From assembly GCA_019745975.1 (NCBI GenBank), contig JAIESQ010000004.1, forward strand, positions 1 through 60,388: a DNA stretch of 60,388 bases. The letters are read 5' to 3'. Source of the DNA: Pirellulales bacterium. Lineage in GTDB: Bacteria > Planctomycetota > Planctomycetia > Pirellulales > JAEUIK01. A program made the position numbers and the translations under genes. The notes under the pieces are model-generated. The model ran no database searches. It saw only the letters and a program-made list of their open reading frames with translations, and was not told where the DNA came from. Shown one piece after another: positions 1 through 60,388 of the stretch (the first letter of the stretch is position 1; each line of letters starts with the position of its first letter).

Positions 1-78
1 CCGGCAAAACGCCGAGAGATTTCGAGTTTTTTTGCGCCCGCTGCCTTCCCAAGCCGCCCGACTATGCTTGATTGAGGC

Positions 79-1446
79 CTAGCAGGCGCTCGCTACGGAC
101 CGTTCGGCCATCAGCTTGCGCATTGTCCGACGGGTCCGCCAATAGATGTCTTCCAAGAGAATGTGTGCGAACTCTCCATTGCGACCGATGCTGTACAAGC
201 CGTCGACGCCGCTCGACGCGGCGAATCGCCGCCGCTCCGACTCATAGCAGCGGAGAAAGACTGGGTAGGCCAACGGTGTTCGCAACACGCGGCAACCGAG
301 GTACCGCTGGGTGGCATCGGGGATGATACGCGTTAAGGCTTCGACGCACCTGCCGCCCAATTCCTCGTCCGACATGCACCAGATTTCATCGCCGACCTGA
401 CAGCCAATGTCAGCGGTGATGATTGTCTTTCCGGCGGGGGCCAGCCATGGCGCCGACAGCGGTGTCTCCGTCAGGCGAAAAAACGGCGCCTCGCGTTCTG
501 GCGTCCAGAGCACAACGGCCGGTAGCAACCCACGTCCTTCAAACCGCAAGTTCACGAACACCATCGGTCGATAGCGGAACGTAGCCAGCGGTTGCAGTGC
601 GTCGGTGCCTACCACCAGTTTCGCCAGCACGTGAACTGGCGAAGTGCAAATTACGGCCGACGCGGACTCAAATTGGCCAGCGACGCAAACCCCGGTCGCA
701 CGCCCATCTTCTACCACGATCGATTCCACTGGGGAGCGCGTCGAAATGTGGTCGCACAACGGTTGCGCCATATGCTCGCACATCGCCCCAACGCCCCCGC
801 GCGGATACACATGCCAGACGTGCGGTGACTCATGCAACTCGCGGCAGTAGCCGATGGCGACCATTCGCCCCGAAATGCGTTTGGCCAGTCCGAGCTTGAG
901 CGTCTGCAGGGCGCTGGCCGGAATCTTCTCGGCAACCGCCGCCGATAGCTCGCTAGCCGGCGCGCCGGACCAGGCTTCTGTCAGCGGAATTGCCACGTCA
1001 TCGGCCAATGCTCGTCCGTAATGCTTGCGAAACCAATCGGCCGCCGAGTCAACCGCTCGCGTGCGTTGCAACTTGGCCGCCAGCGCGCTGGTGACGAATC
1101 GCGGGCTGCTGATGATGCCAAACGGATACTCGCGAGATCGCGCGCCAAGCCAAAAAGCCTCGTCGTAGCGCGGCACAGGCTCGCAGTGCGACGAAAATCC
1201 AACCGCCGCCGCCAGGCGGTTCGTGATGAAGTGCGCGCCGAAATCGCTGGAGAATCCATCGTCGTCGACGAAGCTGCGCGCCAGACCTGCCACTTGCGAG
1301 CTGGCTTCATATACGCGCACGGGGACACCATGCGCGCGCAGGTACCCGCCCGCCGTGAGGCCCGCGAAACCAGCCCCCACGATCGCCACCGGAGCATCGT
1401 CGCTCTGGCCTACTGCTCGAGTTGAGGTCGCTGCAGTCGCGCGCAT
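79..1446 (-). CDS. FAD-dependent oxidoreductase (amine oxidase / UDP-galactopyranose mutase-like)
   Basis: This 455-residue protein has an N-terminal Rossmann FAD site, VAIVGAGFAGL, at about residues 20-30, followed by the acidic VYEAS strand end. Near the C terminus is a GLYSIGRNGEFAH stretch that resembles the flavin-contacting GR motif of UDP-galactopyranose mutases and related oxidases. It is therefore a two-dinucleotide-binding-fold flavoprotein, probably acting on a nucleotide sugar or glycan precursor given its neighbours, but the substrate cannot be read from sequence. The start overlaps the end of the methyltransferase gene by 37 bases, so the two are probably co-transcribed. A second protein of this broad family lies at 16411-17802. 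The family call is firm and the reaction is not. Confidence 0.8.
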   Translation of the reverse strand: MRATAATSTRAVGQSDDAPVAIVGAGFAGLTAGGYLRAHGVPVRVYEASSQVAGLARSFVDDDGFSSDFGAHFITNRLAAAVGFSSHCEPVPRYDEAFWLGARSREYPFGIISSPRFVTSALAAKLQRTRAVDSAADWFRKHYGRALADDVAIPLTEAWSGAPASELSAAVAEKIPASALQTLKLGLAKRISGRMVAIGYCRELHESPHVWHVYPRGGVGAMCEHMAQPLCDHISTRSPVESIVVEDGRATGVCVAGQFESASAVICTSPVHVLAKLVVGTDALQPLATFRYRPMVFVNLRFEGRGLLPAVVLWTPEREAPFFRLTETPLSAPWLAPAGKTIITADIGCQVGDEIWCMSDEELGGRCVEALTRIIPDATQRYLGCRVLRTPLAYPVFLRCYESERRRFAASSGVDGLYSIGRNGEFAHILLEDIYWRTRRTMRKLMAERSVASAC

Positions 1447-2399
1447 AACAGACTTCCGTAGCCAAGCCAGGATAGGAGCTGGTCCAACGCCGTGAACGCC
1501 GTCAGCATCACGGGTGCCTTGAGCGAAAATCGCTTCGCGAGCCAGCGCGGCGCGCCCCAGTCGACCAGCAGGTTGTGGAAGGAGTACGTCCAGTTAACCG
1601 GACTCATCATCGATTCGATGGCTACCGGCTCGAGCCCCACGAGGCGCGCCAGCAGGGCCAGGCTGTGTCGATCGAACAAATACCAGTGGCGGGGAAAATG
1701 ATAGCCGCCCCAGTAGCGGCCGCGGAATAACCGGCAACTCGGCGAAGAGGCGTCGTCCGTTACCACGATGACTGCGCCGCCGGGCTTGAGAAGTCGGGCA
1801 ACTTCTCGCAAGACCACGGCTGGCTCTGCGAGATGCTCGATCGTCATCACCAGCAACACCAAGTCATAGCTGGCGGCAGCGAGACGCAACTGCTCGAGAT
1901 CGCCGGCGTGCACCGTTTGCCCCGCGTCGCGGGCCGCCTGCACCGCGCGGAGGTCGAGGTCAACTCCTTCGAGGTGCCAAGTTGGATTGCCGAAATCGCG
2001 CAGGAGCCGCAGGTGAAACCCGTCGCCACAGCCGACATCCAGGATCCGCGCGCCGTTCCCGAGCCCCTTGGCGTACCGTAACAAGCGCCGCGCCTCGAGC
2101 CAGCGCCTGACGCGATAGACGAGGCCGAAATGCTCAGGACTGAAGTCGAAAGCGTGGTAATTCGCCGGGTAAATGCGGTCGATCGCGTCGATGCTTGGTC
2201 GTGGATTGAGATAGACCAAGCCGCAGGTCGGGCAGCGAAATGCCAAAAACGTGTCGTCGCTGGTGCGGTACTCGAAGTCCTCGCCCACCGCTTCCGGCTC
2301 GCCGTCGTCGCGATCGCAGATGCAGCAGCGCGCACTCACCAGTCGCGTCGTGCTGGCGACTTCTCCCGCAGCCGGCTTCTCCACGCACTCTAGTTCCAT
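1410..2399 (-). CDS. Class I SAM-dependent methyltransferase with N-terminal zinc ribbon
   Basis: The protein starts with two cysteine pairs (CCIC at about residues 25-28 and CPTC at about 56-59), followed by GLVYLNPRP. This is the zinc-ribbon head typical of sugar C-methyltransferase-like and O-antigen-associated methyltransferases. The SAM-binding motif I is ILDVGCGDG, and an LVLLVMTIEHLAEP segment marks motif IV. I chose the ATG at 2399 (329 aa); a TTG start at 2432 would add 11 residues with no better ribosome site. The gene lies between a nucleotide-sugar epimerase and an FAD enzyme, which suggests modification of a sugar or lipid-linked glycan. The exact acceptor is unknown. Confidence 0.82.
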   Translation of the reverse strand: MELECVEKPAAGEVASTTRLVSARCCICDRDDGEPEAVGEDFEYRTSDDTFLAFRCPTCGLVYLNPRPSIDAIDRIYPANYHAFDFSPEHFGLVYRVRRWLEARRLLRYAKGLGNGARILDVGCGDGFHLRLLRDFGNPTWHLEGVDLDLRAVQAARDAGQTVHAGDLEQLRLAAASYDLVLLVMTIEHLAEPAVVLREVARLLKPGGAVIVVTDDASSPSCRLFRGRYWGGYHFPRHWYLFDRHSLALLARLVGLEPVAIESMMSPVNWTYSFHNLLVDWGAPRWLAKRFSLKAPVMLTAFTALDQLLSWLGYGSLLCARLQRPQLEQ

Positions 2400-2479
2400 G
2401 CAATCTTCAGAAAGGTGTGCGTGGCGCGCCAAACAATGCCCACAAGCCCTGTTAACCCTACGGCGAGCGCGACGATCGT

Positions 2480-3463
2480 TCAGTCATCGTAACCACGTGG
2501 ATGGCTCCGATGCCAGCGCCAGGCAGTTTCGACGATGGATTCGATCTCCACATACTCAGGTTGCCAACCCAACTGCTGGCGTGCCAGGCGCGCGTCGGCG
2601 ACCAGCTCGGGCGGATCGCCGGGGCGCCGAGGCGCAAAGCGGACTGGGACCGCGTGGCCGGTCACTCGGCGACAGGCCTCGATCACTTCGAGCACGCTGT
2701 AACCCCGGCCGGATCCGAGATTCAGGGCCAGGCCGATCCCTGGTTGTAGCCGTTCGAGCGCCGCCAGGTGCGCTCGCGCGAGGTCGTTCACGTGCACGTA
2801 GTCGCGCACGCAGGTGCCATCGAGTGTAGGGTAATCGTCGCCGAAAATGGCAATCTCGTCGCGCTGACCGAGAGGAACCTGCAATACCAACGGAATCAAG
2901 TGCGTCTCTGGATCGTGGTCCTCACCAAGCGTTCCGTCCGGATCGGCCCCTGCGGCGTTAAAGTAGCGTAGCGCGGCATACGCGAATCCGTAGGACCGAG
3001 CATAGTCTCCCAGCGCCTGTTCGATCACGAGTTTGGTCAAGCCGTATGGGTTGATGGGCTGTTGACGCGTGGTTTCGACGATTGGCATTTGCTCCGGTAC
3101 GCCATAAGTCGCTGTGGTGCTTGAGAAAACGATTCGCGAGACGCCCGACGCGCGCATTGCTTCTAGCAAAGAAAGCGTGCCGGCGACATTGTTGATCCAA
3201 TACCGCGCAGGATCGGCCATCGATTCGCCGACGAGCGCCAGCGCTGCAAAATGGAGCACGGCGTCGATTTGCAATTCGGCAAGCGCTTGCTGCAAAAGTC
3301 CTGTATCGGCAAGCTCTCCAACGATCAGCGACTCGCCGGAGACCGCAGCACGGTGTCCTTGAGACAGGTTGTCGTACACCCACACCTGATGCCCAGCGCG
3401 AGCAAGCAGCCGGACCGTGTGGCTGCCAACGTAACCCGCGCCGCCAACAACCAAGAGCTTCAC
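2480..3463 (-). CDS. galE: UDP-glucose 4-epimerase
   Basis: This 327-residue extended short-chain dehydrogenase interconverts UDP-glucose and UDP-galactose. The NAD motif GGAGYVG is at residues 7-13, followed by VYDNLSQGHRAAV, which is characteristic of GalE. The catalytic YxxxK is visible as PYGLTK, with the upstream SSTTATYG serine/threonine strand. RYFNAAGADPDGTLGEDH and the C-terminal GSGRGYSVLEV are also typical GalE signatures. The length matches the family. It starts with GTG at 3463, with AGG about nine bases upstream. It is the promoter-proximal gene of the minus-strand sugar group and faces the exopolysaccharide cluster, so it probably supplies UDP-galactose to that pathway. Confidence 0.93.
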   Translation of the reverse strand: MKLLVVGGAGYVGSHTVRLLARAGHQVWVYDNLSQGHRAAVSGESLIVGELADTGLLQQALAELQIDAVLHFAALALVGESMADPARYWINNVAGTLSLLEAMRASGVSRIVFSSTTATYGVPEQMPIVETTRQQPINPYGLTKLVIEQALGDYARSYGFAYAALRYFNAAGADPDGTLGEDHDPETHLIPLVLQVPLGQRDEIAIFGDDYPTLDGTCVRDYVHVNDLARAHLAALERLQPGIGLALNLGSGRGYSVLEVIEACRRVTGHAVPVRFAPRRPGDPPELVADARLARQQLGWQPEYVEIESIVETAWRWHRSHPRGYDD

Positions 3464-4380
3464 GCTAAAACCTGCTCACCTTCAAGACTGACCGCGTGGG
3501 ATGGCACAGTTGCCGGGAGCACCTCGCCATCCAGAAATCGGAACGAACGCGAATATGGTCACCCGTCCGCGCGTTTACCAGACTTTCGCCCTTCCATGGA
3601 TTATTAAAGTCGGTTTCGCCAAGCTGTGTGCGTCGTCGGATTTGCGATTCACCGTTCAGCATCGCGTCGATTTCGCGTTGGAATCCGATGTGACTATTGG
3701 ACAAAGGCTTACGGCTACTCGCTCCGTCAGTGCGCACGATTGTTCGTTGGCCTATCGTGTGGACGATTGGCATGCGGACCAAACAATCTCCGCGCGAATC
3801 TCCTTCAGCAATTGCGTAACGGCCTAGGACGAAAATCGTCTCGCTGCCAGGTGAATAATAGTGGCCATGCGACGATCGCTGGCGCCGTCGAGTGCAACAG
3901 TACATTTTTTGACCAACTTGTGGACAACGCCGCACAAATCGTTAGTCTACTTGAGCCGGCAGGGACGCAATGGTGTCTGTTCGATACCAAATTCGATCGG
4001 ACGTACGTATGAGTAGTCGCGGCGGGCCAGTACTCCCCGCGATTCGATCTGAAGTATTCATCGTGTTGGAGTTTTGTCGGGAGTGTCCCACCAGAGGCCT
4101 TCGAGGCGCGCGTCGCCAGCGCCACCCGAACGAGCGCTCCCGCTGAGTTTCTCGAATGAGAGCGTCCCGCGTTCCGCCCCGCTACTTGCGAGCACGGCGA
4201 ACGCCATGATTGCCGGCTGAACTCTCGGCATCGTTGCCGGGTTCGGTCGTCGATGCGCTGTAGGCGGCGCGTGAAAACTGTGGGCAGGAGCGTTTATTCA
4301 AAGCAGCTTTGCCAAGGCGCGCGAGGTTGGAACGCGTCGCGTGCTGAATGTGCGACCCCGCGCGCTCGAGGAACATAATC
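3464..4380. other. Gene-free divergent intergenic region
   Basis: About 0.9 kb separates the minus-strand galE group from the plus-strand exopolysaccharide cluster. Several open frames of 65-156 codons exist on both strands, but none shows a recognisable domain, a good ribosome site or a hydrophobic pattern, and the segment is visibly less GC-rich than the flanking genes. It presumably carries the divergent promoters. I could not identify a convincing -35/-10 pair or operator. Confidence 0.6.
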
Positions 4381-5925
4381 ATGCAAGCGGCACCTCGTCC
4401 CCTCCCCGCATTGCCCGATCTGGTCAACGTCTTGTCGCGCCACAAGGGGAAGATGCTGATCTTTTTCGCGACGACGCTAGCGCTGGTTTATGTCGCGCTG
4501 CGCGTGTGGCCGCGCAGTTATGTATCGGAAGCCAAACTCTTTGTGCGGCTGGGACGTGAAAGCGTTGGGCTCGATCCCACGGCCACGACTGGTGAGACGG
4601 TTGACATCTTCGATTCGCGCGAACATGAAATCAACTCGGTCGTCGGCGTGCTGCAAAGCCGGGTGCTTGTCGAACAAGTCGTCGATCAACTGGGACCTGA
4701 GGTTATTCTCGACGGCGGAATCGCTGGGCCCGCCGATGTAAAACGCGCCAGTTCGACCGTAAGTCTCGGCAAGCTCGCGAGCAGTTTGAAGTTGACCGAC
4801 TCGGTTCCCGCGCGAGATCGTGCGATCGTCAACCTGAGCCGAGCGATCGAAATCGAGTACGGACGCAAGTCCAGCGTCGTCACGGTGAGGATCGAGGCCC
4901 CCACGCCGGCGATGGCGCAGCGGCTCGTGCATGCATTTCTCGCGGCTTTTCACCAGCAGCATCTGAATGTCAACCGCACGCACGGCTCGTATGCGTTCTT
5001 CGACGAACAGTCGAAGGTGGTCACTGCCGACCTCGACAAGGCATTGCAAGAACTTAGTCAGGCCAAGACTCGGGACGGCATCACCTCGGTCGAAGGGCAA
5101 CGCGAGGTCTTGCAGGAGGAAGCCAAGCTGATCGAGACCGGCATCATTACGGCGCAGTCCGATCTGGCGGGTTCCGAAGCGCGAATCGTCGCCCTGCAAG
5201 AGGAATTGGCCACTCTGCCGGAAACATTGACCACCGCCACGACGACCGGCTTCCCCAACGATTCGCTGCACCTGATGCGCGAGCGCCTCTACGAACTGCA
5301 GATTCAGGAGCAGGAGGCCGCGGCCAAGCTGACGCCCGACCATCCCAATCGCCGGGCTCTGGAGCGGCAGGTCGAAGCTTCGGCCCCCTTGGTTGAGTCG
5401 GAAGATCCGCACCTGACGCAAGTCACCACGGCGGTCCATCCGATCCGGCAAGAGGTTAACTCGGAGCTCGAGCTCGAAAAAACGCGCGTCGCCGCGCTGC
5501 ATGCCAAGGTCGATTCGCTGATGGCGCTGCGCAGTCACCTTCGCGACCAGCTCTTCGCCCTCAACCAACAGGCGGTGGAAATTGAACTGCTCGAGTCGCG
5601 AGTATCGCTGCTCAAGGATAAGCACCTGCAGTACGGCGAGTATCGGGAGCAGGCGCGGATCGATCAGCAATTGGAGACCGACCGCATCTCTAATGTGAAC
5701 GTCTTTCAGCCGGCGTCGCTCGAGCTGAAGCCGGTCAGTCCCAAGCCGTCGATTGTGTTGGGTTTGGGGTTGATCCTGGCCACTTGCGGCGCGCTGGGTC
5801 TGGCCTTGCTGTGCGAACACTTCGACTCGTCGCTCAAATCGGCCGACGAGATCGAGGAACTCATCGCGTCACCGGTGCTGATCACGATTCCCCGCGCCAG
5901 TCAGTTTCGCGCGTTCGTTCGCTAA
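4381..5925 (+). CDS. Polysaccharide chain-length determinant / co-polymerase (Wzz/GumC-type)
   Basis: This inner-membrane protein controls polymer length and export. A first membrane segment (about residues 20-42, around IFFATTLALVYVALRVW) is followed by a long periplasmic region rich in coiled-coil heptads, including the QQAVEIELLESRVSLLKDKH stretch. A PxxP-containing second membrane segment (PVSPKPSIVLGLGLILATCG) lies near the C terminus. This is the Wzz/PCP-2 layout without a fused kinase. The start at 4381 (514 aa) is preferred because GAGGAA lies at 4368-4373 with a 7-base spacer; an in-frame ATG at 4348 would add 11 residues. It is the first gene of a 13-gene plus-strand cluster, and a CpsD-like ATPase follows after 13 bases. 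Confidence 0.88.
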   Translation: MQAAPRPLPALPDLVNVLSRHKGKMLIFFATTLALVYVALRVWPRSYVSEAKLFVRLGRESVGLDPTATTGETVDIFDSREHEINSVVGVLQSRVLVEQVVDQLGPEVILDGGIAGPADVKRASSTVSLGKLASSLKLTDSVPARDRAIVNLSRAIEIEYGRKSSVVTVRIEAPTPAMAQRLVHAFLAAFHQQHLNVNRTHGSYAFFDEQSKVVTADLDKALQELSQAKTRDGITSVEGQREVLQEEAKLIETGIITAQSDLAGSEARIVALQEELATLPETLTTATTTGFPNDSLHLMRERLYELQIQEQEAAAKLTPDHPNRRALERQVEASAPLVESEDPHLTQVTTAVHPIRQEVNSELELEKTRVAALHAKVDSLMALRSHLRDQLFALNQQAVEIELLESRVSLLKDKHLQYGEYREQARIDQQLETDRISNVNVFQPASLELKPVSPKPSIVLGLGLILATCGALGLALLCEHFDSSLKSADEIEELIASPVLITIPRASQFRAFVR

Positions 5926-5938
5926 AAGGATCATCGAC

Positions 5939-6640
5939 ATGATCACGCAAACACCTGCCACACGCGAGAGCACCGCTGAGGTGCGTCCGAGCAGCGTATC
6001 GCGGATGCCTGCGCCGGCGACACCCTATCAAGCGCTAGTGCAACGGCTGCGCGCCCAAGGCTTCGGCATGCCCGGCGGCTTTCAGGCCGTCGGCTTCACG
6101 AGCTCGTCGGCCGGCGAAGGGGTCACCACCGTCGCCGTGAATGTGGCCGTCTCGGCTGCCAGCTCGCTGCGGCGCCCCGTATTATTGATCGACGCCAACG
6201 ACGCCCGGCCTGCCCTGGCGCGGCTGTTCGAGGTGAACGAACCGGGCGGATTCTACGACGCGTTGGCCGGCCGCGATGGCGCGTCGACCTGCCTGGTGAA
6301 ACTCCCCATTGAGCATCTGTCGCTGCTGACTGCCGGCACCGCCGACAAACGTCAGATGATGAGCTACGACCCAGCGGTGCTCGGCGAGCTGCTCGATGCC
6401 TGGCGGCACGAATTCGACTTGATCGTGGTCGATCTGCCGCCAGCGACCGACGACTCTCCTTGCTTCGCGCTGGCCGGCCAACTCGACGGCATCGTGCTCG
6501 TCGTCGCTCAAGGGCGCGCACGCCGCGCCGCGGTTCGCCGAGCAAAGGATCGCTTAGCCGCCACGCGCGCCACGTTGCTGGGCGCTGTTTGGAACATGCG
6601 TCGCTGGCATCTACCAGCCTGGCTGAGTCGGCGCGATTGA
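5939..6640 (+). CDS. CpsD/MinD-like P-loop ATPase with altered Walker A
   Basis: This 233-residue protein has the fold signature of bacterial tyrosine kinases and MinD-type ATPases that partner chain-length proteins: SSSAGEGVTTVAVN (Walker A region), LLIDANDARP (Walker A') and LIVVDLPPATD (Walker B). The usual GEGKST is GEGVTT here, so the nucleotide-contacting lysine is replaced by valine. The C terminus also has no tyrosine cluster, ending in WHLPAWLSRRD. It may therefore regulate the adjacent co-polymerase without classical autokinase activity. Some planctomycete relatives may share the change, which I cannot check here. It lies directly behind the Wzz-type gene, as expected for a two-protein kinase/co-polymerase pair. 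Confidence 0.8.
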   Translation: MITQTPATRESTAEVRPSSVSRMPAPATPYQALVQRLRAQGFGMPGGFQAVGFTSSSAGEGVTTVAVNVAVSAASSLRRPVLLIDANDARPALARLFEVNEPGGFYDALAGRDGASTCLVKLPIEHLSLLTAGTADKRQMMSYDPAVLGELLDAWRHEFDLIVVDLPPATDDSPCFALAGQLDGIVLVVAQGRARRAAVRRAKDRLAATRATLLGAVWNMRRWHLPAWLSRRD

Positions 6641-6728
6641 AACCTTTGAAACGAATTACCAACTCAAACGGACTACGGAGGGGCCACGACGGCCCAGGTT
6701 CTGCTATCGACCCCTTGAAGTTGCTTCC

Positions 6729-7859
6729 ATGCTGCTGCAGAAACTGATGCCTTGGAGTCGGAACGGGCCACGCCACGTCCGGAATGGGGCGCGCGAGTAC
6801 CTTTACGACCACACCCGCTTTGAGACACTCTTGGCGCGCGAGCGGATGCGCGCCGACCGCAATGGCGCGACATTCTCGGTCGTCATCTTCACGTTACCGA
6901 ATTCGGCCGGCCTCGAGCGGGACCTGGCGCATCTTTCCCGGGTGCTCCAAGACCGTCTGCGCTTCACCGATGAGGCAGGTCACTTGGGGCAAGCTCAGAT
7001 CGGTGTCTTTCTTCCAGACACTCCGCCGGGCGGTGCCTGGAAAGTCGCCGGCGATGTCAGTGCGCTTTACGGCCTGGATGGACCGCCGCTCGATTGCGAC
7101 GTTTACACCTACAGCGGCGATTCGCGGTCGGATCGCGATTCCGATCTTGACGACGCCGACAGCGAAGGAATGTTCGAGCCCGTCGGCGACCGGGTGGCCA
7201 GCAACGGACGTCAGTCCAGCGCGTTGCCGACGCGAAACCTCGAGAGACTATTGATCGTCCCGCTGCCAGCATGGAAGCGCAGCTTGGATATCGTGGTCGC
7301 GACAATCGGCCTGCTGCTGACCACTCCGCTGTTCGCCGCGCTGGCTTTGCTCATCAAGCTGAGTTCCCCCGGCTCAGTCTTCTTCGTGCAGTGGCGCGAG
7401 GGTCAAGGGGCACGGCCGTTCAAGCTTTACAAATTCCGTACCATGCGGGTCGGCGCCGACGCCGAGAAGCACGCACTGCGGACGCTCAATGAACAGGATG
7501 GGCCAGCGTTCAAGTTGCGCGACGATCCGCGCGTGTTTCGGCTTGGCAGTTTCTTGCGTCGTAGCAGCCTGGATGAACTGCCGCAACTTTGGAACGTGCT
7601 TCGGGGCGATATGACCATCGTCGGGCCTCGACCTTTGCCTTGTGACGAGTCGGCCAACTGCGACGGCTGGCAGCGGCAACGCTTGGCATTGGTTCCAGGC
7701 CTGACCTGCATTTGGCAGGTCCGCGGGCGCTCTGCGGTCTCGTTCGACGAATGGATGCGGATGGATCTCGAATACCTGCGGAAGTACTCCTTGTGGTTTG
7801 ATCTCAAGCTGATGTTGGCCACGGTGCCAGCGGTATTGGGGCGCCGCGGCGCGTACTGA
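6729..7859 (+). CDS. Initiating sugar transferase (WbaP/ExoY family) with GGDEF-like N-terminal region
   Basis: The C-terminal half (from about residue 178) is a bacterial sugar transferase. It has a hydrophobic anchor (LDIVVATIGLLLTTPLFAAL), the FKLYKFRTM motif, SSLDELPQLWNVLRGDM, VGPRPLP and the closing PGLTCIWQVRGR. It transfers a sugar-1-phosphate to undecaprenyl phosphate to begin the repeat unit. The first 150 residues are unusual: YDHTRFETLLARERMRADR and LGQAQIGVFLPDT resemble a shortened, degenerate GGDEF/nucleotide-cyclase-like domain rather than the multi-pass region of WbaP. The first ATG at 6729 is used; ATG 6747 is an alternative. It follows the CpsD-like gene and precedes the flippase gene, fitting the first committed step. 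Confidence 0.88.
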   Translation: MLLQKLMPWSRNGPRHVRNGAREYLYDHTRFETLLARERMRADRNGATFSVVIFTLPNSAGLERDLAHLSRVLQDRLRFTDEAGHLGQAQIGVFLPDTPPGGAWKVAGDVSALYGLDGPPLDCDVYTYSGDSRSDRDSDLDDADSEGMFEPVGDRVASNGRQSSALPTRNLERLLIVPLPAWKRSLDIVVATIGLLLTTPLFAALALLIKLSSPGSVFFVQWREGQGARPFKLYKFRTMRVGADAEKHALRTLNEQDGPAFKLRDDPRVFRLGSFLRRSSLDELPQLWNVLRGDMTIVGPRPLPCDESANCDGWQRQRLALVPGLTCIWQVRGRSAVSFDEWMRMDLEYLRKYSLWFDLKLMLATVPAVLGRRGAY

Positions 7860-7879
7860 ACTTGAACCACCTGCCTGCA

Positions 7880-9247
7880 ATGAGCGTTGTTCCGATCGAA
7901 GACGTGCGAGTAGCTGCCGCCAGCCCGACACCTAGGCGCGGCTTAGTGTTGCTGCGCGGAGCCAGCGCGCAAGCAATGCTCGCGCTCGGCGATCAGGCAG
8001 TGGTTAGCGGTACAAGCTTTTTGGCTTGCGTCTGCGTCGGGCGCTGGGCAGGGAACAACGAGCTTGGCTGGTACGCGCTGGCCTTCTCCGTCGTGGTGCT
8101 CCTGACGTGCGCACTCGAATCGCTGGTCATGACGCCTTATTTGGTGCTGGCGGGCCGCACGCCAGGAGTCGAGCGAGCTCGCTACGCCGGCAGCATCCTC
8201 CTGCAATTCGTTGCTCTGGCGGCGCTAGCGATGGTGCTGCTGGCGGTCGTCGCGATCGGTGTGGCAGGGTATGGTCCGCGCCAATTTGCCATCGTGCTCG
8301 CGTTGCTCGTGCCAATCGTCCCCTGCACTTTGTTGCGCGAATTCGCTCGTCGGTTTGCGTACGCACACTTGAAACTGCGCGTCGCGCTGGCCATGGACAT
8401 GGCCATCGCCCTGCTCCAAATCGGCATGCTCTTGGCGCTGGCGCGGGTTGGCCTGCTTTCGGCGGCGACGGCACTTGTGTCGCTGGGAGTCAGCTCCGCG
8501 ATCGTCGCTGCGGCCTGGCTGAGCGTCGCGCATCGCGATTGGACGATTCGCCGTGCCGACTTCTGGCCAAGCGCGCAAAAGAACTGGCACTTCGGACGCT
8601 GGGTCTTTCTAGCGCTCATGGCGCTCATGCTGCAAGCTAACGTCGTCCCCTGGCTCTTGGCTGGCAGAATCGGTCCCGCGGCGACCGGCGTGTTCGCGGC
8701 CTGCCTGACGATCATCCAATTCGCCAATCCGCTCATTCAAGGAATCAGCAATTGGCTGGTGCCTGCTGCCGCGCGCGCGTATGAGCGCGCCGGCGTCCGG
8801 GGTGTGCGCCACGTCGTTAATCGCACGGCGCTGCTGTTGTGCGCGGTGATCGGGGCATTGGCTGTCGTAGTAATTGCTGTTGGCGACCAACTGGCATCGC
8901 TGCTGTACGATCGTGATTTCGCGCCCCACCACGCACTGATTGCGCTCTTGGGTATCGCGATGCTGGCCCGAGCGTGGGGTATGGCCGCTTACAACGGCTT
9001 GATCGCGATCGAACGGCCACAGGGGAATCTGCTAGTGAATATCCTCGGCCTGGCGATCACGATGGCCGCCGCGCCCCTCGGGTTGGCCGTCGGAGGCCTG
9101 ACCGGCGCTGCGGCAGGGTTGTTGGCCGGCGACATCGCCTCAGCGGCTTGTCGTTGGCTCCTGTATTGGTTCGAGACGAGCCGACTCACCGCGATACACG
9201 CTTCGATCATCAGTCGAAATCCTGCAGGGCTAACCGTCTCGGTTTGA
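7880..9247 (+). CDS. Oligosaccharide flippase (Wzx/MATE-like)
   Basis: This highly hydrophobic protein of about 455 residues has some 12-14 predicted membrane segments and no soluble domain, consistent with the polysaccharide-transporter/MATE superfamily that moves lipid-linked repeat units across the inner membrane. Segments such as WVFLALMALMLQANVVPWLL and the GPAATGVFAACLTIIQFANPLIQG stretch are typical of the family. I chose the ATG at 7880; a TTG at 7862, just after the preceding stop, is also possible. Its place between the initiating transferase and the polymerase gene supports a Wzx role. Confidence 0.82.
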   Translation: MSVVPIEDVRVAAASPTPRRGLVLLRGASAQAMLALGDQAVVSGTSFLACVCVGRWAGNNELGWYALAFSVVVLLTCALESLVMTPYLVLAGRTPGVERARYAGSILLQFVALAALAMVLLAVVAIGVAGYGPRQFAIVLALLVPIVPCTLLREFARRFAYAHLKLRVALAMDMAIALLQIGMLLALARVGLLSAATALVSLGVSSAIVAAAWLSVAHRDWTIRRADFWPSAQKNWHFGRWVFLALMALMLQANVVPWLLAGRIGPAATGVFAACLTIIQFANPLIQGISNWLVPAAARAYERAGVRGVRHVVNRTALLLCAVIGALAVVVIAVGDQLASLLYDRDFAPHHALIALLGIAMLARAWGMAAYNGLIAIERPQGNLLVNILGLAITMAAAPLGLAVGGLTGAAAGLLAGDIASAACRWLLYWFETSRLTAIHASIISRNPAGLTVSV

Positions 9248-9259
9248 AATTCGCGAAGT

Positions 9260-10645
9260 ATGAAAATGCACACCAGCGGCCTGCAACTCGAGTCCGACGC
9301 ACGCCCGGCGGCAGCCGGCGTCGCCTGGCCGCTGTTGCTATGGATGCTGGTAGCCACGTCGCTCGCCTCGTTCCGACAGCGTAGCGGCGACGAGTTGTTC
9401 GATGCCGGCGGCATCGATTGGCAGGTCAAATTCCAAATCCTCTGTTGGACCGCCCTGGGCGCGCTGTGCTGCTGGTTTGTTGTCTCTGGTCGGGCGGACC
9501 TGCGGTTGCTGCGGCGCGGCCCGCTCTTCTGGTACACCGGCTTCGCGCTCTGGGCCATGGTCTCGGCCCTTTGGTCTCCCGCGCCCGCCCTGACCGCCTT
9601 TCGCGGTTTCCAGCATCTTGTGGCGGTCGGCTTGGCGATCTCGCTGGGCGTGAACTTGCACCGCATTTACCTGTTCATTGGTGTTTTCCTGCTGGTGAAT
9701 TGGGTCCTCGTGGTGATGGGACTATTGGGCTTGGACCTCGGGCAGGCTTGGATTCGCGATCCCGTGCATCCGGATACCTACTACGAGGGCCCCTGGCGTT
9801 TCGCTAGCGCCTACGGTCATCCGAGCTGGATTTCGATCGTGGCCGCCGTTGGTGCCGTTGGCCTCGCCGCGCGAACTCGTGGCCGCCAGTGGCTATGGGC
9901 TGGCCCGGTTGTCGCCTGGTTCGTGGTCACGAATCTGGCAACGATGAGCCGCACCGCCATCGCGGGCATGGTTGGTGGCTTCGTCGTGGCGGCCTTTGGG
10001 CGCCGCAGCTTGCTGCCGCTCGTTTGCCTGGTTGGATTCGTCTCCGCGGCCGTGTTGTTGCCCGATCCAACGCGCGATGCGATGGGCTGGTTCGTCCGTC
10101 GCGGTCAGTCGAGCGAGGATTTCAAGTCGCTCACCGGTCGCAAGGCTCTCTACCGCGAGGCATTGCGCCGCGCTGAGCAGGCGTGGCCGCTAGGCACCGG
10201 CTTTCAGAGCGGCCGCGTCAACCCGCTCGACGAAACGGGCAGCCTGGTCAGCATGGGACACGCCCACAACCTGGTCCTTGAATCGCTTTCCGGTCTAGGT
10301 TTGCCAGGCATGCTGTTGGCGTTAATGGTCGTCGCGTCAACGGTAGCCAACCTGGGACTTTTGCTCTGGATGTATCCCGAACGGGGGACCGTCGATCCGG
10401 CGCCGAGTTGGGAACTAGCCGCCATGCTGGTTCCATTGTTTGCCTTTTGCGTCCTCGACTCGGGATTTGCTTCTCGAGTCGATAGTACGACGCTCTTGTT
10501 TGTCGCTGTGCTCGCCAGACTACAAACCACAATCGGCGACGCGCACCTGCCTGGCGTGACAACCGCTGCCAAACCCCAGGCCCTTGAGCGAATGTCGGAC
10601 CACTTACCACAGCGGCAGTCTGATCGATTGGGATTGAGCTCGTAA
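9260..10645 (+). CDS. O-antigen ligase/polymerase-like membrane protein (Wzy-type)
   Basis: This 461-residue multi-pass protein has a large periplasmic loop and the conserved ASAYGHPSWISI and GHAHNLVLESLSGLGLPG motifs characteristic of the O-antigen ligase/polymerase superfamily. It probably polymerises flipped repeat units at the periplasmic face. The stop codon overlaps the next gene's start (TAATG at 10643-10647), indicating translational coupling with the glycosyltransferase. Polymerase versus ligase cannot be separated from sequence alone, but the surrounding initiation, flippase and chain-length genes favour a polymerase. Confidence 0.83.
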   Translation: MKMHTSGLQLESDARPAAAGVAWPLLLWMLVATSLASFRQRSGDELFDAGGIDWQVKFQILCWTALGALCCWFVVSGRADLRLLRRGPLFWYTGFALWAMVSALWSPAPALTAFRGFQHLVAVGLAISLGVNLHRIYLFIGVFLLVNWVLVVMGLLGLDLGQAWIRDPVHPDTYYEGPWRFASAYGHPSWISIVAAVGAVGLAARTRGRQWLWAGPVVAWFVVTNLATMSRTAIAGMVGGFVVAAFGRRSLLPLVCLVGFVSAAVLLPDPTRDAMGWFVRRGQSSEDFKSLTGRKALYREALRRAEQAWPLGTGFQSGRVNPLDETGSLVSMGHAHNLVLESLSGLGLPGMLLALMVVASTVANLGLLLWMYPERGTVDPAPSWELAAMLVPLFAFCVLDSGFASRVDSTTLLFVAVLARLQTTIGDAHLPGVTTAAKPQALERMSDHLPQRQSDRLGLSS

Positions 10646-11658
10646 TGATCGAAGCACGCCAGAGTAGTTCGACGATGAGCGAAGTCGCGGTTCTAATGGC
10701 CGCTTACAACGGCTTGCCGTACCTGCCAGCCGCGGTCGAGTCGATTCGCGCGCAAACGCTGCGCGACTGGACGCTGGTGATCGTCGACGACGGTTCGACC
10801 GATGGCTCGTCGGATTACTTGCGCGGTCTCGACGACCCACGCATCGAGATCATCGAGCAAGCCAATCAAGGCCTGGGCTTGGCGCTCAATCGCGGCCTGG
10901 CCGCTTGCCGCGCGCCGCTGGTGGCGCGGATGGACGCCGACGACGTCGCGCATCCCACGCGGCTCGCCGAGCAGGTGGATTTCATGCGACGCCACCCGGA
11001 AGTTGGCTTGCTCGGCACGCAAATCCAACGGCTCGGCAGCCGGCGGATCGGCACGGCGTCGGTGCTCGCCACGCGCCACCGCGACATCGTTCGCGACTTG
11101 CTCGATGGCAAGCCGGCGATGTACCACCCCACGGTGATGTTTCGCACCCAGTTGGCTCACGAAATTGGCGGCTACTGGGCCAAGGTGCTCGGCGAAGAAT
11201 GGGATTTCTTCCTCCGGATGGCCGAGCGTGCCGAACTGGCGAATCTCGATCGCGTGCTGCTCTCCTATCGCATTCACACCGGCAGCCTGACCGGCGCCAA
11301 CATGCGGCAGATGCGCTGGTCGGTTGCATACGCCATCGATTGCGCCTGCCGGCGGCAAGCGGGAGAGGTGTCTGTCGCGTACGACACTTGGTGCGCATCC
11401 CAAGCGCAACTGTCGTTTTGGCGCCGAGCGACCGAGCGGGTGGAAATGTACGCGCGCTGCCAGTATCGCATCGCGCTGGGCGAGCTGTTGGGCAGCCACC
11501 CCTGGCGCGGATATGCGCGGCTGGGTTTGTCGGCCGCCTGCTCCCCCAAGCTGACCAGCCAGCGTGTGTGGGCGGTCGCCGCCAAGTGGGGGACGCGAGT
11601 TCGTCAATGGTCGAAGCCCTGGACAGCTAACACCGCCACAACGGGGGGCAACTCGTGA
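10645..11658 (+). CDS. Glycosyltransferase family 2
   Basis: This GT-A fold glycosyltransferase (337 aa) carries VAVLMAAYNG-like N-terminal features, the LVIVDDGSTDGSSDYL nucleotide-binding motif and the metal-binding DxD as ARMDADDVAHP. EEWDFFLRMAERA carries the ED/RxxR-like acceptor region. It probably adds one sugar to the lipid-linked repeat unit on the cytoplasmic side. The ATG at 10675, just before SEVAVL, may be the true start because the first ten residues are not part of the fold. It is coupled to the polymerase gene through a one-base overlap and runs four bases into the next gene. Confidence 0.88.
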   Translation: MIEARQSSSTMSEVAVLMAAYNGLPYLPAAVESIRAQTLRDWTLVIVDDGSTDGSSDYLRGLDDPRIEIIEQANQGLGLALNRGLAACRAPLVARMDADDVAHPTRLAEQVDFMRRHPEVGLLGTQIQRLGSRRIGTASVLATRHRDIVRDLLDGKPAMYHPTVMFRTQLAHEIGGYWAKVLGEEWDFFLRMAERAELANLDRVLLSYRIHTGSLTGANMRQMRWSVAYAIDCACRRQAGEVSVAYDTWCASQAQLSFWRRATERVEMYARCQYRIALGELLGSHPWRGYARLGLSAACSPKLTSQRVWAVAAKWGTRVRQWSKPWTANTATTGGNS

Positions 11659-13328
11659 GTTCGATGTTATCGGTGGAATCCACGCTACCTGTTGTCAGCT
11701 CGGCCCCGAACCGGCGTGCCAGTTTATTGGGGTGCCAGTTCGATATCGTCAGCGAGGCCCAGACGCTAGACGAATGCCTGGCCTGGTGTGACGAAGAGCC
11801 ACGTCGCTCGCGCCTGCTCGTCACGGTCAACGTCGGCATTCTCATGATGATGCGCCGCGATCGAGAATTGCAGCGCGCCTGTCGTGACAGCGATTTGTTG
11901 GTCGCAGATGGAGTGCCCCTTGTTTGGGCGGCTTCCTTGCTAGGTGCTCCCCTGGCGGGGCGCGTTTGCGGCTGCGATCTGATGGCGCGGCTGCTCGAGC
12001 GCGGCCGTCCCGACGGGTTGCGAGTCTTCTTCCTCGGAGCGCGCGAAGAAGTCGTGACAACGCTCGTCGAGCAAGTCGAACGACAGTGCCCCGATGTGAT
12101 CGTGGCTGGCTATCGCAATGGTTACTTTTCCCCCGATGAGCATGCCGAGATCGTGCAGCAGGTGCGCGACGCGCGCGCCGATGTCCTCTTCGTCGGCATG
12201 CCTACGCCGTTCAAGGAAACTTGGTGCTACGCACATCGCGAGGAGCTATGCACGCCCGTCATTATTGGCGTCGGGGGCAGCTTCGATGTCCTAGCCGGTT
12301 ATATACGCCGCGCACCGCTGTGGATGCAGCGGACAGGTCTCGAGTGGTCGTGGCGTCTGTGGCAAGAGCCGCGCAAGATGTGGTGCCGCTACCTGGTCAC
12401 GAATACTCAGTTCCTGCTGCTGTTCGCCGCGGCGCTGCTCTCGCGCCTGCGCCACTTCCACCCGTTTGCAGCGAAAGGGCGTGCCATGTCGGGCGACGAC
12501 GGTTGGAGCGCCGTGGGTTCGTCCGTGCCGACGGTGGGCCAGGTTCCGCCAATCCCGGTCAACGCGGCTTCGTCCCTGTGCATTGTGGTGCCTTGTTTCA
12601 ACGAAGCCGAGAGCATCCCGCAGCTCGCCGAGCGACTGGCCACCGCGGAGGCCAAGTTCGCCGGCCGGTATTCCTGTCAGTTTGTGCTCGTCGACGACGG
12701 CAGCACCGACGGCACCTGGTCGCTCTTGCAGAATGCGTTTGGCCATGAACCGCGGTATCGCCTGGTGCGGCACGATCGCAATCGAGGGATCGCCGCCGCG
12801 ATCATGACCGGCATTCGTGCCGCCGATACCGAGATTGTCTGCTCGATGGATGCCGATTGCACGTACGATCCTGCCCAACTGCTCGACATGCTGCCGCTGC
12901 TCGATGACGGGGTCGATATGGTCACGGCGTCCCCTTATCACCCGCGCGGCGAGGTGCGAAACGTGCCGGCGTGGCGCTTGTTCTACTCCAAGTCGGCGAG
13001 CCGGCTTTACCAGGGCGTGCTGCGTCACAAGCTGCATACCTACACGAGTTGCTTTCGTGTCTACCGCCGGAGCGCCGTCTGCGATTTGGAACTCTCGAAC
13101 TCCGGCGCCGTTGGCATCGTCGAACTGCTCTGGCAACTCGAAGTACGGGGTGGCCGGATCGTGGAGTGCCCCGCCGTTCTCGAGTCTCGCGTCTTTGGTT
13201 ACTCGAAGCTGCGCGTTGCCTCGGTCGTTGCCGGCCACTTGCGTTTGATGGGGCGTGCCTCGTGGTCGCGGGTGCGCGGTCGCGGTGGCGCCCGCCGAAC
13301 AGCGCGATCACTCATCACGACTCAATAG
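11655..13328 (+). CDS. Fused WecG/TagA (GT26) and DPM1-like GT2 glycosyltransferase
   Basis: Two glycosyltransferases appear joined in one 557-residue chain. The N-terminal half (about 20-265) is a WecG/TagA/CpsF enzyme: NVGILMMMRRDRELQRACRD, LLVADGVPLVWAASLLG, RVCGCDLMARLLE and VFFLGARE are its successive signatures. After a short linker, residues from about 310 form a GT2 domain of the dolichol-phosphate-mannose synthase type, with VVPCFNEAES, VLVDDGSTDGTW and the DxD in CSMDADCTYDP. No stop or frameshift separates them. The start is GTG at 11655, overlapping the previous gene by four bases; ATG 11664 is an alternative. The fusion implies two consecutive transfers to the same lipid carrier or physical coupling of the steps. 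Confidence 0.85.
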   Translation: MSSMLSVESTLPVVSSAPNRRASLLGCQFDIVSEAQTLDECLAWCDEEPRRSRLLVTVNVGILMMMRRDRELQRACRDSDLLVADGVPLVWAASLLGAPLAGRVCGCDLMARLLERGRPDGLRVFFLGAREEVVTTLVEQVERQCPDVIVAGYRNGYFSPDEHAEIVQQVRDARADVLFVGMPTPFKETWCYAHREELCTPVIIGVGGSFDVLAGYIRRAPLWMQRTGLEWSWRLWQEPRKMWCRYLVTNTQFLLLFAAALLSRLRHFHPFAAKGRAMSGDDGWSAVGSSVPTVGQVPPIPVNAASSLCIVVPCFNEAESIPQLAERLATAEAKFAGRYSCQFVLVDDGSTDGTWSLLQNAFGHEPRYRLVRHDRNRGIAAAIMTGIRAADTEIVCSMDADCTYDPAQLLDMLPLLDDGVDMVTASPYHPRGEVRNVPAWRLFYSKSASRLYQGVLRHKLHTYTSCFRVYRRSAVCDLELSNSGAVGIVELLWQLEVRGGRIVECPAVLESRVFGYSKLRVASVVAGHLRLMGRASWSRVRGRGGARRTARSLITTQ

Positions 13329-13376
13329 CCAATACCTAGATTGACAACCGCAGAGATTCGCCTTGAGGCCCAGAAG

Positions 13377-14612
13377 ATGAAGCAAGATTCACGAACGCTC
13401 GAGCCACTCGTGCTCCCCTCCGATCAAGACAGCTCGGGGCGCACACTCGGCGCGCAGGAACTCGAACTGCTCGAAGAGGTCATCAGTTCCGGCACGCTGA
13501 CCAGCACCAAAGGCCAGTTCGTCAAACGCTTCGAACGCGCTTTCGCTGAACAGTTGGGCGTCGCGTCAGCCTGGGCTTGCTCGTCGGGGTCGGCGGCGCT
13601 GCATGCCGCTGTCGCCGCGATCGACCCCGAACCGGGCGACGAGATCGTGACGACCGCGATCACCGACATGGGAGCGCTAACACCCGTCCTTTATCAGGCG
13701 GCCATCCCGGTCTTCGCCGATATCGACGCCCGCTCGTACAACGTTACCGCCCAGACGATTGCGGCGGCTCTGAGCCCACGAACCAAGGCGATCGTCGTCA
13801 CGCACCTGTTCGGCAATCCGTGCGAGATGGGGCCGATCATGGAGCTCGCCCGCCAGCGAGGCATCCCGGTTATTGAAGACTGCGCGCAAGCCTTTGGTGC
13901 GCGAGTCGGTGATCGCCCGGTTGGCGCCATCGGCGATATCGGCTGTTTCAGCTTGCAACAGGGAAAGCACATCACCACCGGCGAGGGAGGACTCGTCACC
14001 ACGAACAATGCGGACTACGCCCGGCGGATGTTTCTGTTCATCAACAAAGCCTGGGGCTACGGCGATCCGAACCCTGACCATTACTTCCTGGCGCTCAACT
14101 ACCGCTTAAGCGAGCTGCAAGGAGCCGTCGCCCTGGCCCAACTGGGCAAGCTCAGCGATGTCGTGGCCAGCCGCGTCGAGTTGGCCAATCGCTTGACGAC
14201 CCGACTGGTCGGAGTACCAGGCTTGGGACTACCGACCGTGCCGGCTGGTGCGCTGCACACTTATTGGAAGTATTGCCTCGACGTCGATCCGGCCTTCGTA
14301 CCCGGCGGCTCGGTCGCGCTCGGCCGCGTGCTCAAGGAGCATGGTGTCGCTTGCGCCCCGCGCTACATCCAGAAGCCGGCATTCCGCTGCGCGATCTTTC
14401 AGGAGCAACGCACCTTTGGGCGGAGCCGCTTCCCATTCACGCTGGCACAGCCCAGTGCGATCGACTACGACGCAGCTCGCTTCGAGGGAACATTTGCGGC
14501 ACTCGAGCGAATGCTCGTTTTGCCCTGGAACGAACGCTATACCAACGACCATGTCGACGATCTGGCGGAGCTGATCACTCACGCGATGGAACGCCTGGCG
14601 ACCGACACGTAG
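13377..14612 (+). CDS. DegT/DnrJ/EryC1/StrS family PLP-dependent sugar aminotransferase
   Basis: This enzyme transfers an amino group from glutamate to a keto sugar nucleotide. Family signatures are visible in order: the substrate loop SSGTLTSTKGQFVKRFE, CSSGSAALHAA, EIVTTAITDMG, the PLP ring contact VIEDCAQAFGA, and the Schiff-base lysine in LQQGKHITTGEGG. I use the ATG at 13377 (411 aa), which has GAGG about nine bases upstream; a TTG at 13341 would add 12 residues. It is followed by an oxidoreductase and a hexapeptide acetyltransferase, so the three probably make an N-acetylated amino sugar for the exopolysaccharide. Confidence 0.9.
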   Translation: MKQDSRTLEPLVLPSDQDSSGRTLGAQELELLEEVISSGTLTSTKGQFVKRFERAFAEQLGVASAWACSSGSAALHAAVAAIDPEPGDEIVTTAITDMGALTPVLYQAAIPVFADIDARSYNVTAQTIAAALSPRTKAIVVTHLFGNPCEMGPIMELARQRGIPVIEDCAQAFGARVGDRPVGAIGDIGCFSLQQGKHITTGEGGLVTTNNADYARRMFLFINKAWGYGDPNPDHYFLALNYRLSELQGAVALAQLGKLSDVVASRVELANRLTTRLVGVPGLGLPTVPAGALHTYWKYCLDVDPAFVPGGSVALGRVLKEHGVACAPRYIQKPAFRCAIFQEQRTFGRSRFPFTLAQPSAIDYDAARFEGTFAALERMLVLPWNERYTNDHVDDLAELITHAMERLATDT

Positions 14613-14645
14613 CAAGACTTCGGCTGGCCGGAAAGGGACATCACG

Positions 14646-15698
14646 ATGATCGACGCCTTGAAGCTGCGCTTTGGAATGCTCGGGGCCGGAGCGATTGCCC
14701 AGACCTATGTTCGAGCCTTTGCCCGCTCCAGCGCTGCGCGCCTGGTCGCGATTGCCGATACGAACCGCGAGGCAGCCACGGCTCTGGCCGCCAAGGCCGG
14801 ATGCGCCGGCTTTGGCTCGCATGAAGAACTGGCCGTCGGCAGCGAGTGCGATGCAGTGCTCGTTTGCACGCCCCCGTCGACACATCCCGAAATCTGCAAC
14901 TGGTTTCTGCGGCGTGGCCTCCATGTGCTGTGCGAGAAGCCGCTGGCAATTGACTCCGAGAGTGCAGTCCAAATGTTGGAAGCCGCGCGCGATGGCGGCG
15001 CGCACCTCACCATGGCTTCGAAGTTCCGCTACGCCACCGACGTCGTGCGTGCGCGTGCTTTGGTGCAGCAAGGCATCGTCGGCGAGGTGGTGCTATTCGA
15101 AAACACCTTTACTTCCTACGTCGACATGACCCAGCGCTGGAATTCGCATCCGCCGACCAGTGGCGGTGGCGTGCTCATCGACAATGGCACGCACTCGGTC
15201 GACATCATTCGTTACTTTCTCGGTCCCATCGCCGACTTACAGGTGATCGAGGGAAAGCGCCTGCAGGCCCTCCCGGTCGAGGACACAGTCCGCGTATTCG
15301 CCCGGACCGTCGACGGCGTCATGGCCAGCGTCGACCTGTCGTGGTCGATCCACAAAATCTCGCCCAGCTATATTTGCATCTATGGATCGGCAGGGACGCT
15401 GCAAGTCGGCTGGCAAGAATCAAAATATCGGCTACAGGGAGACACCGAGTGGACGGTTTTCGGCCACGGGTACGATAAACTGCAAGCCTTCAGCAGCCAG
15501 TTGGACAATGTGGCCCGTGCGATTCGCGGCGAAGAGCCGTTCGTGATCGAATCGGCCGACGCGCTGGCTTCGGTCAACGTGATCGAAGCGGCCTACCAAT
15601 CGCTCTGCCGCAACGGCTGGCGACGCGTGGATCGCCCAGCGCAGTCGCGGCCCACAAATCGACTCGCGCCGGCGCCGCTGGCAAGGACCTCGAGATGA
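14646..15698 (+). CDS. Gfo/Idh/MocA family NAD(P)-dependent oxidoreductase
   Basis: This 350-residue dehydrogenase has the N-terminal Rossmann motif FGMLGAGAIAQTYV, the CTPPSTHPEICNWFL segment and the hallmark HVLCEKPLAID, in which EKP carries the catalytic lysine. In amino-sugar pathways such as Wlb/Wbp, family members oxidise or reduce a UDP-sugar before transamination. AAAGGGA lies just upstream of the ATG. The gene overlaps the next one by four bases (ATGA), pointing to co-translation with the acetyltransferase. The exact nucleotide sugar is not determinable from the sequence. Confidence 0.88.
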   Translation: MIDALKLRFGMLGAGAIAQTYVRAFARSSAARLVAIADTNREAATALAAKAGCAGFGSHEELAVGSECDAVLVCTPPSTHPEICNWFLRRGLHVLCEKPLAIDSESAVQMLEAARDGGAHLTMASKFRYATDVVRARALVQQGIVGEVVLFENTFTSYVDMTQRWNSHPPTSGGGVLIDNGTHSVDIIRYFLGPIADLQVIEGKRLQALPVEDTVRVFARTVDGVMASVDLSWSIHKISPSYICIYGSAGTLQVGWQESKYRLQGDTEWTVFGHGYDKLQAFSSQLDNVARAIRGEEPFVIESADALASVNVIEAAYQSLCRNGWRRVDRPAQSRPTNRLAPAPLARTSR

Positions 15699-16414
15699 CC
15701 GTCCGTATCCACCCCACGGCCATCATCGAGGCCGACGTCGAGCTCGGTCCTGGCACGGCAATCTGGGATAACGTGCATATTCGCCGGGGAGCGAAACTCG
15801 GCGCCGAGTGCATCGTCGGCGGCAAGTCGTATATCGCTTACGACGTGCGGATCGGCGATCGCTGCAAGATCAACTCGTTCGTGTACATTTGCCACGCCGT
15901 CACGCTCGAATGCGGCGTGATGATCAGCGCGGGGACGATCTTCACGAACGATCGCTTCCCCCGCGCCACGACGTGCGACTTGCAACATCTTCGCCCCTCG
16001 GAGCCGGACGAGCAGACCCTGCCGACGTTGGTGCGCGAAGGCGCCACGATCGGCGCCGGCTGCGTGATCGGCAACGACCTGACGATCGGCCGCTTCGCCA
16101 TGGTCGGCATGGGCTCGGTCGTCACGCGCTCCCTGCCAGATTTCCATTTGGCGATCGGTAATCCTGCCCGCTCGGTCGGCTGCGTGTGTCGCTGCGGCGA
16201 GCCGCTGCTGCGCTTCGCCGACGGCGATACCGATCGCGAGGACGAAATCGCCTGTCCGGCCTGCGGTCTCGAATTTGCTATTCGCGCGCGACAGGTGCGG
16301 GAGAAGTCCAACGAGGTTGAGGCTCGCGTCGCGTCCTCTACCCCACGACAGCGCACTGCCCGCGATGATCGGCAATTCGCGGTGTCTCCACCGACCCAAC
16401 AGGCCAATCGATGA
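15695..16414 (+). CDS. Left-handed beta-helix N-acetyltransferase (WlbB/WbpD-like) with C-terminal zinc ribbon
   Basis: The first 165 residues are hexapeptide repeats (IHPTAIIEADVELGPGTAIW and so on) that form a left-handed beta helix, and FTNDRFPRA is the motif shared by UDP-2-acetamido-3-amino sugar acetyltransferases. It probably acetylates the 3-amino group introduced by the neighbouring DegT enzyme. A C-terminal extension adds CVCRCGE and CPACGLEF, a likely four-cysteine zinc ribbon that ordinary WlbB proteins lack. It is coupled to the flanking genes by ATGA overlaps at both ends. The acetyltransferase call is firm, and the role of the ribbon is unknown. Confidence 0.87.
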   Translation: MTVRIHPTAIIEADVELGPGTAIWDNVHIRRGAKLGAECIVGGKSYIAYDVRIGDRCKINSFVYICHAVTLECGVMISAGTIFTNDRFPRATTCDLQHLRPSEPDEQTLPTLVREGATIGAGCVIGNDLTIGRFAMVGMGSVVTRSLPDFHLAIGNPARSVGCVCRCGEPLLRFADGDTDREDEIACPACGLEFAIRARQVREKSNEVEARVASSTPRQRTARDDRQFAVSPPTQQANR

Positions 16415-17802
16415 CTAGCGGCCACGCGCACCATTGGGCGGTCGTGGGCGGAGGCATGCTCGGCATGACGCTCGCCCTGCGCCTGGCGCAGCGCGGCCAG
16501 CGCGTCACCCTGTTCGAGGCTGCCGACCACCTTGGCGGACTGGCCGATGCCTGGCAGGTTGGCAATCTTGTTTGGGACCGTCACTATCACGTAACGCTTC
16601 TCTCCGACAGCCACTTGCGGGGCCTGCTTGCCGAGCTGAATCTTGAGCAGGAAGTGCGCTGGGTTGAAACGCGCACCGGCTTTTTCACCGAAAGTCGCTT
16701 GCTCTCGCTGTCAAACAGTTGGGAGTTTCTCCGCTTCCCGCCGCTGGGCCTGCTCGACAAATTGCGATTGGGCCTGACGATCTTCTATGCGTCGAAGCTC
16801 CGCGATTGGCGCCGCCTCGAAAACATCACTGTCGGCGATTGGCTGCGGCGCTGGTCGGGCGAACGAACGTATCGCAAGATCTGGCTGCCACTCTTGCGCG
16901 CCAAGCTCGGTGAGAATCACACGCGCTCGGCGGCTACTTTCATCTGGGCGACGATCGCGCGCTTGTACGCGGCCCGCCGCACCGGCTTGAAAAAGGAGAT
17001 GTTCGGCTACGTTCCCGGCGGCTACGCGCGCGTGCTGGAGCACTTACAGCGGCGTCTGCGGCAGGTCGGCGTCGAAGTGCGCACGGGCCACGCGGTCGAG
17101 CGCGTGCAACGGAGCGGAGCGCAAATAGAGTTCAAGTTCGCGCACGGTGACTGCCAGCAGTTCGATCGCGCGGTTTTGACCGCGCCCGCGCCGGCAATCG
17201 CGCGAATATGCCCGCAGCTATCGGCCGACGAACGAGCCAGGTTTTCCGGAGTCAGCTATCAGGGGGTGGTCTGCGCCTCGCTCGTGTGCCAGCGGCCGCT
17301 AACCGGCTTCTACGTCACGAACATCACCGACGACGCTCCGTTCTCCGGCATCATCGAGATGACCACGCTTGTCGATCCGGCGCATTTTGGCGGGATGTCG
17401 CTGGTTTATCTGCCAAAGTACGTGCCAGCGGACGACCCATTGTTCGATCAGCCTGATGCAAAGATCGAAGCCAGTTTCGTCGCGGCACTCGAACGCATGT
17501 TCCCCTGGTTCAACCGCCAGCAAGTGCAGGCCAGCCGCATCTCGCGGGTGCGCAACGTGATGGCAGTACCCACGCTCGGCTACAGCCAGCGCGTGCCGCC
17601 GCGTCGCACAAGTGTGCCTGGCTTGTTCGCGGTCACGTCCGCGCAGATTGTCAATAACACGCTCAATGTGAACGAAACAATTCGTCTTGCCGAGGAGGCC
17701 CTGACCGACCTGTTACACGACGAGGCGCTTCCCAAGGTATGCATATCACGTGAACGCGAAACAGAAGTCGAAACCGCTGGCCACGTTGTCGTTGGATCTT
17801 GA
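16411..17802 (+). CDS. FAD-dependent amine-oxidase-like protein
   Basis: This 463-residue flavoprotein starts with WAVVGGGMLGMTLALRLAQR and VTLFEAADHLGGLADAW, the FAD-binding signature of protoporphyrinogen oxidase/amine oxidase-like enzymes. Its C-terminal VTSAQIVNNTLNVNETIRLAE closes the flavin site. Members are recurrent in exopolysaccharide clusters, but their substrate is not established to my knowledge. The start overlaps the acetyltransferase gene by four bases. The 3' end overlaps the polysaccharide deacetylase gene by 53 bases, so tight co-expression is likely. Confidence 0.82.
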   Translation: MTSGHAHHWAVVGGGMLGMTLALRLAQRGQRVTLFEAADHLGGLADAWQVGNLVWDRHYHVTLLSDSHLRGLLAELNLEQEVRWVETRTGFFTESRLLSLSNSWEFLRFPPLGLLDKLRLGLTIFYASKLRDWRRLENITVGDWLRRWSGERTYRKIWLPLLRAKLGENHTRSAATFIWATIARLYAARRTGLKKEMFGYVPGGYARVLEHLQRRLRQVGVEVRTGHAVERVQRSGAQIEFKFAHGDCQQFDRAVLTAPAPAIARICPQLSADERARFSGVSYQGVVCASLVCQRPLTGFYVTNITDDAPFSGIIEMTTLVDPAHFGGMSLVYLPKYVPADDPLFDQPDAKIEASFVAALERMFPWFNRQQVQASRISRVRNVMAVPTLGYSQRVPPRRTSVPGLFAVTSAQIVNNTLNVNETIRLAEEALTDLLHDEALPKVCISRERETEVETAGHVVVGS

Positions 17803-18802
17803 CAACCAGTGGTCCTACCTGAAAACGCACGGCGACCCAGGCTGGGAGAGCTTTCCATCCTACTTCGACCGGCTGATACCGCGCGTGTTGGATTTTCTTG
17901 CCGAGCGTGGACTTCGTATCACGGTGTTCGTGGTTGGACAGGATGCGGCGCTCGAACAGCACCACGCGGCCTTACGCGCGATCGCCAACGCGGGACACGA
18001 AGTCGGCAATCATTCGTTTCGGCACGAGCCCTGGCTACACCTGTATTCTGCCGAAGAGCTGAAGACGGAAATCGCCGCCGCCGAAAGCGCGATCCAGCGC
18101 GCGGTCGGCGCTCGTCCCAGCGGCTTTCGCGGACCAGGTTTCAGTTGTTCGCCCGCCGTGCTCGAACTCTTGGCCCGCCGCGGCTATCGCTACGATGCGT
18201 CGACCTTCCCGTCGTTTCTCGGGCCATTGGCGCGAGCCTATTACTTCTTGACTGCCCGCCTGAGCTCCGAGCAGCGGACAGAGCGCAAACTGCTCTTCGG
18301 CCGATTCGCGGAAGGGTTCAAGCCGTTGCGACCGCATTTGCTCTCCCTCGCTGGTCGAAACTTGCTTGAGATCCCAGTGACGACGATGCCCTTCGTCAAG
18401 ACTCCCATTCACATCAGCTATGTGCTCTACCTCAGTCGCTTTTCACCGGCGCTCGCCCGTTGGTATTTCCGGTTGGCTCTGGCCTTGTGTCGCTCCGCCA
18501 AAGTTACCCCCTCGATCTTGCTTCATCCTTTGGATTTTCTAGGGTGCGACGACGGAGTTGGCCTCGAGTTCTTTCCGGCGATGGACCTGACGGCCGAACA
18601 CAAGTTGGCCGTGGTCAGCGACTGCTTGCGAGAAATGACCAACCACTTCGAGGTCCTCGCCCTCGGCGAATTCACGCGGCGATTCACTGGCGAGGCGGAT
18701 GCAAGCGACTCGGCCGCCGGACGCGCTGGACACGCTGGCGACGCAGATCGGCCTGGCGTTGCTGGTGAGCAATGTGAGGTCGCCTCCGTGGGAACCCTAT
18801 GA
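17750..18802 (+). CDS. Polysaccharide deacetylase (NodB domain)
   Basis: This protein has the NodB fold motifs: motif 1 as LSLDLDNQW with the metal-site aspartates, motif 2 as GHEVGNHSFRHEPW with the HxxxH histidines, and motif 3 as FRGPGFSCSP. No signal peptide or membrane segment is evident, so it may act in the cytoplasm on lipid-linked intermediates. The start is GTG at 17750, inside the previous gene, with AAGG upstream. The reading frame ends at 18802, four bases past the start of the GT39 gene. It probably removes N-acetyl or O-acetyl groups from the polysaccharide or its precursor. Confidence 0.85.
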   Translation: MNAKQKSKPLATLSLDLDNQWSYLKTHGDPGWESFPSYFDRLIPRVLDFLAERGLRITVFVVGQDAALEQHHAALRAIANAGHEVGNHSFRHEPWLHLYSAEELKTEIAAAESAIQRAVGARPSGFRGPGFSCSPAVLELLARRGYRYDASTFPSFLGPLARAYYFLTARLSSEQRTERKLLFGRFAEGFKPLRPHLLSLAGRNLLEIPVTTMPFVKTPIHISYVLYLSRFSPALARWYFRLALALCRSAKVTPSILLHPLDFLGCDDGVGLEFFPAMDLTAEHKLAVVSDCLREMTNHFEVLALGEFTRRFTGEADASDSAAGRAGHAGDADRPGVAGEQCEVASVGTL

Positions 18803-20343
18803 GCCTGGCCGCGGTGATCGATCGACCCAAGCCCGCGCCGTCTTCGGAGTCTGCCAAAGCCGACGAGACGCGTTCGCAGGCGTGGCGCCAGTGGATAGGC
18901 GCCGCCTGTGTCACGCTCGCGGCGCTCGCGATCCGACTCGCCCTGATTAGCCATCAGAGTTTTTCGATGGACGAGATCTCCGAGCTCGCGATTGCCCATG
19001 GCGACCTGGAGTCGATCGTCTGGGAGCCAGATGGGTTCCCGCCCTTGTATCACGTTTTGCTGCATGGCTGGTTGAAGCTGTGGGGTAGCGATTCGGCGGC
19101 GCGGTGGTTGTCGGCGATCTTGGGCGCGGCTACGGTCCCCTTCGTCTGGCTCATTGGCCAGCAGGTTGGCGGCTTCCGCACGGCGCTCGCCAGCTCGCTG
19201 CTATTGGCCTTGCTGCCGATTCACGTCTACTACTGCCAGGAGGCTCGCGCCTATCCGCTCTACGCGCTGCTGGCGGCCGCCACACTTTGCTATTTCTTTC
19301 GTGCCATGGATGGCGATCGCCGGCGCGATTGGGCGTGGTACCTTCTGGCAAGCACGCTGGGCATGTACTGCCACTACTATTTTGCCAGTGTCATCGTGCT
19401 CGCCGGTTTGCTCTTGCTGGTCGAGCGGCGGGCGTGGCCGCGGCTGCGACGCGGGTTGACGGCCAACGTGCTTGTCGTCATCGCGAGTTTGCCACTGCTG
19501 TGGCTGCTCAAAAGCGATCTCGATCTGCAAACCGACTACTTCGCCAAGGCCTGGTTTGGGCTGCGAGAATTCGCCTTCACGTACCTTTCGATGTTCACCG
19601 GCTTCACGCTCGGTCCGTCGCTGCGCGAGATGCACCTGATGTCGACCAGCCAGATCGTGCGCGGGCTGTTGCCCTGGGCGGCAACGCTCGGCGCATCGAT
19701 CGCCTTTCTTGGCTGTGCGGGGCTGGCGACCATGCCGTCCGCGCGTTGGCGTGTGCGGCTGATGCTGCTGACGCTGGGCTCGGTGCTGCTGCTCGGTGTA
19801 ATTGGCAACTTGGCCAACGTCGGCTACATCGTACGCTACTCCAGTTGGGTGGTGATCCCCGTGGTCGTCATTTTGGGCCAAGGTCTCGCCATGGCGCGGC
19901 AGCGCCAGTTCGCGATCGCTTGCGGCGTTATTCTGACAGTCGGATTTGCCGCGGCATTCTATAACCATCATTTCCGCGATGCGTACGCCACTGAGGACTG
20001 TCGCCGGCTGGCCGAGTACCTAAGCGCATCCCCGGATCGAAAGTTGCCAGTCTTCGTTTCGTCGGGCTATATGGTCCATGCCGTCGCGTACTATCTGGGA
20101 GATGCCTGGGCGCCGGTGCAGCTTCCCAACAAGATCGACGACGACGCGGCACTCAAGACCGCCCGTGAGTTGATCGCGCACCACGCGCCTGCCGGTCAGC
20201 CGTTCTGGCTCGTCTATACGCGTGAATTCCATGGCGATCCGCGCGGAATATTCTTCGAGGCTGCGCGTGCTCGCTACGAAATCGGCCAACCGCAAGCGCG
20301 CTTCGCCGGCATTGCTCTCTATCGCGGCCAGGCGGCTCACTGA
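18799..20343 (+). CDS. Family 39-like integral membrane glycosyltransferase
   Basis: This 514-residue protein has about 10-12 membrane segments and the N-terminal luminal-loop aspartate motif SMDEISELA, followed by EPDGFPPLYHVLLHGWLKLWG, typical of the GT-C/PMT (GT39) family that uses polyprenyl-phosphate sugars. YYCQEARAYPLYALL is a second conserved family region. It probably decorates the exported glycan or an envelope component at the periplasmic face, using sugar donated by the DPM1-like domain encoded at 11655-13328. It is the last gene of the cluster and overlaps the deacetylase gene by four bases. Confidence 0.85.
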   Translation: MSLAAVIDRPKPAPSSESAKADETRSQAWRQWIGAACVTLAALAIRLALISHQSFSMDEISELAIAHGDLESIVWEPDGFPPLYHVLLHGWLKLWGSDSAARWLSAILGAATVPFVWLIGQQVGGFRTALASSLLLALLPIHVYYCQEARAYPLYALLAAATLCYFFRAMDGDRRRDWAWYLLASTLGMYCHYYFASVIVLAGLLLLVERRAWPRLRRGLTANVLVVIASLPLLWLLKSDLDLQTDYFAKAWFGLREFAFTYLSMFTGFTLGPSLREMHLMSTSQIVRGLLPWAATLGASIAFLGCAGLATMPSARWRVRLMLLTLGSVLLLGVIGNLANVGYIVRYSSWVVIPVVVILGQGLAMARQRQFAIACGVILTVGFAAAFYNHHFRDAYATEDCRRLAEYLSASPDRKLPVFVSSGYMVHAVAYYLGDAWAPVQLPNKIDDDAALKTARELIAHHAPAGQPFWLVYTREFHGDPRGIFFEAARARYEIGQPQARFAGIALYRGQAAH

Positions 20344-20413
20344 GCGGCGACGTCGATCCGTCATCAGGATCCAAGGGGCGCCTCTCGCCTGCCCCGTCTG
20401 CTAAGATATCCGC

Positions 20414-22279
20414 ATGCTCTGCAAGCACGACCGAGCTGCCGCCAGCGCTCCGCGAACGACCGCCACGCGCTGGCCACGGTGGATGGCCGCGGCCGCTTTG
20501 CTGATTGCTGCCGGCGTCTCTCTGACATCACCGCCTCGGATTCTCGCGACCGAGGATGCGTCCTCAGCGACGCCTGAAAGTTCCCCAGTTGACTTGGCGC
20601 TCACGCCCGATGAGTCGTGCCTGGTGGTGGTCGATCAGACGTCCGACGCCGTCGTCTTGATCGACCTGGCGAGCGGTCGCGTCCTTTCGCGGGCACCCTG
20701 CGGAAAGCGGCCCGCGAATCTGGCGATCACCGCGGATGGCCGCTGGGTGCTGGCGACATCGATGAACTCAGGCGAGCTGCTACGGTACGAGTTGTCGAAC
20801 GGACAGCTCGCGCACTCCGCCTCGCTGTGGCTGGGCTTTGAGCCGCGCGGCGTGGCAATCTCGCCCGATGATCGGCTGGCCTATGTTGCCCTGTCCACGG
20901 GCGACGCCGTGGCCGTGGTCGATGTCGAAGCGCTGCAAGTCGTCGATCGCATCGCGGTGGGGCACTGGCCCAGGCATCTGGCGCTGTCCCGAAATGGCAC
21001 TCGCCTGGCGGTCGGCTGTAATGGCAGCCGAGGCGTGGCCATCGTGGATACCGCCGCGCGCCGGCAATTGTACCTGCAGGATTTCGCGGGCCTGAATCTG
21101 GGGCAGATGCAAGTATCCGCCGATGGCCTTCACGTCTATTTCCCGTGGATCGTTTACCGCCGCAACCCGATTACTGCTGAGAACATCCGCCGCGGCTGGG
21201 TATTGGCGAGCCGTATCGCCCGCGTGCGCCTCGACGGGCCAGCTCGCCGCGAGGCGATCGCACTCGATCCCCAGGGCGAAGCGGTCGGAGATCCTCATGG
21301 CCTCGCTCTCAGCCCGGACGAGCAAACGCTTGTCTGCACGGCCTCGGGCACGCACGAGCTGTTGGTCTTCCGACTGCCGGGACTGCCGTTTCAGGACTAT
21401 GGCGGACCGGGGGACCATATCGACAAAGAGCTGCTCGAGGATCGCGAGCGCTTCGCACGCATTAGGCTTGGTGGTCGACCGCTGGCAGTCCGCTTCACCA
21501 AGGACGGCACTCGAGTGTACGTTGCCAACTATCTCCTGGGGGCCGTGCAAGTCGTCGACCTGGCGAAGCGTGAAGTGGAGCGCTCCATCGAGCTCGCTCC
21601 GCCCCAAGTGCCCTCACTGGCCCGTCAAGGCGAAGCGATTTTTTACGACGCGCGGCGCTCGCTCGACCAGTGGTATAGCTGCCACTCGTGCCACTTCGAG
21701 GGGCATACGAACGCCGTGACGATCGACACGAACAACGACGGTCGCTTCGGCAACTACAAGACTGTGCTCAGCCTGCGCGGCGCCGCGTCAACGGGACCGT
21801 GGTTCTGGCACGGCTGGCAGACCTCGTTCCCCGAAGCCCTGCGCAAATCCTTGACCGACACAATGCTCGGCCCCAAGCCGGCGGAGCACGACGTTGCCGC
21901 CCTGGCGGCGTTCATTGAAACCTTGTCGACGCCGCCCAACTCGTATCAGCAGTCGCTCCCGATGCGGGAACTGGCGGCATTCGGACAAGCTGTTTTCGAA
22001 AGCGCGAAGGCCGGCTGTGCGAACTGCCACCCGGCACCGCATTTCACCGACGGCGCTCTGCACGACGTCGGTCTCGGGGCGAAGACGGACGCTTACGAAG
22101 GCTTCAATACCCCGTCATTGAAAGGCGTCCACGACCGCGTGCTTCTCTTACACGGCGGCCAGGCCCACGGCCTGGAAGAACTGCTCGCCGGCCCGCACAG
22201 CCCAGCCCGCGTGACTGGTCAGGGGGAGCTGGCGGAAGACGAGCTCCAGGCACTCCTGGCCTATTTGCGCACACTTTAG
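20414..22279 (+). CDS. Secreted YncE-like beta-propeller with c-type haem (MauG-like) domain
   Basis: An N-terminal hydrophobic segment (WMAAAALLIAAGVSL, about residues 24-38) acts as signal peptide or anchor. Residues 55-400 consist of YVTN/YncE-type blades such as LVVVDQTSDAVVLIDLASG, AYVALSTGDAVAVVD and VYVANYLLGAVQVVDL. Two haem sites follow, WYSCHSCH and CANCHPAPHF, in a cytochrome c peroxidase/MauG-like tail (621 aa in total). It is probably a periplasmic electron-transfer or redox enzyme. It converges with the DUF1501 gene across a 68-bp gap that shows no obvious terminator. Confidence 0.83.
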   Translation: MLCKHDRAAASAPRTTATRWPRWMAAAALLIAAGVSLTSPPRILATEDASSATPESSPVDLALTPDESCLVVVDQTSDAVVLIDLASGRVLSRAPCGKRPANLAITADGRWVLATSMNSGELLRYELSNGQLAHSASLWLGFEPRGVAISPDDRLAYVALSTGDAVAVVDVEALQVVDRIAVGHWPRHLALSRNGTRLAVGCNGSRGVAIVDTAARRQLYLQDFAGLNLGQMQVSADGLHVYFPWIVYRRNPITAENIRRGWVLASRIARVRLDGPARREAIALDPQGEAVGDPHGLALSPDEQTLVCTASGTHELLVFRLPGLPFQDYGGPGDHIDKELLEDRERFARIRLGGRPLAVRFTKDGTRVYVANYLLGAVQVVDLAKREVERSIELAPPQVPSLARQGEAIFYDARRSLDQWYSCHSCHFEGHTNAVTIDTNNDGRFGNYKTVLSLRGAASTGPWFWHGWQTSFPEALRKSLTDTMLGPKPAEHDVAALAAFIETLSTPPNSYQQSLPMRELAAFGQAVFESAKAGCANCHPAPHFTDGALHDVGLGAKTDAYEGFNTPSLKGVHDRVLLLHGGQAHGLEELLAGPHSPARVTGQGELAEDELQALLAYLRTL

Positions 22280-22347
22280 ATTGACACCCGTTTGCCACGC
22301 CGCATCATCACATCGTGCGGTCTGTGCGGTCGGTCGAATCCAATGTT

Positions 22348-23889
22348 TCACGCCACAATGTCGCGAATCACCCGGCCCCCCACATCAGTCAGGCTTTCTT
22401 CTCGCCCCTGATGAAAGTAGGTCAATAGTTCGTGATCGAGCCCTAGCAGGTGCAGGATAGTGGCGTGAATGTCATGCAGGTGCGCCTTGTTGCTCACCGC
22501 CTCGAAACCGAACTCGTCGGTCTCTCCGTAGCTTGTCCCCCCTTTCACGCCGGCACCGGCGAACCACATCGAAAACCCGTACGGATTGTGGTTGCGGCCG
22601 GGAGCATCCTTGCCCTCGCTGAACGGCATGCGACCGAATTCTCCCCCCCAGACAACGAGCGTCGAGTCGAGCAGTCCGCGCTGCGCCAAGTCGGTCAAGA
22701 GCGCGGCGATCGGCTGGTCGACTTCCAGACCGTGGCGGCCATGGTTCTTTTCGATGCTCTCGTGAGCGTCCCACGTCTCTTCGAGGTGCCCGCCCCCAGA
22801 GTACAACTGCACGAAGCGCACGCCACGCTCGACGAGCCGCCGCGCGATCAGGCAATTGCGGCCGAACTCGTCGGTCGGCAGGGTCCCCACTCCGTACATC
22901 GCCAGCGTCGTCTCCGTTTCCTGCGTCAGGTCGACCGCCTCTGGTGTATCGCTCTGCATGCGAAACGCCAACTCGTAGCTGTTCACGCGGGCGGCGAGCT
23001 CTTCGCCCCCTTGCCGCTCGCGCAAGTGGCGCTCGTTGAGCTGGGCCAGCAAGTCGAGTTGCTCGCGCTGCGTGGAGCGGTCGATGTATTCCGGCCCTTG
23101 TAGATTGAGAATCGGATTGCCGGTCGGGCGAAACAACGTCCCCTGAAAGGTCGCCGACATGAAACCACTCGACCAGTTGGGCTGCCCGCTGATCGGGCCG
23201 CCCCGTTTGTCGAGCATGACGACAAAGCCGGGCAGATTCTGATTCTCGGTCCCCAAGCCGTAAACGGCCCAGCTCCCCAGCGACGGGCGACCGATGAGTG
23301 TCTTACCCGTGTTCATCGCCACGAGCGCCGAGCCGTGAGCGTGGCTATCGGTATGGCACGACCTGATCACGCACAATTTGTCAGCATGTTCGCGGACGCG
23401 CGGAAAATAGTCCGACACCAACAACCCGCTCTGCCCTCCCGGGCGAAACGGCCGCCAGGCGGGAGTCAAAAAACCCATCTGCCGATTGCCCGAGTTGATG
23501 AACTTTTTGTCGGCGGGGAGCGGCTGACCGGCATACTTGGCCAGCTCGGGTTTGTAGTCAAACGTATCAACTTGGCTCGGAGCGCCGTTCATCATCAAGA
23601 AAATGACGCTCTGAGCCCGCGCCTCGTAATGTGGTTTGCGGGGCGCGAGAGGACCCCTTGGCGCGGCACTCGTGGCCCCGCGCGCGACGTTCGCCGACCA
23701 GCCATCGGCTTGAAGCAGGCCAGCCAAGGCGGTCCCGACGAAGCCGCCCCCCATTTGCCAGATCAATTCGCGCCGCGTCAGGCCGCACGGAAACGCCCTT
23801 TCGCACTGCAAAGGCACGTCGCTCGAGCGCGGTTGTCGCCGCGCACGACCAGTGGGTGCGTCGTCCTGGTTCCGCCTGCTAGTCGACAT
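22348..23889 (-). CDS. DUF1501 (sulfatase-like) secreted protein
   Basis: The protein has a twin-arginine-like leader (LTRRELIWQMGGGFVGTALAG) and DUF1501 signatures: SVIFLMMNGAPSQVDTFDYKP, LCVIRSCHTDSHAHGSA, GSWAVYGLG, VVWGGEFGRMPFSEG, GRNHNPYGFSMWFAGAGVKGG and HDIHATILHLLGLDH. The fold belongs to the alkaline-phosphatase/sulfatase-like group, with unknown substrate. The start at 23889 (513 aa) is chosen because it overlaps the end of the upstream PSD1 gene by 11 bases; a longer open frame to 24012 lies inside that gene and is not credible. The pairing of PSD1/PSCyt and DUF1501 genes is a planctomycete hallmark. Confidence 0.92.
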   Translation of the reverse strand: MSTSRRNQDDAPTGRARRQPRSSDVPLQCERAFPCGLTRRELIWQMGGGFVGTALAGLLQADGWSANVARGATSAAPRGPLAPRKPHYEARAQSVIFLMMNGAPSQVDTFDYKPELAKYAGQPLPADKKFINSGNRQMGFLTPAWRPFRPGGQSGLLVSDYFPRVREHADKLCVIRSCHTDSHAHGSALVAMNTGKTLIGRPSLGSWAVYGLGTENQNLPGFVVMLDKRGGPISGQPNWSSGFMSATFQGTLFRPTGNPILNLQGPEYIDRSTQREQLDLLAQLNERHLRERQGGEELAARVNSYELAFRMQSDTPEAVDLTQETETTLAMYGVGTLPTDEFGRNCLIARRLVERGVRFVQLYSGGGHLEETWDAHESIEKNHGRHGLEVDQPIAALLTDLAQRGLLDSTLVVWGGEFGRMPFSEGKDAPGRNHNPYGFSMWFAGAGVKGGTSYGETDEFGFEAVSNKAHLHDIHATILHLLGLDHELLTYFHQGREESLTDVGGRVIRDIVA

Positions 23890-26263
23890 ACAAGAACTCG
23901 TTGCTGTTGAGAAGCACGTGGCACAGCGACTCCAACGCCAAGCGCGCCGCATCGAGATCGGTCGCGCCGTTCGCAGCTCGGGCGGCAAACATCGCTTGCT
24001 GTCGTTCGACATGACGTAGCGACAGGTTCAGTTCGTCCGTGGTTGGTTCACGGCCGATCGCGCAGCGCCAAGCGAGACACACCTTTCCCGACGCGTCGAG
24101 CTGGCTCCCCTCGCGAGCCACCCGTGCGGCCAGCGCGCGGCTGCGCTCGTGTACCATCGGGTCGTTCAAGAGCGCCAGCGCCTGCGGGGCCACAATCGTC
24201 ACATCGCGGGCGGCACATGGCAGCGTGGTGTCGCTAAAATCGAATGTCGTCATGAAGGGTGCGAGCAAACTTCGCTGACTGAATATGTACAGCCCGCGAC
24301 GGTACTGCTCTTCGATTGGCGACGGAGTCCAGGCGGCACCCTTCTTCGAGAGACCTTCGAGCGCCTCGGGGGGAAGTGTTGGGCGAAAGCTCGGTCCGCC
24401 CATCCGCACGTCGAGTTGCCCGCTGGCGACGAGCATCGCGTCCCAAAGCGCTTCGGCGTCAAGGCGGCGCCGCTCAGCCCGCCACCACAGGCGATTGCCG
24501 GCGTCTTGCTGCACGAACTCCGCGTGTCGTGGGTGATTCGACGATTGCTGCCAAGTGCGCGAAGTGACGATTAGCTTATGCAAACGCTTGGACTTCCAGC
24601 CGCTGCCGATGAGTTCGGCCGCCAACCAATCCAATAACTCCGGGTGCGTCGGCTGGTCACCGCGGAATCCAAAGTTGCTTGGTGAGCGAACCAACGCCTG
24701 TCCGAAATGATGCTGCCAGAGCCGGTTGACCATCACCCGCGCGGTCAGCGGATTCTCGGCCGAGGCGATCCAGCGCGCCAATCGCAGCCGCCGACCTGTT
24801 GACTTTCGCTCGGGCACCGGGCCGTCGAGTGGTCGATCGGGCACCGAGGCGAACGACAAGGGTGCTGCCGGCACCGCTTCGCCGGGATTGTGTCGTTCTC
24901 CTTTCTTGAGCAGGTGCAGTGGCGGTGGATCGCTGCGCACGTCGGTCCAGCCGAGCACCTTCTCAAAACCAAGCTCCGCCGCCGACGGCCCACCCAGCAG
25001 ATCGGCGCCGCGCTGTTCGATCGGCCCCGCCCAAAATGCCGCCGCCATGCGGTAGTAGTCTTGCTGCGGAATGGGATCGAATTTGTGGTCGTGGCAACGT
25101 GCGCAGTTGACAGTCAGTCCGAGAAACGCCGCTGACGTGCCGTGCACCAAGTCCTCGAGCCGATCGTACTTGTAGTCTTCCGGGTCGTTGGGCTCATCGT
25201 TCCAGGTGCCTAGCCTGAGAAAGCCAGTCGCGATGACTGTTTGCTCGCTACGGTTGGGCACTTCGTCGCCGGCAAGTTGCTCGACGATGAACTCGTCGTA
25301 CGGCAGATCGTCGTTTAGTGCGGCGACCACCCAATCGCGATAGCGCCAGGCAAATGGCTTCTCTTGATCACGCTCGTAGCCCGACGTCTCGGCGAAGCGA
25401 ACTACGTCGAGCCAGTAGCGTGCCCAACGTTCGCCGTAATGCGGCGAAGCGAGCATTTCGTCGACGAGTCGCTCCCAAGCGGCTGGCGACGGATCGGCAG
25501 CGTAGCTTTGCAATTGCTGTTCGGTTGGCGGCAGACCGAGCAAGTCGAACGACAAGCGACGCACCAGCGTGCGGGCGTCAGCGCGCGGGGCCGGTTCCAT
25601 GTTCACGGCGCGCAACCGTGCCAGCACGAACGCATCCAGCGGGTTGGAGACCATCCCCGCGTCCCGCCCGATGTCGGGGGCTGGCGGTCGCTGGAGAGGC
25701 TGAAGCGACCACCAGTCGCGACCCGCGCGCTGGTCTGTCGTGCGTTCGAATAGGCTCAGCCGCCGCTCGGCGGGCCATTCCGTGCCCGCCTCGATCCAGC
25801 GACGCAGCAACTCGATCTCACTGGCCGGCAACGCTTGCGATTTCCGTTGCTTCTCGGGTGGCATTTCGCCGGCAGCCACTCGCTCCATCAGGTAGCTTTC
25901 GGCGGCCGAACCCGGGACAACAGCCGGCCCACTCTCGCCGCCGGAAGAAAGGGACTCACGGCTCTCGAGCACCAGACCGCCAGCGGCTTGTGTGGCGTTG
26001 TGGCATTCGAGGCATCGCTTCACAAGCAGTGGAGCAACTTCGTCCTCAAAGTCCGGTGCTGCCGCACTAGCCGCTGGGCCGAAGACCACGGCTTGCAACC
26101 ATGCCACCGTGAACAGCGTCGTTCGACGACAGTTCGCGCGCCTCCGCCCTGCCAATCGAGGCCTGTCTCCAAGCGGGATTGCTGGTCCATTACGCTCGCC
26201 GTGCGCGGCAGTGGCTGCGACTGGTTTCACGGCTTCTTCCCAAGCATGACGAGCGGATTCCAA
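23879..26263 (-). CDS. PSCyt1/DUF1549/DUF1553 (PSD1) planctomycete cytochrome-domain protein
   Basis: This 794-residue exported protein starts with a membrane/signal stretch (TLFTVAWLQAVVFGPAASAA), followed by the planctomycete cytochrome C domain with VKRCLECHNATQAAGGL. DUF1549 begins near NPLDAFVLARLRAVNMEP and includes FDLLGLPP, YGERWARYWLDVVRFAET and the second CARCHDHKFDPI haem-like motif. DUF1553 covers the C-terminal third (NPLTARVMVNRLWQHHFG, SNFGFRGDQPTHPELLDWLA). The function is unproven but is thought to involve electron transfer or polysaccharide breakdown together with the DUF1501 partner that overlaps its 3' end. Confidence 0.92.
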   Translation of the reverse strand: MESARHAWEEAVKPVAATAAHGERNGPAIPLGDRPRLAGRRRANCRRTTLFTVAWLQAVVFGPAASAAAPDFEDEVAPLLVKRCLECHNATQAAGGLVLESRESLSSGGESGPAVVPGSAAESYLMERVAAGEMPPEKQRKSQALPASEIELLRRWIEAGTEWPAERRLSLFERTTDQRAGRDWWSLQPLQRPPAPDIGRDAGMVSNPLDAFVLARLRAVNMEPAPRADARTLVRRLSFDLLGLPPTEQQLQSYAADPSPAAWERLVDEMLASPHYGERWARYWLDVVRFAETSGYERDQEKPFAWRYRDWVVAALNDDLPYDEFIVEQLAGDEVPNRSEQTVIATGFLRLGTWNDEPNDPEDYKYDRLEDLVHGTSAAFLGLTVNCARCHDHKFDPIPQQDYYRMAAAFWAGPIEQRGADLLGGPSAAELGFEKVLGWTDVRSDPPPLHLLKKGERHNPGEAVPAAPLSFASVPDRPLDGPVPERKSTGRRLRLARWIASAENPLTARVMVNRLWQHHFGQALVRSPSNFGFRGDQPTHPELLDWLAAELIGSGWKSKRLHKLIVTSRTWQQSSNHPRHAEFVQQDAGNRLWWRAERRRLDAEALWDAMLVASGQLDVRMGGPSFRPTLPPEALEGLSKKGAAWTPSPIEEQYRRGLYIFSQRSLLAPFMTTFDFSDTTLPCAARDVTIVAPQALALLNDPMVHERSRALAARVAREGSQLDASGKVCLAWRCAIGREPTTDELNLSLRHVERQQAMFAARAANGATDLDAARLALESLCHVLLNSNEFLYVD

Positions 26264-26860
26264 GCCCGGTCATCAGCATAGCCGACACGGTCACCAGCAC
26301 CAAAACTCATCGGGAGAGTGGCAAATTGCTCTTGCTCGTCCGTCTCGCAATCGCGCTTCGTGCCCGAGCCTCGATGCAACCGAGGCCTTGCGATTCTCGG
26401 CTGGCCCGGTCGGCAGCAGCGGGTGAGCGATGGTTACCGTGGGCTCATTGGGTCAGCCCCAACCGGCCCGTGTAGCAATCCGACCGTCCCCCACGCTAAG
26501 AACTTCCGGGGTTGCGGATGAGCGGGTTTATCCGGAGGCCAGTCCTCGCACATAAACCGGCCGTACCGTGAAAACCCCCATAGAAAGGCGCATAATCACC
26601 TTGATGCTCCTGTCGTGCGTCGACTTCGGCCTGACGGGCGCCGTCGAGGTGGCAAATTCGCTTTTTGCGTGCGGGCCAATATCGCTCGCATTCGCGGCAA
26701 TAAATCAACGATCGTAACGGCTTGCGCGGAGCTAGGCGTTGCGATCGAACGCGTCGATCCCGAACGCTACCGCCGGGCGGTGCGAACCGATAATCTTTTA
26801 CCACGCGGGTGGAACTTTCGGTCGTGCGCTGGGAGACTACCAATCCCTCGAGGATGCACC
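26264..26860. other. Intergenic region upstream of the lipid-synthase operon
   Basis: These 597 bases separate the divergently oriented PSD1 gene and the synthase operon. The synthase reading frame stays open upstream to a GTG at 26615, but that extension has no domain and is arginine-rich, as expected for a shadow. GAGGA at 26850-26854 marks the true start. No confident promoter, terminator or small gene was seen. Confidence 0.6.
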
Positions 26861-29800
26861 ATGCTCGTATCCGACATTCTGGTACTGACTCCACCCGGCC
26901 GGGTCGACGCTTCCCCAGCGATCGCCGCGGCCCGTGCTGGTGCCCGTGGCACGCTTGATTTGGAATACGCCACCGACGCGGCGGCCATCCGCGCGCAACT
27001 GGCCCGCCTGGTGCAATTCACGAAGGACGGCTTCGGCGTAAAGATTGCCACTCAGGGGGCCTTGAGTCTTGAAGATCTGCTCAAGGCGAGCGCTGGTCGG
27101 CTCGGGTGGGTGCTGTTGGCCAGCAACGAGACCGGCCTGCCGGCGTCGATCAAGCAACTGAACCATGCCGGCGTCGACGTCCTGCTCGAGGTAGTCAATA
27201 TCGACGAAGCGCGACAGGCCGCGCAGCTCCCCATTGCCGGGATCGTGCTCAAAGGGTGTGAGTCCTCGGGACGCATCGGCACCGAATCAGCTCTTCTGTT
27301 GGTTCAACGCTGGCGCCAGGAGGCCGCCCGGCTCAGCGTTAACCTCCCTTATTGGGTGCAAGGCGCCGTCGGATTCCGCTCGATCGCCGCCTGCCAAGTG
27401 GCCGGCGCCAAGGGTGTCGTGCTCGATAATCAGCTCCTCCTGGCACGCGAAACTCGCTTGAGCGATGCAACGCGCCAACGCCTGGAATCGTTCGACGGTA
27501 CCGAGACCTTGGTGCTGGGCGAGGGGATCGGCGCCGCATACCGCTTTCATAATCAGCCAGGCTCCAAGACGCTCGACGAACTCGAAGCAGCCCTACGCGC
27601 GATCGAGACGGGCTCATTGCCCGAAAGCCAGCGCCCGCAGGCGTGGCGGTCCGCGGTGCGCGCCGCGATCACAACGCACCCCGAGGAGGAGTTAATCCTC
27701 TGCGGCCAGGACGCCGCGCTGGCTCAGCCCTTTGCGCAGGCGTGCGTCTCGGTCGGAGGAATCGTGCAGCACCTCGCCGCCGAGTCCCAGCGCCTAATAG
27801 CGAGTGCGCAGCGGCATCAACCGCTGGCCGCTGGTTCTCCCTTGGCCGTCGAACATCGCACCCGCTACCCGCTCGTGCAGGGGACTGTGCCCGGTGACAC
27901 TGACACGCTGGATTTCGCATCAGCGGTTGCTGGCCAGGGTGGGTTACCGCTGGTCTCCTTGCGCTCGATGAATAAGACCGAAGCGACGCGGTATCTGCAG
28001 GACGCGGCGCGACGGATCAGCGAGTCGAACTGGGGTGTCAGCCTCACCGCTGGTGTGCCGGCCAACCTGCTCGCCCAGCAGATCGATGCGATCCTGGCGG
28101 TGCGCCCCGCATACACGGTGTTACCAGGGACCGTTACCGACCAGGTCAAGAAAATCGAAAAACGTGGCATCGTCGTTTACCGCAGCGTCGCTTCGCCGGA
28201 CAACCTTCGCAACCTGTTGCGCGATGGCGCGCGCCGGTTTGTTTTCGACCACGAAGCGGCCAGGCAGAGCGGCGCGACTTCGGGCGCCCTGCTTTGGGAA
28301 CCCCTCTACGACGTCCTCGTCGATTACATCGGCACGAGCCAGCGTGGCAGTGAACTGTGCGTGCTGTTTGCCGGCGGAGTGCACGACGCCCTGTCGGCAG
28401 CCATGGTTGCCGCGATGGCCGGATGCCTTGTCGAGCGCGGCATGAAGATCGGTGCTTTGCTGCGGTCTACCAAATCAGCAACGACTGAAGCCCCCCTGCA
28501 GACTTCGAACAATGGGCGGCAGCGCCAAGCGACACCCAAATGCGCCGGTTCGCAATCGGGTGCGATCGACCTGGCCGAGCTGTACAGCGCTATTTGTGAC
28601 GGTGCGACGCAACTGCTCGGAACCGACGGCGCTCCGGCGCCGGACCTGGCGGCGACGGAACCGCCTTGCGATATCGCCGTCGTCGGCATGTCGTGTTTCT
28701 ATCCTGGCGCCACGAGTCTGGGCGCCTATTGGCAGAACATTCTTAAGAAGGCCGTCGCGGTCAGCGAGATTCCGCCGACTCACTGGGACTGGCAACTGTA
28801 TTACGATCCCGATCCGCTGGCGAAGGACCGCATCATTTCCAAGTGGGGTGGGTTCCTTAGTGACATCCCCTTCGATCCACTGAAGTACGGTATTACGCCC
28901 GCCAGCATGAAGTCGATCGAGCCCCTGCAGCTCTTGCTGCTCGAGGCCGTGCATCACGCCTTGGTCGATGCGGGCTACGATCGGCGCCCCTTCTGCCGTG
29001 AACGAACCGCGGCCGTCGTCGGCATCGGCGGCGGCGGCAGCCCAATGGCCACTGCCTACGGATTCCGCACGTGCATGCGGCTGATCGATAATATTCCAGG
29101 CATGCCGGTCTCTTCGGACGCCGTGCTCTCGAATTGCGAAGAGGTCCTGCCCGAATGGACCGAAGATTCGTTCCCTGGCTTTCTGTTCAACGTGGCGGTC
29201 GGCCGCGTGGCCAATCGGTTCAACCTTGGTGGACCAAACTACGCCATCGATGCGGCGTGCGCCAGTTCGCTGGCAGCGCTGCAAGCCGCCATTCGCGAGC
29301 TTTCGGTCGGCACCAGCGACGTCGCCATTGCCATGGGCGCCGACACGGTGCAGACGCCGTTCGCCTACATGGCCTTCAGCAAGACCTACGCCTTGTCGCG
29401 CCAAGGCAAGAGCCGACCCTTCGACGCCGAAGCCGACGGCATCGTGTTGAGCGAAGGCATCGGCGTGCTCGTGCTCAAGCGGCTGGCCGATGCCGAACGC
29501 GACGGCGACCGCATTTACGCGGTCATCAAGGGAGTCGGCTCAGCCAGCGATGGTAAGGAGAAAGGGCTTACCGCGCCAAACGCCGCCGGCCAGAAACGGG
29601 CGCTCTCACGCGCCTACGCGCAAGCCCGCATCGAACCTAGTTGCGTCCGACTGATTGAAGCTCACGGCACCGGCACGGTCGTCGGCGACCGTACCGAAGC
29701 CGAAAGCATGGCCACCGTCCTCACGGCCGCCGGCGCCGCGCCGCGCTCGTGCGCGGTCGGTTCGGTTAAGTCGCTCATCGGTCACGCCAAGTGCGCGGCC

Positions 29801-32800
29801 GGACTGGCGGGCATGATCAAGGGCATCCTGGCCCTCGATCGCAAGGTCTTGCCCCCCACGTTAGTCGAAACGCCAAACTCGGCCGTGCAGTTCGAGGAAA
29901 GCCCGCTCTACCTCAACACCGAACCCCGCCCCTGGATCCAAGGCGACGGTCAGCCGCGCCGGGCCGGTGTCAGCGCATTCGGTTTCGGCGGCACCAACTT
30001 CCACGTCGTGCTGGAGGAGTATCGCGGCGACTACTTGCACCAGGTCCCCTCGGCCAGCACGCCGTGGCCGGTTGAGCTGGTTGTGTTTCGCCGGCGCACG
30101 CGCGATGAGCTCATAGCCGCCGTGCGCGAATGCCTGCAGGCCCTGGCTGCCGGCGCACGGCCAGCGCTCGTGGAGCTGGCGGCCGCCGCCTGGCATGCGA
30201 ATCCTCGGCAAGCCGATCTTCCCATCGTGGCAATCGTTGCCAGCTCGCTCGACGACTTACAAGCGAAGCTCTCGACGATCGAAAGTGTATTGCAGGGCTC
30301 GGCAACCACGCACCGCGATCCGCGAGGCTGCTACTTCGCCGAGCAACCCGGCCAGGCGGCTGGCAAGTTGGCACTAGTATTCCCGGGCCAAGGGTCGCAA
30401 TACCCGAATATGCTCGCCGAATTGGCGATCGCGTTTCCGAAGGTGCGCGAGGAACTCGATCGCGCCGAAACCGCGACGGCCGACAAGCTCCCGCGACCGC
30501 TCGGGTCCTACATCTATCCTCCGTCCGTGTTTGACGATGATCAACGCCGCGCCAATGACTCGGCCTTGGCCGATCCGACGGTTTCGCAACCTGCCATCGC
30601 GGCCGCCAGCCTGGGAATGTTGCGGCTCTTGGAGCGTTTGGGGCTAAAGGCCGAGTTGGCCGCGGGCCACAGTTTCGGCGAGTACGTGGCGCTCACCGCG
30701 GCAGGCGCGCTACCAGCCGATGCCATCTACCAACTCGCCTTGAAGCGCGGCGAGCTGGTTGCGAAGGCTGCGGCGGATGCCACCGGCGGCATGGTCGCCA
30801 TCAATGCCTCGGCCGACGACACCGAAACGTTGCTGGCGGGCCTGACCGATCTCTGGGTCGCCAATCAAAACGGCCCACAGCAAACGGTTGTTGCCGGCAC
30901 CGACCAGGCGCTCAGCAAATTGATCGAGCGCTGCCAGCAACAAGAACTGCGAGCAGTGCGTCTGGCTGTCGCTTGCGGATTTCATTCTCCGCTCGTGGCC
31001 AACGCGTCCGCCGAACTGGGCACATCGCTAGCCACCCAAGCCTGGGCAACCCCGCGGCAAACGGTCTATGCCAACACGACCGGTCAGGCATACGCCGGCG
31101 CCCCCGACGAGATGGTCGAGCAACTGACTCGCCATCTTTCATCGCCAGTTCGCTTCCAGGATGAAATCGAAGCCATGTACTCCGCGGGGGCACGCACCTT
31201 CGTCGAGGTCGGCCCGCACAACGTGCTCACCGGCTTGATCGACAACATCCTTGGCGATCGAGCGCATCTGGCCGTAGCCACTGATTTGCGCGGTCGCAAC
31301 GGCCTGACCCAGTTGGCCCATGCGATCGGGCAACTGCTCGTGCACGGTGTCGACCTGTGTCTCGATGAGTTGTACCAAGATCGGGTCGCGCACGCGTTCG
31401 ACCTGGCCGATCTATCGCGTCAGACGGTGGCCGCTTCGCACTCGCCCATGACCTGGATGGTCAACGGCGTGCGCTGCCGACCAATTGACGCTCCCGAACC
31501 CTCGCTGCTCGGTCAGCGACTACCAGCCAAGGAGGGCAAACCAAAGGCGGCAGCCACTGGGCCAAGCCGCGCAACTGAATCGAATCCACAGGGGAAAGTT
31601 CCCATGAGCTCTGTCATCCCGGCGCCTGCGGCGCCTGGCAACCATAACGGCAAACCGCATCCTTCGACGAACGGCGACAGCCATTTCTGGTCGGCGCCGG
31701 CGACGACCCCAACCACAGCGCCTTCGGCTGTGCCGCCCGCGCCTGCGATTGCGCCGGCCCCGGTACCCTCGGCCGCTCCCGTCGCACCAATCGCGCCGGT
31801 AGCCGCAGTTCCACCCGCAATTGTGCCGACGCTGCCAAACATCGCGCCCAGCGACGCCGCGACCCAGGTGGTGCTGCGTTATCAGGACTTGATGGAGAAG
31901 TTCCTCGAAGCGCAGCGCACGGTCATGCTCACCTATCTGCAGGGCCCAACAGCGCCCGCGGCGCCCGTAGCGCCGTCACAGGCGTCGTTCGTGCCCGTGG
32001 CGGTGGCACCAACGCCGATATCGGCTCCGCCCTTCGCCTCTGCGGCGCCAATGGCTCCACCAACGACCCCACCGATTGCGTTATCGCCGTCGCTCAACGG
32101 CACATCGCGCTGGCAGAATCTCTCTCACGAGAATTTCCCGGCGATGTCGGCTGCCGCCACCGTTGAAGCGCCCCCAGCGCCGCTTCAAACGCCCACCGCA
32201 AACGCTCCCGCCGCCAAGGGCGCGCCGGCGCAGCTCGATTTCGACGAGCTCCGCGATCGCCTGCTCGAGCTGGTCAGCAAGCGCACCGGTTATCCGCTCG
32301 CGATGCTCGACCTCGATCTCGACCTGGAGGCCGAACTTGGGATCGATTCGATCAAGCGCGTGGAGATTCTCAGCACGCTGGCCGAATCGCTCACCAGCGT
32401 CTCGAGCGACCTCGAGTCGAAGATCGTCCTCGAAAAGCTGACGGTCATCCGCACACTTGGCGGCATCCTCGACTACTTGAGGTCGGCGCTGGCCGACAAC
32501 AGTGAAGACACCGCCGCTGCCGGCGCCGAGGAAAGCGACGAATTTGCCGACGAGGAGATCGACGACGCGCCCAGCGAGACTGGCTCCCCCAGCCAACTCG
32601 AAGTACAACGCGCGGTCATTCATCTGACCGATGTCCCGCTCGACGCCGAGGCTGGCACCTCGATTTCGGGCGGCGCGGCGCTGATCACCGACGATGGTCG
32701 CGGGATCGCCCAAAAGCTCGCGGCGCGGCTCCACGCCGATGGGCTGAAGACTGCCCTGGTCCGCATGGTCGCGGGGGGTCAACCGCAGCTTGTTGACGGC

Positions 32801-34219
32801 ATCCTCAGCGGCGATCTGACCGATCTCGCTACCGTCAAGCGATTGCTGGCCCTGGCTCGCGAAGCGCTCGGCCCGATCGCCGGCCTGATTCACCTGCTCC
32901 CGCTGGCGCAGGCGTCGCCTGAGGTGGCGCCAGCCGCGCGAGCCTACCGCGAAACCAAGGCCCTCTATCTACTCGCGCAGCAGCTCGAGACTGACCTGCG
33001 CGAAATCGCCAATAAGAACAAGAATGCGGCCCTCCTGGCGGCGACTTCCCTAGGCGGAGGGCTTGGCTTTGATGATCCAACCGCGCACGAGCTCCCCGAC
33101 GAGTACTTCGCCGGGCATGGTGGAGTGATTGGCCTGGCAAAGTGCATCGCTCAGGAATGGAACGACGTCTTGGTCCGTGTCGTCGACTTCGATCCGGCAG
33201 CGGCGGCCGACCAGATCGTCGAGCACCTGCTGAGCGAAATCGCCGACCGCCGCGGTCCCGCCGAAATTGGCTACCTCGATGGCCGCCGCGTCACTTGGCA
33301 ACTGGGCCAGGCCGCGCTCGACGACGCGGAGCCCGTTGAGCCGGCCCCGCTGGACAAGGGCACGAAGATCGTGATCACGGGCGGCGCCCGCGGCATCACG
33401 GCCGCCATTGCCGTCGAATTGGCGCGGCGTTATCAGCCGACGCTGATCGTCGCCGGTCGCTCGCCGCTACCGCCGGAAACGGAGTCACCGCAAACGGTCG
33501 GCCTCGTTGAGCCTGGTGAATTGAAGGCCGCCTTGATCCAGCATCTTGGCAATGGCAAGCCGCCTCGGCCGGCTGAAGTTGAAAAAGCCTACCAGCGGCT
33601 GTTGCGGGAGCGCGAAATTCGCGACAACCTCGCCAGCATGCGAGCGGCCGGCGCGACCGTCGAGTATCACTCGGTCGACGTCCGCGACGAGCAGGCCGTC
33701 GCGCGACTGTTAGAAGACGTCTATGCTCGACATGGACGTATCGACGGCGTGCTGCATGGAGCTGGCGTCATTGAAGACAAGCTCCTGCGCGACAAGACTC
33801 CCGAATCTTTCGACCGTGTCTATCGCACCAAGGTCGACAGCGCCTATTCGCTCTGCCGGCACTTACGGCTCGACGAGCTGAAATTCCTGGTCTTCTTCGC
33901 GTCGCTGGCCAGCCGCTACGGCAATCGCGGCCAATCCGACTACGCGGCCGCCAACGAGGTCCTCAGCAAGCTCGCCGCGCAGCTCGACCGGCAGTTGTCA
34001 GCTCGCGTCTTCTCGGTCGCCTGGGGACCATGGTCCGGCGTCGGCATGGTGGCCGAACTGGAGCCGCACCTCACGCGTCGCGGGCTCAAGCTGATTTCGC
34101 CCGAAACGGGCCCTGCCTTCCTGATCGACGAGCTATTGCTCGGCCGCAAGGGCACCGCGGAGATCGTCGTCGCCGGCGGCGCGGAACGACTGGTGGCCCC
34201 GGCCGACGCTGCGGGCTGA
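26861..34219 (+). CDS. PUFA/polyketide synthase-like megasynthase: NMO-NMO-KS-AT-ACP-KR
   Basis: This large lipid synthase has 2452 residues. Two nitronate-monooxygenase-like TIM-barrel regions (about 1-255 and 345-560) precede a ketosynthase (about 600-1055) with active-site Cys800 in DAACASSLAAL, then EAHGTGT and VGSVKSLIGHAKCAAG. An acyltransferase (about 1168-1490) has Ser1271 in AAGHSFGEYVAL. A Pro/Ala-rich linker leads to one carrier domain with Ser1830 in ELGIDSIKRVEIL, and a ketoreductase (about 2165-2410) has ITGGARGITAAIA and the FASLASRYGNRGQSDYAAAN catalytic region. It resembles the secondary-lipid (Pfa/HglE-like) synthases reported in planctomycetes. The product is unknown. The start at 26861 has GAGGA six bases upstream. 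The NMO glycine-rich sites (GCESSGRIG, QSGATSG) lack the usual GGH histidine. Confidence 0.9.
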   Translation: MLVSDILVLTPPGRVDASPAIAAARAGARGTLDLEYATDAAAIRAQLARLVQFTKDGFGVKIATQGALSLEDLLKASAGRLGWVLLASNETGLPASIKQLNHAGVDVLLEVVNIDEARQAAQLPIAGIVLKGCESSGRIGTESALLLVQRWRQEAARLSVNLPYWVQGAVGFRSIAACQVAGAKGVVLDNQLLLARETRLSDATRQRLESFDGTETLVLGEGIGAAYRFHNQPGSKTLDELEAALRAIETGSLPESQRPQAWRSAVRAAITTHPEEELILCGQDAALAQPFAQACVSVGGIVQHLAAESQRLIASAQRHQPLAAGSPLAVEHRTRYPLVQGTVPGDTDTLDFASAVAGQGGLPLVSLRSMNKTEATRYLQDAARRISESNWGVSLTAGVPANLLAQQIDAILAVRPAYTVLPGTVTDQVKKIEKRGIVVYRSVASPDNLRNLLRDGARRFVFDHEAARQSGATSGALLWEPLYDVLVDYIGTSQRGSELCVLFAGGVHDALSAAMVAAMAGCLVERGMKIGALLRSTKSATTEAPLQTSNNGRQRQATPKCAGSQSGAIDLAELYSAICDGATQLLGTDGAPAPDLAATEPPCDIAVVGMSCFYPGATSLGAYWQNILKKAVAVSEIPPTHWDWQLYYDPDPLAKDRIISKWGGFLSDIPFDPLKYGITPASMKSIEPLQLLLLEAVHHALVDAGYDRRPFCRERTAAVVGIGGGGSPMATAYGFRTCMRLIDNIPGMPVSSDAVLSNCEEVLPEWTEDSFPGFLFNVAVGRVANRFNLGGPNYAIDAACASSLAALQAAIRELSVGTSDVAIAMGADTVQTPFAYMAFSKTYALSRQGKSRPFDAEADGIVLSEGIGVLVLKRLADAERDGDRIYAVIKGVGSASDGKEKGLTAPNAAGQKRALSRAYAQARIEPSCVRLIEAHGTGTVVGDRTEAESMATVLTAAGAAPRSCAVGSVKSLIGHAKCAAGLAGMIKGILALDRKVLPPTLVETPNSAVQFEESPLYLNTEPRPWIQGDGQPRRAGVSAFGFGGTNFHVVLEEYRGDYLHQVPSASTPWPVELVVFRRRTRDELIAAVRECLQALAAGARPALVELAAAAWHANPRQADLPIVAIVASSLDDLQAKLSTIESVLQGSATTHRDPRGCYFAEQPGQAAGKLALVFPGQGSQYPNMLAELAIAFPKVREELDRAETATADKLPRPLGSYIYPPSVFDDDQRRANDSALADPTVSQPAIAAASLGMLRLLERLGLKAELAAGHSFGEYVALTAAGALPADAIYQLALKRGELVAKAAADATGGMVAINASADDTETLLAGLTDLWVANQNGPQQTVVAGTDQALSKLIERCQQQELRAVRLAVACGFHSPLVANASAELGTSLATQAWATPRQTVYANTTGQAYAGAPDEMVEQLTRHLSSPVRFQDEIEAMYSAGARTFVEVGPHNVLTGLIDNILGDRAHLAVATDLRGRNGLTQLAHAIGQLLVHGVDLCLDELYQDRVAHAFDLADLSRQTVAASHSPMTWMVNGVRCRPIDAPEPSLLGQRLPAKEGKPKAAATGPSRATESNPQGKVPMSSVIPAPAAPGNHNGKPHPSTNGDSHFWSAPATTPTTAPSAVPPAPAIAPAPVPSAAPVAPIAPVAAVPPAIVPTLPNIAPSDAATQVVLRYQDLMEKFLEAQRTVMLTYLQGPTAPAAPVAPSQASFVPVAVAPTPISAPPFASAAPMAPPTTPPIALSPSLNGTSRWQNLSHENFPAMSAAATVEAPPAPLQTPTANAPAAKGAPAQLDFDELRDRLLELVSKRTGYPLAMLDLDLDLEAELGIDSIKRVEILSTLAESLTSVSSDLESKIVLEKLTVIRTLGGILDYLRSALADNSEDTAAAGAEESDEFADEEIDDAPSETGSPSQLEVQRAVIHLTDVPLDAEAGTSISGGAALITDDGRGIAQKLAARLHADGLKTALVRMVAGGQPQLVDGILSGDLTDLATVKRLLALAREALGPIAGLIHLLPLAQASPEVAPAARAYRETKALYLLAQQLETDLREIANKNKNAALLAATSLGGGLGFDDPTAHELPDEYFAGHGGVIGLAKCIAQEWNDVLVRVVDFDPAAAADQIVEHLLSEIADRRGPAEIGYLDGRRVTWQLGQAALDDAEPVEPAPLDKGTKIVITGGARGITAAIAVELARRYQPTLIVAGRSPLPPETESPQTVGLVEPGELKAALIQHLGNGKPPRPAEVEKAYQRLLREREIRDNLASMRAAGATVEYHSVDVRDEQAVARLLEDVYARHGRIDGVLHGAGVIEDKLLRDKTPESFDRVYRTKVDSAYSLCRHLRLDELKFLVFFASLASRYGNRGQSDYAAANEVLSKLAAQLDRQLSARVFSVAWGPWSGVGMVAELEPHLTRRGLKLISPETGPAFLIDELLLGRKGTAEIVVAGGAERLVAPADAAG

Positions 34220-34231
34220 TCGGATCGCACG

Positions 34232-37200
34232 ATGCAACTCACGATGACCACGAACACGGCCGTGGCGGTCGGGCAGGCAGACGCGGCCACTGCAACTCGC
34301 GCGCCTTGGCCGACCGAGCTCTTGGTGCTGTCCGGCACCGATCGGGTTGAGCTGTCGAGTCGCGCGGCGCGCCTGGCGGAGTTCTGTCGCCGCCATCCAG
34401 CGACCTCGCTGGCCGAATTGGCGTATTCGCTCCACCTCACGCTCGAGGCGGGGACCGAGCGGCTGGCAATCGTGGCGGCCTCGCTCGACGAGCTCGTCGC
34501 GCGATTGACGCGCGCCGCCGAGCGCTTGGCGAGCGCCGATTGCACGCAGATTCACGATGGCGTCGGCATTTACTACACAGCCAGTCCGCTAACACATGCC
34601 GGACGCATCGCCTGGCTCTTCCCCGGCGAAGGCGCACAGTACCCCGACATGCTGGGAGACCTGGCGGCCTGCTTCCCGATCGTGCGCGATTGCGTAATGG
34701 AAATGGGTCAGTTCGATCGTGGCAGCGACGCTGCCATTTCGATCAGCGATTTGCTCGTGCTGCCACCCGGGGCCAGCGCCGATACGCGCGCGGCCGCCGA
34801 GCAGCAGCTACGTGGCATCGACGACGGCATCTGCGCCGTGCTCGTTGCCGACGGGGCAATCGCCAGGCTTCTGCGGCAGTTTGGCCTGCAGCCCGACGTG
34901 CTCGGCGGTCACAGCGCCGGCGAACTGGCAGCGCTCTCCACGGCCGGCTGCTTCGACACCGCTCGGAATTCACTTCAGCTCGGCACGATGCTCAAGGAGT
35001 TCGCCAAACAGGGGGACGCCGCCGACGGCGCCAATGCGGCGCTCTTGGCAATCGGCGCCTCGAAAGAGAAGCTGACCGCCATCATTCAGTCGCTGGCGTC
35101 GCAACCCGGCCGCGAGCCCTTGGCGACCAAACTCCACATTGGCATGGATAATTGTCCGCATCAGGTCGTGTTGGTCGGCACACCGGCGGCGGTCGCGCAA
35201 ATTGAGCCCGAACTGGCGGCCCGCAAACTGATGTACGAGCGGCTCCCCTTCAATCGGCCTTACCACACCGAGTTGTTTCGCCCCTACTTGGGGCCGCTCA
35301 AGCAGATGTTCGAGGCGATCGATTTTCACTCGCCGCGGACCACCGTCTACTCCTGCAGCACCGGCCAGCCTTTTCCGACCAACCCTGCTGAGTTGCGCGA
35401 GTTAGCCCTCAATCACTGGGCCATGCCGGTCGAATTCCCGGCGATGATTCGCGCGATGCACGCCGACGGCGTGCGGCTGTTCGTCGAAGCCGGACCGCGC
35501 GGCAACCTCACCGCCTTCGTGCACGACATTCTCCGCGACAAGCCGTTCTTAGCCGTGTGCGCCAGCGTCCAGCGACGCCATGGCCTGACGCAGTTGCAAC
35601 ATCTGTTAGGCCAGCTCGCCGCGCAGCAAGTCTCGCTGCGGCTCGATCCGCTGTTCGAGAATCGAGCCTTGAAGAAGGTCGAATGGAATCTTCAGCCGGC
35701 GACATCGTCCGCCACAAGCACCAAGATGGATAGCCCGAAGTCCGTGGACGATCTGCCGACGAATGGTCGCGGACAAATCTCGCCCGCGATGCCTGCAATT
35801 CCGGCCCCGCAGCCGATTGTTCACCAGCCAACGCCGCCGATGTCGACACCGATGATGACGTCCACCACGATCGTGCCGCCACCGATCAGCGATCCCCGCG
35901 CGGCCGTTGTTACTCGGCACTGGGAACTGATGGAGCGTTGGCTCGACGACCAGCAGCAGGTCGTCAAGCAATTTCTGGCGCGCAACCGGACGGGAACACT
36001 CACGGCGTCGGCGCCGACCAGCCAGGCAATCGCCGCGCCATCCGTTGCCCCTGTGCCCTCTGCGCCATCGCTCGCGCCATCGCTCGCGCCATCGCTCGCG
36101 CAATCGTCGCTACCGACTCCGGTATCGCCCCCACCGCAACCCACCGCACGGCTCGAATTCCCGCTGCTGGGAACGATCGTCGAGCACGTCGCGGGCAAGG
36201 AGCTCGTCGCCCGACGCCGCCTTGACCTCGCCGAAGACCACTACGCCGACGAACACACGGTCGGCGGTCGCGATGTCAGCAAGGTCGATCCCCAGCAACG
36301 CGGCCTGCCCGTAGTGCCGATGACCTTCATCCTCGAGATGATGGCGGAAACCGCAACCCAGCTCTTCCCAGGCAAGGTCGCCCGTGCGATCAACGACATC
36401 ATGTTGATGCGCTGGCTGGCGATCGAGGAAGAGCCTGGCACGGTCGAGCTGCGCGCCAAAGTTCAGCCCATTCGCGCGACACCGGGCGCGAATCCACCCG
36501 CCGACGAAGTGCACGTCCGTATCGAGGTTCGCGACCTGGGGACCGACAGCACGCCCCGCAACGAGCCGCAACAGTTGGCGGCTGTCGGAACCGTCGTCCT
36601 CGCCGATGCTTATCTGCCGGCGCCGCGCGCCCGAGCGGTCGTCTCGCCGTCGCAGGCGCGCCCCCCGAAGGTCACGGTGGACGACACCTACAAAAGCTTG
36701 TTCCACGGCCCGCTATTTCAGGGCGTGCGCTCCCTTGATGTCATCGACGACCAGGGAATCGAAGCCACGATCGAAGTGCAGCCGCGTCGCGGGCTGTTCA
36801 CCAGCAACGCCAACCCAAACTTTCTGCTCGACCCGGTCACCATCGACATCGGCATGCACCCCGGCGCCTCCTGGCATCTCGAGCAGCCTGATCAAACCGG
36901 CCGCGTCCTCTTACCGTGCGCGCTGCACCGCATCGAGCTCTTTGGCCCGCGCCCACCCGAGGGGGCAGTGTTGCGGGCCACGGCCTGGGTGCTGTCGGCC
37001 TCGCAGCGCCAATTCACGCAGTCGGGCGAGCTGAGCACCACCGATGGTCGCGTGTGGTGCCGCTTGAGCGAGATCAAGTGCTGGCGGTTCTACATGCCGT
37101 TCGGGGAAGTGAATTTCAACGGCCCCAAGGACCAGTACTTCATCAGCAAGCCATGGCGCCCCTGGAGTGCCGCGGCCGACCAAGCTGGTCAAGTCGCGCC

Positions 37201-37987
37201 CCAGAATGGCCACGCCGGGAAGACCAAAACGACGATCTTCGAGCGCCAGGACGAAGGCGAACGAGCGGACCGACAGCTTGTGCGGGTCGTGCCTACCCCC
37301 GACATGCATCAACCCGGCCTGCAGTGTGCCGCCGCGCGTGTCACGCTCTCGCCCGATGAGTATCGCGAGTTCAACCTGGTGCCCTCAGGTGACGAACGTG
37401 CCGAGTGGTTCCTCGGTCGAGTAACCGCCAAGGAGGCAGTGCGCATTCTCTGGCGACGCATGCACGGCGAGCGCCTCTACACGGCCGACGTCGAAGTGGC
37501 GATCGACGACCAAGGGCGACTTCGCTGCCAGCCTCGCGCTGTGGCTCGCCCCGTGGATTTCCCCACCGTGGCTCTGGCAGCCAGCGCCGGCGAATTCGCC
37601 GCTTTGGCCACGAAAACCGGCATCGCCGGCCTGGGGCTGGTGCGCGTCGACAAGCGCGGCGCCCTGCCGAAAACCGCGCCGGGCGCGCGCCCACTGTTGT
37701 CCAGCGCCGAAGTTGCCATCGCGCGTCAGGCAGCCAAGCAACACCAGCTCGATGCCGCCGCGCCCCGCCTGGTTGCTGCCCGCCAAGCCATCGAGAATGC
37801 CCTTGGCCCGCGCGCCGCCGGCGCTGCCAAGCTCGAATGCCGTGCGCTCGGGGCCGATGGCACCGTGCTCGTCGCTGCCAAGAACATCGCGCTCGACGCG
37901 ATCAAACCCGGCCAACTGCTCAAGGTCGCCACGGCGCGCGACGACTACCTGGTCGTCGCTACCTGGTGTGGAGAGACGCAGGCGTGA
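34232..37987 (+). CDS. Synthase subunit: KS-AT linker, AT, double-hotdog DH and PPTase-like tail
   Basis: This 1251-residue partner starts where a KS would end: residues 20-105 resemble the KS-AT linker, but no ketosynthase precedes it. The acyltransferase (about 120-470) has Ser228 in LGGHSAGELAAL and the NRPYHTELF histidine region. A Pro/Ala-rich linker is followed by a dehydratase of two hotdog halves: His675 in DEHTVGG with the downstream LPVVPMTFILEMMAE, and the second-half aspartate in LDPVTIDIGMHPGASW. Residues from about 1050 (EWFLGRVTAKEAVRILW) look like a phosphopantetheinyl transferase, but the later SISH, GID and KEA positions read ALAA, GLV and ARQA, suggesting loss of activity. 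It lies 12 bases behind the megasynthase gene and is probably its obligate partner. Confidence 0.87.
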   Translation: MQLTMTTNTAVAVGQADAATATRAPWPTELLVLSGTDRVELSSRAARLAEFCRRHPATSLAELAYSLHLTLEAGTERLAIVAASLDELVARLTRAAERLASADCTQIHDGVGIYYTASPLTHAGRIAWLFPGEGAQYPDMLGDLAACFPIVRDCVMEMGQFDRGSDAAISISDLLVLPPGASADTRAAAEQQLRGIDDGICAVLVADGAIARLLRQFGLQPDVLGGHSAGELAALSTAGCFDTARNSLQLGTMLKEFAKQGDAADGANAALLAIGASKEKLTAIIQSLASQPGREPLATKLHIGMDNCPHQVVLVGTPAAVAQIEPELAARKLMYERLPFNRPYHTELFRPYLGPLKQMFEAIDFHSPRTTVYSCSTGQPFPTNPAELRELALNHWAMPVEFPAMIRAMHADGVRLFVEAGPRGNLTAFVHDILRDKPFLAVCASVQRRHGLTQLQHLLGQLAAQQVSLRLDPLFENRALKKVEWNLQPATSSATSTKMDSPKSVDDLPTNGRGQISPAMPAIPAPQPIVHQPTPPMSTPMMTSTTIVPPPISDPRAAVVTRHWELMERWLDDQQQVVKQFLARNRTGTLTASAPTSQAIAAPSVAPVPSAPSLAPSLAPSLAQSSLPTPVSPPPQPTARLEFPLLGTIVEHVAGKELVARRRLDLAEDHYADEHTVGGRDVSKVDPQQRGLPVVPMTFILEMMAETATQLFPGKVARAINDIMLMRWLAIEEEPGTVELRAKVQPIRATPGANPPADEVHVRIEVRDLGTDSTPRNEPQQLAAVGTVVLADAYLPAPRARAVVSPSQARPPKVTVDDTYKSLFHGPLFQGVRSLDVIDDQGIEATIEVQPRRGLFTSNANPNFLLDPVTIDIGMHPGASWHLEQPDQTGRVLLPCALHRIELFGPRPPEGAVLRATAWVLSASQRQFTQSGELSTTDGRVWCRLSEIKCWRFYMPFGEVNFNGPKDQYFISKPWRPWSAAADQAGQVAPQNGHAGKTKTTIFERQDEGERADRQLVRVVPTPDMHQPGLQCAAARVTLSPDEYREFNLVPSGDERAEWFLGRVTAKEAVRILWRRMHGERLYTADVEVAIDDQGRLRCQPRAVARPVDFPTVALAASAGEFAALATKTGIAGLGLVRVDKRGALPKTAPGARPLLSSAEVAIARQAAKQHQLDAAAPRLVAARQAIENALGPRAAGAAKLECRALGADGTVLVAAKNIALDAIKPGQLLKVATARDDYLVVATWCGETQA

Positions 37988-38277
37988 TCGGCGCGACGTC
38001 CACCACCGACGAGATCGTCGCCGAACTGGCAAACCTGTTGCGCGACTTTGAGGGACGCTACTACTCCGACCCCATCGGCCCCGACACGCGGTTCTTTGGC
38101 GACCTGGGGTTTTCGTCGATCGATGCCGTGCTGCTCGGCGAGAAAATCGAAACGCTCTGCGGCCGATCCTTGCCATTTCACGAGCACGCGGCGCAACTGG
38201 CCAACAGCGGCGCGACCGATCTGACCGTTGGCCAGATCGCCGCGTTCCTGCAAAACTGCCTGGCCGATCGAGCCTGA
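37984..38277 (+). CDS. Freestanding acyl carrier protein
   Basis: This 97-residue carrier protein has the phosphopantetheine site in FFGDLGFSSIDAVLLGEKIE (the serine just before ID), an acidic four-helix pattern and a C-terminal VGQIAAFLQ helix. It starts at GTG 37984, overlapping the preceding stop codon (GTGA), so it is translationally coupled to the AT-DH subunit. The same frame stays open far upstream inside that gene, but only this portion is carrier-like. It probably serves as an additional or shuttle ACP for the synthase, whose own chain contains a single ACP. Confidence 0.88.
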   Translation: MIGATSTTDEIVAELANLLRDFEGRYYSDPIGPDTRFFGDLGFSSIDAVLLGEKIETLCGRSLPFHEHAAQLANSGATDLTVGQIAAFLQNCLADRA

Positions 38278-38289
38278 GGGCCTAGCAAG

Positions 38290-39129
38290 ATGCCGCGCCT
38301 CGCGCTCGACAATTTCGAGTGTCACTACCAGCAGCACGGCGCCGGGCCCGATGTCGTCCTCGTGCACGGCTTCACCAGCAATCAGGCGATGTGGCTCTTC
38401 TCAGGCATCGTCACGACACTGGCGACGCGATTTCGCGTCACCACTTACGACTTGCGAGGGCATGGACTTAGCGGCGCGCCCGCGGCCGGCTATACCGCCG
38501 ACGTGGTCGCCCGTGATTTCCGCTTGTTGCACGAGCGGCTGGGGGTGGGGCCAGCGTACGTCGTCGGGCATAGTTTCGGCGGTGTCGTCGCCATGCAGGC
38601 CGCGCTCGACGAACCGCGGCGGATCGCCGGCATCATACTCTGCGATACCTACTTCCCCGGTCTGGCTCACCTCGAACCCAATATGGAGAATGCGGAAGTC
38701 TGGACCGGGTTGCGCTCCAGCTTTCAAGCGACTGGCGTGGATATCGGAGCGGCGGTCGATTTTCGGCGGTTGTTCGACGCGCTCCCCGGACTGACCGTGG
38801 ACCAGCGCGACATCCTTCAGGCGAAGCTCGGAGCGCCGGGCGTCCGCTGGCTCGCCCAACTAGGACCGTTGACCGGTACGACTGCCGCCGAGGATGTCTT
38901 TCAGGCCGCGGGTCTCACCGCCGAGCGCATCTGTCAGGTTTCGCAGCCGGTTGTGGCGCTCTACGACGAGCGGACGCCCTTTGCCGCCACCCGCGATTTT
39001 CTCGCCACCCATCTGCCGAACTGCCGAGTCGACACCGTCCCCGGATCGGGCCACTTGGCGCTGCTGGAAAACCCAGCGGGCTTCGTCGAGCGCGTCGAGC
39101 GAAACCTCGATTTGCTGGCCGGCCGATAA
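38290..39129 (+). CDS. Alpha/beta-fold hydrolase, candidate chain-releasing esterase
   Basis: This 279-residue hydrolase has the oxyanion loop DVVLVHGFTSN, the nucleophile elbow VVGHSFGGVVAM, a late acidic strand VVALYDERTPF and the catalytic histidine in PGSGHLALLENPAGF. It is the last gene of the plus-strand synthase operon, 12 bases behind the ACP gene. Since neither megasynthase protein contains a thioesterase domain, it is the best local candidate for releasing the finished acyl chain. This is inferred from position; the family also includes many unrelated esterases and dehalogenases. Confidence 0.85.
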   Translation: MPRLALDNFECHYQQHGAGPDVVLVHGFTSNQAMWLFSGIVTTLATRFRVTTYDLRGHGLSGAPAAGYTADVVARDFRLLHERLGVGPAYVVGHSFGGVVAMQAALDEPRRIAGIILCDTYFPGLAHLEPNMENAEVWTGLRSSFQATGVDIGAAVDFRRLFDALPGLTVDQRDILQAKLGAPGVRWLAQLGPLTGTTAAEDVFQAAGLTAERICQVSQPVVALYDERTPFAATRDFLATHLPNCRVDTVPGSGHLALLENPAGFVERVERNLDLLAGR

Positions 39130-39136
39130 CGTGCGC

Positions 39137-40069
39137 TCACTCGCGCGCCGGAGCGACCTGTTCAGAGGCCCCGTTCGGCAGCCGACCGCGCACTTCGTCG
39201 GCCAGGGCGATCATCTGCTCCACACTCAGTTGTTCGGCCCGAGTCTCGCCAGTCAGACCTTGCGCTTCGAGAATGGCGTCGACCGTGTGCTTGTCGAACT
39301 CCTTGAACGCCGCCCGCAGCTCGCTGCGCAGCACCTTGCGGCGATGGAAGAACATCGACCTCACAAACGTGTGAAAGAAGTCGAGATTGCCGATGCGCGA
39401 GCGCAGCGCCGGGTCGAACGTGATCTGCAGAATCGCCGACGTGACCTTGGGGCGCGGCCAAAAGGCGCTCGGCGGAATGCTCCTCACAATCCGCACGTGA
39501 CACTGACTCTGCACCCACACGCTCAACGCGCTATAGTCGCGTGTGTTGGGGGGCGAGGCGATCCGCTCTGCCAGCTCCATCTGGATGGTAACGGTCATCG
39601 TGTCGGGGACCGGCCCGTGGGCCAGCAGGTTCGAGATCACTGGCGTGGCGACGTTGTACGGCAGATTGGCTACAAGCTTGAAGCGCCGGCCGGGGGCTTC
39701 GGCCAGCCGCGCGCGCACGGTGTCGAGCACCGCCGCGTCGAGCCGGTTCTTGTTCTTCAGCGCGTCTTGCACCAACAGTGTGGCGTTGTCGAACAGCGCG
39801 ATCTCCTCGCGGGCGATTTCGGCCAGATTGCGATCAATTTCAACGGAGACGACGGCGGCCGCCAGCGAGGCCAGCATGGCCGAAAGCGCGCCGGTGCCAG
39901 CCCCCACCTCGAGCACGACGTCGTTAGGCCCGACTTCAGCGGTGTCGAACAACAGTTCCAGCAGGTTGAGGTCAATCAGAAAATTCTGGCCGTACTGGAT
40001 GCGCGGCCGCACGCCGGCGGCAGCCAGCCGGTGCGAAAGATACGAAAGCGTTTGACGAGGGTTGGGCAA
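39137..40069 (-). CDS. rsmA: 16S rRNA (adenine1518/1519-N6)-dimethyltransferase RsmA
   Basis: This 310-residue protein dimethylates two adjacent adenines near the 3' end of 16S rRNA. Signatures in order are YGQNFLIDLNLLELL, the SAM-binding VLEVGAGTGALSAML, the catalytic NLPYNVATPVISNLL (NLPY), PKVTSAILQITFDP and FHRRKVLRSELR. The length and order fit KsgA/RsmA. It converges with the hydrolase gene across seven bases. A perfect palindromic repeat and a heptamer array lie just upstream of its start. Confidence 0.94.
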   Translation of the reverse strand: MPNPRQTLSYLSHRLAAAGVRPRIQYGQNFLIDLNLLELLFDTAEVGPNDVVLEVGAGTGALSAMLASLAAAVVSVEIDRNLAEIAREEIALFDNATLLVQDALKNKNRLDAAVLDTVRARLAEAPGRRFKLVANLPYNVATPVISNLLAHGPVPDTMTVTIQMELAERIASPPNTRDYSALSVWVQSQCHVRIVRSIPPSAFWPRPKVTSAILQITFDPALRSRIGNLDFFHTFVRSMFFHRRKVLRSELRAAFKEFDKHTVDAILEAQGLTGETRAEQLSVEQMIALADEVRGRLPNGASEQVAPARE

Positions 40070-40071
40070 GT

Positions 40072-40106
40072 CAGTGGCTTGTGGTCAGTGGCTAGTGGCT
40101 AGTGGC
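40072..40106. repeat. Five-unit heptamer tandem array
   Basis: Five 7-bp units of the pattern NAGTGGC (one diverged to TTGTGGT) stand in a row just upstream of the rsmA start. Similar five-unit arrays with other heptamers occur at 46246-46280 and 60054-60088. Confidence 0.8.
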
Positions 40107-40129
40107 TAGAAAAAAGTTGGGTAGGCAAC

Positions 40130-40201
40130 GGGGACGGGAGTCGTTCCTGACCAAGGAGCATTTCAAGAATGTCGCGCCGATCAGGAACGACTCCCGTCCC
40201 C
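40130..40201. repeat. Dispersed palindromic repeat, copy 1
   Basis: A perfect 21-bp inverted repeat with arms at 40130-40150 and 40181-40201 surrounds a 30-base loop. The left arm begins GGGGACGGGAGTCGTTCC. It lies between the minus-strand riboflavin synthase and rsmA genes and could also act as an RNA hairpin. Related copies are at 42984, 44091 and 59802. Confidence 0.85.
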
Positions 40202-40202
40202 T

Positions 40203-40796
40203 TCATGAATCGAAACCTAATTGTCGCGCGACGTACTTGGCCAATAGATCGGTCTCAAGATTCACGCGGTCGCCGGGTTTGAGCTTGCCCAGGGTCGTCA
40301 CGGCCAGCGTGTGCGGAATCAGCATCACGCTGAACCGCTCGTCGGACACCTCGCACAGTGTCAGGCTCACGCCGTCGACTGCAATCGAGCCTTTGCTGGC
40401 CATTTGCCGCATCAGGTCGCGCGGCGCGCGGAACCAGAACGTCGACCACTCCCCTTCATCCCTTCGGTCGTCGAGCGTGCCGTGGCCGTCGATGTGGCCG
40501 GTGACGAGATGCCCCCCCATTCGATCGCCGAAACGCACACTGCGTTCGACATTCACGGCCGAGCCGGCCACTAGCGCTCCCAAATTCGTCCGTTCGAGCG
40601 TTTCGGGGCCGGCCTCGAAGGCCAACCGGTTGCCGTCGTGTTCGACAACCGTCAAACAGCAACCGTTCAAAGCGATGCTGTCACCCAAAGCCGCGTCGGC
40701 CGCGACCACGTCGTCGGCGATCACCAACCGCCGGCCGGGAGGCGCTTCACGCACCTCGACCACCTGGGCCATCGATTCGACTAAGCCGGTGAACAT
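40203..40796 (-). CDS. ribE: Riboflavin synthase, alpha chain
   Basis: The enzyme dismutates 6,7-dimethyl-8-ribityllumazine to riboflavin. It starts with the invariant MFTGLVE, which fixes the start at 40796 (197 aa) even though the frame is open to 40847. The duplicated lumazine-binding halves are visible: GDSIALNGCCLTV and the matching GSIAVDGVSLTL, each preceded by a GHLVTGHIDG-type segment in the correct order. No FMN riboswitch was recognised upstream. Its 3' end abuts the copy 1 palindrome. Confidence 0.93.
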   Translation of the reverse strand: MFTGLVESMAQVVEVREAPPGRRLVIADDVVAADAALGDSIALNGCCLTVVEHDGNRLAFEAGPETLERTNLGALVAGSAVNVERSVRFGDRMGGHLVTGHIDGHGTLDDRRDEGEWSTFWFRAPRDLMRQMASKGSIAVDGVSLTLCEVSDERFSVMLIPHTLAVTTLGKLKPGDRVNLETDLLAKYVARQLGFDS

Positions 40797-40993
40797 ATCG
40801 TTGTGGCAAATATCCTTCGGACGATTAAGCAAATCATCGGGTGGCACGGACCCTGTCCGTGTCGCGCAGCGACAAGAGGCCTAAGTAAAGTGCATCGTCG
40901 CTCGGAACCCACGGCCCCCGCGCGAGACCTCTTGTGCCTTCGGCACCCCGACTGGGTCGGGGCCACCCCAGTGTTTAGCTTCCCCCTGAAGCT

Positions 40994-41983
40994 TTAGAAC
41001 AACGAATCCTCGTGCGGGCGGCGCATCACGACCGTTTCCCAAGCATATTTCAACGGCGCCGCGAGCGTGAATGCCAGGCAAACCAGCGGCACCGCGTACC
41101 CGGGGACCGTCAACACCGCCACGGCGCCGAACAGCAGCCACACCACGTGCGCGAAGCTGCGATGCCCACGAAACACCTGGTTGACCACATGCGGGTATGG
41201 GATGCGCGAAACCATTAGTAGCGCAACCACCAGCGCGTAAAACGGCAAGATCATCTGTAGCGCCAGGTCGACGCGCTCGACGTACTCGGGCGGGTTGGCC
41301 TTGTTGTGCAGCGTGTAGAACAACAACGCGAAACTGGCGATCGTGGCGGCGGCCGCTGGCGATGGCAGTCCACTAAAGCTCATGTGATCGTCGTCTTGCG
41401 TGACCTCGACGTTAAACCGCGCCAGCCGCAGCGCGGCGCAGGCGGCATACGCGGCGGCGATCACCCATACCTCGCGATACTCATAGGTGAAGTTCGGACA
41501 CATCTTCACCAGCAGAAAGCCGGGGGCGACGCCGAACGTGACCACGTCGCACAAGCTGTCGAGCTGGCCGCCAAAGTCGCTCGTCGTGCGGCTCAACCGG
41601 GCGACGTGGCCGTCGAGGGCATCGAAGGCCATGGCCAGAAAAATCAGCCACGCGCTGATCATCACATTCGTGCGGTCGCCGGCGTCGCCGAGCCGCGTGA
41701 CGGGCTTGGCCGCCCGCTCGCCTTCGACGGAGACCTCGACGACCGGGGCTTCGATCCGCGCGGCCACCACGATACTGAAGAACCCACACACCAGGTTGGC
41801 CAGCGTGAACAGCGTAGGCAGCACGGCGATGGTGCGAATGCGTCGCATCGAACGACGTTCTCCGGGCCTGCGCGAGCGTTCGGGCCGTTCGGTCTTTTCG
41901 GTGGCTTCGGGCGTGGCCGGCTGCGCCGGCGATGCGAAGCCCGACGCGGTGCCGCGTTCGTGCAAGGGGTCGCGACTAACCAC
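40994..41983 (-). CDS. pssA: CDP-diacylglycerol--serine O-phosphatidyltransferase
   Basis: This integral membrane enzyme makes phosphatidylserine. The CDP-alcohol phosphotransferase signature D-G-x2-A-R-x8-G-x3-D-x3-D is present in FDALDGHVARLSR followed by DFGGQLDSLCDVVTFG. Several hydrophobic segments follow, including the TIAVLPTLFTLANLVCGFFS start of the domain. The first 45 residues are hydrophilic and Pro/Glu/Arg-rich, so translation may instead begin at the internal MRRIRT. It overlaps the psd gene by eight bases, forming the classical PS synthase/PS decarboxylase pair. Confidence 0.92.
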   Translation of the reverse strand: MVSRDPLHERGTASGFASPAQPATPEATEKTERPERSRRPGERRSMRRIRTIAVLPTLFTLANLVCGFFSIVVAARIEAPVVEVSVEGERAAKPVTRLGDAGDRTNVMISAWLIFLAMAFDALDGHVARLSRTTSDFGGQLDSLCDVVTFGVAPGFLLVKMCPNFTYEYREVWVIAAAYAACAALRLARFNVEVTQDDDHMSFSGLPSPAAAATIASFALLFYTLHNKANPPEYVERVDLALQMILPFYALVVALLMVSRIPYPHVVNQVFRGHRSFAHVVWLLFGAVAVLTVPGYAVPLVCLAFTLAAPLKYAWETVVMRRPHEDSLF

Positions 41984-42974
41984 GGCTGGCTCCTGGTTCA
42001 GTGTGATTCGCGCGGCGCGGCCGCACCAGCACGGTTTCGCCCGCTTTCACGCGCTGGCCCACTTGCACGGCCACTTCGAACTCGTCGTCCGCCGGCAAAA
42101 TCAGCTCGGTGCGCGAGCCGAGCTTGATCATGCCGAATTTCTCGCCGCGAGCGACCGACTGACCCGGGCGCAAATCGCAGACGATCCGCCGGGCGATCGC
42201 CCCAGCGATCTGCCGCACCACGAATCGCTGCCCGGCCGGCAGAGCGGGCTCGTCGGCCACGCAGCCGATCCACATGTTCTCGTTCACAAGCGCACTTTTG
42301 GGATCGAGCGCGTTGAGAAATGGGCCGGGCGTGTACCGCAGCTCGAGCACCCGGCCGGCCACGGGCGCTCGGTTAATGTGTACGTTGAATATCGACAGGA
42401 AGATGCCGATCCGCGTCGCCGGGCCGCCGATGAAGTCGTCGTGCTCCAGTTGCGTGATCTCAGCAATCTTGCCATCGGCCGGCGAAATCCACAGCCCAGC
42501 TTGCCGCGGAACGCGCCGCGGCGGATCGCGAAAAAACCAGATCACGAGTCCCGCGCACACCACCGGTGCGATCGCCAGATACCAGAAGCCAGCGATCACC
42601 GCCGCCACGGCCAGCGCCACCAGCGGCCAGGTCATCAACTGCAACTCGGCCAGGCCCCAGCGGGCGAAAGGGATGCGCTCGCGCCAGGCGAAGGGATCGA
42701 CCGTGGCCGGCCAATGGCAATCGGTCTGGTTGCGGTAGAACTTCAGGTCGCGCGAGTCGAGCACCTCGTGCGGGCATCCGGTCGGCTCGCCGACGCGCAG
42801 CTCGCGCATCCGCTTCACAAAGCCGGCGCGAAATGTCTTCAAATACCAGCGCCGCACGCGACCCCAGGCCAGCTCGATGCGCAGGCAGGTGCCGCCGCCC
42901 GGCTGCGTGCTGGTGACTCCCGGCGGCAGCCGCTGCACTTCGGCGTGACTGGGCAAGGTTTCGACGTGGGACAT
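41976..42974 (-). CDS. psd: Phosphatidylserine decarboxylase proenzyme
   Basis: The enzyme decarboxylates phosphatidylserine to phosphatidylethanolamine. The signatures are SPADGKIAEI, FLSIFNVHINRAPVAG and the self-cleavage region FGMIKLGSRTEL, where the serine would become the pyruvoyl group. An N-terminal extension of about 110 residues precedes two hydrophobic segments (LVALAVAAVIAGFWYLAIAP). I set the start at 42974 (332 aa); the longer open frame to 43196 runs through a palindrome cluster and is not plausible. The downstream overlap with pssA indicates an operon. Confidence 0.9.
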   Translation of the reverse strand: MSHVETLPSHAEVQRLPPGVTSTQPGGGTCLRIELAWGRVRRWYLKTFRAGFVKRMRELRVGEPTGCPHEVLDSRDLKFYRNQTDCHWPATVDPFAWRERIPFARWGLAELQLMTWPLVALAVAAVIAGFWYLAIAPVVCAGLVIWFFRDPPRRVPRQAGLWISPADGKIAEITQLEHDDFIGGPATRIGIFLSIFNVHINRAPVAGRVLELRYTPGPFLNALDPKSALVNENMWIGCVADEPALPAGQRFVVRQIAGAIARRIVCDLRPGQSVARGEKFGMIKLGSRTELILPADDEFEVAVQVGQRVKAGETVLVRPRRANHTEPGASRG

Positions 42975-42983
42975 GGGGTGCAC

Positions 42984-43054
42984 GGGGACTGGAGTCGGTT
43001 CCGGGGAAGGTTTCCCGAGCGATTTGATTGTGCTCGGAAACGACTCCTGTCCCC
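42984..43054. repeat. Dispersed palindromic repeat, copy 2
   Basis: The arms at 42984-43003 and 43035-43054 are related to GGGGACAGGAGTCGTTTCCG and its complement, with two mismatches. A smaller CCGAGC/GCTCGG stem lies inside the loop. It sits 10 bases upstream of the psd start codon, within the likely leader. Confidence 0.75.
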
Positions 43055-43127
43055 CTCGGGTGGAGTCGACGAGCCGGCGCTTCACCCTACCCGACCGGCG
43101 GGGGCGGATACTAGGGGCGCGGCGGGG

Positions 43128-43205
43128 CATGGGCTTCCAGCCCATGACGAACACGGCCAGGATGGCCGTGCCACGGAGACGATCAACCGGGCTCAATGAG
43201 CCCGG
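43128..43205. repeat. Cluster of three perfect hairpins
   Basis: Three consecutive perfect inverted repeats occupy the gap between PIG-L and psd: 43128-43146 (CATGGGCT stem, 3-base loop), 43152-43170 (CACGGCC stem, 5-base loop) and 43187-43205 (CCGGGCTC stem, 3-base loop). They lie next to copy 2 of the palindrome. Confidence 0.8.
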
Positions 43206-43226
43206 CTACAGCATCGAATTGCCCTG

Positions 43227-44048
43227 CTACTTCTTATGTACCCGCCCCGGCAGCAGCTTTTCCAGCACGTTGTCGCCAGGATACGGATGTCCCCGGTGCT
43301 GCCGGAAAGCCTCGGCGTACCTGACGCCGATCTCCTTGCCGCGCGAGGCGCTCCAGCGCTCTTGATTGTCGAGGTATTCGTCCACGCCATGTTGCGCGCG
43401 GAGCCAGTTGCGCTGGCTCTCGTGGCAGGCGAGCATGTCGCGCTTGCGAGCGAACGCGTCGCTCACATCGACATAGAAGTGCGGCACCAGTGCGTTCCCC
43501 CACAGGTCGATCCCTTCGACCGCGTCGACATACACGAGGTGCGGAATCCGCTCAGTCGGCTCGGCCGGCTCCCAGACGCGCGTTTTATAGTTCGGGCAAC
43601 TGGCATTGAAGGCGGCCGCCCGCACCAGGTGGCTGGTCGCTTCGTGATCGTCCATATAGTCGACCGGCGGCGCGGTGAAGACCAGATCGGGGCGAGCGCG
43701 GCGAATCGCTTCGGTCACGCGCCGCTTGGCGTCGAGATCCACCACGATCGACAGGTCGCGAAACTCCAGGCACTCGTAGCGGGCGCCGATCAGCTCAGCG
43801 GCGCGCTGGCCCTCCTGGCGGCGAATGGCGGCGATTTCGTCGGGGCCATACTCGCGGCTGCCGCAATCGCCAGGGGTCATCGTGGCGATGTTGATCTCGT
43901 GCCCGGCGTCGGCCAACAGCGCCAGCGTGCCAGCGCACTGAAACTCGATATCGTCAGGATGAGCGTGCAGGGCGAGGATGCGGAGTTTGGTCACGGGGAG
44001 TCTCTGAACGAGGTAACTTCCGTCGAGTGAAAGCGAGGAATTTACCAT
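43227..44048 (-). CDS. PIG-L/LmbE family deacetylase
   Basis: This 273-residue zinc-dependent N-deacetylase has the metal motif LALHAHPDDIEFQCAGTL (HPDD) and the distal DYMDDHEATSHL histidine motif. TMTPGDCGSREYGPDEIAAIRRQE is also conserved in the family. Members deacetylate GlcNAc-containing substrates, such as those in bacillithiol or mycothiol synthesis, but other substrates are common. The start is uncertain: ATG at 44048 or GTG at 43994, right before TKLRILALHAHPDD; neither has a strong ribosome site. It diverges from a second gene that also carries a PIG-L domain. Confidence 0.87.
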   Translation of the reverse strand: MVNSSLSLDGSYLVQRLPVTKLRILALHAHPDDIEFQCAGTLALLADAGHEINIATMTPGDCGSREYGPDEIAAIRRQEGQRAAELIGARYECLEFRDLSIVVDLDAKRRVTEAIRRARPDLVFTAPPVDYMDDHEATSHLVRAAAFNASCPNYKTRVWEPAEPTERIPHLVYVDAVEGIDLWGNALVPHFYVDVSDAFARKRDMLACHESQRNWLRAQHGVDEYLDNQERWSASRGKEIGVRYAEAFRQHRGHPYPGDNVLEKLLPGRVHKK

Positions 44049-44090
44049 ATCGCGCCGCCGGGCGCCCGCGGCGCTCGATCGACTGAGCTA

Positions 44091-44165
44091 GGGGGACGGG
44101 AGTCGTTTCCGATCAATCCGATCGCTGTGAGCGAAATCGATGCTCGGAAACGACTCCCGCCTCCG
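44091..44165. repeat. Dispersed palindromic repeat, copy 3
   Basis: The left arm at 44091-44112 (GGGGGACGGGAGTCGTTTCC) pairs with 44144-44165, perfectly over the inner 16 bases and with decay at the outer end. It lies in the 289-base divergent gap between the PIG-L gene and the NagB/PIG-L fusion. Confidence 0.8.
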
Positions 44166-44337
44166 TCACCGCCGCTTCGCGAACCCGCCCCTCGCCATAG
44201 CATTTCGGCCCCCCGCTCGTCATACTAGGTGGCTCCAGCCTACGCGCGCCGGCCGGCAGATTTGCCCCGCCGCGCCGCGTCCCGCGCTCGACCCCGCCCC
44301 CACCGGTTCACCTCAGCTTTGGCGTTCACTTCGACCT

Positions 44338-46239
44338 ATGGCAACGACCCTGGGCCCCTTGACCAGCCAGCCGACGGCCACGCGCATCCACGGCACCGCC
44401 ATTCACTGTTATCAGTTCGACACGCACGATGAGCTGGCCCGCTGCGTCGCTCAAACCTTGGCCCGTGTGATTCGCGAACGCAACAGCTTCGGCCAAAACG
44501 CGGTGTTGGGGCTCCCCACCGGCAGCACGCCGGTCGGGGTCTACCGCGAGCTGATTCGCATGCACCGCGAGGAGGGGCTCGATTTCTCCGGCGTGGTCAC
44601 GTTCAACCTCGACGAGTACTTCGGCATCGATCGCGACCGGCTGCAAAGCTACCACCGCTGGATGGACGAACACTTCTTCAACCATGTGAACATCCGGCCC
44701 GAGAATATCCACATCCCCGACGGCAGCGTGGCGCTCGACGAGGTCGACGAGCACTGCCGCCGCTACGAAGAAGCGATCGAGCGCGCCGGCGGCATCGACG
44801 TGCAGTTGCTGGGCATCGGCCGCAACGGGCACATCGGCTTCAACGAACCGTTCAGCCCGCGCAATGGCCGCACGCGGCTGGCCGTGCTCGATCCAATCAC
44901 GCGGATGGACGCGGCCAGCGATTTCTTCAGCGAAGAGCACGTGCCGGCCAGCGCCCTGACGATGGGGCTGGGCACGATCCTCGACGCCCGCAAGGTCATC
45001 TTGCTGGCGCTGGGCGAGCACAAGGCCCCCATCATTCGCGAGGCGGTCGAGGGCCCGCTGGCCGATCGCGTGCCGGCCAGCTACTTGCGCGAACATCCCG
45101 ACGCCTCGTTCCTGTTGGATCGCGCAGCGGCCGCACAGTTGACCGGAGTCGCCACGCCCTGGCTGCTGGGCACGGTCGAATGGACCGATGCACTAATCAA
45201 GCGCGCCGTGCTCTGGCTCGCCGAACGGACCGGCAAGGCCCTGCTGAAACTCGACGACAACGATTTTCGCGACCACAACCTGCACCAGTTGTTGCGGCGG
45301 CACGGGCCGGCCCAGCGCGTGGCCCACCGCGTCTTTCGCTGGATGATGGACTCAATCGAGTACCACCCGGCGGGGCGCACACCGCAGCGGGTGATCTGCT
45401 TCAGCCCCCACCCCGACGACGACGTGATCAGCATGGGGGGCACGCTGATCCGCCTGGTCGAAGATGGCCACGAAGTACACGTCGCCTACATGACCAGCGG
45501 CAACATCGCCGTGTTCGATCACGACGCCAGTTGGCTGGCCGACCTGGTGACTGAGTACAACCGGCTGTTCGGCATCGACCAGGACAAATCGCGCACGGTC
45601 GAAGAAGACGTCGTGCGGGCGCTGGCTTCGAAAGCCCCGGGTCAGCCCGACAGCGACCAGGTGCTCAAAATCAAGGCGCTGATTCGCTGGGGTGAAGCCA
45701 AGGCGGGCGCCACCAGCATCGGCTGCCGCGAAGAGCATTTGCACTTCTTGGACTTGCCGTTCTACCGCACCGGCACGATCGCCAAGCGCCCGGTCGGCGA
45801 CGACGACGTGCGGATTGTCCGCGAATTGATCGAGCGCGTGAATCCGGGCCAGGTCTATCTGGCGGGCGATTTGTCGGACCCTCACGGCACGCACCGCATG
45901 TGCGCCCAGGCGATCTTTCGGGCCCTCGATCAGATCAAAGCCGATCGCGGCCAGCGCCCCGACGCCTTGATGTATCGTGGCGCCTGGCAGGAGTGGCCGG
46001 TCCACGAAATCGAGATCGCGGTGCCGCTGAGCCCCAAGGATTTGGAGCTGAAGAAAGCGGCGATTTTCCGGCACGAATCGCAGAAAGACAAAGCCCTCTT
46101 TCCCGGCCCCGACGCCCGCGAGTTCTGGCAACGGGCCGAAGACCGCAACCGGCACACGGCCGACGTGTACAATCGCATTGGGCTGCCGGAGTATTTCGCC
46201 ATGGAAGGATTCGTCCGCTGGAAGGGGCAATGGGTTTGA
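44338..46239 (+). CDS. Fusion of glucosamine-6-phosphate deaminase (NagB-like) and PIG-L deacetylase
   Basis: This 633-residue fusion has an N-terminal GlcN6P-isomerase/deaminase domain (about 15-270) with LGLPTGSTPVGVYRELI, TFNLDEYFGID and LGIGRNGHIGFNEPF. A PIG-L domain (about 335-600) follows with CFSPHPDDDVISMGGTL and the late DLSDPHGTHRMCAQAIF metal histidine. Both activities act on amino-sugar substrates, so the fusion may deacetylate and deaminate glucosamine derivatives in succession. I chose the ATG at 44338; the longer frame upstream would run through a palindromic repeat. The domain pair is known from planctomycetes and Bacteroidetes. Confidence 0.88.
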   Translation: MATTLGPLTSQPTATRIHGTAIHCYQFDTHDELARCVAQTLARVIRERNSFGQNAVLGLPTGSTPVGVYRELIRMHREEGLDFSGVVTFNLDEYFGIDRDRLQSYHRWMDEHFFNHVNIRPENIHIPDGSVALDEVDEHCRRYEEAIERAGGIDVQLLGIGRNGHIGFNEPFSPRNGRTRLAVLDPITRMDAASDFFSEEHVPASALTMGLGTILDARKVILLALGEHKAPIIREAVEGPLADRVPASYLREHPDASFLLDRAAAAQLTGVATPWLLGTVEWTDALIKRAVLWLAERTGKALLKLDDNDFRDHNLHQLLRRHGPAQRVAHRVFRWMMDSIEYHPAGRTPQRVICFSPHPDDDVISMGGTLIRLVEDGHEVHVAYMTSGNIAVFDHDASWLADLVTEYNRLFGIDQDKSRTVEEDVVRALASKAPGQPDSDQVLKIKALIRWGEAKAGATSIGCREEHLHFLDLPFYRTGTIAKRPVGDDDVRIVRELIERVNPGQVYLAGDLSDPHGTHRMCAQAIFRALDQIKADRGQRPDALMYRGAWQEWPVHEIEIAVPLSPKDLELKKAAIFRHESQKDKALFPGPDAREFWQRAEDRNRHTADVYNRIGLPEYFAMEGFVRWKGQWV

Positions 46240-46245
46240 GCGTTC

Positions 46246-46280
46246 GTCCTCTAGCCTCTGGTCTCTTGCCTCTGGCCTCT
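46246..46280. repeat. Five-unit heptamer tandem array
   Basis: Five 7-bp units with consensus NGCCTCT lie between the NagB/PIG-L fusion and the radical SAM gene, in the short leader before its ATG. Confidence 0.75.
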
Positions 46281-46298
46281 CACCTACAGCCTGTTCCC

Positions 46299-47606
46299 AT
46301 GGCCACCGACACCACCAAAACCACTGAAGTCGGCAGCTACTTCATCGCCAACTATCCGCCGTTCTCGCAGTGGAGCGCGGAGAACCTGGCCGATGTCGAG
46401 CAAGCGCTGCATGCGCCGCCGGCCGACGTGCCGCTGGGGCTTTACCTGCACATCCCCTTCTGCCGCAAGCGCTGCAAGTTCTGCTACTTCCGCGTCTACA
46501 CCGACAAGAACTCGCAAGACGTCGAGCGCTATGTCTCGGCGCTGGCGCGCGAGATCGAGCTGGTGAGCCAGTTGCCGGTGATGGGTGGCCGTCCCTTCCG
46601 CTTTGTCTACTTCGGCGGCGGCACGCCGTCGTTCTTAAGCGGCAAGCAGCTCACGCGGCTAGTCGATCGGCTGCGGGCCAACATCAACTGGGATCAGGCC
46701 GAAGAGGTGACCTTCGAGTGTGAGCCGGGCACCTTGGCGCGCCCCAAGCTCGAAACCTTGCGCGAGCTGGGGGTCACGCGGCTGAGCCTGGGCGTCGAGA
46801 ACTTCAGCGACGCCGTGCTCGAAGAGAACGGCCGTGCCCACCAGTCGGCCGAGATCCACCAGGCCTGGGCGTGGATTCGCGAGCTGGGCTTCCCCAACGC
46901 CAACATCGACCTGATCGCCGGCATGGTCGGCGAAACCTGGGATAACTGGCGCGAAAACATCCGCCGCACCATCGAGATGGCGCCCGACAGCGTGACGATC
47001 TACCAGATGGAGCTGCCGTTCAACACAGTCTACTCGAAGGACATTCTGGGGCAGCGGATGGAAAGCCCCGTGGCCGATTGGGCGACGAAGCGCGCCTGGG
47101 TCGATTTTGCCTACGACGAACTGCGGGCCGCCGGCTACGCGGTCTCGAGCGCGTACACGCTGGTGCGCGACAAGAACAAGGTGAACTTCAGCTACCGCGA
47201 CAACCTCTGGCGCGGCAGCGATCTGTTGGCGACCGGCGTGGCCAGCTTCGGCCACGCCAATGGCATGCACTATCAAAACCTGGCCGAGTGGCCCGAGTAT
47301 CTCGAAGCGCTCGAAGCGGGCCGGCTGCCGCTCTGGCGCGGGCTACGGCCGACCGCGCACCAGAAGCTCGTTCGCGAAGTGATTCTGCAGTTGAAGACGG
47401 GCCGCCTCGACGCCGGCTATTTCCGCGACAAATTCGGCGTCGACATCCTCGACCACTGGCATAACGTCTGGCAGCAGTACGTCGAAGAGGGGCTGCTGCG
47501 CGTCGACGGCGACTGCATTGAGCTCACACGCACGGGGCTGTTGCGGGTCGATTCGCTGCTGCCGACCTTCTTCGAGCCAGAGCACCAGGGCGTGCGGTAC
47601 ACGTAG
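46299..47606 (+). CDS. Radical SAM protein of the HemW/coproporphyrinogen III oxidase family
   Basis: This 435-residue protein has the radical SAM cluster motif C-x3-C-x2-C in YLHIPFCRKRCKFCYFRVYT, the glycine-rich FVYFGGGTPSFL and TFECEPGT, and the HemW-like order of downstream motifs. Family members are either anaerobic coproporphyrinogen III dehydrogenases or haem chaperones (HemW). The CxxxCxxC motif followed by YF rather than the HemN-type extra cysteine favours the HemW-like branch. The start at 46299 is preferred, because the in-frame extension upstream overlaps the previous gene and a heptamer array. Confidence 0.85.
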   Translation: MATDTTKTTEVGSYFIANYPPFSQWSAENLADVEQALHAPPADVPLGLYLHIPFCRKRCKFCYFRVYTDKNSQDVERYVSALAREIELVSQLPVMGGRPFRFVYFGGGTPSFLSGKQLTRLVDRLRANINWDQAEEVTFECEPGTLARPKLETLRELGVTRLSLGVENFSDAVLEENGRAHQSAEIHQAWAWIRELGFPNANIDLIAGMVGETWDNWRENIRRTIEMAPDSVTIYQMELPFNTVYSKDILGQRMESPVADWATKRAWVDFAYDELRAAGYAVSSAYTLVRDKNKVNFSYRDNLWRGSDLLATGVASFGHANGMHYQNLAEWPEYLEALEAGRLPLWRGLRPTAHQKLVREVILQLKTGRLDAGYFRDKFGVDILDHWHNVWQQYVEEGLLRVDGDCIELTRTGLLRVDSLLPTFFEPEHQGVRYT

Positions 47607-47900
47607 GGCGCGCCGCCTGTCTCAATAAACTCCTGCCAAGCCGGGAGAGTCTTGGAACGCCGCGCCATACTTCGAGGCGAGGTTCCAGCAATCGTAACGC
47701 GAGTTACGTAGCCGCGATTCGCCAGTTTGCCAAATCGAGCGGATAACCGAGGCTGCGGATGCGCTCGAAGTGATCGACGTTAGCCGTGACCAGCATTAAG
47801 TCGTGACGCAAGGCAATTGCCGCGATCATCGGATCCGCTCGGCCGATCGTCTGGCCCGCCCGCTCCAGTTCTGCGTAAATCTGTCCTGCGATTTCGGCCG

Positions 47901-47910
47901 CTGAGGTGTC
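47901..47910. repeat. Target-site duplication, left copy
   Basis: The 10-bp sequence CTGAGGTGTC directly borders the left terminus of the inserted element and is repeated exactly at 48088-48097. Confidence 0.9.
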
Positions 47911-48087
47911 CAGGGCAATCGCATCTAAAACGCTTGAAACTCCGACTGTTTAGCAAAACGCTGCCTTGCAAGCACTTGGACGCAAGCTGCGACAGTCTCG
48001 ATGAAAATGCAAACGTCTCTGAAACGGCCAAATGCTGCGGAGTTGCGAACTCCTACAAAACACGGCAATTAAGATGCGATTGCCCTG
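47911..48087. mobile_element. MITE-like non-coding insertion with 16-bp terminal inverted repeats
   Basis: This 177-bp element begins CAGGGCAATCGCATCT (47911-47926) and ends with the exact complement (48072-48087). It is flanked by a 10-bp direct repeat and contains no transposase gene. Its base composition is more AT-rich than the surroundings, and it carries an internal GGAGTTGCGAACTCC palindrome. CAGGG-type ends with an 8-10 bp duplication fit my recollection of ISAs1-family transposition; this attribution is an inference. Confidence 0.88.
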
Positions 48088-48097
48088 CTGAGGTGTC
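48088..48097. repeat. Target-site duplication, right copy
   Basis: This is the second exact copy of CTGAGGTGTC, belonging to the original toxin reading frame next to the element's right terminus. Confidence 0.9.
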
Positions 48098-48315
48098 GAA
48101 GTCCAAAACGACTTCGAGCGGCAATGAGCGTAGAAACAAGTCACGTCGTTTAAGCTGTCGCGCCTTGTGAAACCCCTTCACGATCTCCATGACAGTGATC
48201 GTTGAGATGGTGAGACGGCCAAATTGTGCCCGGTATTTTCGCGCCTCGGCGGCAACCTGTGGATTTCGATTTTTGAGTATCTCTGAGAAGATGTCCGTAT
48301 CGAGGAGCGATTGCT

Positions 48316-48570
48316 TCATGTTGTTGGCAGCCGCAACGGGGTGCGCTCACGGTTCTGATACGCCTCTTCGACGATTTGGTCCATCAATTCCGGGATATCC
48401 GCAAACAGCCCAATCATGCCTTCGCGTGGCGATTCATCTCGCCGCGGCCCACTGGCGTACTGCTCGATTGCCTGGGAAACGAGTTGTTCGACTGAAATCT
48501 TCTGCTGGTTCGCGAGCCGTTGCGCAAGTGCGTACGTTTGCTCGTCGAGATGTAAGTCGCTCGATGACAT
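48316..48570 (-). CDS. VapB-type antitoxin
   Basis: This small 84-residue protein has an N-terminal helical, ribbon-helix-like segment (LHLDEQTYALAQRLANQQKISVEQLVSQAIEQY) and a C-terminal tail, LMDQIVEEAYQNRERTPLR, of the kind that wraps the toxin. It overlaps the PIN toxin gene by four bases, the standard vapBC arrangement. It remains intact even though the toxin gene is disrupted by an insertion, so it may persist as an orphan antitoxin or autorepressor. Confidence 0.8.
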   Translation of the reverse strand: MSSSDLHLDEQTYALAQRLANQQKISVEQLVSQAIEQYASGPRRDESPREGMIGLFADIPELMDQIVEEAYQNRERTPLRLPTT

Positions 48571-48669
48571 CCTCGACCTCCATTGCGACCTGCGATGCTA
48601 AAGTATGGTGGCGACTCTTGCATTCTACCAAGTTGTTGGCAGTGACACCCGACCGATCTTCCGCTTCAA

Positions 48670-50289
48670 TCATGATTCGTTGAGTTGATCGCACCGTTTG
48701 CGTCCAAGATTGGAAACCGCCGCCAAAATGCTCTCCAAATTCTGCGCAACAAGTCGCGTCGTATCGATCGCCATGGCAGGCAACTCCGCGGGCGTCGGTT
48801 CCTCAATGGCCTGCTGCTGGTCCAACAACTCTGGCCGTGCTTCGGATGCGTCGCTGGCCTCCGCCAGTCGCCGCGAGATCCGCTCCCTCGCGACCTCCAC
48901 CGGGCAATGGCAGTTGATGACTAGCGCCGGCGAATGGTGCTTCATCGCCACTACGAGGGCACGGCGCTGATCGTCGGCCGCCAGAAACGTGCCATCGAGC
49001 ACGACGGATAAGCCGGTACTAAGCACGGCACTAGCGCGCGACAACAGCTCGTCGTATACCCGGCGGCGATGCACGGCGGTGTAGTTGCCTTCTCCAAATA
49101 CGGCGGGCGCAACGCTCGCGCCAAACAACTCGCGACGTATCTCGTCGGTCGACAGGTACTCGGCGCCAATCCTCTCCGCGAGCGCTCGGGCAACAGTCGA
49201 TTTGCCCGATCCCATCAGGCCGCGCACCAGCAACAGTGGTGCCGGGCCGAGTGCTGCGGCGTAGCGATCGGCCAGCGCCAAATAGCGTGCGGCGGTGTCG
49301 CGCGCGGCCCGAGCTTCGGTGTCCGCAAGCTGATGGGTCCGCAGCGCGGCCACTTTCGCGCGGACCGCCGCGCGGTAGCTCTTGTAGAACGACACGAGAT
49401 CGGCCGGTGGTTTGTCGCCGGTCGCTGTGGCATACGTGTCGAGAATCTGCCGACCGATCCACTCGGCCCCCAGGGCATCACACTCCATGGCCAGGAAAGC
49501 CAACTCATCGACCATGTCGAGCCGGCGGTATTCGGCGCTGAACTCCAGGCAATCAAATATCTGGATCGGCTCGCCCAGGCAAATGTGCTCGGGCCGCAGA
49601 TCGCCATGACCTTCGACAACGCGGCCGCCCGCTACGCGCTCGGCTAGCATTCGCCCATGCGTGGCCAGCCAGCGCAATTGTGCCCCGTGACTGCGTCGCA
49701 CGACAGTCGCCGGCAGGCCGTGCGCCGGATTCAACAACTCGGCGCGGTTTGCCCGCACGTGCTGTTCGATCGTGCGGCAATACTCATCCACGCCGACGTC
49801 GAGGGGCGCAGCCCCCTGGTAGAACTGCACCAGCCGCTCGGCCAGTCGGGCGATGTCTGGCTCCGTGACTTGCCCTTGTTCGATTAGGCGATCAAGTGCG
49901 CGCTCCAGCGGCAACCGCCGCATCCAGACCAGCCAATCGACGGGACCGCTTCCGCCGGCGTCCTTCGCTTTGGCGACCTCGCCTTCGTCGAGCGCGCCGA
50001 TCCGGAACTCGCCTGCTGTCGTCTCAAAAACCGGCAACACGCCCAGATACAGGTCAGCGGTCAAGCGGCGGTTGAGCCGGACTTCGGCTTGGCATGCTTG
50101 GCGTCGCCGCTCGGGCGTGCTGAAGTCGACAAAGTCGAACCGCACCGGCTTCTTGAGCTTGTAGGCCACTCGATCGGTGACGAACACCCAGGAGATGTGG
50201 GTTTCGTGAAGCTCGACTTGCGCAGGGCGTGGGCAGTATGCCTCTGGAGTCGCCAGAAACTCCGCTAACGACCGCAGTTCGCGCGTCAT
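48670..50289 (-). CDS. Bifunctional aminoglycoside-phosphotransferase-like / P-loop kinase protein
   Basis: The N-terminal region (about 1-330) resembles aminoglycoside/choline kinase-type proteins, with VVEGHGDLRPEHICL (HGDL) and IFDCLEF providing the catalytic and metal aspartates. The C-terminal region carries LLLVRGLMGSGKSTVARALA (Walker A) and LSTDEIRRELFG, typical of zeta-toxin/gluconate-kinase-like P-loop kinases. Family members are annotated as AAA ATPases of unknown role. I start at 50289 (539 aa), matching the usual MTxxLxSLAEFLA-like beginning; the frame is open to 50349. Confidence 0.82.
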   Translation of the reverse strand: MTRELRSLAEFLATPEAYCPRPAQVELHETHISWVFVTDRVAYKLKKPVRFDFVDFSTPERRRQACQAEVRLNRRLTADLYLGVLPVFETTAGEFRIGALDEGEVAKAKDAGGSGPVDWLVWMRRLPLERALDRLIEQGQVTEPDIARLAERLVQFYQGAAPLDVGVDEYCRTIEQHVRANRAELLNPAHGLPATVVRRSHGAQLRWLATHGRMLAERVAGGRVVEGHGDLRPEHICLGEPIQIFDCLEFSAEYRRLDMVDELAFLAMECDALGAEWIGRQILDTYATATGDKPPADLVSFYKSYRAAVRAKVAALRTHQLADTEARAARDTAARYLALADRYAAALGPAPLLLVRGLMGSGKSTVARALAERIGAEYLSTDEIRRELFGASVAPAVFGEGNYTAVHRRRVYDELLSRASAVLSTGLSVVLDGTFLAADDQRRALVVAMKHHSPALVINCHCPVEVARERISRRLAEASDASEARPELLDQQQAIEEPTPAELPAMAIDTTRLVAQNLESILAAVSNLGRKRCDQLNES

Positions 50290-50429
50290 GACGGTTGGCA
50301 CTCTGCTGGCGAGCTGGCAGTTTCGCGAATTCTGCCGCGATATTCGCACCCTGGTACACTTGCGGCGAGTTTAACCTATGGTTCAATAACTAGTGCCATG
50401 GGGCCGCTGACCGGACTTGCATTCTCGCT

Positions 50430-50933
50430 ATGAGCATCGAATTGCTTCCGCCCCTGGCGGTTTCGTCGCCCGACTACGACTCGGCCGAGCGCGCGACGCG
50501 CATTTTCGGGTTGCCGCGCGGCGGGCTATCGGCGACTGCCGCCCGGCGATGGGCCCTCGTGCTGCTCGGCCTCTACGTGGCGCTATTGTTTACCTCGACG
50601 CATTGGCCGCAACTGCGTTTGCCGGCTGTACCGACGGTGATCCCGCCCGACAAGATCGCCCACTTCTGTTGTTATGCCGGCTTGGCGGCCTTGGCGCTCT
50701 TGCTGCCCGTCGGCTTCCTTCGTCGTCCGGATGGGTCGACCGCGCGTCGCCGCCTGGCCGCGGCAGTCGCGCTTTGGCTGTTGGTGATCGCGACGGGTGT
50801 TGTCGACGAATGGACGCAACCCTGGTTTGAACGCGACTTCGAATGGGCCGACCTGGCCTGCGACGCCAGCGGCTCGCTCCTGGCGATCGTCGTGGTTTCC
50901 GCGATCCGGAATCGCCGACATCGCGGCGACTGA
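50430..50933 (+). CDS. VanZ-family membrane protein
   Basis: This 167-residue protein has about four hydrophobic segments and the VanZ-like polar positions: PPDKIAHFCCYAGLAALAL (DK..HF), GVVDEWTQPWFERDFEWADLACDASGS (DE..Q, followed by D..D..G). It is an inner-membrane protein of unknown function; the family takes its name from the teicoplanin-resistance accessory protein VanZ. It stands alone on the plus strand between divergent and convergent minus-strand genes. Confidence 0.8.
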   Translation: MSIELLPPLAVSSPDYDSAERATRIFGLPRGGLSATAARRWALVLLGLYVALLFTSTHWPQLRLPAVPTVIPPDKIAHFCCYAGLAALALLLPVGFLRRPDGSTARRRLAAAVALWLLVIATGVVDEWTQPWFERDFEWADLACDASGSLLAIVVVSAIRNRRHRGD

Positions 50934-50959
50934 CAGCGGCCTTGACCTCGATCGGCCGA

Positions 50960-51418
50960 CTATTCAGCAGCGTCGCGGCGCCGCCGGTCGTCGTTCAAGT
51001 TGGCCAGCCGCACGCTCCGCACGTACTTGTGGCAATGCACGCATTTGAGCGTGAGATCGACGTAGCGCAGGGCCGCCGCGTCCAAATTCTTATCCCGCGC
51101 CGCCTTTTTCAGGCCATCCGCCGCCCGGCGAAACTCACTGCTTTCCGCCGCGTAGTCGGCCGTCTCCAGCACTTGCCATTCGGCCGCTTCGCTCAATAGC
51201 ACAAGCGCTTGCGATTCCCTGACGAGCATGTCGAAGTCTTCCGTCGTCAAGCCTTCGAGCAGCCGCTCAGCATGCTCCAGCTTGGCGCGCATGAACTTGC
51301 CGACGCGATTGGGCTCCAGGTCTTCGCCCGGTTGCTGGCCGACAACAGCCACGCTGGCCAACAGCGCGCCACCGGCAAGTGTCAAAAGAATCGCCGCCAT
51401 CGGCCATCGCTTCTTCAT
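50960..51418 (-). CDS. Small exported c-type cytochrome-like protein
   Basis: This 152-residue protein starts with a signal peptide (MKKRWPMAAILLTLAGGALLA) and has one haem motif near the C terminus, LKCVHCHKYVR, in an otherwise alpha-helical chain that resembles cytochrome c prime. I place the start at 51418, directly before the signal sequence, although the frame is open to 51508. It is probably a periplasmic electron carrier. It converges with the VanZ gene. Confidence 0.8.
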   Translation of the reverse strand: MKKRWPMAAILLTLAGGALLASVAVVGQQPGEDLEPNRVGKFMRAKLEHAERLLEGLTTEDFDMLVRESQALVLLSEAAEWQVLETADYAAESSEFRRAADGLKKAARDKNLDAAALRYVDLTLKCVHCHKYVRSVRLANLNDDRRRRDAAE

Positions 51419-51518
51419 CGCCAGGTCTCCCGTGAGTATTCCTCGGCAGTCGAACGGCACTACGTCGCGCGTTGCCACGTCGGTGCCGGCGATCAGCCGC
51501 TTCAGCAAAGGTAGTTCA

Positions 51519-51959
51519 TTACTTGGCGGGTTCCACGTGCGGCTGCTTGAACGTGAGCACCGGGCACTGGGCCTTGCGCACCACGACTTCGGCCACGCTC
51601 CCCATCAACAAGCGCCGCAAGCCGCTGCGCCCGTGCGTTCCCAGGATAATCATATCGACCTGCTCGTCGGCCGCGATGCGGACGATTTCGGCCGCCGGAT
51701 CCCCCGTCACCAGCCGATGCTCGTAGGCAACGTTCGGCTGCGTCGGTACCACCGCTTGCAGCATCTTGCGCAACGCGTCGGTATCGGGCTCGGGCACGCC
51801 GTAGTACATTTCGCCGGCGCCGTAGTTGATCGGCGGCTCTTCGACGTGCACGATTAGCATCGTGGCTCCCATGTCGCGGCACAGCGCCGTCGCATAGGCC
51901 AACGCCGCGTCGCTCGAATGCGAAAAGTCGGTTGGAAACAAGATCTTGTTAGCTTTCAT
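51519..51959 (-). CDS. Universal stress protein (UspA family, ATP-binding type)
   Basis: This 146-residue protein begins MKANKILFPTDFSHSSDAAL and ends with the ATP-binding motif G-x2-G-x9-G-S in GTHGRSGLRRLLMGS, followed by VVRKAQCPVL. It is a single-domain, cytoplasmic stress-response protein. The start at 51959 has GAAAGG at a suitable distance; the frame is open further upstream but reads through repeats. The unusually structured upstream region (17-bp tandem units and a dyad) may serve its regulation. Confidence 0.9.
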   Translation of the reverse strand: MKANKILFPTDFSHSSDAALAYATALCRDMGATMLIVHVEEPPINYGAGEMYYGVPEPDTDALRKMLQAVVPTQPNVAYEHRLVTGDPAAEIVRIAADEQVDMIILGTHGRSGLRRLLMGSVAEVVVRKAQCPVLTFKQPHVEPAK

Positions 51960-52035
51960 GACGCGACCTTTCGTGGCGGACCGAGTCGGTCGGACTGCGC
52001 ACTGTGCAGTGTCCGTACCAAACAAGGCAATTTCC

Positions 52036-52055
52036 TCGTGCCTAATTTGGCACGA
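52036..52055. promoter_or_regulatory. Candidate dyad operator upstream of the universal stress gene
   Basis: TCGTGCC and GGCACGA form a perfect 7-bp dyad with a 6-base AT-rich spacer, about 77 bases upstream of the stress-protein start. It could bind a dimeric regulator. No family assignment is possible. Confidence 0.35.
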
Positions 52056-52145
52056 TGCAGACGGTAATTGCAACCATGTTAACCTCGCCAATGCGTCACT
52101 TCGCCCGCTGTAAACCGTCAAACCCGCGCGCCGCGGAAACCCAGA

Positions 52146-52202
52146 TGTGCCCCTTCGCACACTGTGCCCCTTCGCACACTGTGCCCTTCGCACACTGTGC
52201 CC
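52146..52202. repeat. 17-bp tandem repeat array
   Basis: Three units (17, 17 and 16 bp) of TGTGCCCCTTCGCACAC and a partial fourth are arranged head to tail. Each unit contains its own TGTGC/GCACA dyad. The array lies between the Hsp70-like and universal stress genes. Confidence 0.85.
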
Positions 52203-52236
52203 GTGCGGAACAGATACAACCGCTGATGCCGGGCAA

Positions 52237-53766
52237 CTATCGATCTCCGCCGAGTCGCTTCCGCCAGCGGTCGAGATCGGCCTGATCGAGGCCGCTGGTG
52301 CGCGTCAACTCGTGCCGTAACTTGCGGTCGGTCCCCTCAATGCCCACGTCGATCGTCAGCCGACCATCGGGGCGATAGTGAAAGGCGACTTCGATCGGCG
52401 TCCCCTTGGGCAAGTCGCTCGGCAAGTCGCTGACCGTACAACTGCCGATCGACGTACAGTGGCGTGGGTCGGCCGCTTCCCCTTCGATGATCCGCACCAG
52501 CACCGAGCGCTGCGCCGCGCTGCGCGTTTTGAAGGTGCGCCGCGCCACGACCGGCAGCGGCGTATTGCGCGGAATCAGTGTGACGTTCCGCTCGTGCCGC
52601 GTGGCCCGATCAATCCCCACTACGCCCAAGCTGTGCGAATTGACGTTGCGGACCACCACGCGCGGCTTGCCCGTCGTTTGCTCGCTGATCCAACTGGCGT
52701 ACAGTGCGGCGCCGTGAGCCACGGCTTCGTCGGCGGCGATCGAACGATCGGGATCGCGCCCCGAGACCTCGCGCAGCATGTCGGCGACCATCGGCATCCG
52801 CGTGCTCCCTCCGACCAGGAGCACGCGGTCGAGATCCTTCCAGGCTAGCCCGGCAGTTCGCAGCACCTGCCGCGCGGTGAACTGCGTGCGATCCAACAGG
52901 TCGTGCGTCAGCTCCACGAATTGCTCGCGCGAAATCTCGATTTGGAACGGGCAGTTGGGCAGATCGAAGAGAATGTTGGCCTTGGGGCGCGCCGAGAGCG
53001 TGCGTTTGGCGTCTTCGCACTCGCGGCGCAAGCGCGCGGCCACGGTCGCCTTGGCGCGCGGATCGAACCCGTGGCGGTCCGCGAACCGCAGCGCGACGAA
53101 CTCGATCAGACGATCATCCCAGTCGCGGCCGCCAAGACACACGTCACCGTCGGTCGCCAGCGTGCGGAACTCTGCTTCGCGCAGTTCCATCACGGTTACG
53201 TCGAAGGTGCCGCCCCCCAGGTCGTAGACCAGCAGCTTTTGGGGCGCGACGTTCCCCGCCCGCGGATTGACGAAGCCCTGCTGATAGCCAAAGGCAATCG
53301 CCGCGGCCGTCGGCTCGTTGACGATGTCGAGCACTTCCAGGCCGGCCATGTAGCCGGCGTCTTGCGTCGCCTTGCGGCGAACTTCGTCGAAGTAGGCCGG
53401 CACCGTGATCACGGCCTGCTTGAAGTCGCCGATCTGCATCCGCGCGTCGTCACGCAACTTGTGCAGGATGCACGCCTCCAGCACCTCGGGGGGCACCAAC
53501 TGCCCTTCGAACTTCTGATGGAAAGCGCTGGCCCCCAGTTCGCGCTTGGCGCACTCGGCCACGTGCTGCGGCTCGCTGAGCAGCGCCTTGACGGCCTCCT
53601 TGCCAACCACGATGTCCGAGCCGTCGAACAGCACCACGCTGGGGGTCAGCAATTCCCCTTCGGCGTTGACGACTGTCACCGGCCGACCCGAGTCGTCGAC
53701 GCGCGCAACCACCGAATAGGTCGTCCCCAGGTCGACTCCCACGGCTGGCAGCGGCTTGTCGGGCAT
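52237..53766 (-). CDS. Hsp70-family protein (DnaK-like), short form
   Basis: This 509-residue chaperone-like ATPase has GVDLGTTYSVVARVDD (phosphate 1), VITVPAYFDEVRRKATQDAG, DIVNEPTAAAIAFGY, LLVYDLGGGTFDVTVMEL (phosphate 2) and VLLVGGSTRMPMVADML (adenosine motif). The substrate-binding part continues to about residue 480, but no long helical lid or EEVD-type tail is present. It is therefore a shortened DnaK homologue, probably not the housekeeping copy, and no DnaJ or GrpE gene is nearby. It resembles the longer membrane-anchored Hsp70 encoded at 56677-58890. Confidence 0.9.
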   Translation of the reverse strand: MPDKPLPAVGVDLGTTYSVVARVDDSGRPVTVVNAEGELLTPSVVLFDGSDIVVGKEAVKALLSEPQHVAECAKRELGASAFHQKFEGQLVPPEVLEACILHKLRDDARMQIGDFKQAVITVPAYFDEVRRKATQDAGYMAGLEVLDIVNEPTAAAIAFGYQQGFVNPRAGNVAPQKLLVYDLGGGTFDVTVMELREAEFRTLATDGDVCLGGRDWDDRLIEFVALRFADRHGFDPRAKATVAARLRRECEDAKRTLSARPKANILFDLPNCPFQIEISREQFVELTHDLLDRTQFTARQVLRTAGLAWKDLDRVLLVGGSTRMPMVADMLREVSGRDPDRSIAADEAVAHGAALYASWISEQTTGKPRVVVRNVNSHSLGVVGIDRATRHERNVTLIPRNTPLPVVARRTFKTRSAAQRSVLVRIIEGEAADPRHCTSIGSCTVSDLPSDLPKGTPIEVAFHYRPDGRLTIDVGIEGTDRKLRHELTRTSGLDQADLDRWRKRLGGDR

Positions 53767-53827
53767 AGCGCCCCATTATGACTGGCTGCTCCGCTTCACC
53801 AAGCCCCTGCCCGTAAAGCTATCAAGG

Positions 53828-55678
53828 CTACGGCACCTTGCTCGTCACAACCTCGAGAATCTTCTGCTCGCGCGCTTGCAGCCAGTCGCCCTCAAGCGCA
53901 ATCGCCAGGCGATAGGCCAACAGCACCGCCGCGCATTGCACTAGCGACAGCAGCAGGTAGATCGGCACGCCCCGCGCAATACCCTGCCAATGCACGAGCG
54001 CCTCAATCCCCAGCGGCAGCAAGGTGAAGACTTGCGTCAGCGGAAACAGCGTGGCGAACATCAAGAACTGCAATAGCGCCGGAGTGAGTTTCGTCTGCGC
54101 CGGCTTCAGCGAGCCAGCCGCGATCGGCAGCGGCGCAAAAATCGACAGCAGGTTCATCAGCAGGCAGAACAACAGGAACATGCTGACGAACTGCGGGACC
54201 ATCGCCGCCAGGTGATCGAGCCGCAACGGGCGCGCGATTTCCACAATTACAAGCGTCAGCACCGCGATGCCCAGCGTGATCGGCAGGTTGGCAAGGTTTT
54301 TCCCCAGCAGGATGCTCCGTCGCGGCACGGCCGAGAGCACATACACGCGGAAACCATCCCGATCGAAGCCGAACTGGTTGGCCATCGTCTGCAGCGTGCC
54401 GAACAGCCCCAGGCCGATCGCGCCGATGCCCGTCAGCGCGCGCAGCGCGAGCGGTCCCTCGGCCGGCGAGCGAAACACCGCGGAGCCAAACATCACGCCC
54501 AGCACCAGTGGCGTCAGCAACATCATTTTCGATTCCGGCGCCCGCAGCAGCGCGCGGAAACCCGCCAAGGCGACCGCAGCCGCCGGCTCCGAGACCAAGG
54601 GCAATCGCATTTCAAGCAACCGCGCCGAGCGGCTGGAGGCTGGCGTTCCCGCATCGGCCGCCGCGACTGCCACCGTTGTGCTGCTGGCCGGCCGCGCGGT
54701 GAAGCGTCCCTGGTAAATGCCGATCGTCGTGCGGTACGCGCACCACAAGCTCCCGCCGCCGATCAAGCTCATCCCCGCCAGCGCCAATAGCGGCGGAACA
54801 ATTCTCCCTTGGGCAGTCGTCATGATCCCCAGCGGCAACCAGCCGACAGGCAGCACCACGTTGACGAGCTTCGCGTAGCGCTCCCACCTGGCTTCGCTTT
54901 GTCGCTTGGCCTCGGCGCTGTCCGCTTGATAGCGCTCGATCACTTCGTTCTGTCGGCGGACTTGTTCGGCGGCATCGATTTCTTTCGCCTCGAATTGGCG
55001 CTCGAGGGCCTTCATTTCGGCGAGCATTTGATTGCTGCGCTCGGCCCGCTGCTGTAGGCCCCCGGGTCGGATGAACCTCAGCAGATTCGGCAACTGAAAG
55101 ATCAGCACGAACACCGCGGTTACCGTCACGACGATCGCGCGGCGGCGCCGCGGATTGCTCATCAGCGATGCCAGCCACCCCTGCAACTGATAGGTCAGGG
55201 CCGTAATCATCAGAAAGAACGCGGCCACCAGCGGCACGGCGCTCCACAGCCCATGCCGAATCGACAACCCCAGCGCCAGGCCAAGCGTTACCGGCACGAA
55301 GATCACCAGGCTGATTCGCAGCAGCGTGCCCAGATAGTTGATCAGGAAGGCACCGCTTAGCGGAACCGGCAAATGCAAGAACTTCGACAGCGCGAATGTC
55401 TCCGCACGCTGCAGGTCGGTCAGCAAGCCAAGGCTCCAGAAGAACAGGAAGGCCACGACGATTCCGTCCCAGATGTACAAGAGGTGGTTCGGCTCCGCGC
55501 GGTCCAGCCCGAACACGCCCAGGCCCAGCGACAGCACAAACGACGGCACGGCCAGGGCGATCGCCCCGACCAACAGCACGATCATCAGCACGGCGTTCAC
55601 GCGTCCCCCGCGCTGCCACTGATTGACCAATAGCCGCCAGCGCAACCAGAAAAAGGCCCGCAAGTGCTCGAGGTTCAC
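53828..55678 (-). CDS. ABC-2 type transporter permease-like membrane protein
   Basis: This 616-residue protein has about 12 hydrophobic segments, for example IVLLVGAIALAVPSFVLSLG and VIFVPVTLGLALGLSI, with one central soluble, glutamate/arginine-rich coiled stretch (MLAEMKALERQFEAKEIDAAEQ). It overlaps the adjacent ATPase gene by four bases, so the pair forms an ABC exporter of unknown substrate. Its 3' end lies 61 bases before the Hsp70-like gene. Confidence 0.82.
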   Translation of the reverse strand: MNLEHLRAFFWLRWRLLVNQWQRGGRVNAVLMIVLLVGAIALAVPSFVLSLGLGVFGLDRAEPNHLLYIWDGIVVAFLFFWSLGLLTDLQRAETFALSKFLHLPVPLSGAFLINYLGTLLRISLVIFVPVTLGLALGLSIRHGLWSAVPLVAAFFLMITALTYQLQGWLASLMSNPRRRRAIVVTVTAVFVLIFQLPNLLRFIRPGGLQQRAERSNQMLAEMKALERQFEAKEIDAAEQVRRQNEVIERYQADSAEAKRQSEARWERYAKLVNVVLPVGWLPLGIMTTAQGRIVPPLLALAGMSLIGGGSLWCAYRTTIGIYQGRFTARPASSTTVAVAAADAGTPASSRSARLLEMRLPLVSEPAAAVALAGFRALLRAPESKMMLLTPLVLGVMFGSAVFRSPAEGPLALRALTGIGAIGLGLFGTLQTMANQFGFDRDGFRVYVLSAVPRRSILLGKNLANLPITLGIAVLTLVIVEIARPLRLDHLAAMVPQFVSMFLLFCLLMNLLSIFAPLPIAAGSLKPAQTKLTPALLQFLMFATLFPLTQVFTLLPLGIEALVHWQGIARGVPIYLLLSLVQCAAVLLAYRLAIALEGDWLQAREQKILEVVTSKVP

Positions 55679-56445
55679 GAGGCCGCCTCCTCGAGCCAGT
55701 TGAGCTTGTGCGGAGTTTCAAGCTGCGCCCCGGCATGGTGCAAGAAACGATCCTCGAGCGAGCCCGTCTGGTGAATCGTCGCCAGCGACGCCTGCTCGAC
55801 GAGCTTTCCCTTGACGATGATGCCGACGTGCGTGCAGAGCCGCTCGACGATCTCCAGCACATGCGAGGTGAGAAACACCGTCGAGCCCCGCGCGACAAAG
55901 CCGGCCAGCAAATCGCGAATCACCCGTGACGTCACCGCGTCGACCCCCTCGAACGGCTCGTCGAGAAACAACAGGTCGGGGTTCGACAAAATCGCCGCCG
56001 CCAGCGCCAGCTTCTTCTTCATGCCGTGCGAGAATTCGAGCGTCAGCTTCTTCTCCTCTCCTTCGAGCCCCAACAGGGCCAACAGCTCGTCGCAGCGCTG
56101 GCGGATCGTTTCGCGCGGCATGAGATGAATGCGGCCGACGAACGTCAGATACTCCCGCGCCGTCAGATTGTCGAACAGGGCGAGATCTTCCGGCACGACG
56201 CCCATGTGCCGCTTGGCGTCGAGCGACTCGCGCGCGTCGAGCATGTTGCGCCCGAGCACCTTGATCGTCCCGCCCGAGGTGGCCAACAGGCCGGTTAGCA
56301 TTTTGATCGTGGTTGATTTACCCGCGCCGTTGGGCCCCAGAAAGCCGTAGAACGTCCCCTGCTCGACGCGCAGATCGATGCCCCCCACGGCGCAGAAATC
56401 GTTGAAGTACCGGGTCAGTTCGTGCGTTTCGATCGCCAACGGCAT
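55675..56445 (-). CDS. ABC transporter ATP-binding protein
   Basis: This 256-residue ATPase has Walker A in YGFLGPNGAGKSTTIKML, the Q-loop region VVPEDLALFDNL, a signature-like LTLEFSHGMKKKLALAAAI (FSHGMKKK in place of canonical LSGGQ) and Walker B in LLFLDEPFEGVD, followed by the H-loop LTSHVLEIVERL. The FSHGM signature variant is common in ABC-2 exporter ATPases. It partners the permease gene that overlaps its 3' end. Confidence 0.92.
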   Translation of the reverse strand: MPLAIETHELTRYFNDFCAVGGIDLRVEQGTFYGFLGPNGAGKSTTIKMLTGLLATSGGTIKVLGRNMLDARESLDAKRHMGVVPEDLALFDNLTAREYLTFVGRIHLMPRETIRQRCDELLALLGLEGEEKKLTLEFSHGMKKKLALAAAILSNPDLLFLDEPFEGVDAVTSRVIRDLLAGFVARGSTVFLTSHVLEIVERLCTHVGIIVKGKLVEQASLATIHQTGSLEDRFLHHAGAQLETPHKLNWLEEAAS

Positions 56446-56466
56446 AAGAGTTTCTCACCCTGCGGA

Positions 56467-56594
<128 letters not shown>

Positions 56595-56676
56595 TAGCGG
56601 CACCTACGCTAACACAGCAGCTACTGCGCCACCACTCGTCTCGCGCGATCGCATGCTGCGCGTCGCGCGGCCGAGG

Positions 56677-58890
56677 TCAAGGCAATCCCGGCAAATCAAG
56701 ATGCAGGAAGTTGGCGTGCGGGTTCAGCCACACCAGCACGTAATAGCCAATCGCCAATCCCAACAGCGAGAAGATGACGTGGCCGATCAGCGTAATCGCC
56801 GTGGCGCTGCGACGACTGATCCTTCGCCCGCCGCTGGGCGCCCACGCTCCCGCGGCCGATTCGGTCGGCGCGAGCGCGGAATGATCGCGAACTGGCGATT
56901 GCCCGGCAACTGCCGTCTCGGAGTCGACCTGCGTTTGCGGGGTCGCTGCGGTCTCGGCGTCGGCCGTCGTCGTCGCAGCTTGTGAGCTATCGGCAGCTTG
57001 CGTAGCCGACGACGCGGGCGCGGGAGCCGTGGCGGTCGCGGCGTGCGTCCCGTCGCCGGCCGCCCGCAGTTCCTCGGCCATCATGCGCTCAAACTCATCG
57101 TCGTCACTGTCGTTGGCCGCTGCGCTGGTCGACGGCCGACTGGCTGGCAGCGGTTTTGGGGCGCTGCGAGCCTCGTTTGGCGTTGCCGTCGCGGGTTTCG
57201 CAATGCTGCCCGCCCCCGCGGCCGACGGCGCCGCGGCCGACCGCCGTGCCCCAGCCGCTCCCCCGCCCCCCTTGCGCTGCGCGGCGCGCAGCTCCTCGGC
57301 CATCATGCGGTCGAACTCGTCGAAGCCCGCTTCCTCTTCGACGAGTTTCTTCCAGCGCGTCGCCCGCTCGGGAGCCAACCCCGTGTCGCGTTCCAATTCG
57401 AGCTTCACTTCGCGATCGGTCCCCGGCACGCGGGCCCACACGTTCAAGCGGCCGTTGACGCCATACTCGTAGGTGACCTTGATCGGCCAACCCTGCGGCA
57501 ACGACGGCGGCAAGCCATGAATCGTCGTGCGGCCGATCAACGTGCACTGGTCGGGCTGCCGGCTCTCTCCTTCGAGCACCGTGACCGCGATCGTCGGCTG
57601 GCCGGCTTCCTTGGTCACAAACTCGCGCGTCTTGCGTACTGGCAGTGGCGAGTTGCGGCGAATCAACACGGCCGTGCGCGGCGCGCCGGTGTCAGGATCG
57701 ACCCCTTCGATCCCCAGGCTATGCGAATTAACGTCGGTGATCTGCAGCGACGATTTCTCAGCCGCGCCGGCGGCCGCGTGGCCTACCGCGCTCGTTGTGC
57801 CGACTTCGCCGCGCGACAAGCGATACCGCGCGTACAGCGCGGCGCCGCGGGCGACCGCCTCGTCGGGATGCACGCCGCGGTCGGGGGCCAGGCCGGTCAA
57901 CGCTTGCAAGCGTCGGGCGACGGCCGGCATTCGCGTGCAGCCCCCCACGAGCAAGATGCGAGACACGTCGCTCCACTGGCAGCTCGCCGCCCGCAGCACT
58001 TCCCGCGTCGTCTGCAGCGTGCGCTCGAGCAAGTCCTCGGTCACCTCCTCGAACAGCTCGCGAGTGATCGGCACGTCCATCCCTTGCCCGCCGTGCTCGA
58101 TCCGCAGTTTCGCCTGCTGCCGGGCGGTCAGCGCGCGCTTGGCCTCTTCAGCATCCTGCAGCACGCGCTGCCACACGGCGCGATCGCCGCGCGGGTCAAG
58201 GCTAAAGCGTTCAGCGAACTTGTCGGCGGCAAAGTTGGCCAGGCGCTCATCCCAATCGCGACCGCCGAGGAACACGTCGCCGTCGGTGGCCAGTGTGCGG
58301 ATATCGGCCGGCCGCAGCTCGACAAGCGTGACGTCGAACGTGCCACCCCCCAAGTCGTAAACGAGCACGCGCTGCAGCTCCCGCGGAGCCGACGACTCGT
58401 TCAAGTAGCCCAGCTCCTCGCCGAAGGCCAGCGCCGCGGCGGTCGGCTCATTGACGATGTCCAGCACCGGCAGGCCAGCCAGCTCACCGGCGTCGGCCGT
58501 GGCCTTGCGCCGCGGCTCGTCGAAGAACGCCGGCACCGTGATGATCGCGCGATAGTCGCTCCCCACCACGCGCTCGATGTCGGCCTTCAGCGCGCGCAAG
58601 ATGTACGCCTGAATCACCTCGGGCGGAAGATACTCGCCCCGAATCGTGCGACTGTAGAACGGGCTCCCCATGTCGCGCTTAACGCATTCGGCGAAGCGAT
58701 CGGAAGCCAGCGCCGCGCTCTTGCGGGCCGCCTTGCCCACCAGCGTTCCGGCGTCTTCGAACAGCACGACGCTCGGCGTGAGAACGTCTCCTTCGGCGTT
58801 GGCGATCATCGCCGTATGGCCCGTGTCCGCCACCCAGGCGACAGCCGAGTAGGTTGTTCCCAGATCGATTCCAACAGCGCGGGTGGGCAT
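56677..58890 (-). CDS. Membrane-anchored Hsp70-family protein
   Basis: This 737-residue protein has a complete Hsp70 ATPase domain (GIDLGTTYSAVAWVAD, VLVYDLGGGTFDVTLVEL, ILLVGGCTRMPAVARRL) and a beta-type substrate domain. An unusual tail follows: an acidic/alanine-rich, low-complexity region with two copies of an (E/D)EF(D/E)RMMAEELRAA motif (encoded near 57286-57326 and 57061-57103) and a hydrophobic segment, TAITLIGHVIFSLLGLAIGY, close to the C terminus. The chaperone head is therefore probably cytoplasmic, tethered to the inner membrane. The architecture differs from housekeeping DnaK, and the client proteins are unknown. Confidence 0.9.
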   Translation of the reverse strand: MPTRAVGIDLGTTYSAVAWVADTGHTAMIANAEGDVLTPSVVLFEDAGTLVGKAARKSAALASDRFAECVKRDMGSPFYSRTIRGEYLPPEVIQAYILRALKADIERVVGSDYRAIITVPAFFDEPRRKATADAGELAGLPVLDIVNEPTAAALAFGEELGYLNESSAPRELQRVLVYDLGGGTFDVTLVELRPADIRTLATDGDVFLGGRDWDERLANFAADKFAERFSLDPRGDRAVWQRVLQDAEEAKRALTARQQAKLRIEHGGQGMDVPITRELFEEVTEDLLERTLQTTREVLRAASCQWSDVSRILLVGGCTRMPAVARRLQALTGLAPDRGVHPDEAVARGAALYARYRLSRGEVGTTSAVGHAAAGAAEKSSLQITDVNSHSLGIEGVDPDTGAPRTAVLIRRNSPLPVRKTREFVTKEAGQPTIAVTVLEGESRQPDQCTLIGRTTIHGLPPSLPQGWPIKVTYEYGVNGRLNVWARVPGTDREVKLELERDTGLAPERATRWKKLVEEEAGFDEFDRMMAEELRAAQRKGGGGAAGARRSAAAPSAAGAGSIAKPATATPNEARSAPKPLPASRPSTSAAANDSDDDEFERMMAEELRAAGDGTHAATATAPAPASSATQAADSSQAATTTADAETAATPQTQVDSETAVAGQSPVRDHSALAPTESAAGAWAPSGGRRISRRSATAITLIGHVIFSLLGLAIGYYVLVWLNPHANFLHLDLPGLP

Positions 58891-59008
58891 GAGGCCGAAA
58901 CGATAAAGCCGAGTTTAAAGTAGGCTGGCAGCCGCAAACCTCTAGCGTATTCGACCGCCGACTGGCTGACCATTGCCGACCGGCAGCCCGGGCAGTGGTC
59001 ACATGACT

Positions 59009-59038
59009 TTGTCGGCTAAAACCGGGACGATGTAGAAT
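59009..59038 (+). promoter_or_regulatory. Candidate sigma70-type promoter for the DUF1559 gene
   Basis: TTGTCG and TAGAAT are separated by 18 bases. The predicted start site lies just ahead of AAGGAGGG at 59046-59053, giving a very short leader. Four and five of six consensus positions match. The strand and position fit the gene at 59060, but chance occurrence cannot be excluded. Confidence 0.35.
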
Positions 59039-59059
59039 TGTGTCGAAGGAGGGCCGAGA

Positions 59060-59782
59060 GTGAATTCTCCCATAGCGAGGCGTTGGAAATACGCAGTCGT
59101 CGCCACGGGAATTGCCTTGGTTGGCGTGGGTCTGTTCGTCAATGTCCGAACACCGCAAGCGCAATCGCGCCGACGCGTAAACTGCATCAACAACCTTCAT
59201 CAGCTTGCAACAGCGCTACGCGCATACCACGACGACTTCGGTTGCTTTCCGCCCACCTACATTGCCGACGCCGATGGCAAGCCGATGCATAGTTGGCGCG
59301 TGTTGATCCTGCCCTATTTGGAACGCCAAGACCTGTACGAGGCGTATCGCTTCGACGAGCCGTGGGACGGGCCGAACAATCGAAAGCTACATGCACACAC
59401 ACTAACAATCTTCTGCTGCGCTAAGGACGGCGAGCCGCTGGGCGCGCCCCATACGAGCTACTTCGTGCTGACCGGCCCGCAAGCGCTGTTTCAGGGCTCT
59501 TGGCCCCCCACGCTCTCGCCGCTGAGCGAGCAAGCCGCCAAGTCGCTCCTCGTCGTCGAAGCGCCCGACTTAGGCATTCACTGGATGGAGCCGCGCGACA
59601 TCCCACCCCAGGCGTATCGAACCAACGTGCAAGCGCCCCTTCCCTGGTCGCGGCCGAAGTACCATCAAGGACGTGGCAACGTGGCCTATGCCGATGGACA
59701 CGTCGAGTCGCTCCCCGATTCCATCACGATCGACGAGCCCAACGCCCGCATGATCGTCTCTGAACCCGCCCCACCGCGATGA
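59060..59782 (+). CDS. DUF1559 (H-X9-DG) family protein without a prepilin leader
   Basis: This 240-residue protein contains CINNLHQLATALRAYHDDFGCFPP, SWRVLILPYLERQDLYEAY and the terminal H-X9-DG motif HQGRGNVAYADGHVESLPD, which together define DUF1559. Most family members begin with a type IV prepilin GFTLIELLVV leader. Here a simple membrane segment (YAVVATGIALVGVGLFVNV) replaces it. The start is GTG with AAGGAGGG six bases upstream. It probably sits in the cell envelope; its function is unknown. Confidence 0.87.
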   Translation: MNSPIARRWKYAVVATGIALVGVGLFVNVRTPQAQSRRRVNCINNLHQLATALRAYHDDFGCFPPTYIADADGKPMHSWRVLILPYLERQDLYEAYRFDEPWDGPNNRKLHAHTLTIFCCAKDGEPLGAPHTSYFVLTGPQALFQGSWPPTLSPLSEQAAKSLLVVEAPDLGIHWMEPRDIPPQAYRTNVQAPLPWSRPKYHQGRGNVAYADGHVESLPDSITIDEPNARMIVSEPAPPR

Positions 59783-59801
59783 TGCCCGCGGGATGCACCA
59801 A

Positions 59802-59876
59802 GGGGGACGGGAGTCGTTTCCGGGCTTGGGTACCTGGCAACGTCAGGATCGTGTTCCGGAAACGTCTCCCGTACCC
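59802..59876. repeat. Dispersed palindromic repeat, copy 4
   Basis: The arm at 59802-59823 (GGGGGACGGGAGTCGTTTCC) pairs with 59856-59876 with a few mismatches. It lies about 20 bases downstream of the DUF1559 gene. Confidence 0.8.
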
Positions 59877-60053
59877 GTCTACGCGGCACCGGCCGGGGCA
59901 CTGTCCCAAGCAACCGGCGCCCGATCAAGTTCCGCCCCTCGCGCGTGGCCATTGTTGACCCTTGATAAATGATCACAAATATAGCTACCAGGCTAGAATC
60001 CCGAGACTTGCGGGAATGCCGACGTGCGCTCCCTGCGCGCGTCACGTCCTGCT

Positions 60054-60088
60054 GAACACTGAATACTGAACACTGAACACTGAAAACT
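60054..60088. repeat. Five-unit heptamer tandem array
   Basis: Five consecutive 7-bp units of GAACACT, two of them with single changes (GAATACT, GAAAACT), form a 35-bp array in non-coding sequence. Confidence 0.85.
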
Positions 60089-60321
60089 ATTCCCAAACCT
60101 GGCGCGCCAGCCTGCGCGCTGCCCATACAACTCGCGACATCGTACCTGCGCGCCTGCGGTCTGGAGCCTGCAGCCTCGCACACACCTCTCTCCCAGGGAC
60201 TTCGCGATTCATCGAATCGTTTGTGCTTCGACTAGCTCAGCACAGGTCAAAGTCGGGACCGAAGAGCTGCGTCCGCCCTGCGCGCTGGCGCGTGGCACGC
60301 GCCCTACCAAATCGTGAACCA

Positions 60322-60388
60322 GTCGAGTAGGAGAGGGGCAGCACGTTGCTGCCGCCTCTCCCCTCCTCAAACCGGACGTGCGGAGCTA
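60322..60388 (-). ncRNA. 3' end of a putative group II intron (domain 5 part and domain 6)
   Basis: On the minus strand, GCACGTCCGGTTT matches the 3' strand of intron domain 5. It is followed by a 13-bp stem with one bulge (60330-60342 paired with 60348-60361) and then TACTCGAC, the form of domain 6. The bulged A seven bases from the proposed 3' splice site fits a branch point. The rest of the intron would lie beyond the right edge. Confidence 0.6.

What the first reader, a model, noticed from the sequence alone, without database searches (positions are those of the whole stretch)
26861..34219. Lipid megasynthase with two NMO-like barrels fused ahead of the ketosynthase
The order NMO-NMO-KS-AT-ACP-KR builds potential enoyl-reductase-type FMN domains into the front of a PUFA-synthase-like enzyme. 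The second barrel appears to be a diverged partner of the first, and both lack the GGH histidine. The four-gene operon may make an unusual long-chain lipid.
Basis: partly seen in the sequence, partly recalled or inferred. Interest (0 to 1): 0.75.

Follow-up and report, generated by a model that had tools for sequence, protein, structure and literature searches.

The report
Lipid synthase with dead enoyl-reductase barrels
A bacterial lipid-making mega-enzyme of a widespread type has kept its working parts except one built-in reduction domain, which has decayed; the same loss happened separately in a second synthase of the same genome, which also carries a stray stand-alone reductase that may do the job instead.

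Summary
The fusion is not rare: it occurs across Planctomycetota, Proteobacteria, Cyanobacteria and other phyla, including a Beijerinckia synthase with ars-type (alkylresorcinol) gene layout. In 144 distinct family sequences barrel 1 lacks the catalytic histidine in 142, whereas barrel 2 is FabK-like with GGH in 139.

This copy is one of the five exceptions. Its barrel 2 lost the motif-I methionine, the GGH histidine, the phosphate-binding GT and the lid, and is 40% identical to orthologues that share 72% with each other. The other twelve regions diverge normally. A distant paralogue in the same genome lost the same parts independently (one-clade tree rejected, p-AU 8e-35). The genome also has a stand-alone PfaD with no synthase nearby, not found in its six family-mates; the nearest PfaDs are also orphans, in two genomes whose synthases have a damaged barrel 2. 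Counterexamples exist.

Best reading: pseudo-reductase barrels kept as scaffold; reduction either supplied in trans by PfaD (like LovB/LovC) or absent, giving a polyene. The trans step is inferred, and a trans-AT-like PKS in the genome is a rival client.

The parts
26861..34219 (+). Gene 1: tandem-barrel KS-AT-ACP-KR synthase, 2452 aa
   Evidence: TIGR02813 PfaA 1077.6 bits (cut-off 1010.1)
26861..27829 (+). Barrel 1 (residues 1-323), superposes on whole FabK; KGCESSGR where FabK has the GGH motif (family-wide pseudo-barrel)
27863..28471 (+). Barrel 2 (residues 335-537), degenerate FabK-like enoyl reductase without lid
27878..27889 (+). Former motif I: QGTV instead of QGPM
28253..28273 (+). 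Former motif III: EAARQSG instead of ECGGHVG
28472..28561 (+). Disordered linker in place of the lid of relatives (pLDDT under 50 at residues 537-567)
28670..29863 (+). KS domain (residues 604-1001); DAACASS, EAHGTGT and GHAKCAAG motifs intact
30377..31246 (+). AT domain (residues 1173-1462), GHSFGE intact
32255..32392 (+). ACP domain (residues 1799-1844), LGIDSIK
33368..34036 (+). KR domain (residues 2170-2392)
34232..37987 (+). Gene 2: second AT, double-hotdog DH, C-terminal PPTase-like region (PPTase match weak)
37984..38277 (+). Gene 3: stand-alone ACP, GTG start overlapping gene 2 by 4 bases
38290..39129 (+). Gene 4: alpha/beta hydrolase (possible thioesterase), GHSFGG

Best explanation
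The operon encodes an iterative type I fatty-acid/polyketide synthase of a widespread tandem-barrel family. In that family barrel 1 is a non-catalytic partner and barrel 2 the FMN enoyl reductase, probably paired within one chain. In this genome barrel 2 has become a pseudo-reductase: most of its FMN-contacting motifs, its catalytic histidine and its lid are gone, while a barrel-shaped remnant stays in frame beside a complete, conserved KS-AT-ACP-KR / AT-DH / ACP / hydrolase set. The synthase should still condense, ketoreduce and dehydrate, but not reduce enoyl-ACP in cis. Most likely the reduction is now done in trans by the genome's stand-alone PfaD (contig C192), which could serve both this synthase and its equally degenerate paralogue (contig C132), as LovC does for LovB. 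Shown by sequence: the loss, its restriction to one domain, its independent repetition, and the presence of an orphan PfaD. Inferred: loss of activity, retention as scaffold, pairing with PfaD, and the product (a long-chain lipid of unknown structure).
For: Motif survey: GGH in 139 of 144 distinct rows that cover both barrels; among rows found without any motif pattern, 73 of 78. Domain-specific decay: barrel 2 window-to-orthologue identity 40% against 72% among orthologues (ratio 0.56), the other 12 regions 0.91-1.05, and the KS, AT, ACP, KR, DH, second ACP and hydrolase motifs that I displayed intact (7 orthologues from 6 genomes). Two losses in one genome: window groups with intact L011 and L012, paralogue L020 with intact L013 and damaged L215; one-clade tree rejected, p-AU 8.4e-35. 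Stand-alone PfaD: TIGR02814 642.5 bits (cut-off 449.25). It aligns to Shewanella PfaD 4yx6 from residue 5, but to the trans-AT reductases DfnA and MlnA only from 70-71, in line with the PfaD-specific N-terminal extension described in PMC13311796; its match to PfaD 6lkc, however, starts at 58. No match to any part of the operon lies in the 40 kb read around it. It is present in 1 of 7 family genomes. Its nearest kin (78%, 71%; clade 100/100) are orphans in G784 and G781, whose synthases read GGP in barrel 2. Precedents: GbnE H198V in the same motif abolishes reduction, and stand-alone ERs act in trans (PMC10921412, abstract and passages); LovB works with LovC (PMC7870829, start of abstract in the listing only).
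Against: The PfaD link rests on few genomes. Of five genomes with a non-GGH barrel 2, three have an orphan PfaD; G001 (80% complete) and G866 (85%) show none. G871 has intact barrels and a PfaD without a KS in the 15.9 kb held around it, although that stretch is cut by the contig end. G891 and G269 have orphan PfaDs and are not among the matches. The PfaD lies on another contig than the operon. The genome also holds a trans-AT-like PKS, a class known to use stand-alone ERs. For the window synthase itself the association is a single genome; the other two orphan-PfaD cases concern C132-type synthases, and L020 may share part of its decay with L215 by descent (92/61 support). Flavin binding and activity were not measured. 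PfaD itself is common in the class (140 of 397 genomes).
Confidence: 0.47

Rival explanations
1. No enoyl reductase acts on this synthase. With KR and DH only, it iterates to a conjugated polyene released by the hydrolase, like enediyne PKSs and RerA/RerB.
For: The remaining domain set (KS, AT, ACP, KR, DH, hydrolase) is intact and resembles RerA (KS-AT-ACP-ACP-KR-DH) with RerB (PPTase, unknown domain, TE), which makes polyenes up to C22 nonaenes (PMC11563203, passages).
Against: The rest of the operon shows no accelerated change, and a stand-alone PfaD is present in this genome alone of its family. Neither point excludes a polyene.
Confidence: 0.33
2. Reduction is done in trans by another reductase (FabI-type, a trans-AT ER or an unrecognised enzyme), and the orphan PfaD serves the trans-AT-like PKS on contigs C117, C86 and C35.
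For: Those contigs carry KS-KR-ACP-methyltransferase modules with only one AT match.
Against: The PfaD resembles PUFA-type PfaD more than trans-AT reductases (573.6 and 559 bits to PfaD 6lkc and 4yx6, 420 and 379 to DfnA and MlnA) and its tree neighbours are PfaDs mostly next to PfaA-like synthases (no trans-AT reductase was in that tree).
Confidence: 0.12
3. Barrel 1 has taken over catalysis with a non-canonical active site.
For: Barrel 1 is about as conserved as elsewhere (ratio 0.92) and superposes on all of FabK; two relatives, L151 and L161, carry GGH in barrel 1.
Against: The window's barrel 1 has KGCESSGR, VQGA and VVLDNQ where GGH, AGG and GT would be.
Confidence: 0.06
4. The gene is decaying as a whole, or the change is an assembly artefact.
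For: No second genome of this genus was among the seven of the family, so the sequence has no independent check.
Against: Frame open for 2452 codons; all other domains normal; the same parts lost in a second, distant synthase.
Confidence: 0.02

Closest known systems
ArsA-type synthase of the arsABCD alkylresorcinol operon (Azotobacter vinelandii; Shulse and Allen Type P)
   Same: [quoted passage not shown] Type P lists Azotobacter vinelandii and Beijerinckia indica (PMC3098273, passages). ArsA is given as the synthase of C23-C25 fatty acids (PMC4824345, passages).
   Different: The window belongs to another clade, no PF00195 match was found in its genome, and its barrel 2 is degenerate. The A. 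vinelandii sequence itself was not examined, nor the domain drawings of PMC3098273.
PfaA/PfaD PUFA synthase systems (secondary lipid Types A-L)
   Same: Passes the TIGR02813 PfaA cut-off; barrels related to PfaD/FabK reductases.
   Different: One ACP match instead of a tandem set, no second KS protein in the operon, reductase fused and degenerate.
Schizochytrium PUFA synthase ERb/ERc heterodimer (PMC13311796; abstract, sections 2.1, 2.5, 2.6.1 and Discussion read)
   Same: Two related TIM-barrel reductase domains that pair.
   Different: There the two are on separate chains and both keep the catalytic histidine.
LovB/LovC (lovastatin) and gladiolin GbnE
   Same: A synthase that relies on a separate reductase acting in trans (PMC7870829, start of abstract in a listing; PMC10921412, abstract and passages). 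That LovB also carries an inactive cis ER is recalled, not read here.
   Different: LovC and the LovB ER are of the zinc-ADH (MDR) type (recalled); pairing here is inferred only.
RerA/RerB of Rhodococcus erythropolis PR4 and enediyne PKSs
   Same: Iterative synthase set without an enoyl reductase (PMC11563203, passages).
   Different: No N-terminal barrels in the description seen; different gene layout.

Membership tests
Tandem-barrel KS-AT-ACP-KR synthase family | Two N-terminal FabK/NMO-like barrels before the KS | tested here: met
Tandem-barrel KS-AT-ACP-KR synthase family | KS-AT-ACP-KR order | tested here: met
Tandem-barrel KS-AT-ACP-KR synthase family | GGH and lid in barrel 2 (GGH in 139 of 144 members) | tested here: not met
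   Usual rather than defining, as four other members of the 144 also lack GGH
Active FabK/PfaD-type FMN enoyl reductase (barrel 2) | TIM-barrel fold | tested here: met
   Z 20.9 to FabK residues 1-197; predicted model on an alignment of relatives
Active FabK/PfaD-type FMN enoyl reductase (barrel 2) | Catalytic histidine of xEAGGH | tested here: not met
   EAARQSG
Active FabK/PfaD-type FMN enoyl reductase (barrel 2) | Motif-I methionine, GT phosphate contact and lid | tested here: not met
   QGTV, RS, lid columns 8% filled; the FAGG phosphate motif is kept
Active FabK/PfaD-type FMN enoyl reductase (barrel 2) | FMN binding and enoyl reduction in vitro | not testable with these tools
   needs protein
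PfaA PUFA synthase | NCBIfam TIGR02813 above cut-off | tested here: met
   1077.6 against 1010.1 bits, best stretch residues 603-1509
PfaA PUFA synthase | Tandem ACP repeats | tested here: not met
   one PP-binding stretch in gene 1
PfaA PUFA synthase | Companion PfaC-type KS-CLF protein and PfaD in the cluster | tested here: not met
   gene 2 has no KS match; PfaD is on another contig
arsABCD alkylresorcinol operon | Type III PKS partner genes | tested here: not met
   no PF00195 match in the genome at E 0.001
LovB/LovC-like pseudo-ER plus trans-ER pair | Degenerate cis reductase | tested here: met
LovB/LovC-like pseudo-ER plus trans-ER pair | Stand-alone reductase in the genome | tested here: met
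   PfaD at G000:C192
LovB/LovC-like pseudo-ER plus trans-ER pair | The reductase acts on this synthase | not testable with these tools
   needs an assay
Polyene iterative PKS (enediyne or RerA type) | KR and DH without enoyl reductase | tested here: inconclusive
   cis reductase lost, but a trans reductase is possible
Polyene iterative PKS (enediyne or RerA type) | KS of the enediyne/RerA clade | not tested
   no such KS was placed in the trees

The most novel reading that the evidence does not exclude
A lineage gained a stand-alone PfaD by horizontal transfer, after which the built-in reductase barrels of two distantly related lipid synthases in the same genome decayed in parallel, both by losing the active site and cleanly dropping the lid while keeping a barrel-shaped scaffold. 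This would be a bacterial FMN-barrel counterpart of LovB/LovC, with one trans reductase shared by two synthases.
Probability: 0.33. Interest if true: 0.66.

Novelty: new variant of a known kind. Interest (0 to 1): 0.52.

Why it matters
Whether a synthase makes saturated lipids or polyenes is usually read from its domains. Here a domain search reports reductase-type barrels that are probably dead, so the predicted product would be wrong. The case also gives a natural, testable example of how a reductase may move from cis to trans, with one candidate partner protein and two candidate client synthases.

Tried and rejected
Unusual fusion as the main point: rejected. The 130 rows of the tree all carry KS columns, so fusion to a KS holds for those.

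Both reader-noted losses as a shared family trait: true for barrel 1 (H in 2 of 144), false for barrel 2.

Window and paralogue degenerate by common descent: rejected, p-AU 8.4e-35. The quick 130-row tree gave the same placement.

Contaminant contig for the PfaD: not supported but not excluded. C192 has GC 0.65 and tetranucleotide correlation 0.96 to the window, like other contigs of the genome (0.94-0.97), but two related genomes score 0.94-0.96 as well, so the test is weak.

Other NMO-family hits in the genome as spare reductases: by inspection of the ORFs, C199 looks like a dihydroorotate dehydrogenase and C148 like HisF (names recalled, not searched). C190 was not identified (one search failed).

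Rows dropped before counts: one search reduced 175 rows to 149 distinct and 144 with both barrels and motif III (L217, which reads GGP, lacks barrel 1 and is outside the 144). Four further rows with a short lid are not counted as lid losses: L166, L187 and L190 stop at or near contig ends and L054 is split by one in-frame stop. The 80 named loci were found by patterns that include QGPMTRVS and so lean towards intact copies, hence the separate count of 78. For the tree, 166 rows with KS became 134 and then 130 after gap and identity filters; one search used 33 of these that I chose.

PfaD presence was tested in 35 genomes that I chose and one class sample; KS neighbours were checked in 42 fetched loci, not in all 140 genomes.

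Absence from print: in searches no listed title or abstract start names a tandem-barrel fusion or its degeneration. The full texts were not read, the library holds open-licence papers only, and the figures and supplement of PMC3098273 were not seen, so its domain drawings may show the fusion.

Added nothing: promoter and terminator patterns (at chance level), a wasted call on 20 residues; one ORF (L145:17458-18792), wrongly chosen; alignment A3, made for a second structure and not used. The FoldSeek-based second look covered barrel 1 only, so barrel 2 was folded alone.

Full report
What is there. The gene read from ATG 26861 to 34219 encodes 2452 residues with the order barrel 1, barrel 2, KS, AT, ACP, KR. 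Three closely spaced genes follow: AT-DH with a weak C-terminal PPTase match, an ACP with a GTG start that overlaps by four bases, and an alpha/beta hydrolase.

The fusion is common. A search with the first 580 residues matched 7 of 57 relatives, 5 of 7 genomes of the family, 14 of 392 of the phylum, 18 of 396 of the order and 78 of 397 of the class. Each count includes the window's own genome, and all but the family count include some weak single-barrel hits. In Beijerinckia mobilis the tandem-barrel synthase is followed by two type III polyketide synthases, the layout of the ars operon whose ArsA makes the long acyl chains of alkylresorcinols (PMC4824345, passages). Shulse and Allen place Azotobacter vinelandii and Beijerinckia indica in one type, P (PMC3098273, passages and one part of seven of the text). 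I did not examine the Azotobacter sequence.

What the two barrels normally are. Aligned to a profile made without the window, 175 rows reduce to 149 distinct and 144 that cover both barrels and motif III. At the position of the catalytic histidine barrel 1 has R, W, F, L or others, and H in only 2. Barrel 2 has GGH in 139 of 144. In the 78 rows found without any motif pattern the count is 73. The five exceptions are the window, its own paralogue L020, L015 (GGY, genome G001), L212 (GGP, G784) and L215 (GGP, G781). L217 (G866) also reads GGP but lacks barrel 1 and is outside the 144. So barrel 1 looks like a standing non-catalytic partner and barrel 2 like the reductase. The contacts used to judge this (motif I Met, AGG, GGH, GT, lid) are those described for PfaD-type reductases in PMC13311796 (sections read), where two such domains form a heterodimer.

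What happened here. In the window barrel 2 reads QGTV for QGPM, EAARQSG for ECGGHVG and RS for GT, and the lid, 118 profile columns long, is replaced by a short disordered linker. FAGG is kept. The paralogue on contig C132 lost the same elements and in addition has FAVG for FAGG. No other distinct row lacks the lid except four that stop at or near contig ends or, in one case, at an in-frame stop. The barrel-2 identity of the window to seven orthologues is 40%, against 72% among them; the other twelve regions have ratios of 0.91 to 1.05, and the KS, AT, ACP, KR, DH and hydrolase motifs displayed are intact. The decay is thus confined to one domain. AlphaFold2 still predicts a barrel of eight strands for it, which matches FabK residues 1-197 and stops before the rest of the 307-residue FabK chain. 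The model was built on an alignment of intact relatives, so it shows that the remnant fits the fold, not that it is stable.

Two losses in one genome. The tree from barrel 1 and KS columns puts the window with L011 and L012 of the same family, both intact, and the paralogue with L013 (same family, intact) and L215 (130-row quick tree; careful 33-row tree). Forcing the two degenerate copies together is rejected (p-AU 8.4e-35). L020 and L215 may share part of their decay (92/61 support).

A candidate replacement. The genome encodes a 539-residue PfaD with an intact ADSGGH motif (TIGR02814). It aligns from residue 5 to the Shewanella PfaD 4yx6, from 58 to PfaD 6lkc, and from 70-71 to two trans-AT reductases; PfaDs are said to carry an N-terminal extension that PKS reductases lack (PMC13311796). 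No relative of any part of the operon lies within the 40 kb read around it. Of 35 chosen genomes 16 have a PfaD, but in the family only this one of seven does. In the class sample 140 of 397 genomes have one, so PfaD as such is common. Of the 42 PfaD loci examined (some are pieces of one gene), 36 have a match to the KS-AT query within the flank of at most 1.5 kb, a few of them weak. The six without are this genome, G784, G781, G871, G891 and G269; for the last three none lay in the 15.9-19.9 kb held, which for G871 is cut by the contig end. For G784 and G781 none lay in 17.4 and 29.9 kb. The PfaDs of this genome, G784 and G781 form one clade (100/100), and G784 and G781 are the genomes with GGP synthases. 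Family-mates without PfaD and a nearest relative in another order suggest horizontal gain (inference). Against the link: G871 has an orphan PfaD and intact barrels; G001 and G866, with damaged barrels and 80-85% completeness, show no PfaD; G891 and G269 are not among the matches.

How it most likely works. Mutating the same histidine in the stand-alone reductase GbnE abolishes reduction while the protein keeps FMN and still suppresses iteration of its module (PMC10921412, passages), a precedent both for inactivity and for keeping a dead barrel. I infer that the window synthase condenses, reduces the keto group and dehydrates, and that enoyl reduction is either supplied by PfaD in trans or missing. 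In the second case the remaining set resembles RerA/RerB, which makes long polyenes (PMC11563203, passages). My own weights are about 0.93 that barrel 2 is inactive as a reductase, 0.47 for the whole reading with PfaD in trans and 0.33 for a polyene. The trans-AT-like PKS of the same genome is a real alternative client for PfaD.

Verdict. The new element is a precise, repeated loss of a built-in reductase in an otherwise intact synthase, together with an orphan stand-alone reductase. I rate it a new variant of a known kind.

Noticed in passing
G000:C117 (L284), C86 (L221), C35 (L287): A large modular PKS with KS-KR-ACP-methyltransferase modules and only one AT match, that is, trans-AT-like, in the same genome.
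   Followed up: partly
G000:C162 (L285:1284-9215, minus strand): A highly reducing PKS with KS, DH, zinc-ADH-type ER, KR and ACPs.
   Followed up: no
L250 (G886) and L251 (G944): PfaD lies in open frames of 2671 and 2654 residues with a KS match next to it, suggesting in-frame fusion of PfaD to the following synthase.
   Followed up: no
L151 and L161: The only two of 144 rows whose barrel 1 carries GGH, so two active barrels may be the ancestral state.
   Followed up: no
L054 / L286 (G742:C1): A tandem-barrel gene interrupted by a single in-frame stop in the lid region.
   Followed up: no
window 6729-20343, + strand: Polysaccharide gene cluster: sugar transferase, Wzy-like ligase, WecG and family 2 glycosyltransferases, PMT-like transferase (two of the ORFs tested had no Pfam match).
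   Followed up: partly
window 40994-43196, - strand: CDP-alcohol phosphatidyltransferase and phosphatidylserine decarboxylase genes lie downstream of the operon on the other strand.
   Followed up: no
L240 and L241 (G784, G781): The orphan PfaD has a divergently oriented neighbour with MHGLMMDYPLTIQ near its start in both genomes; it looks like an acyl-CoA ligase, a label recalled and not searched.
   Followed up: no
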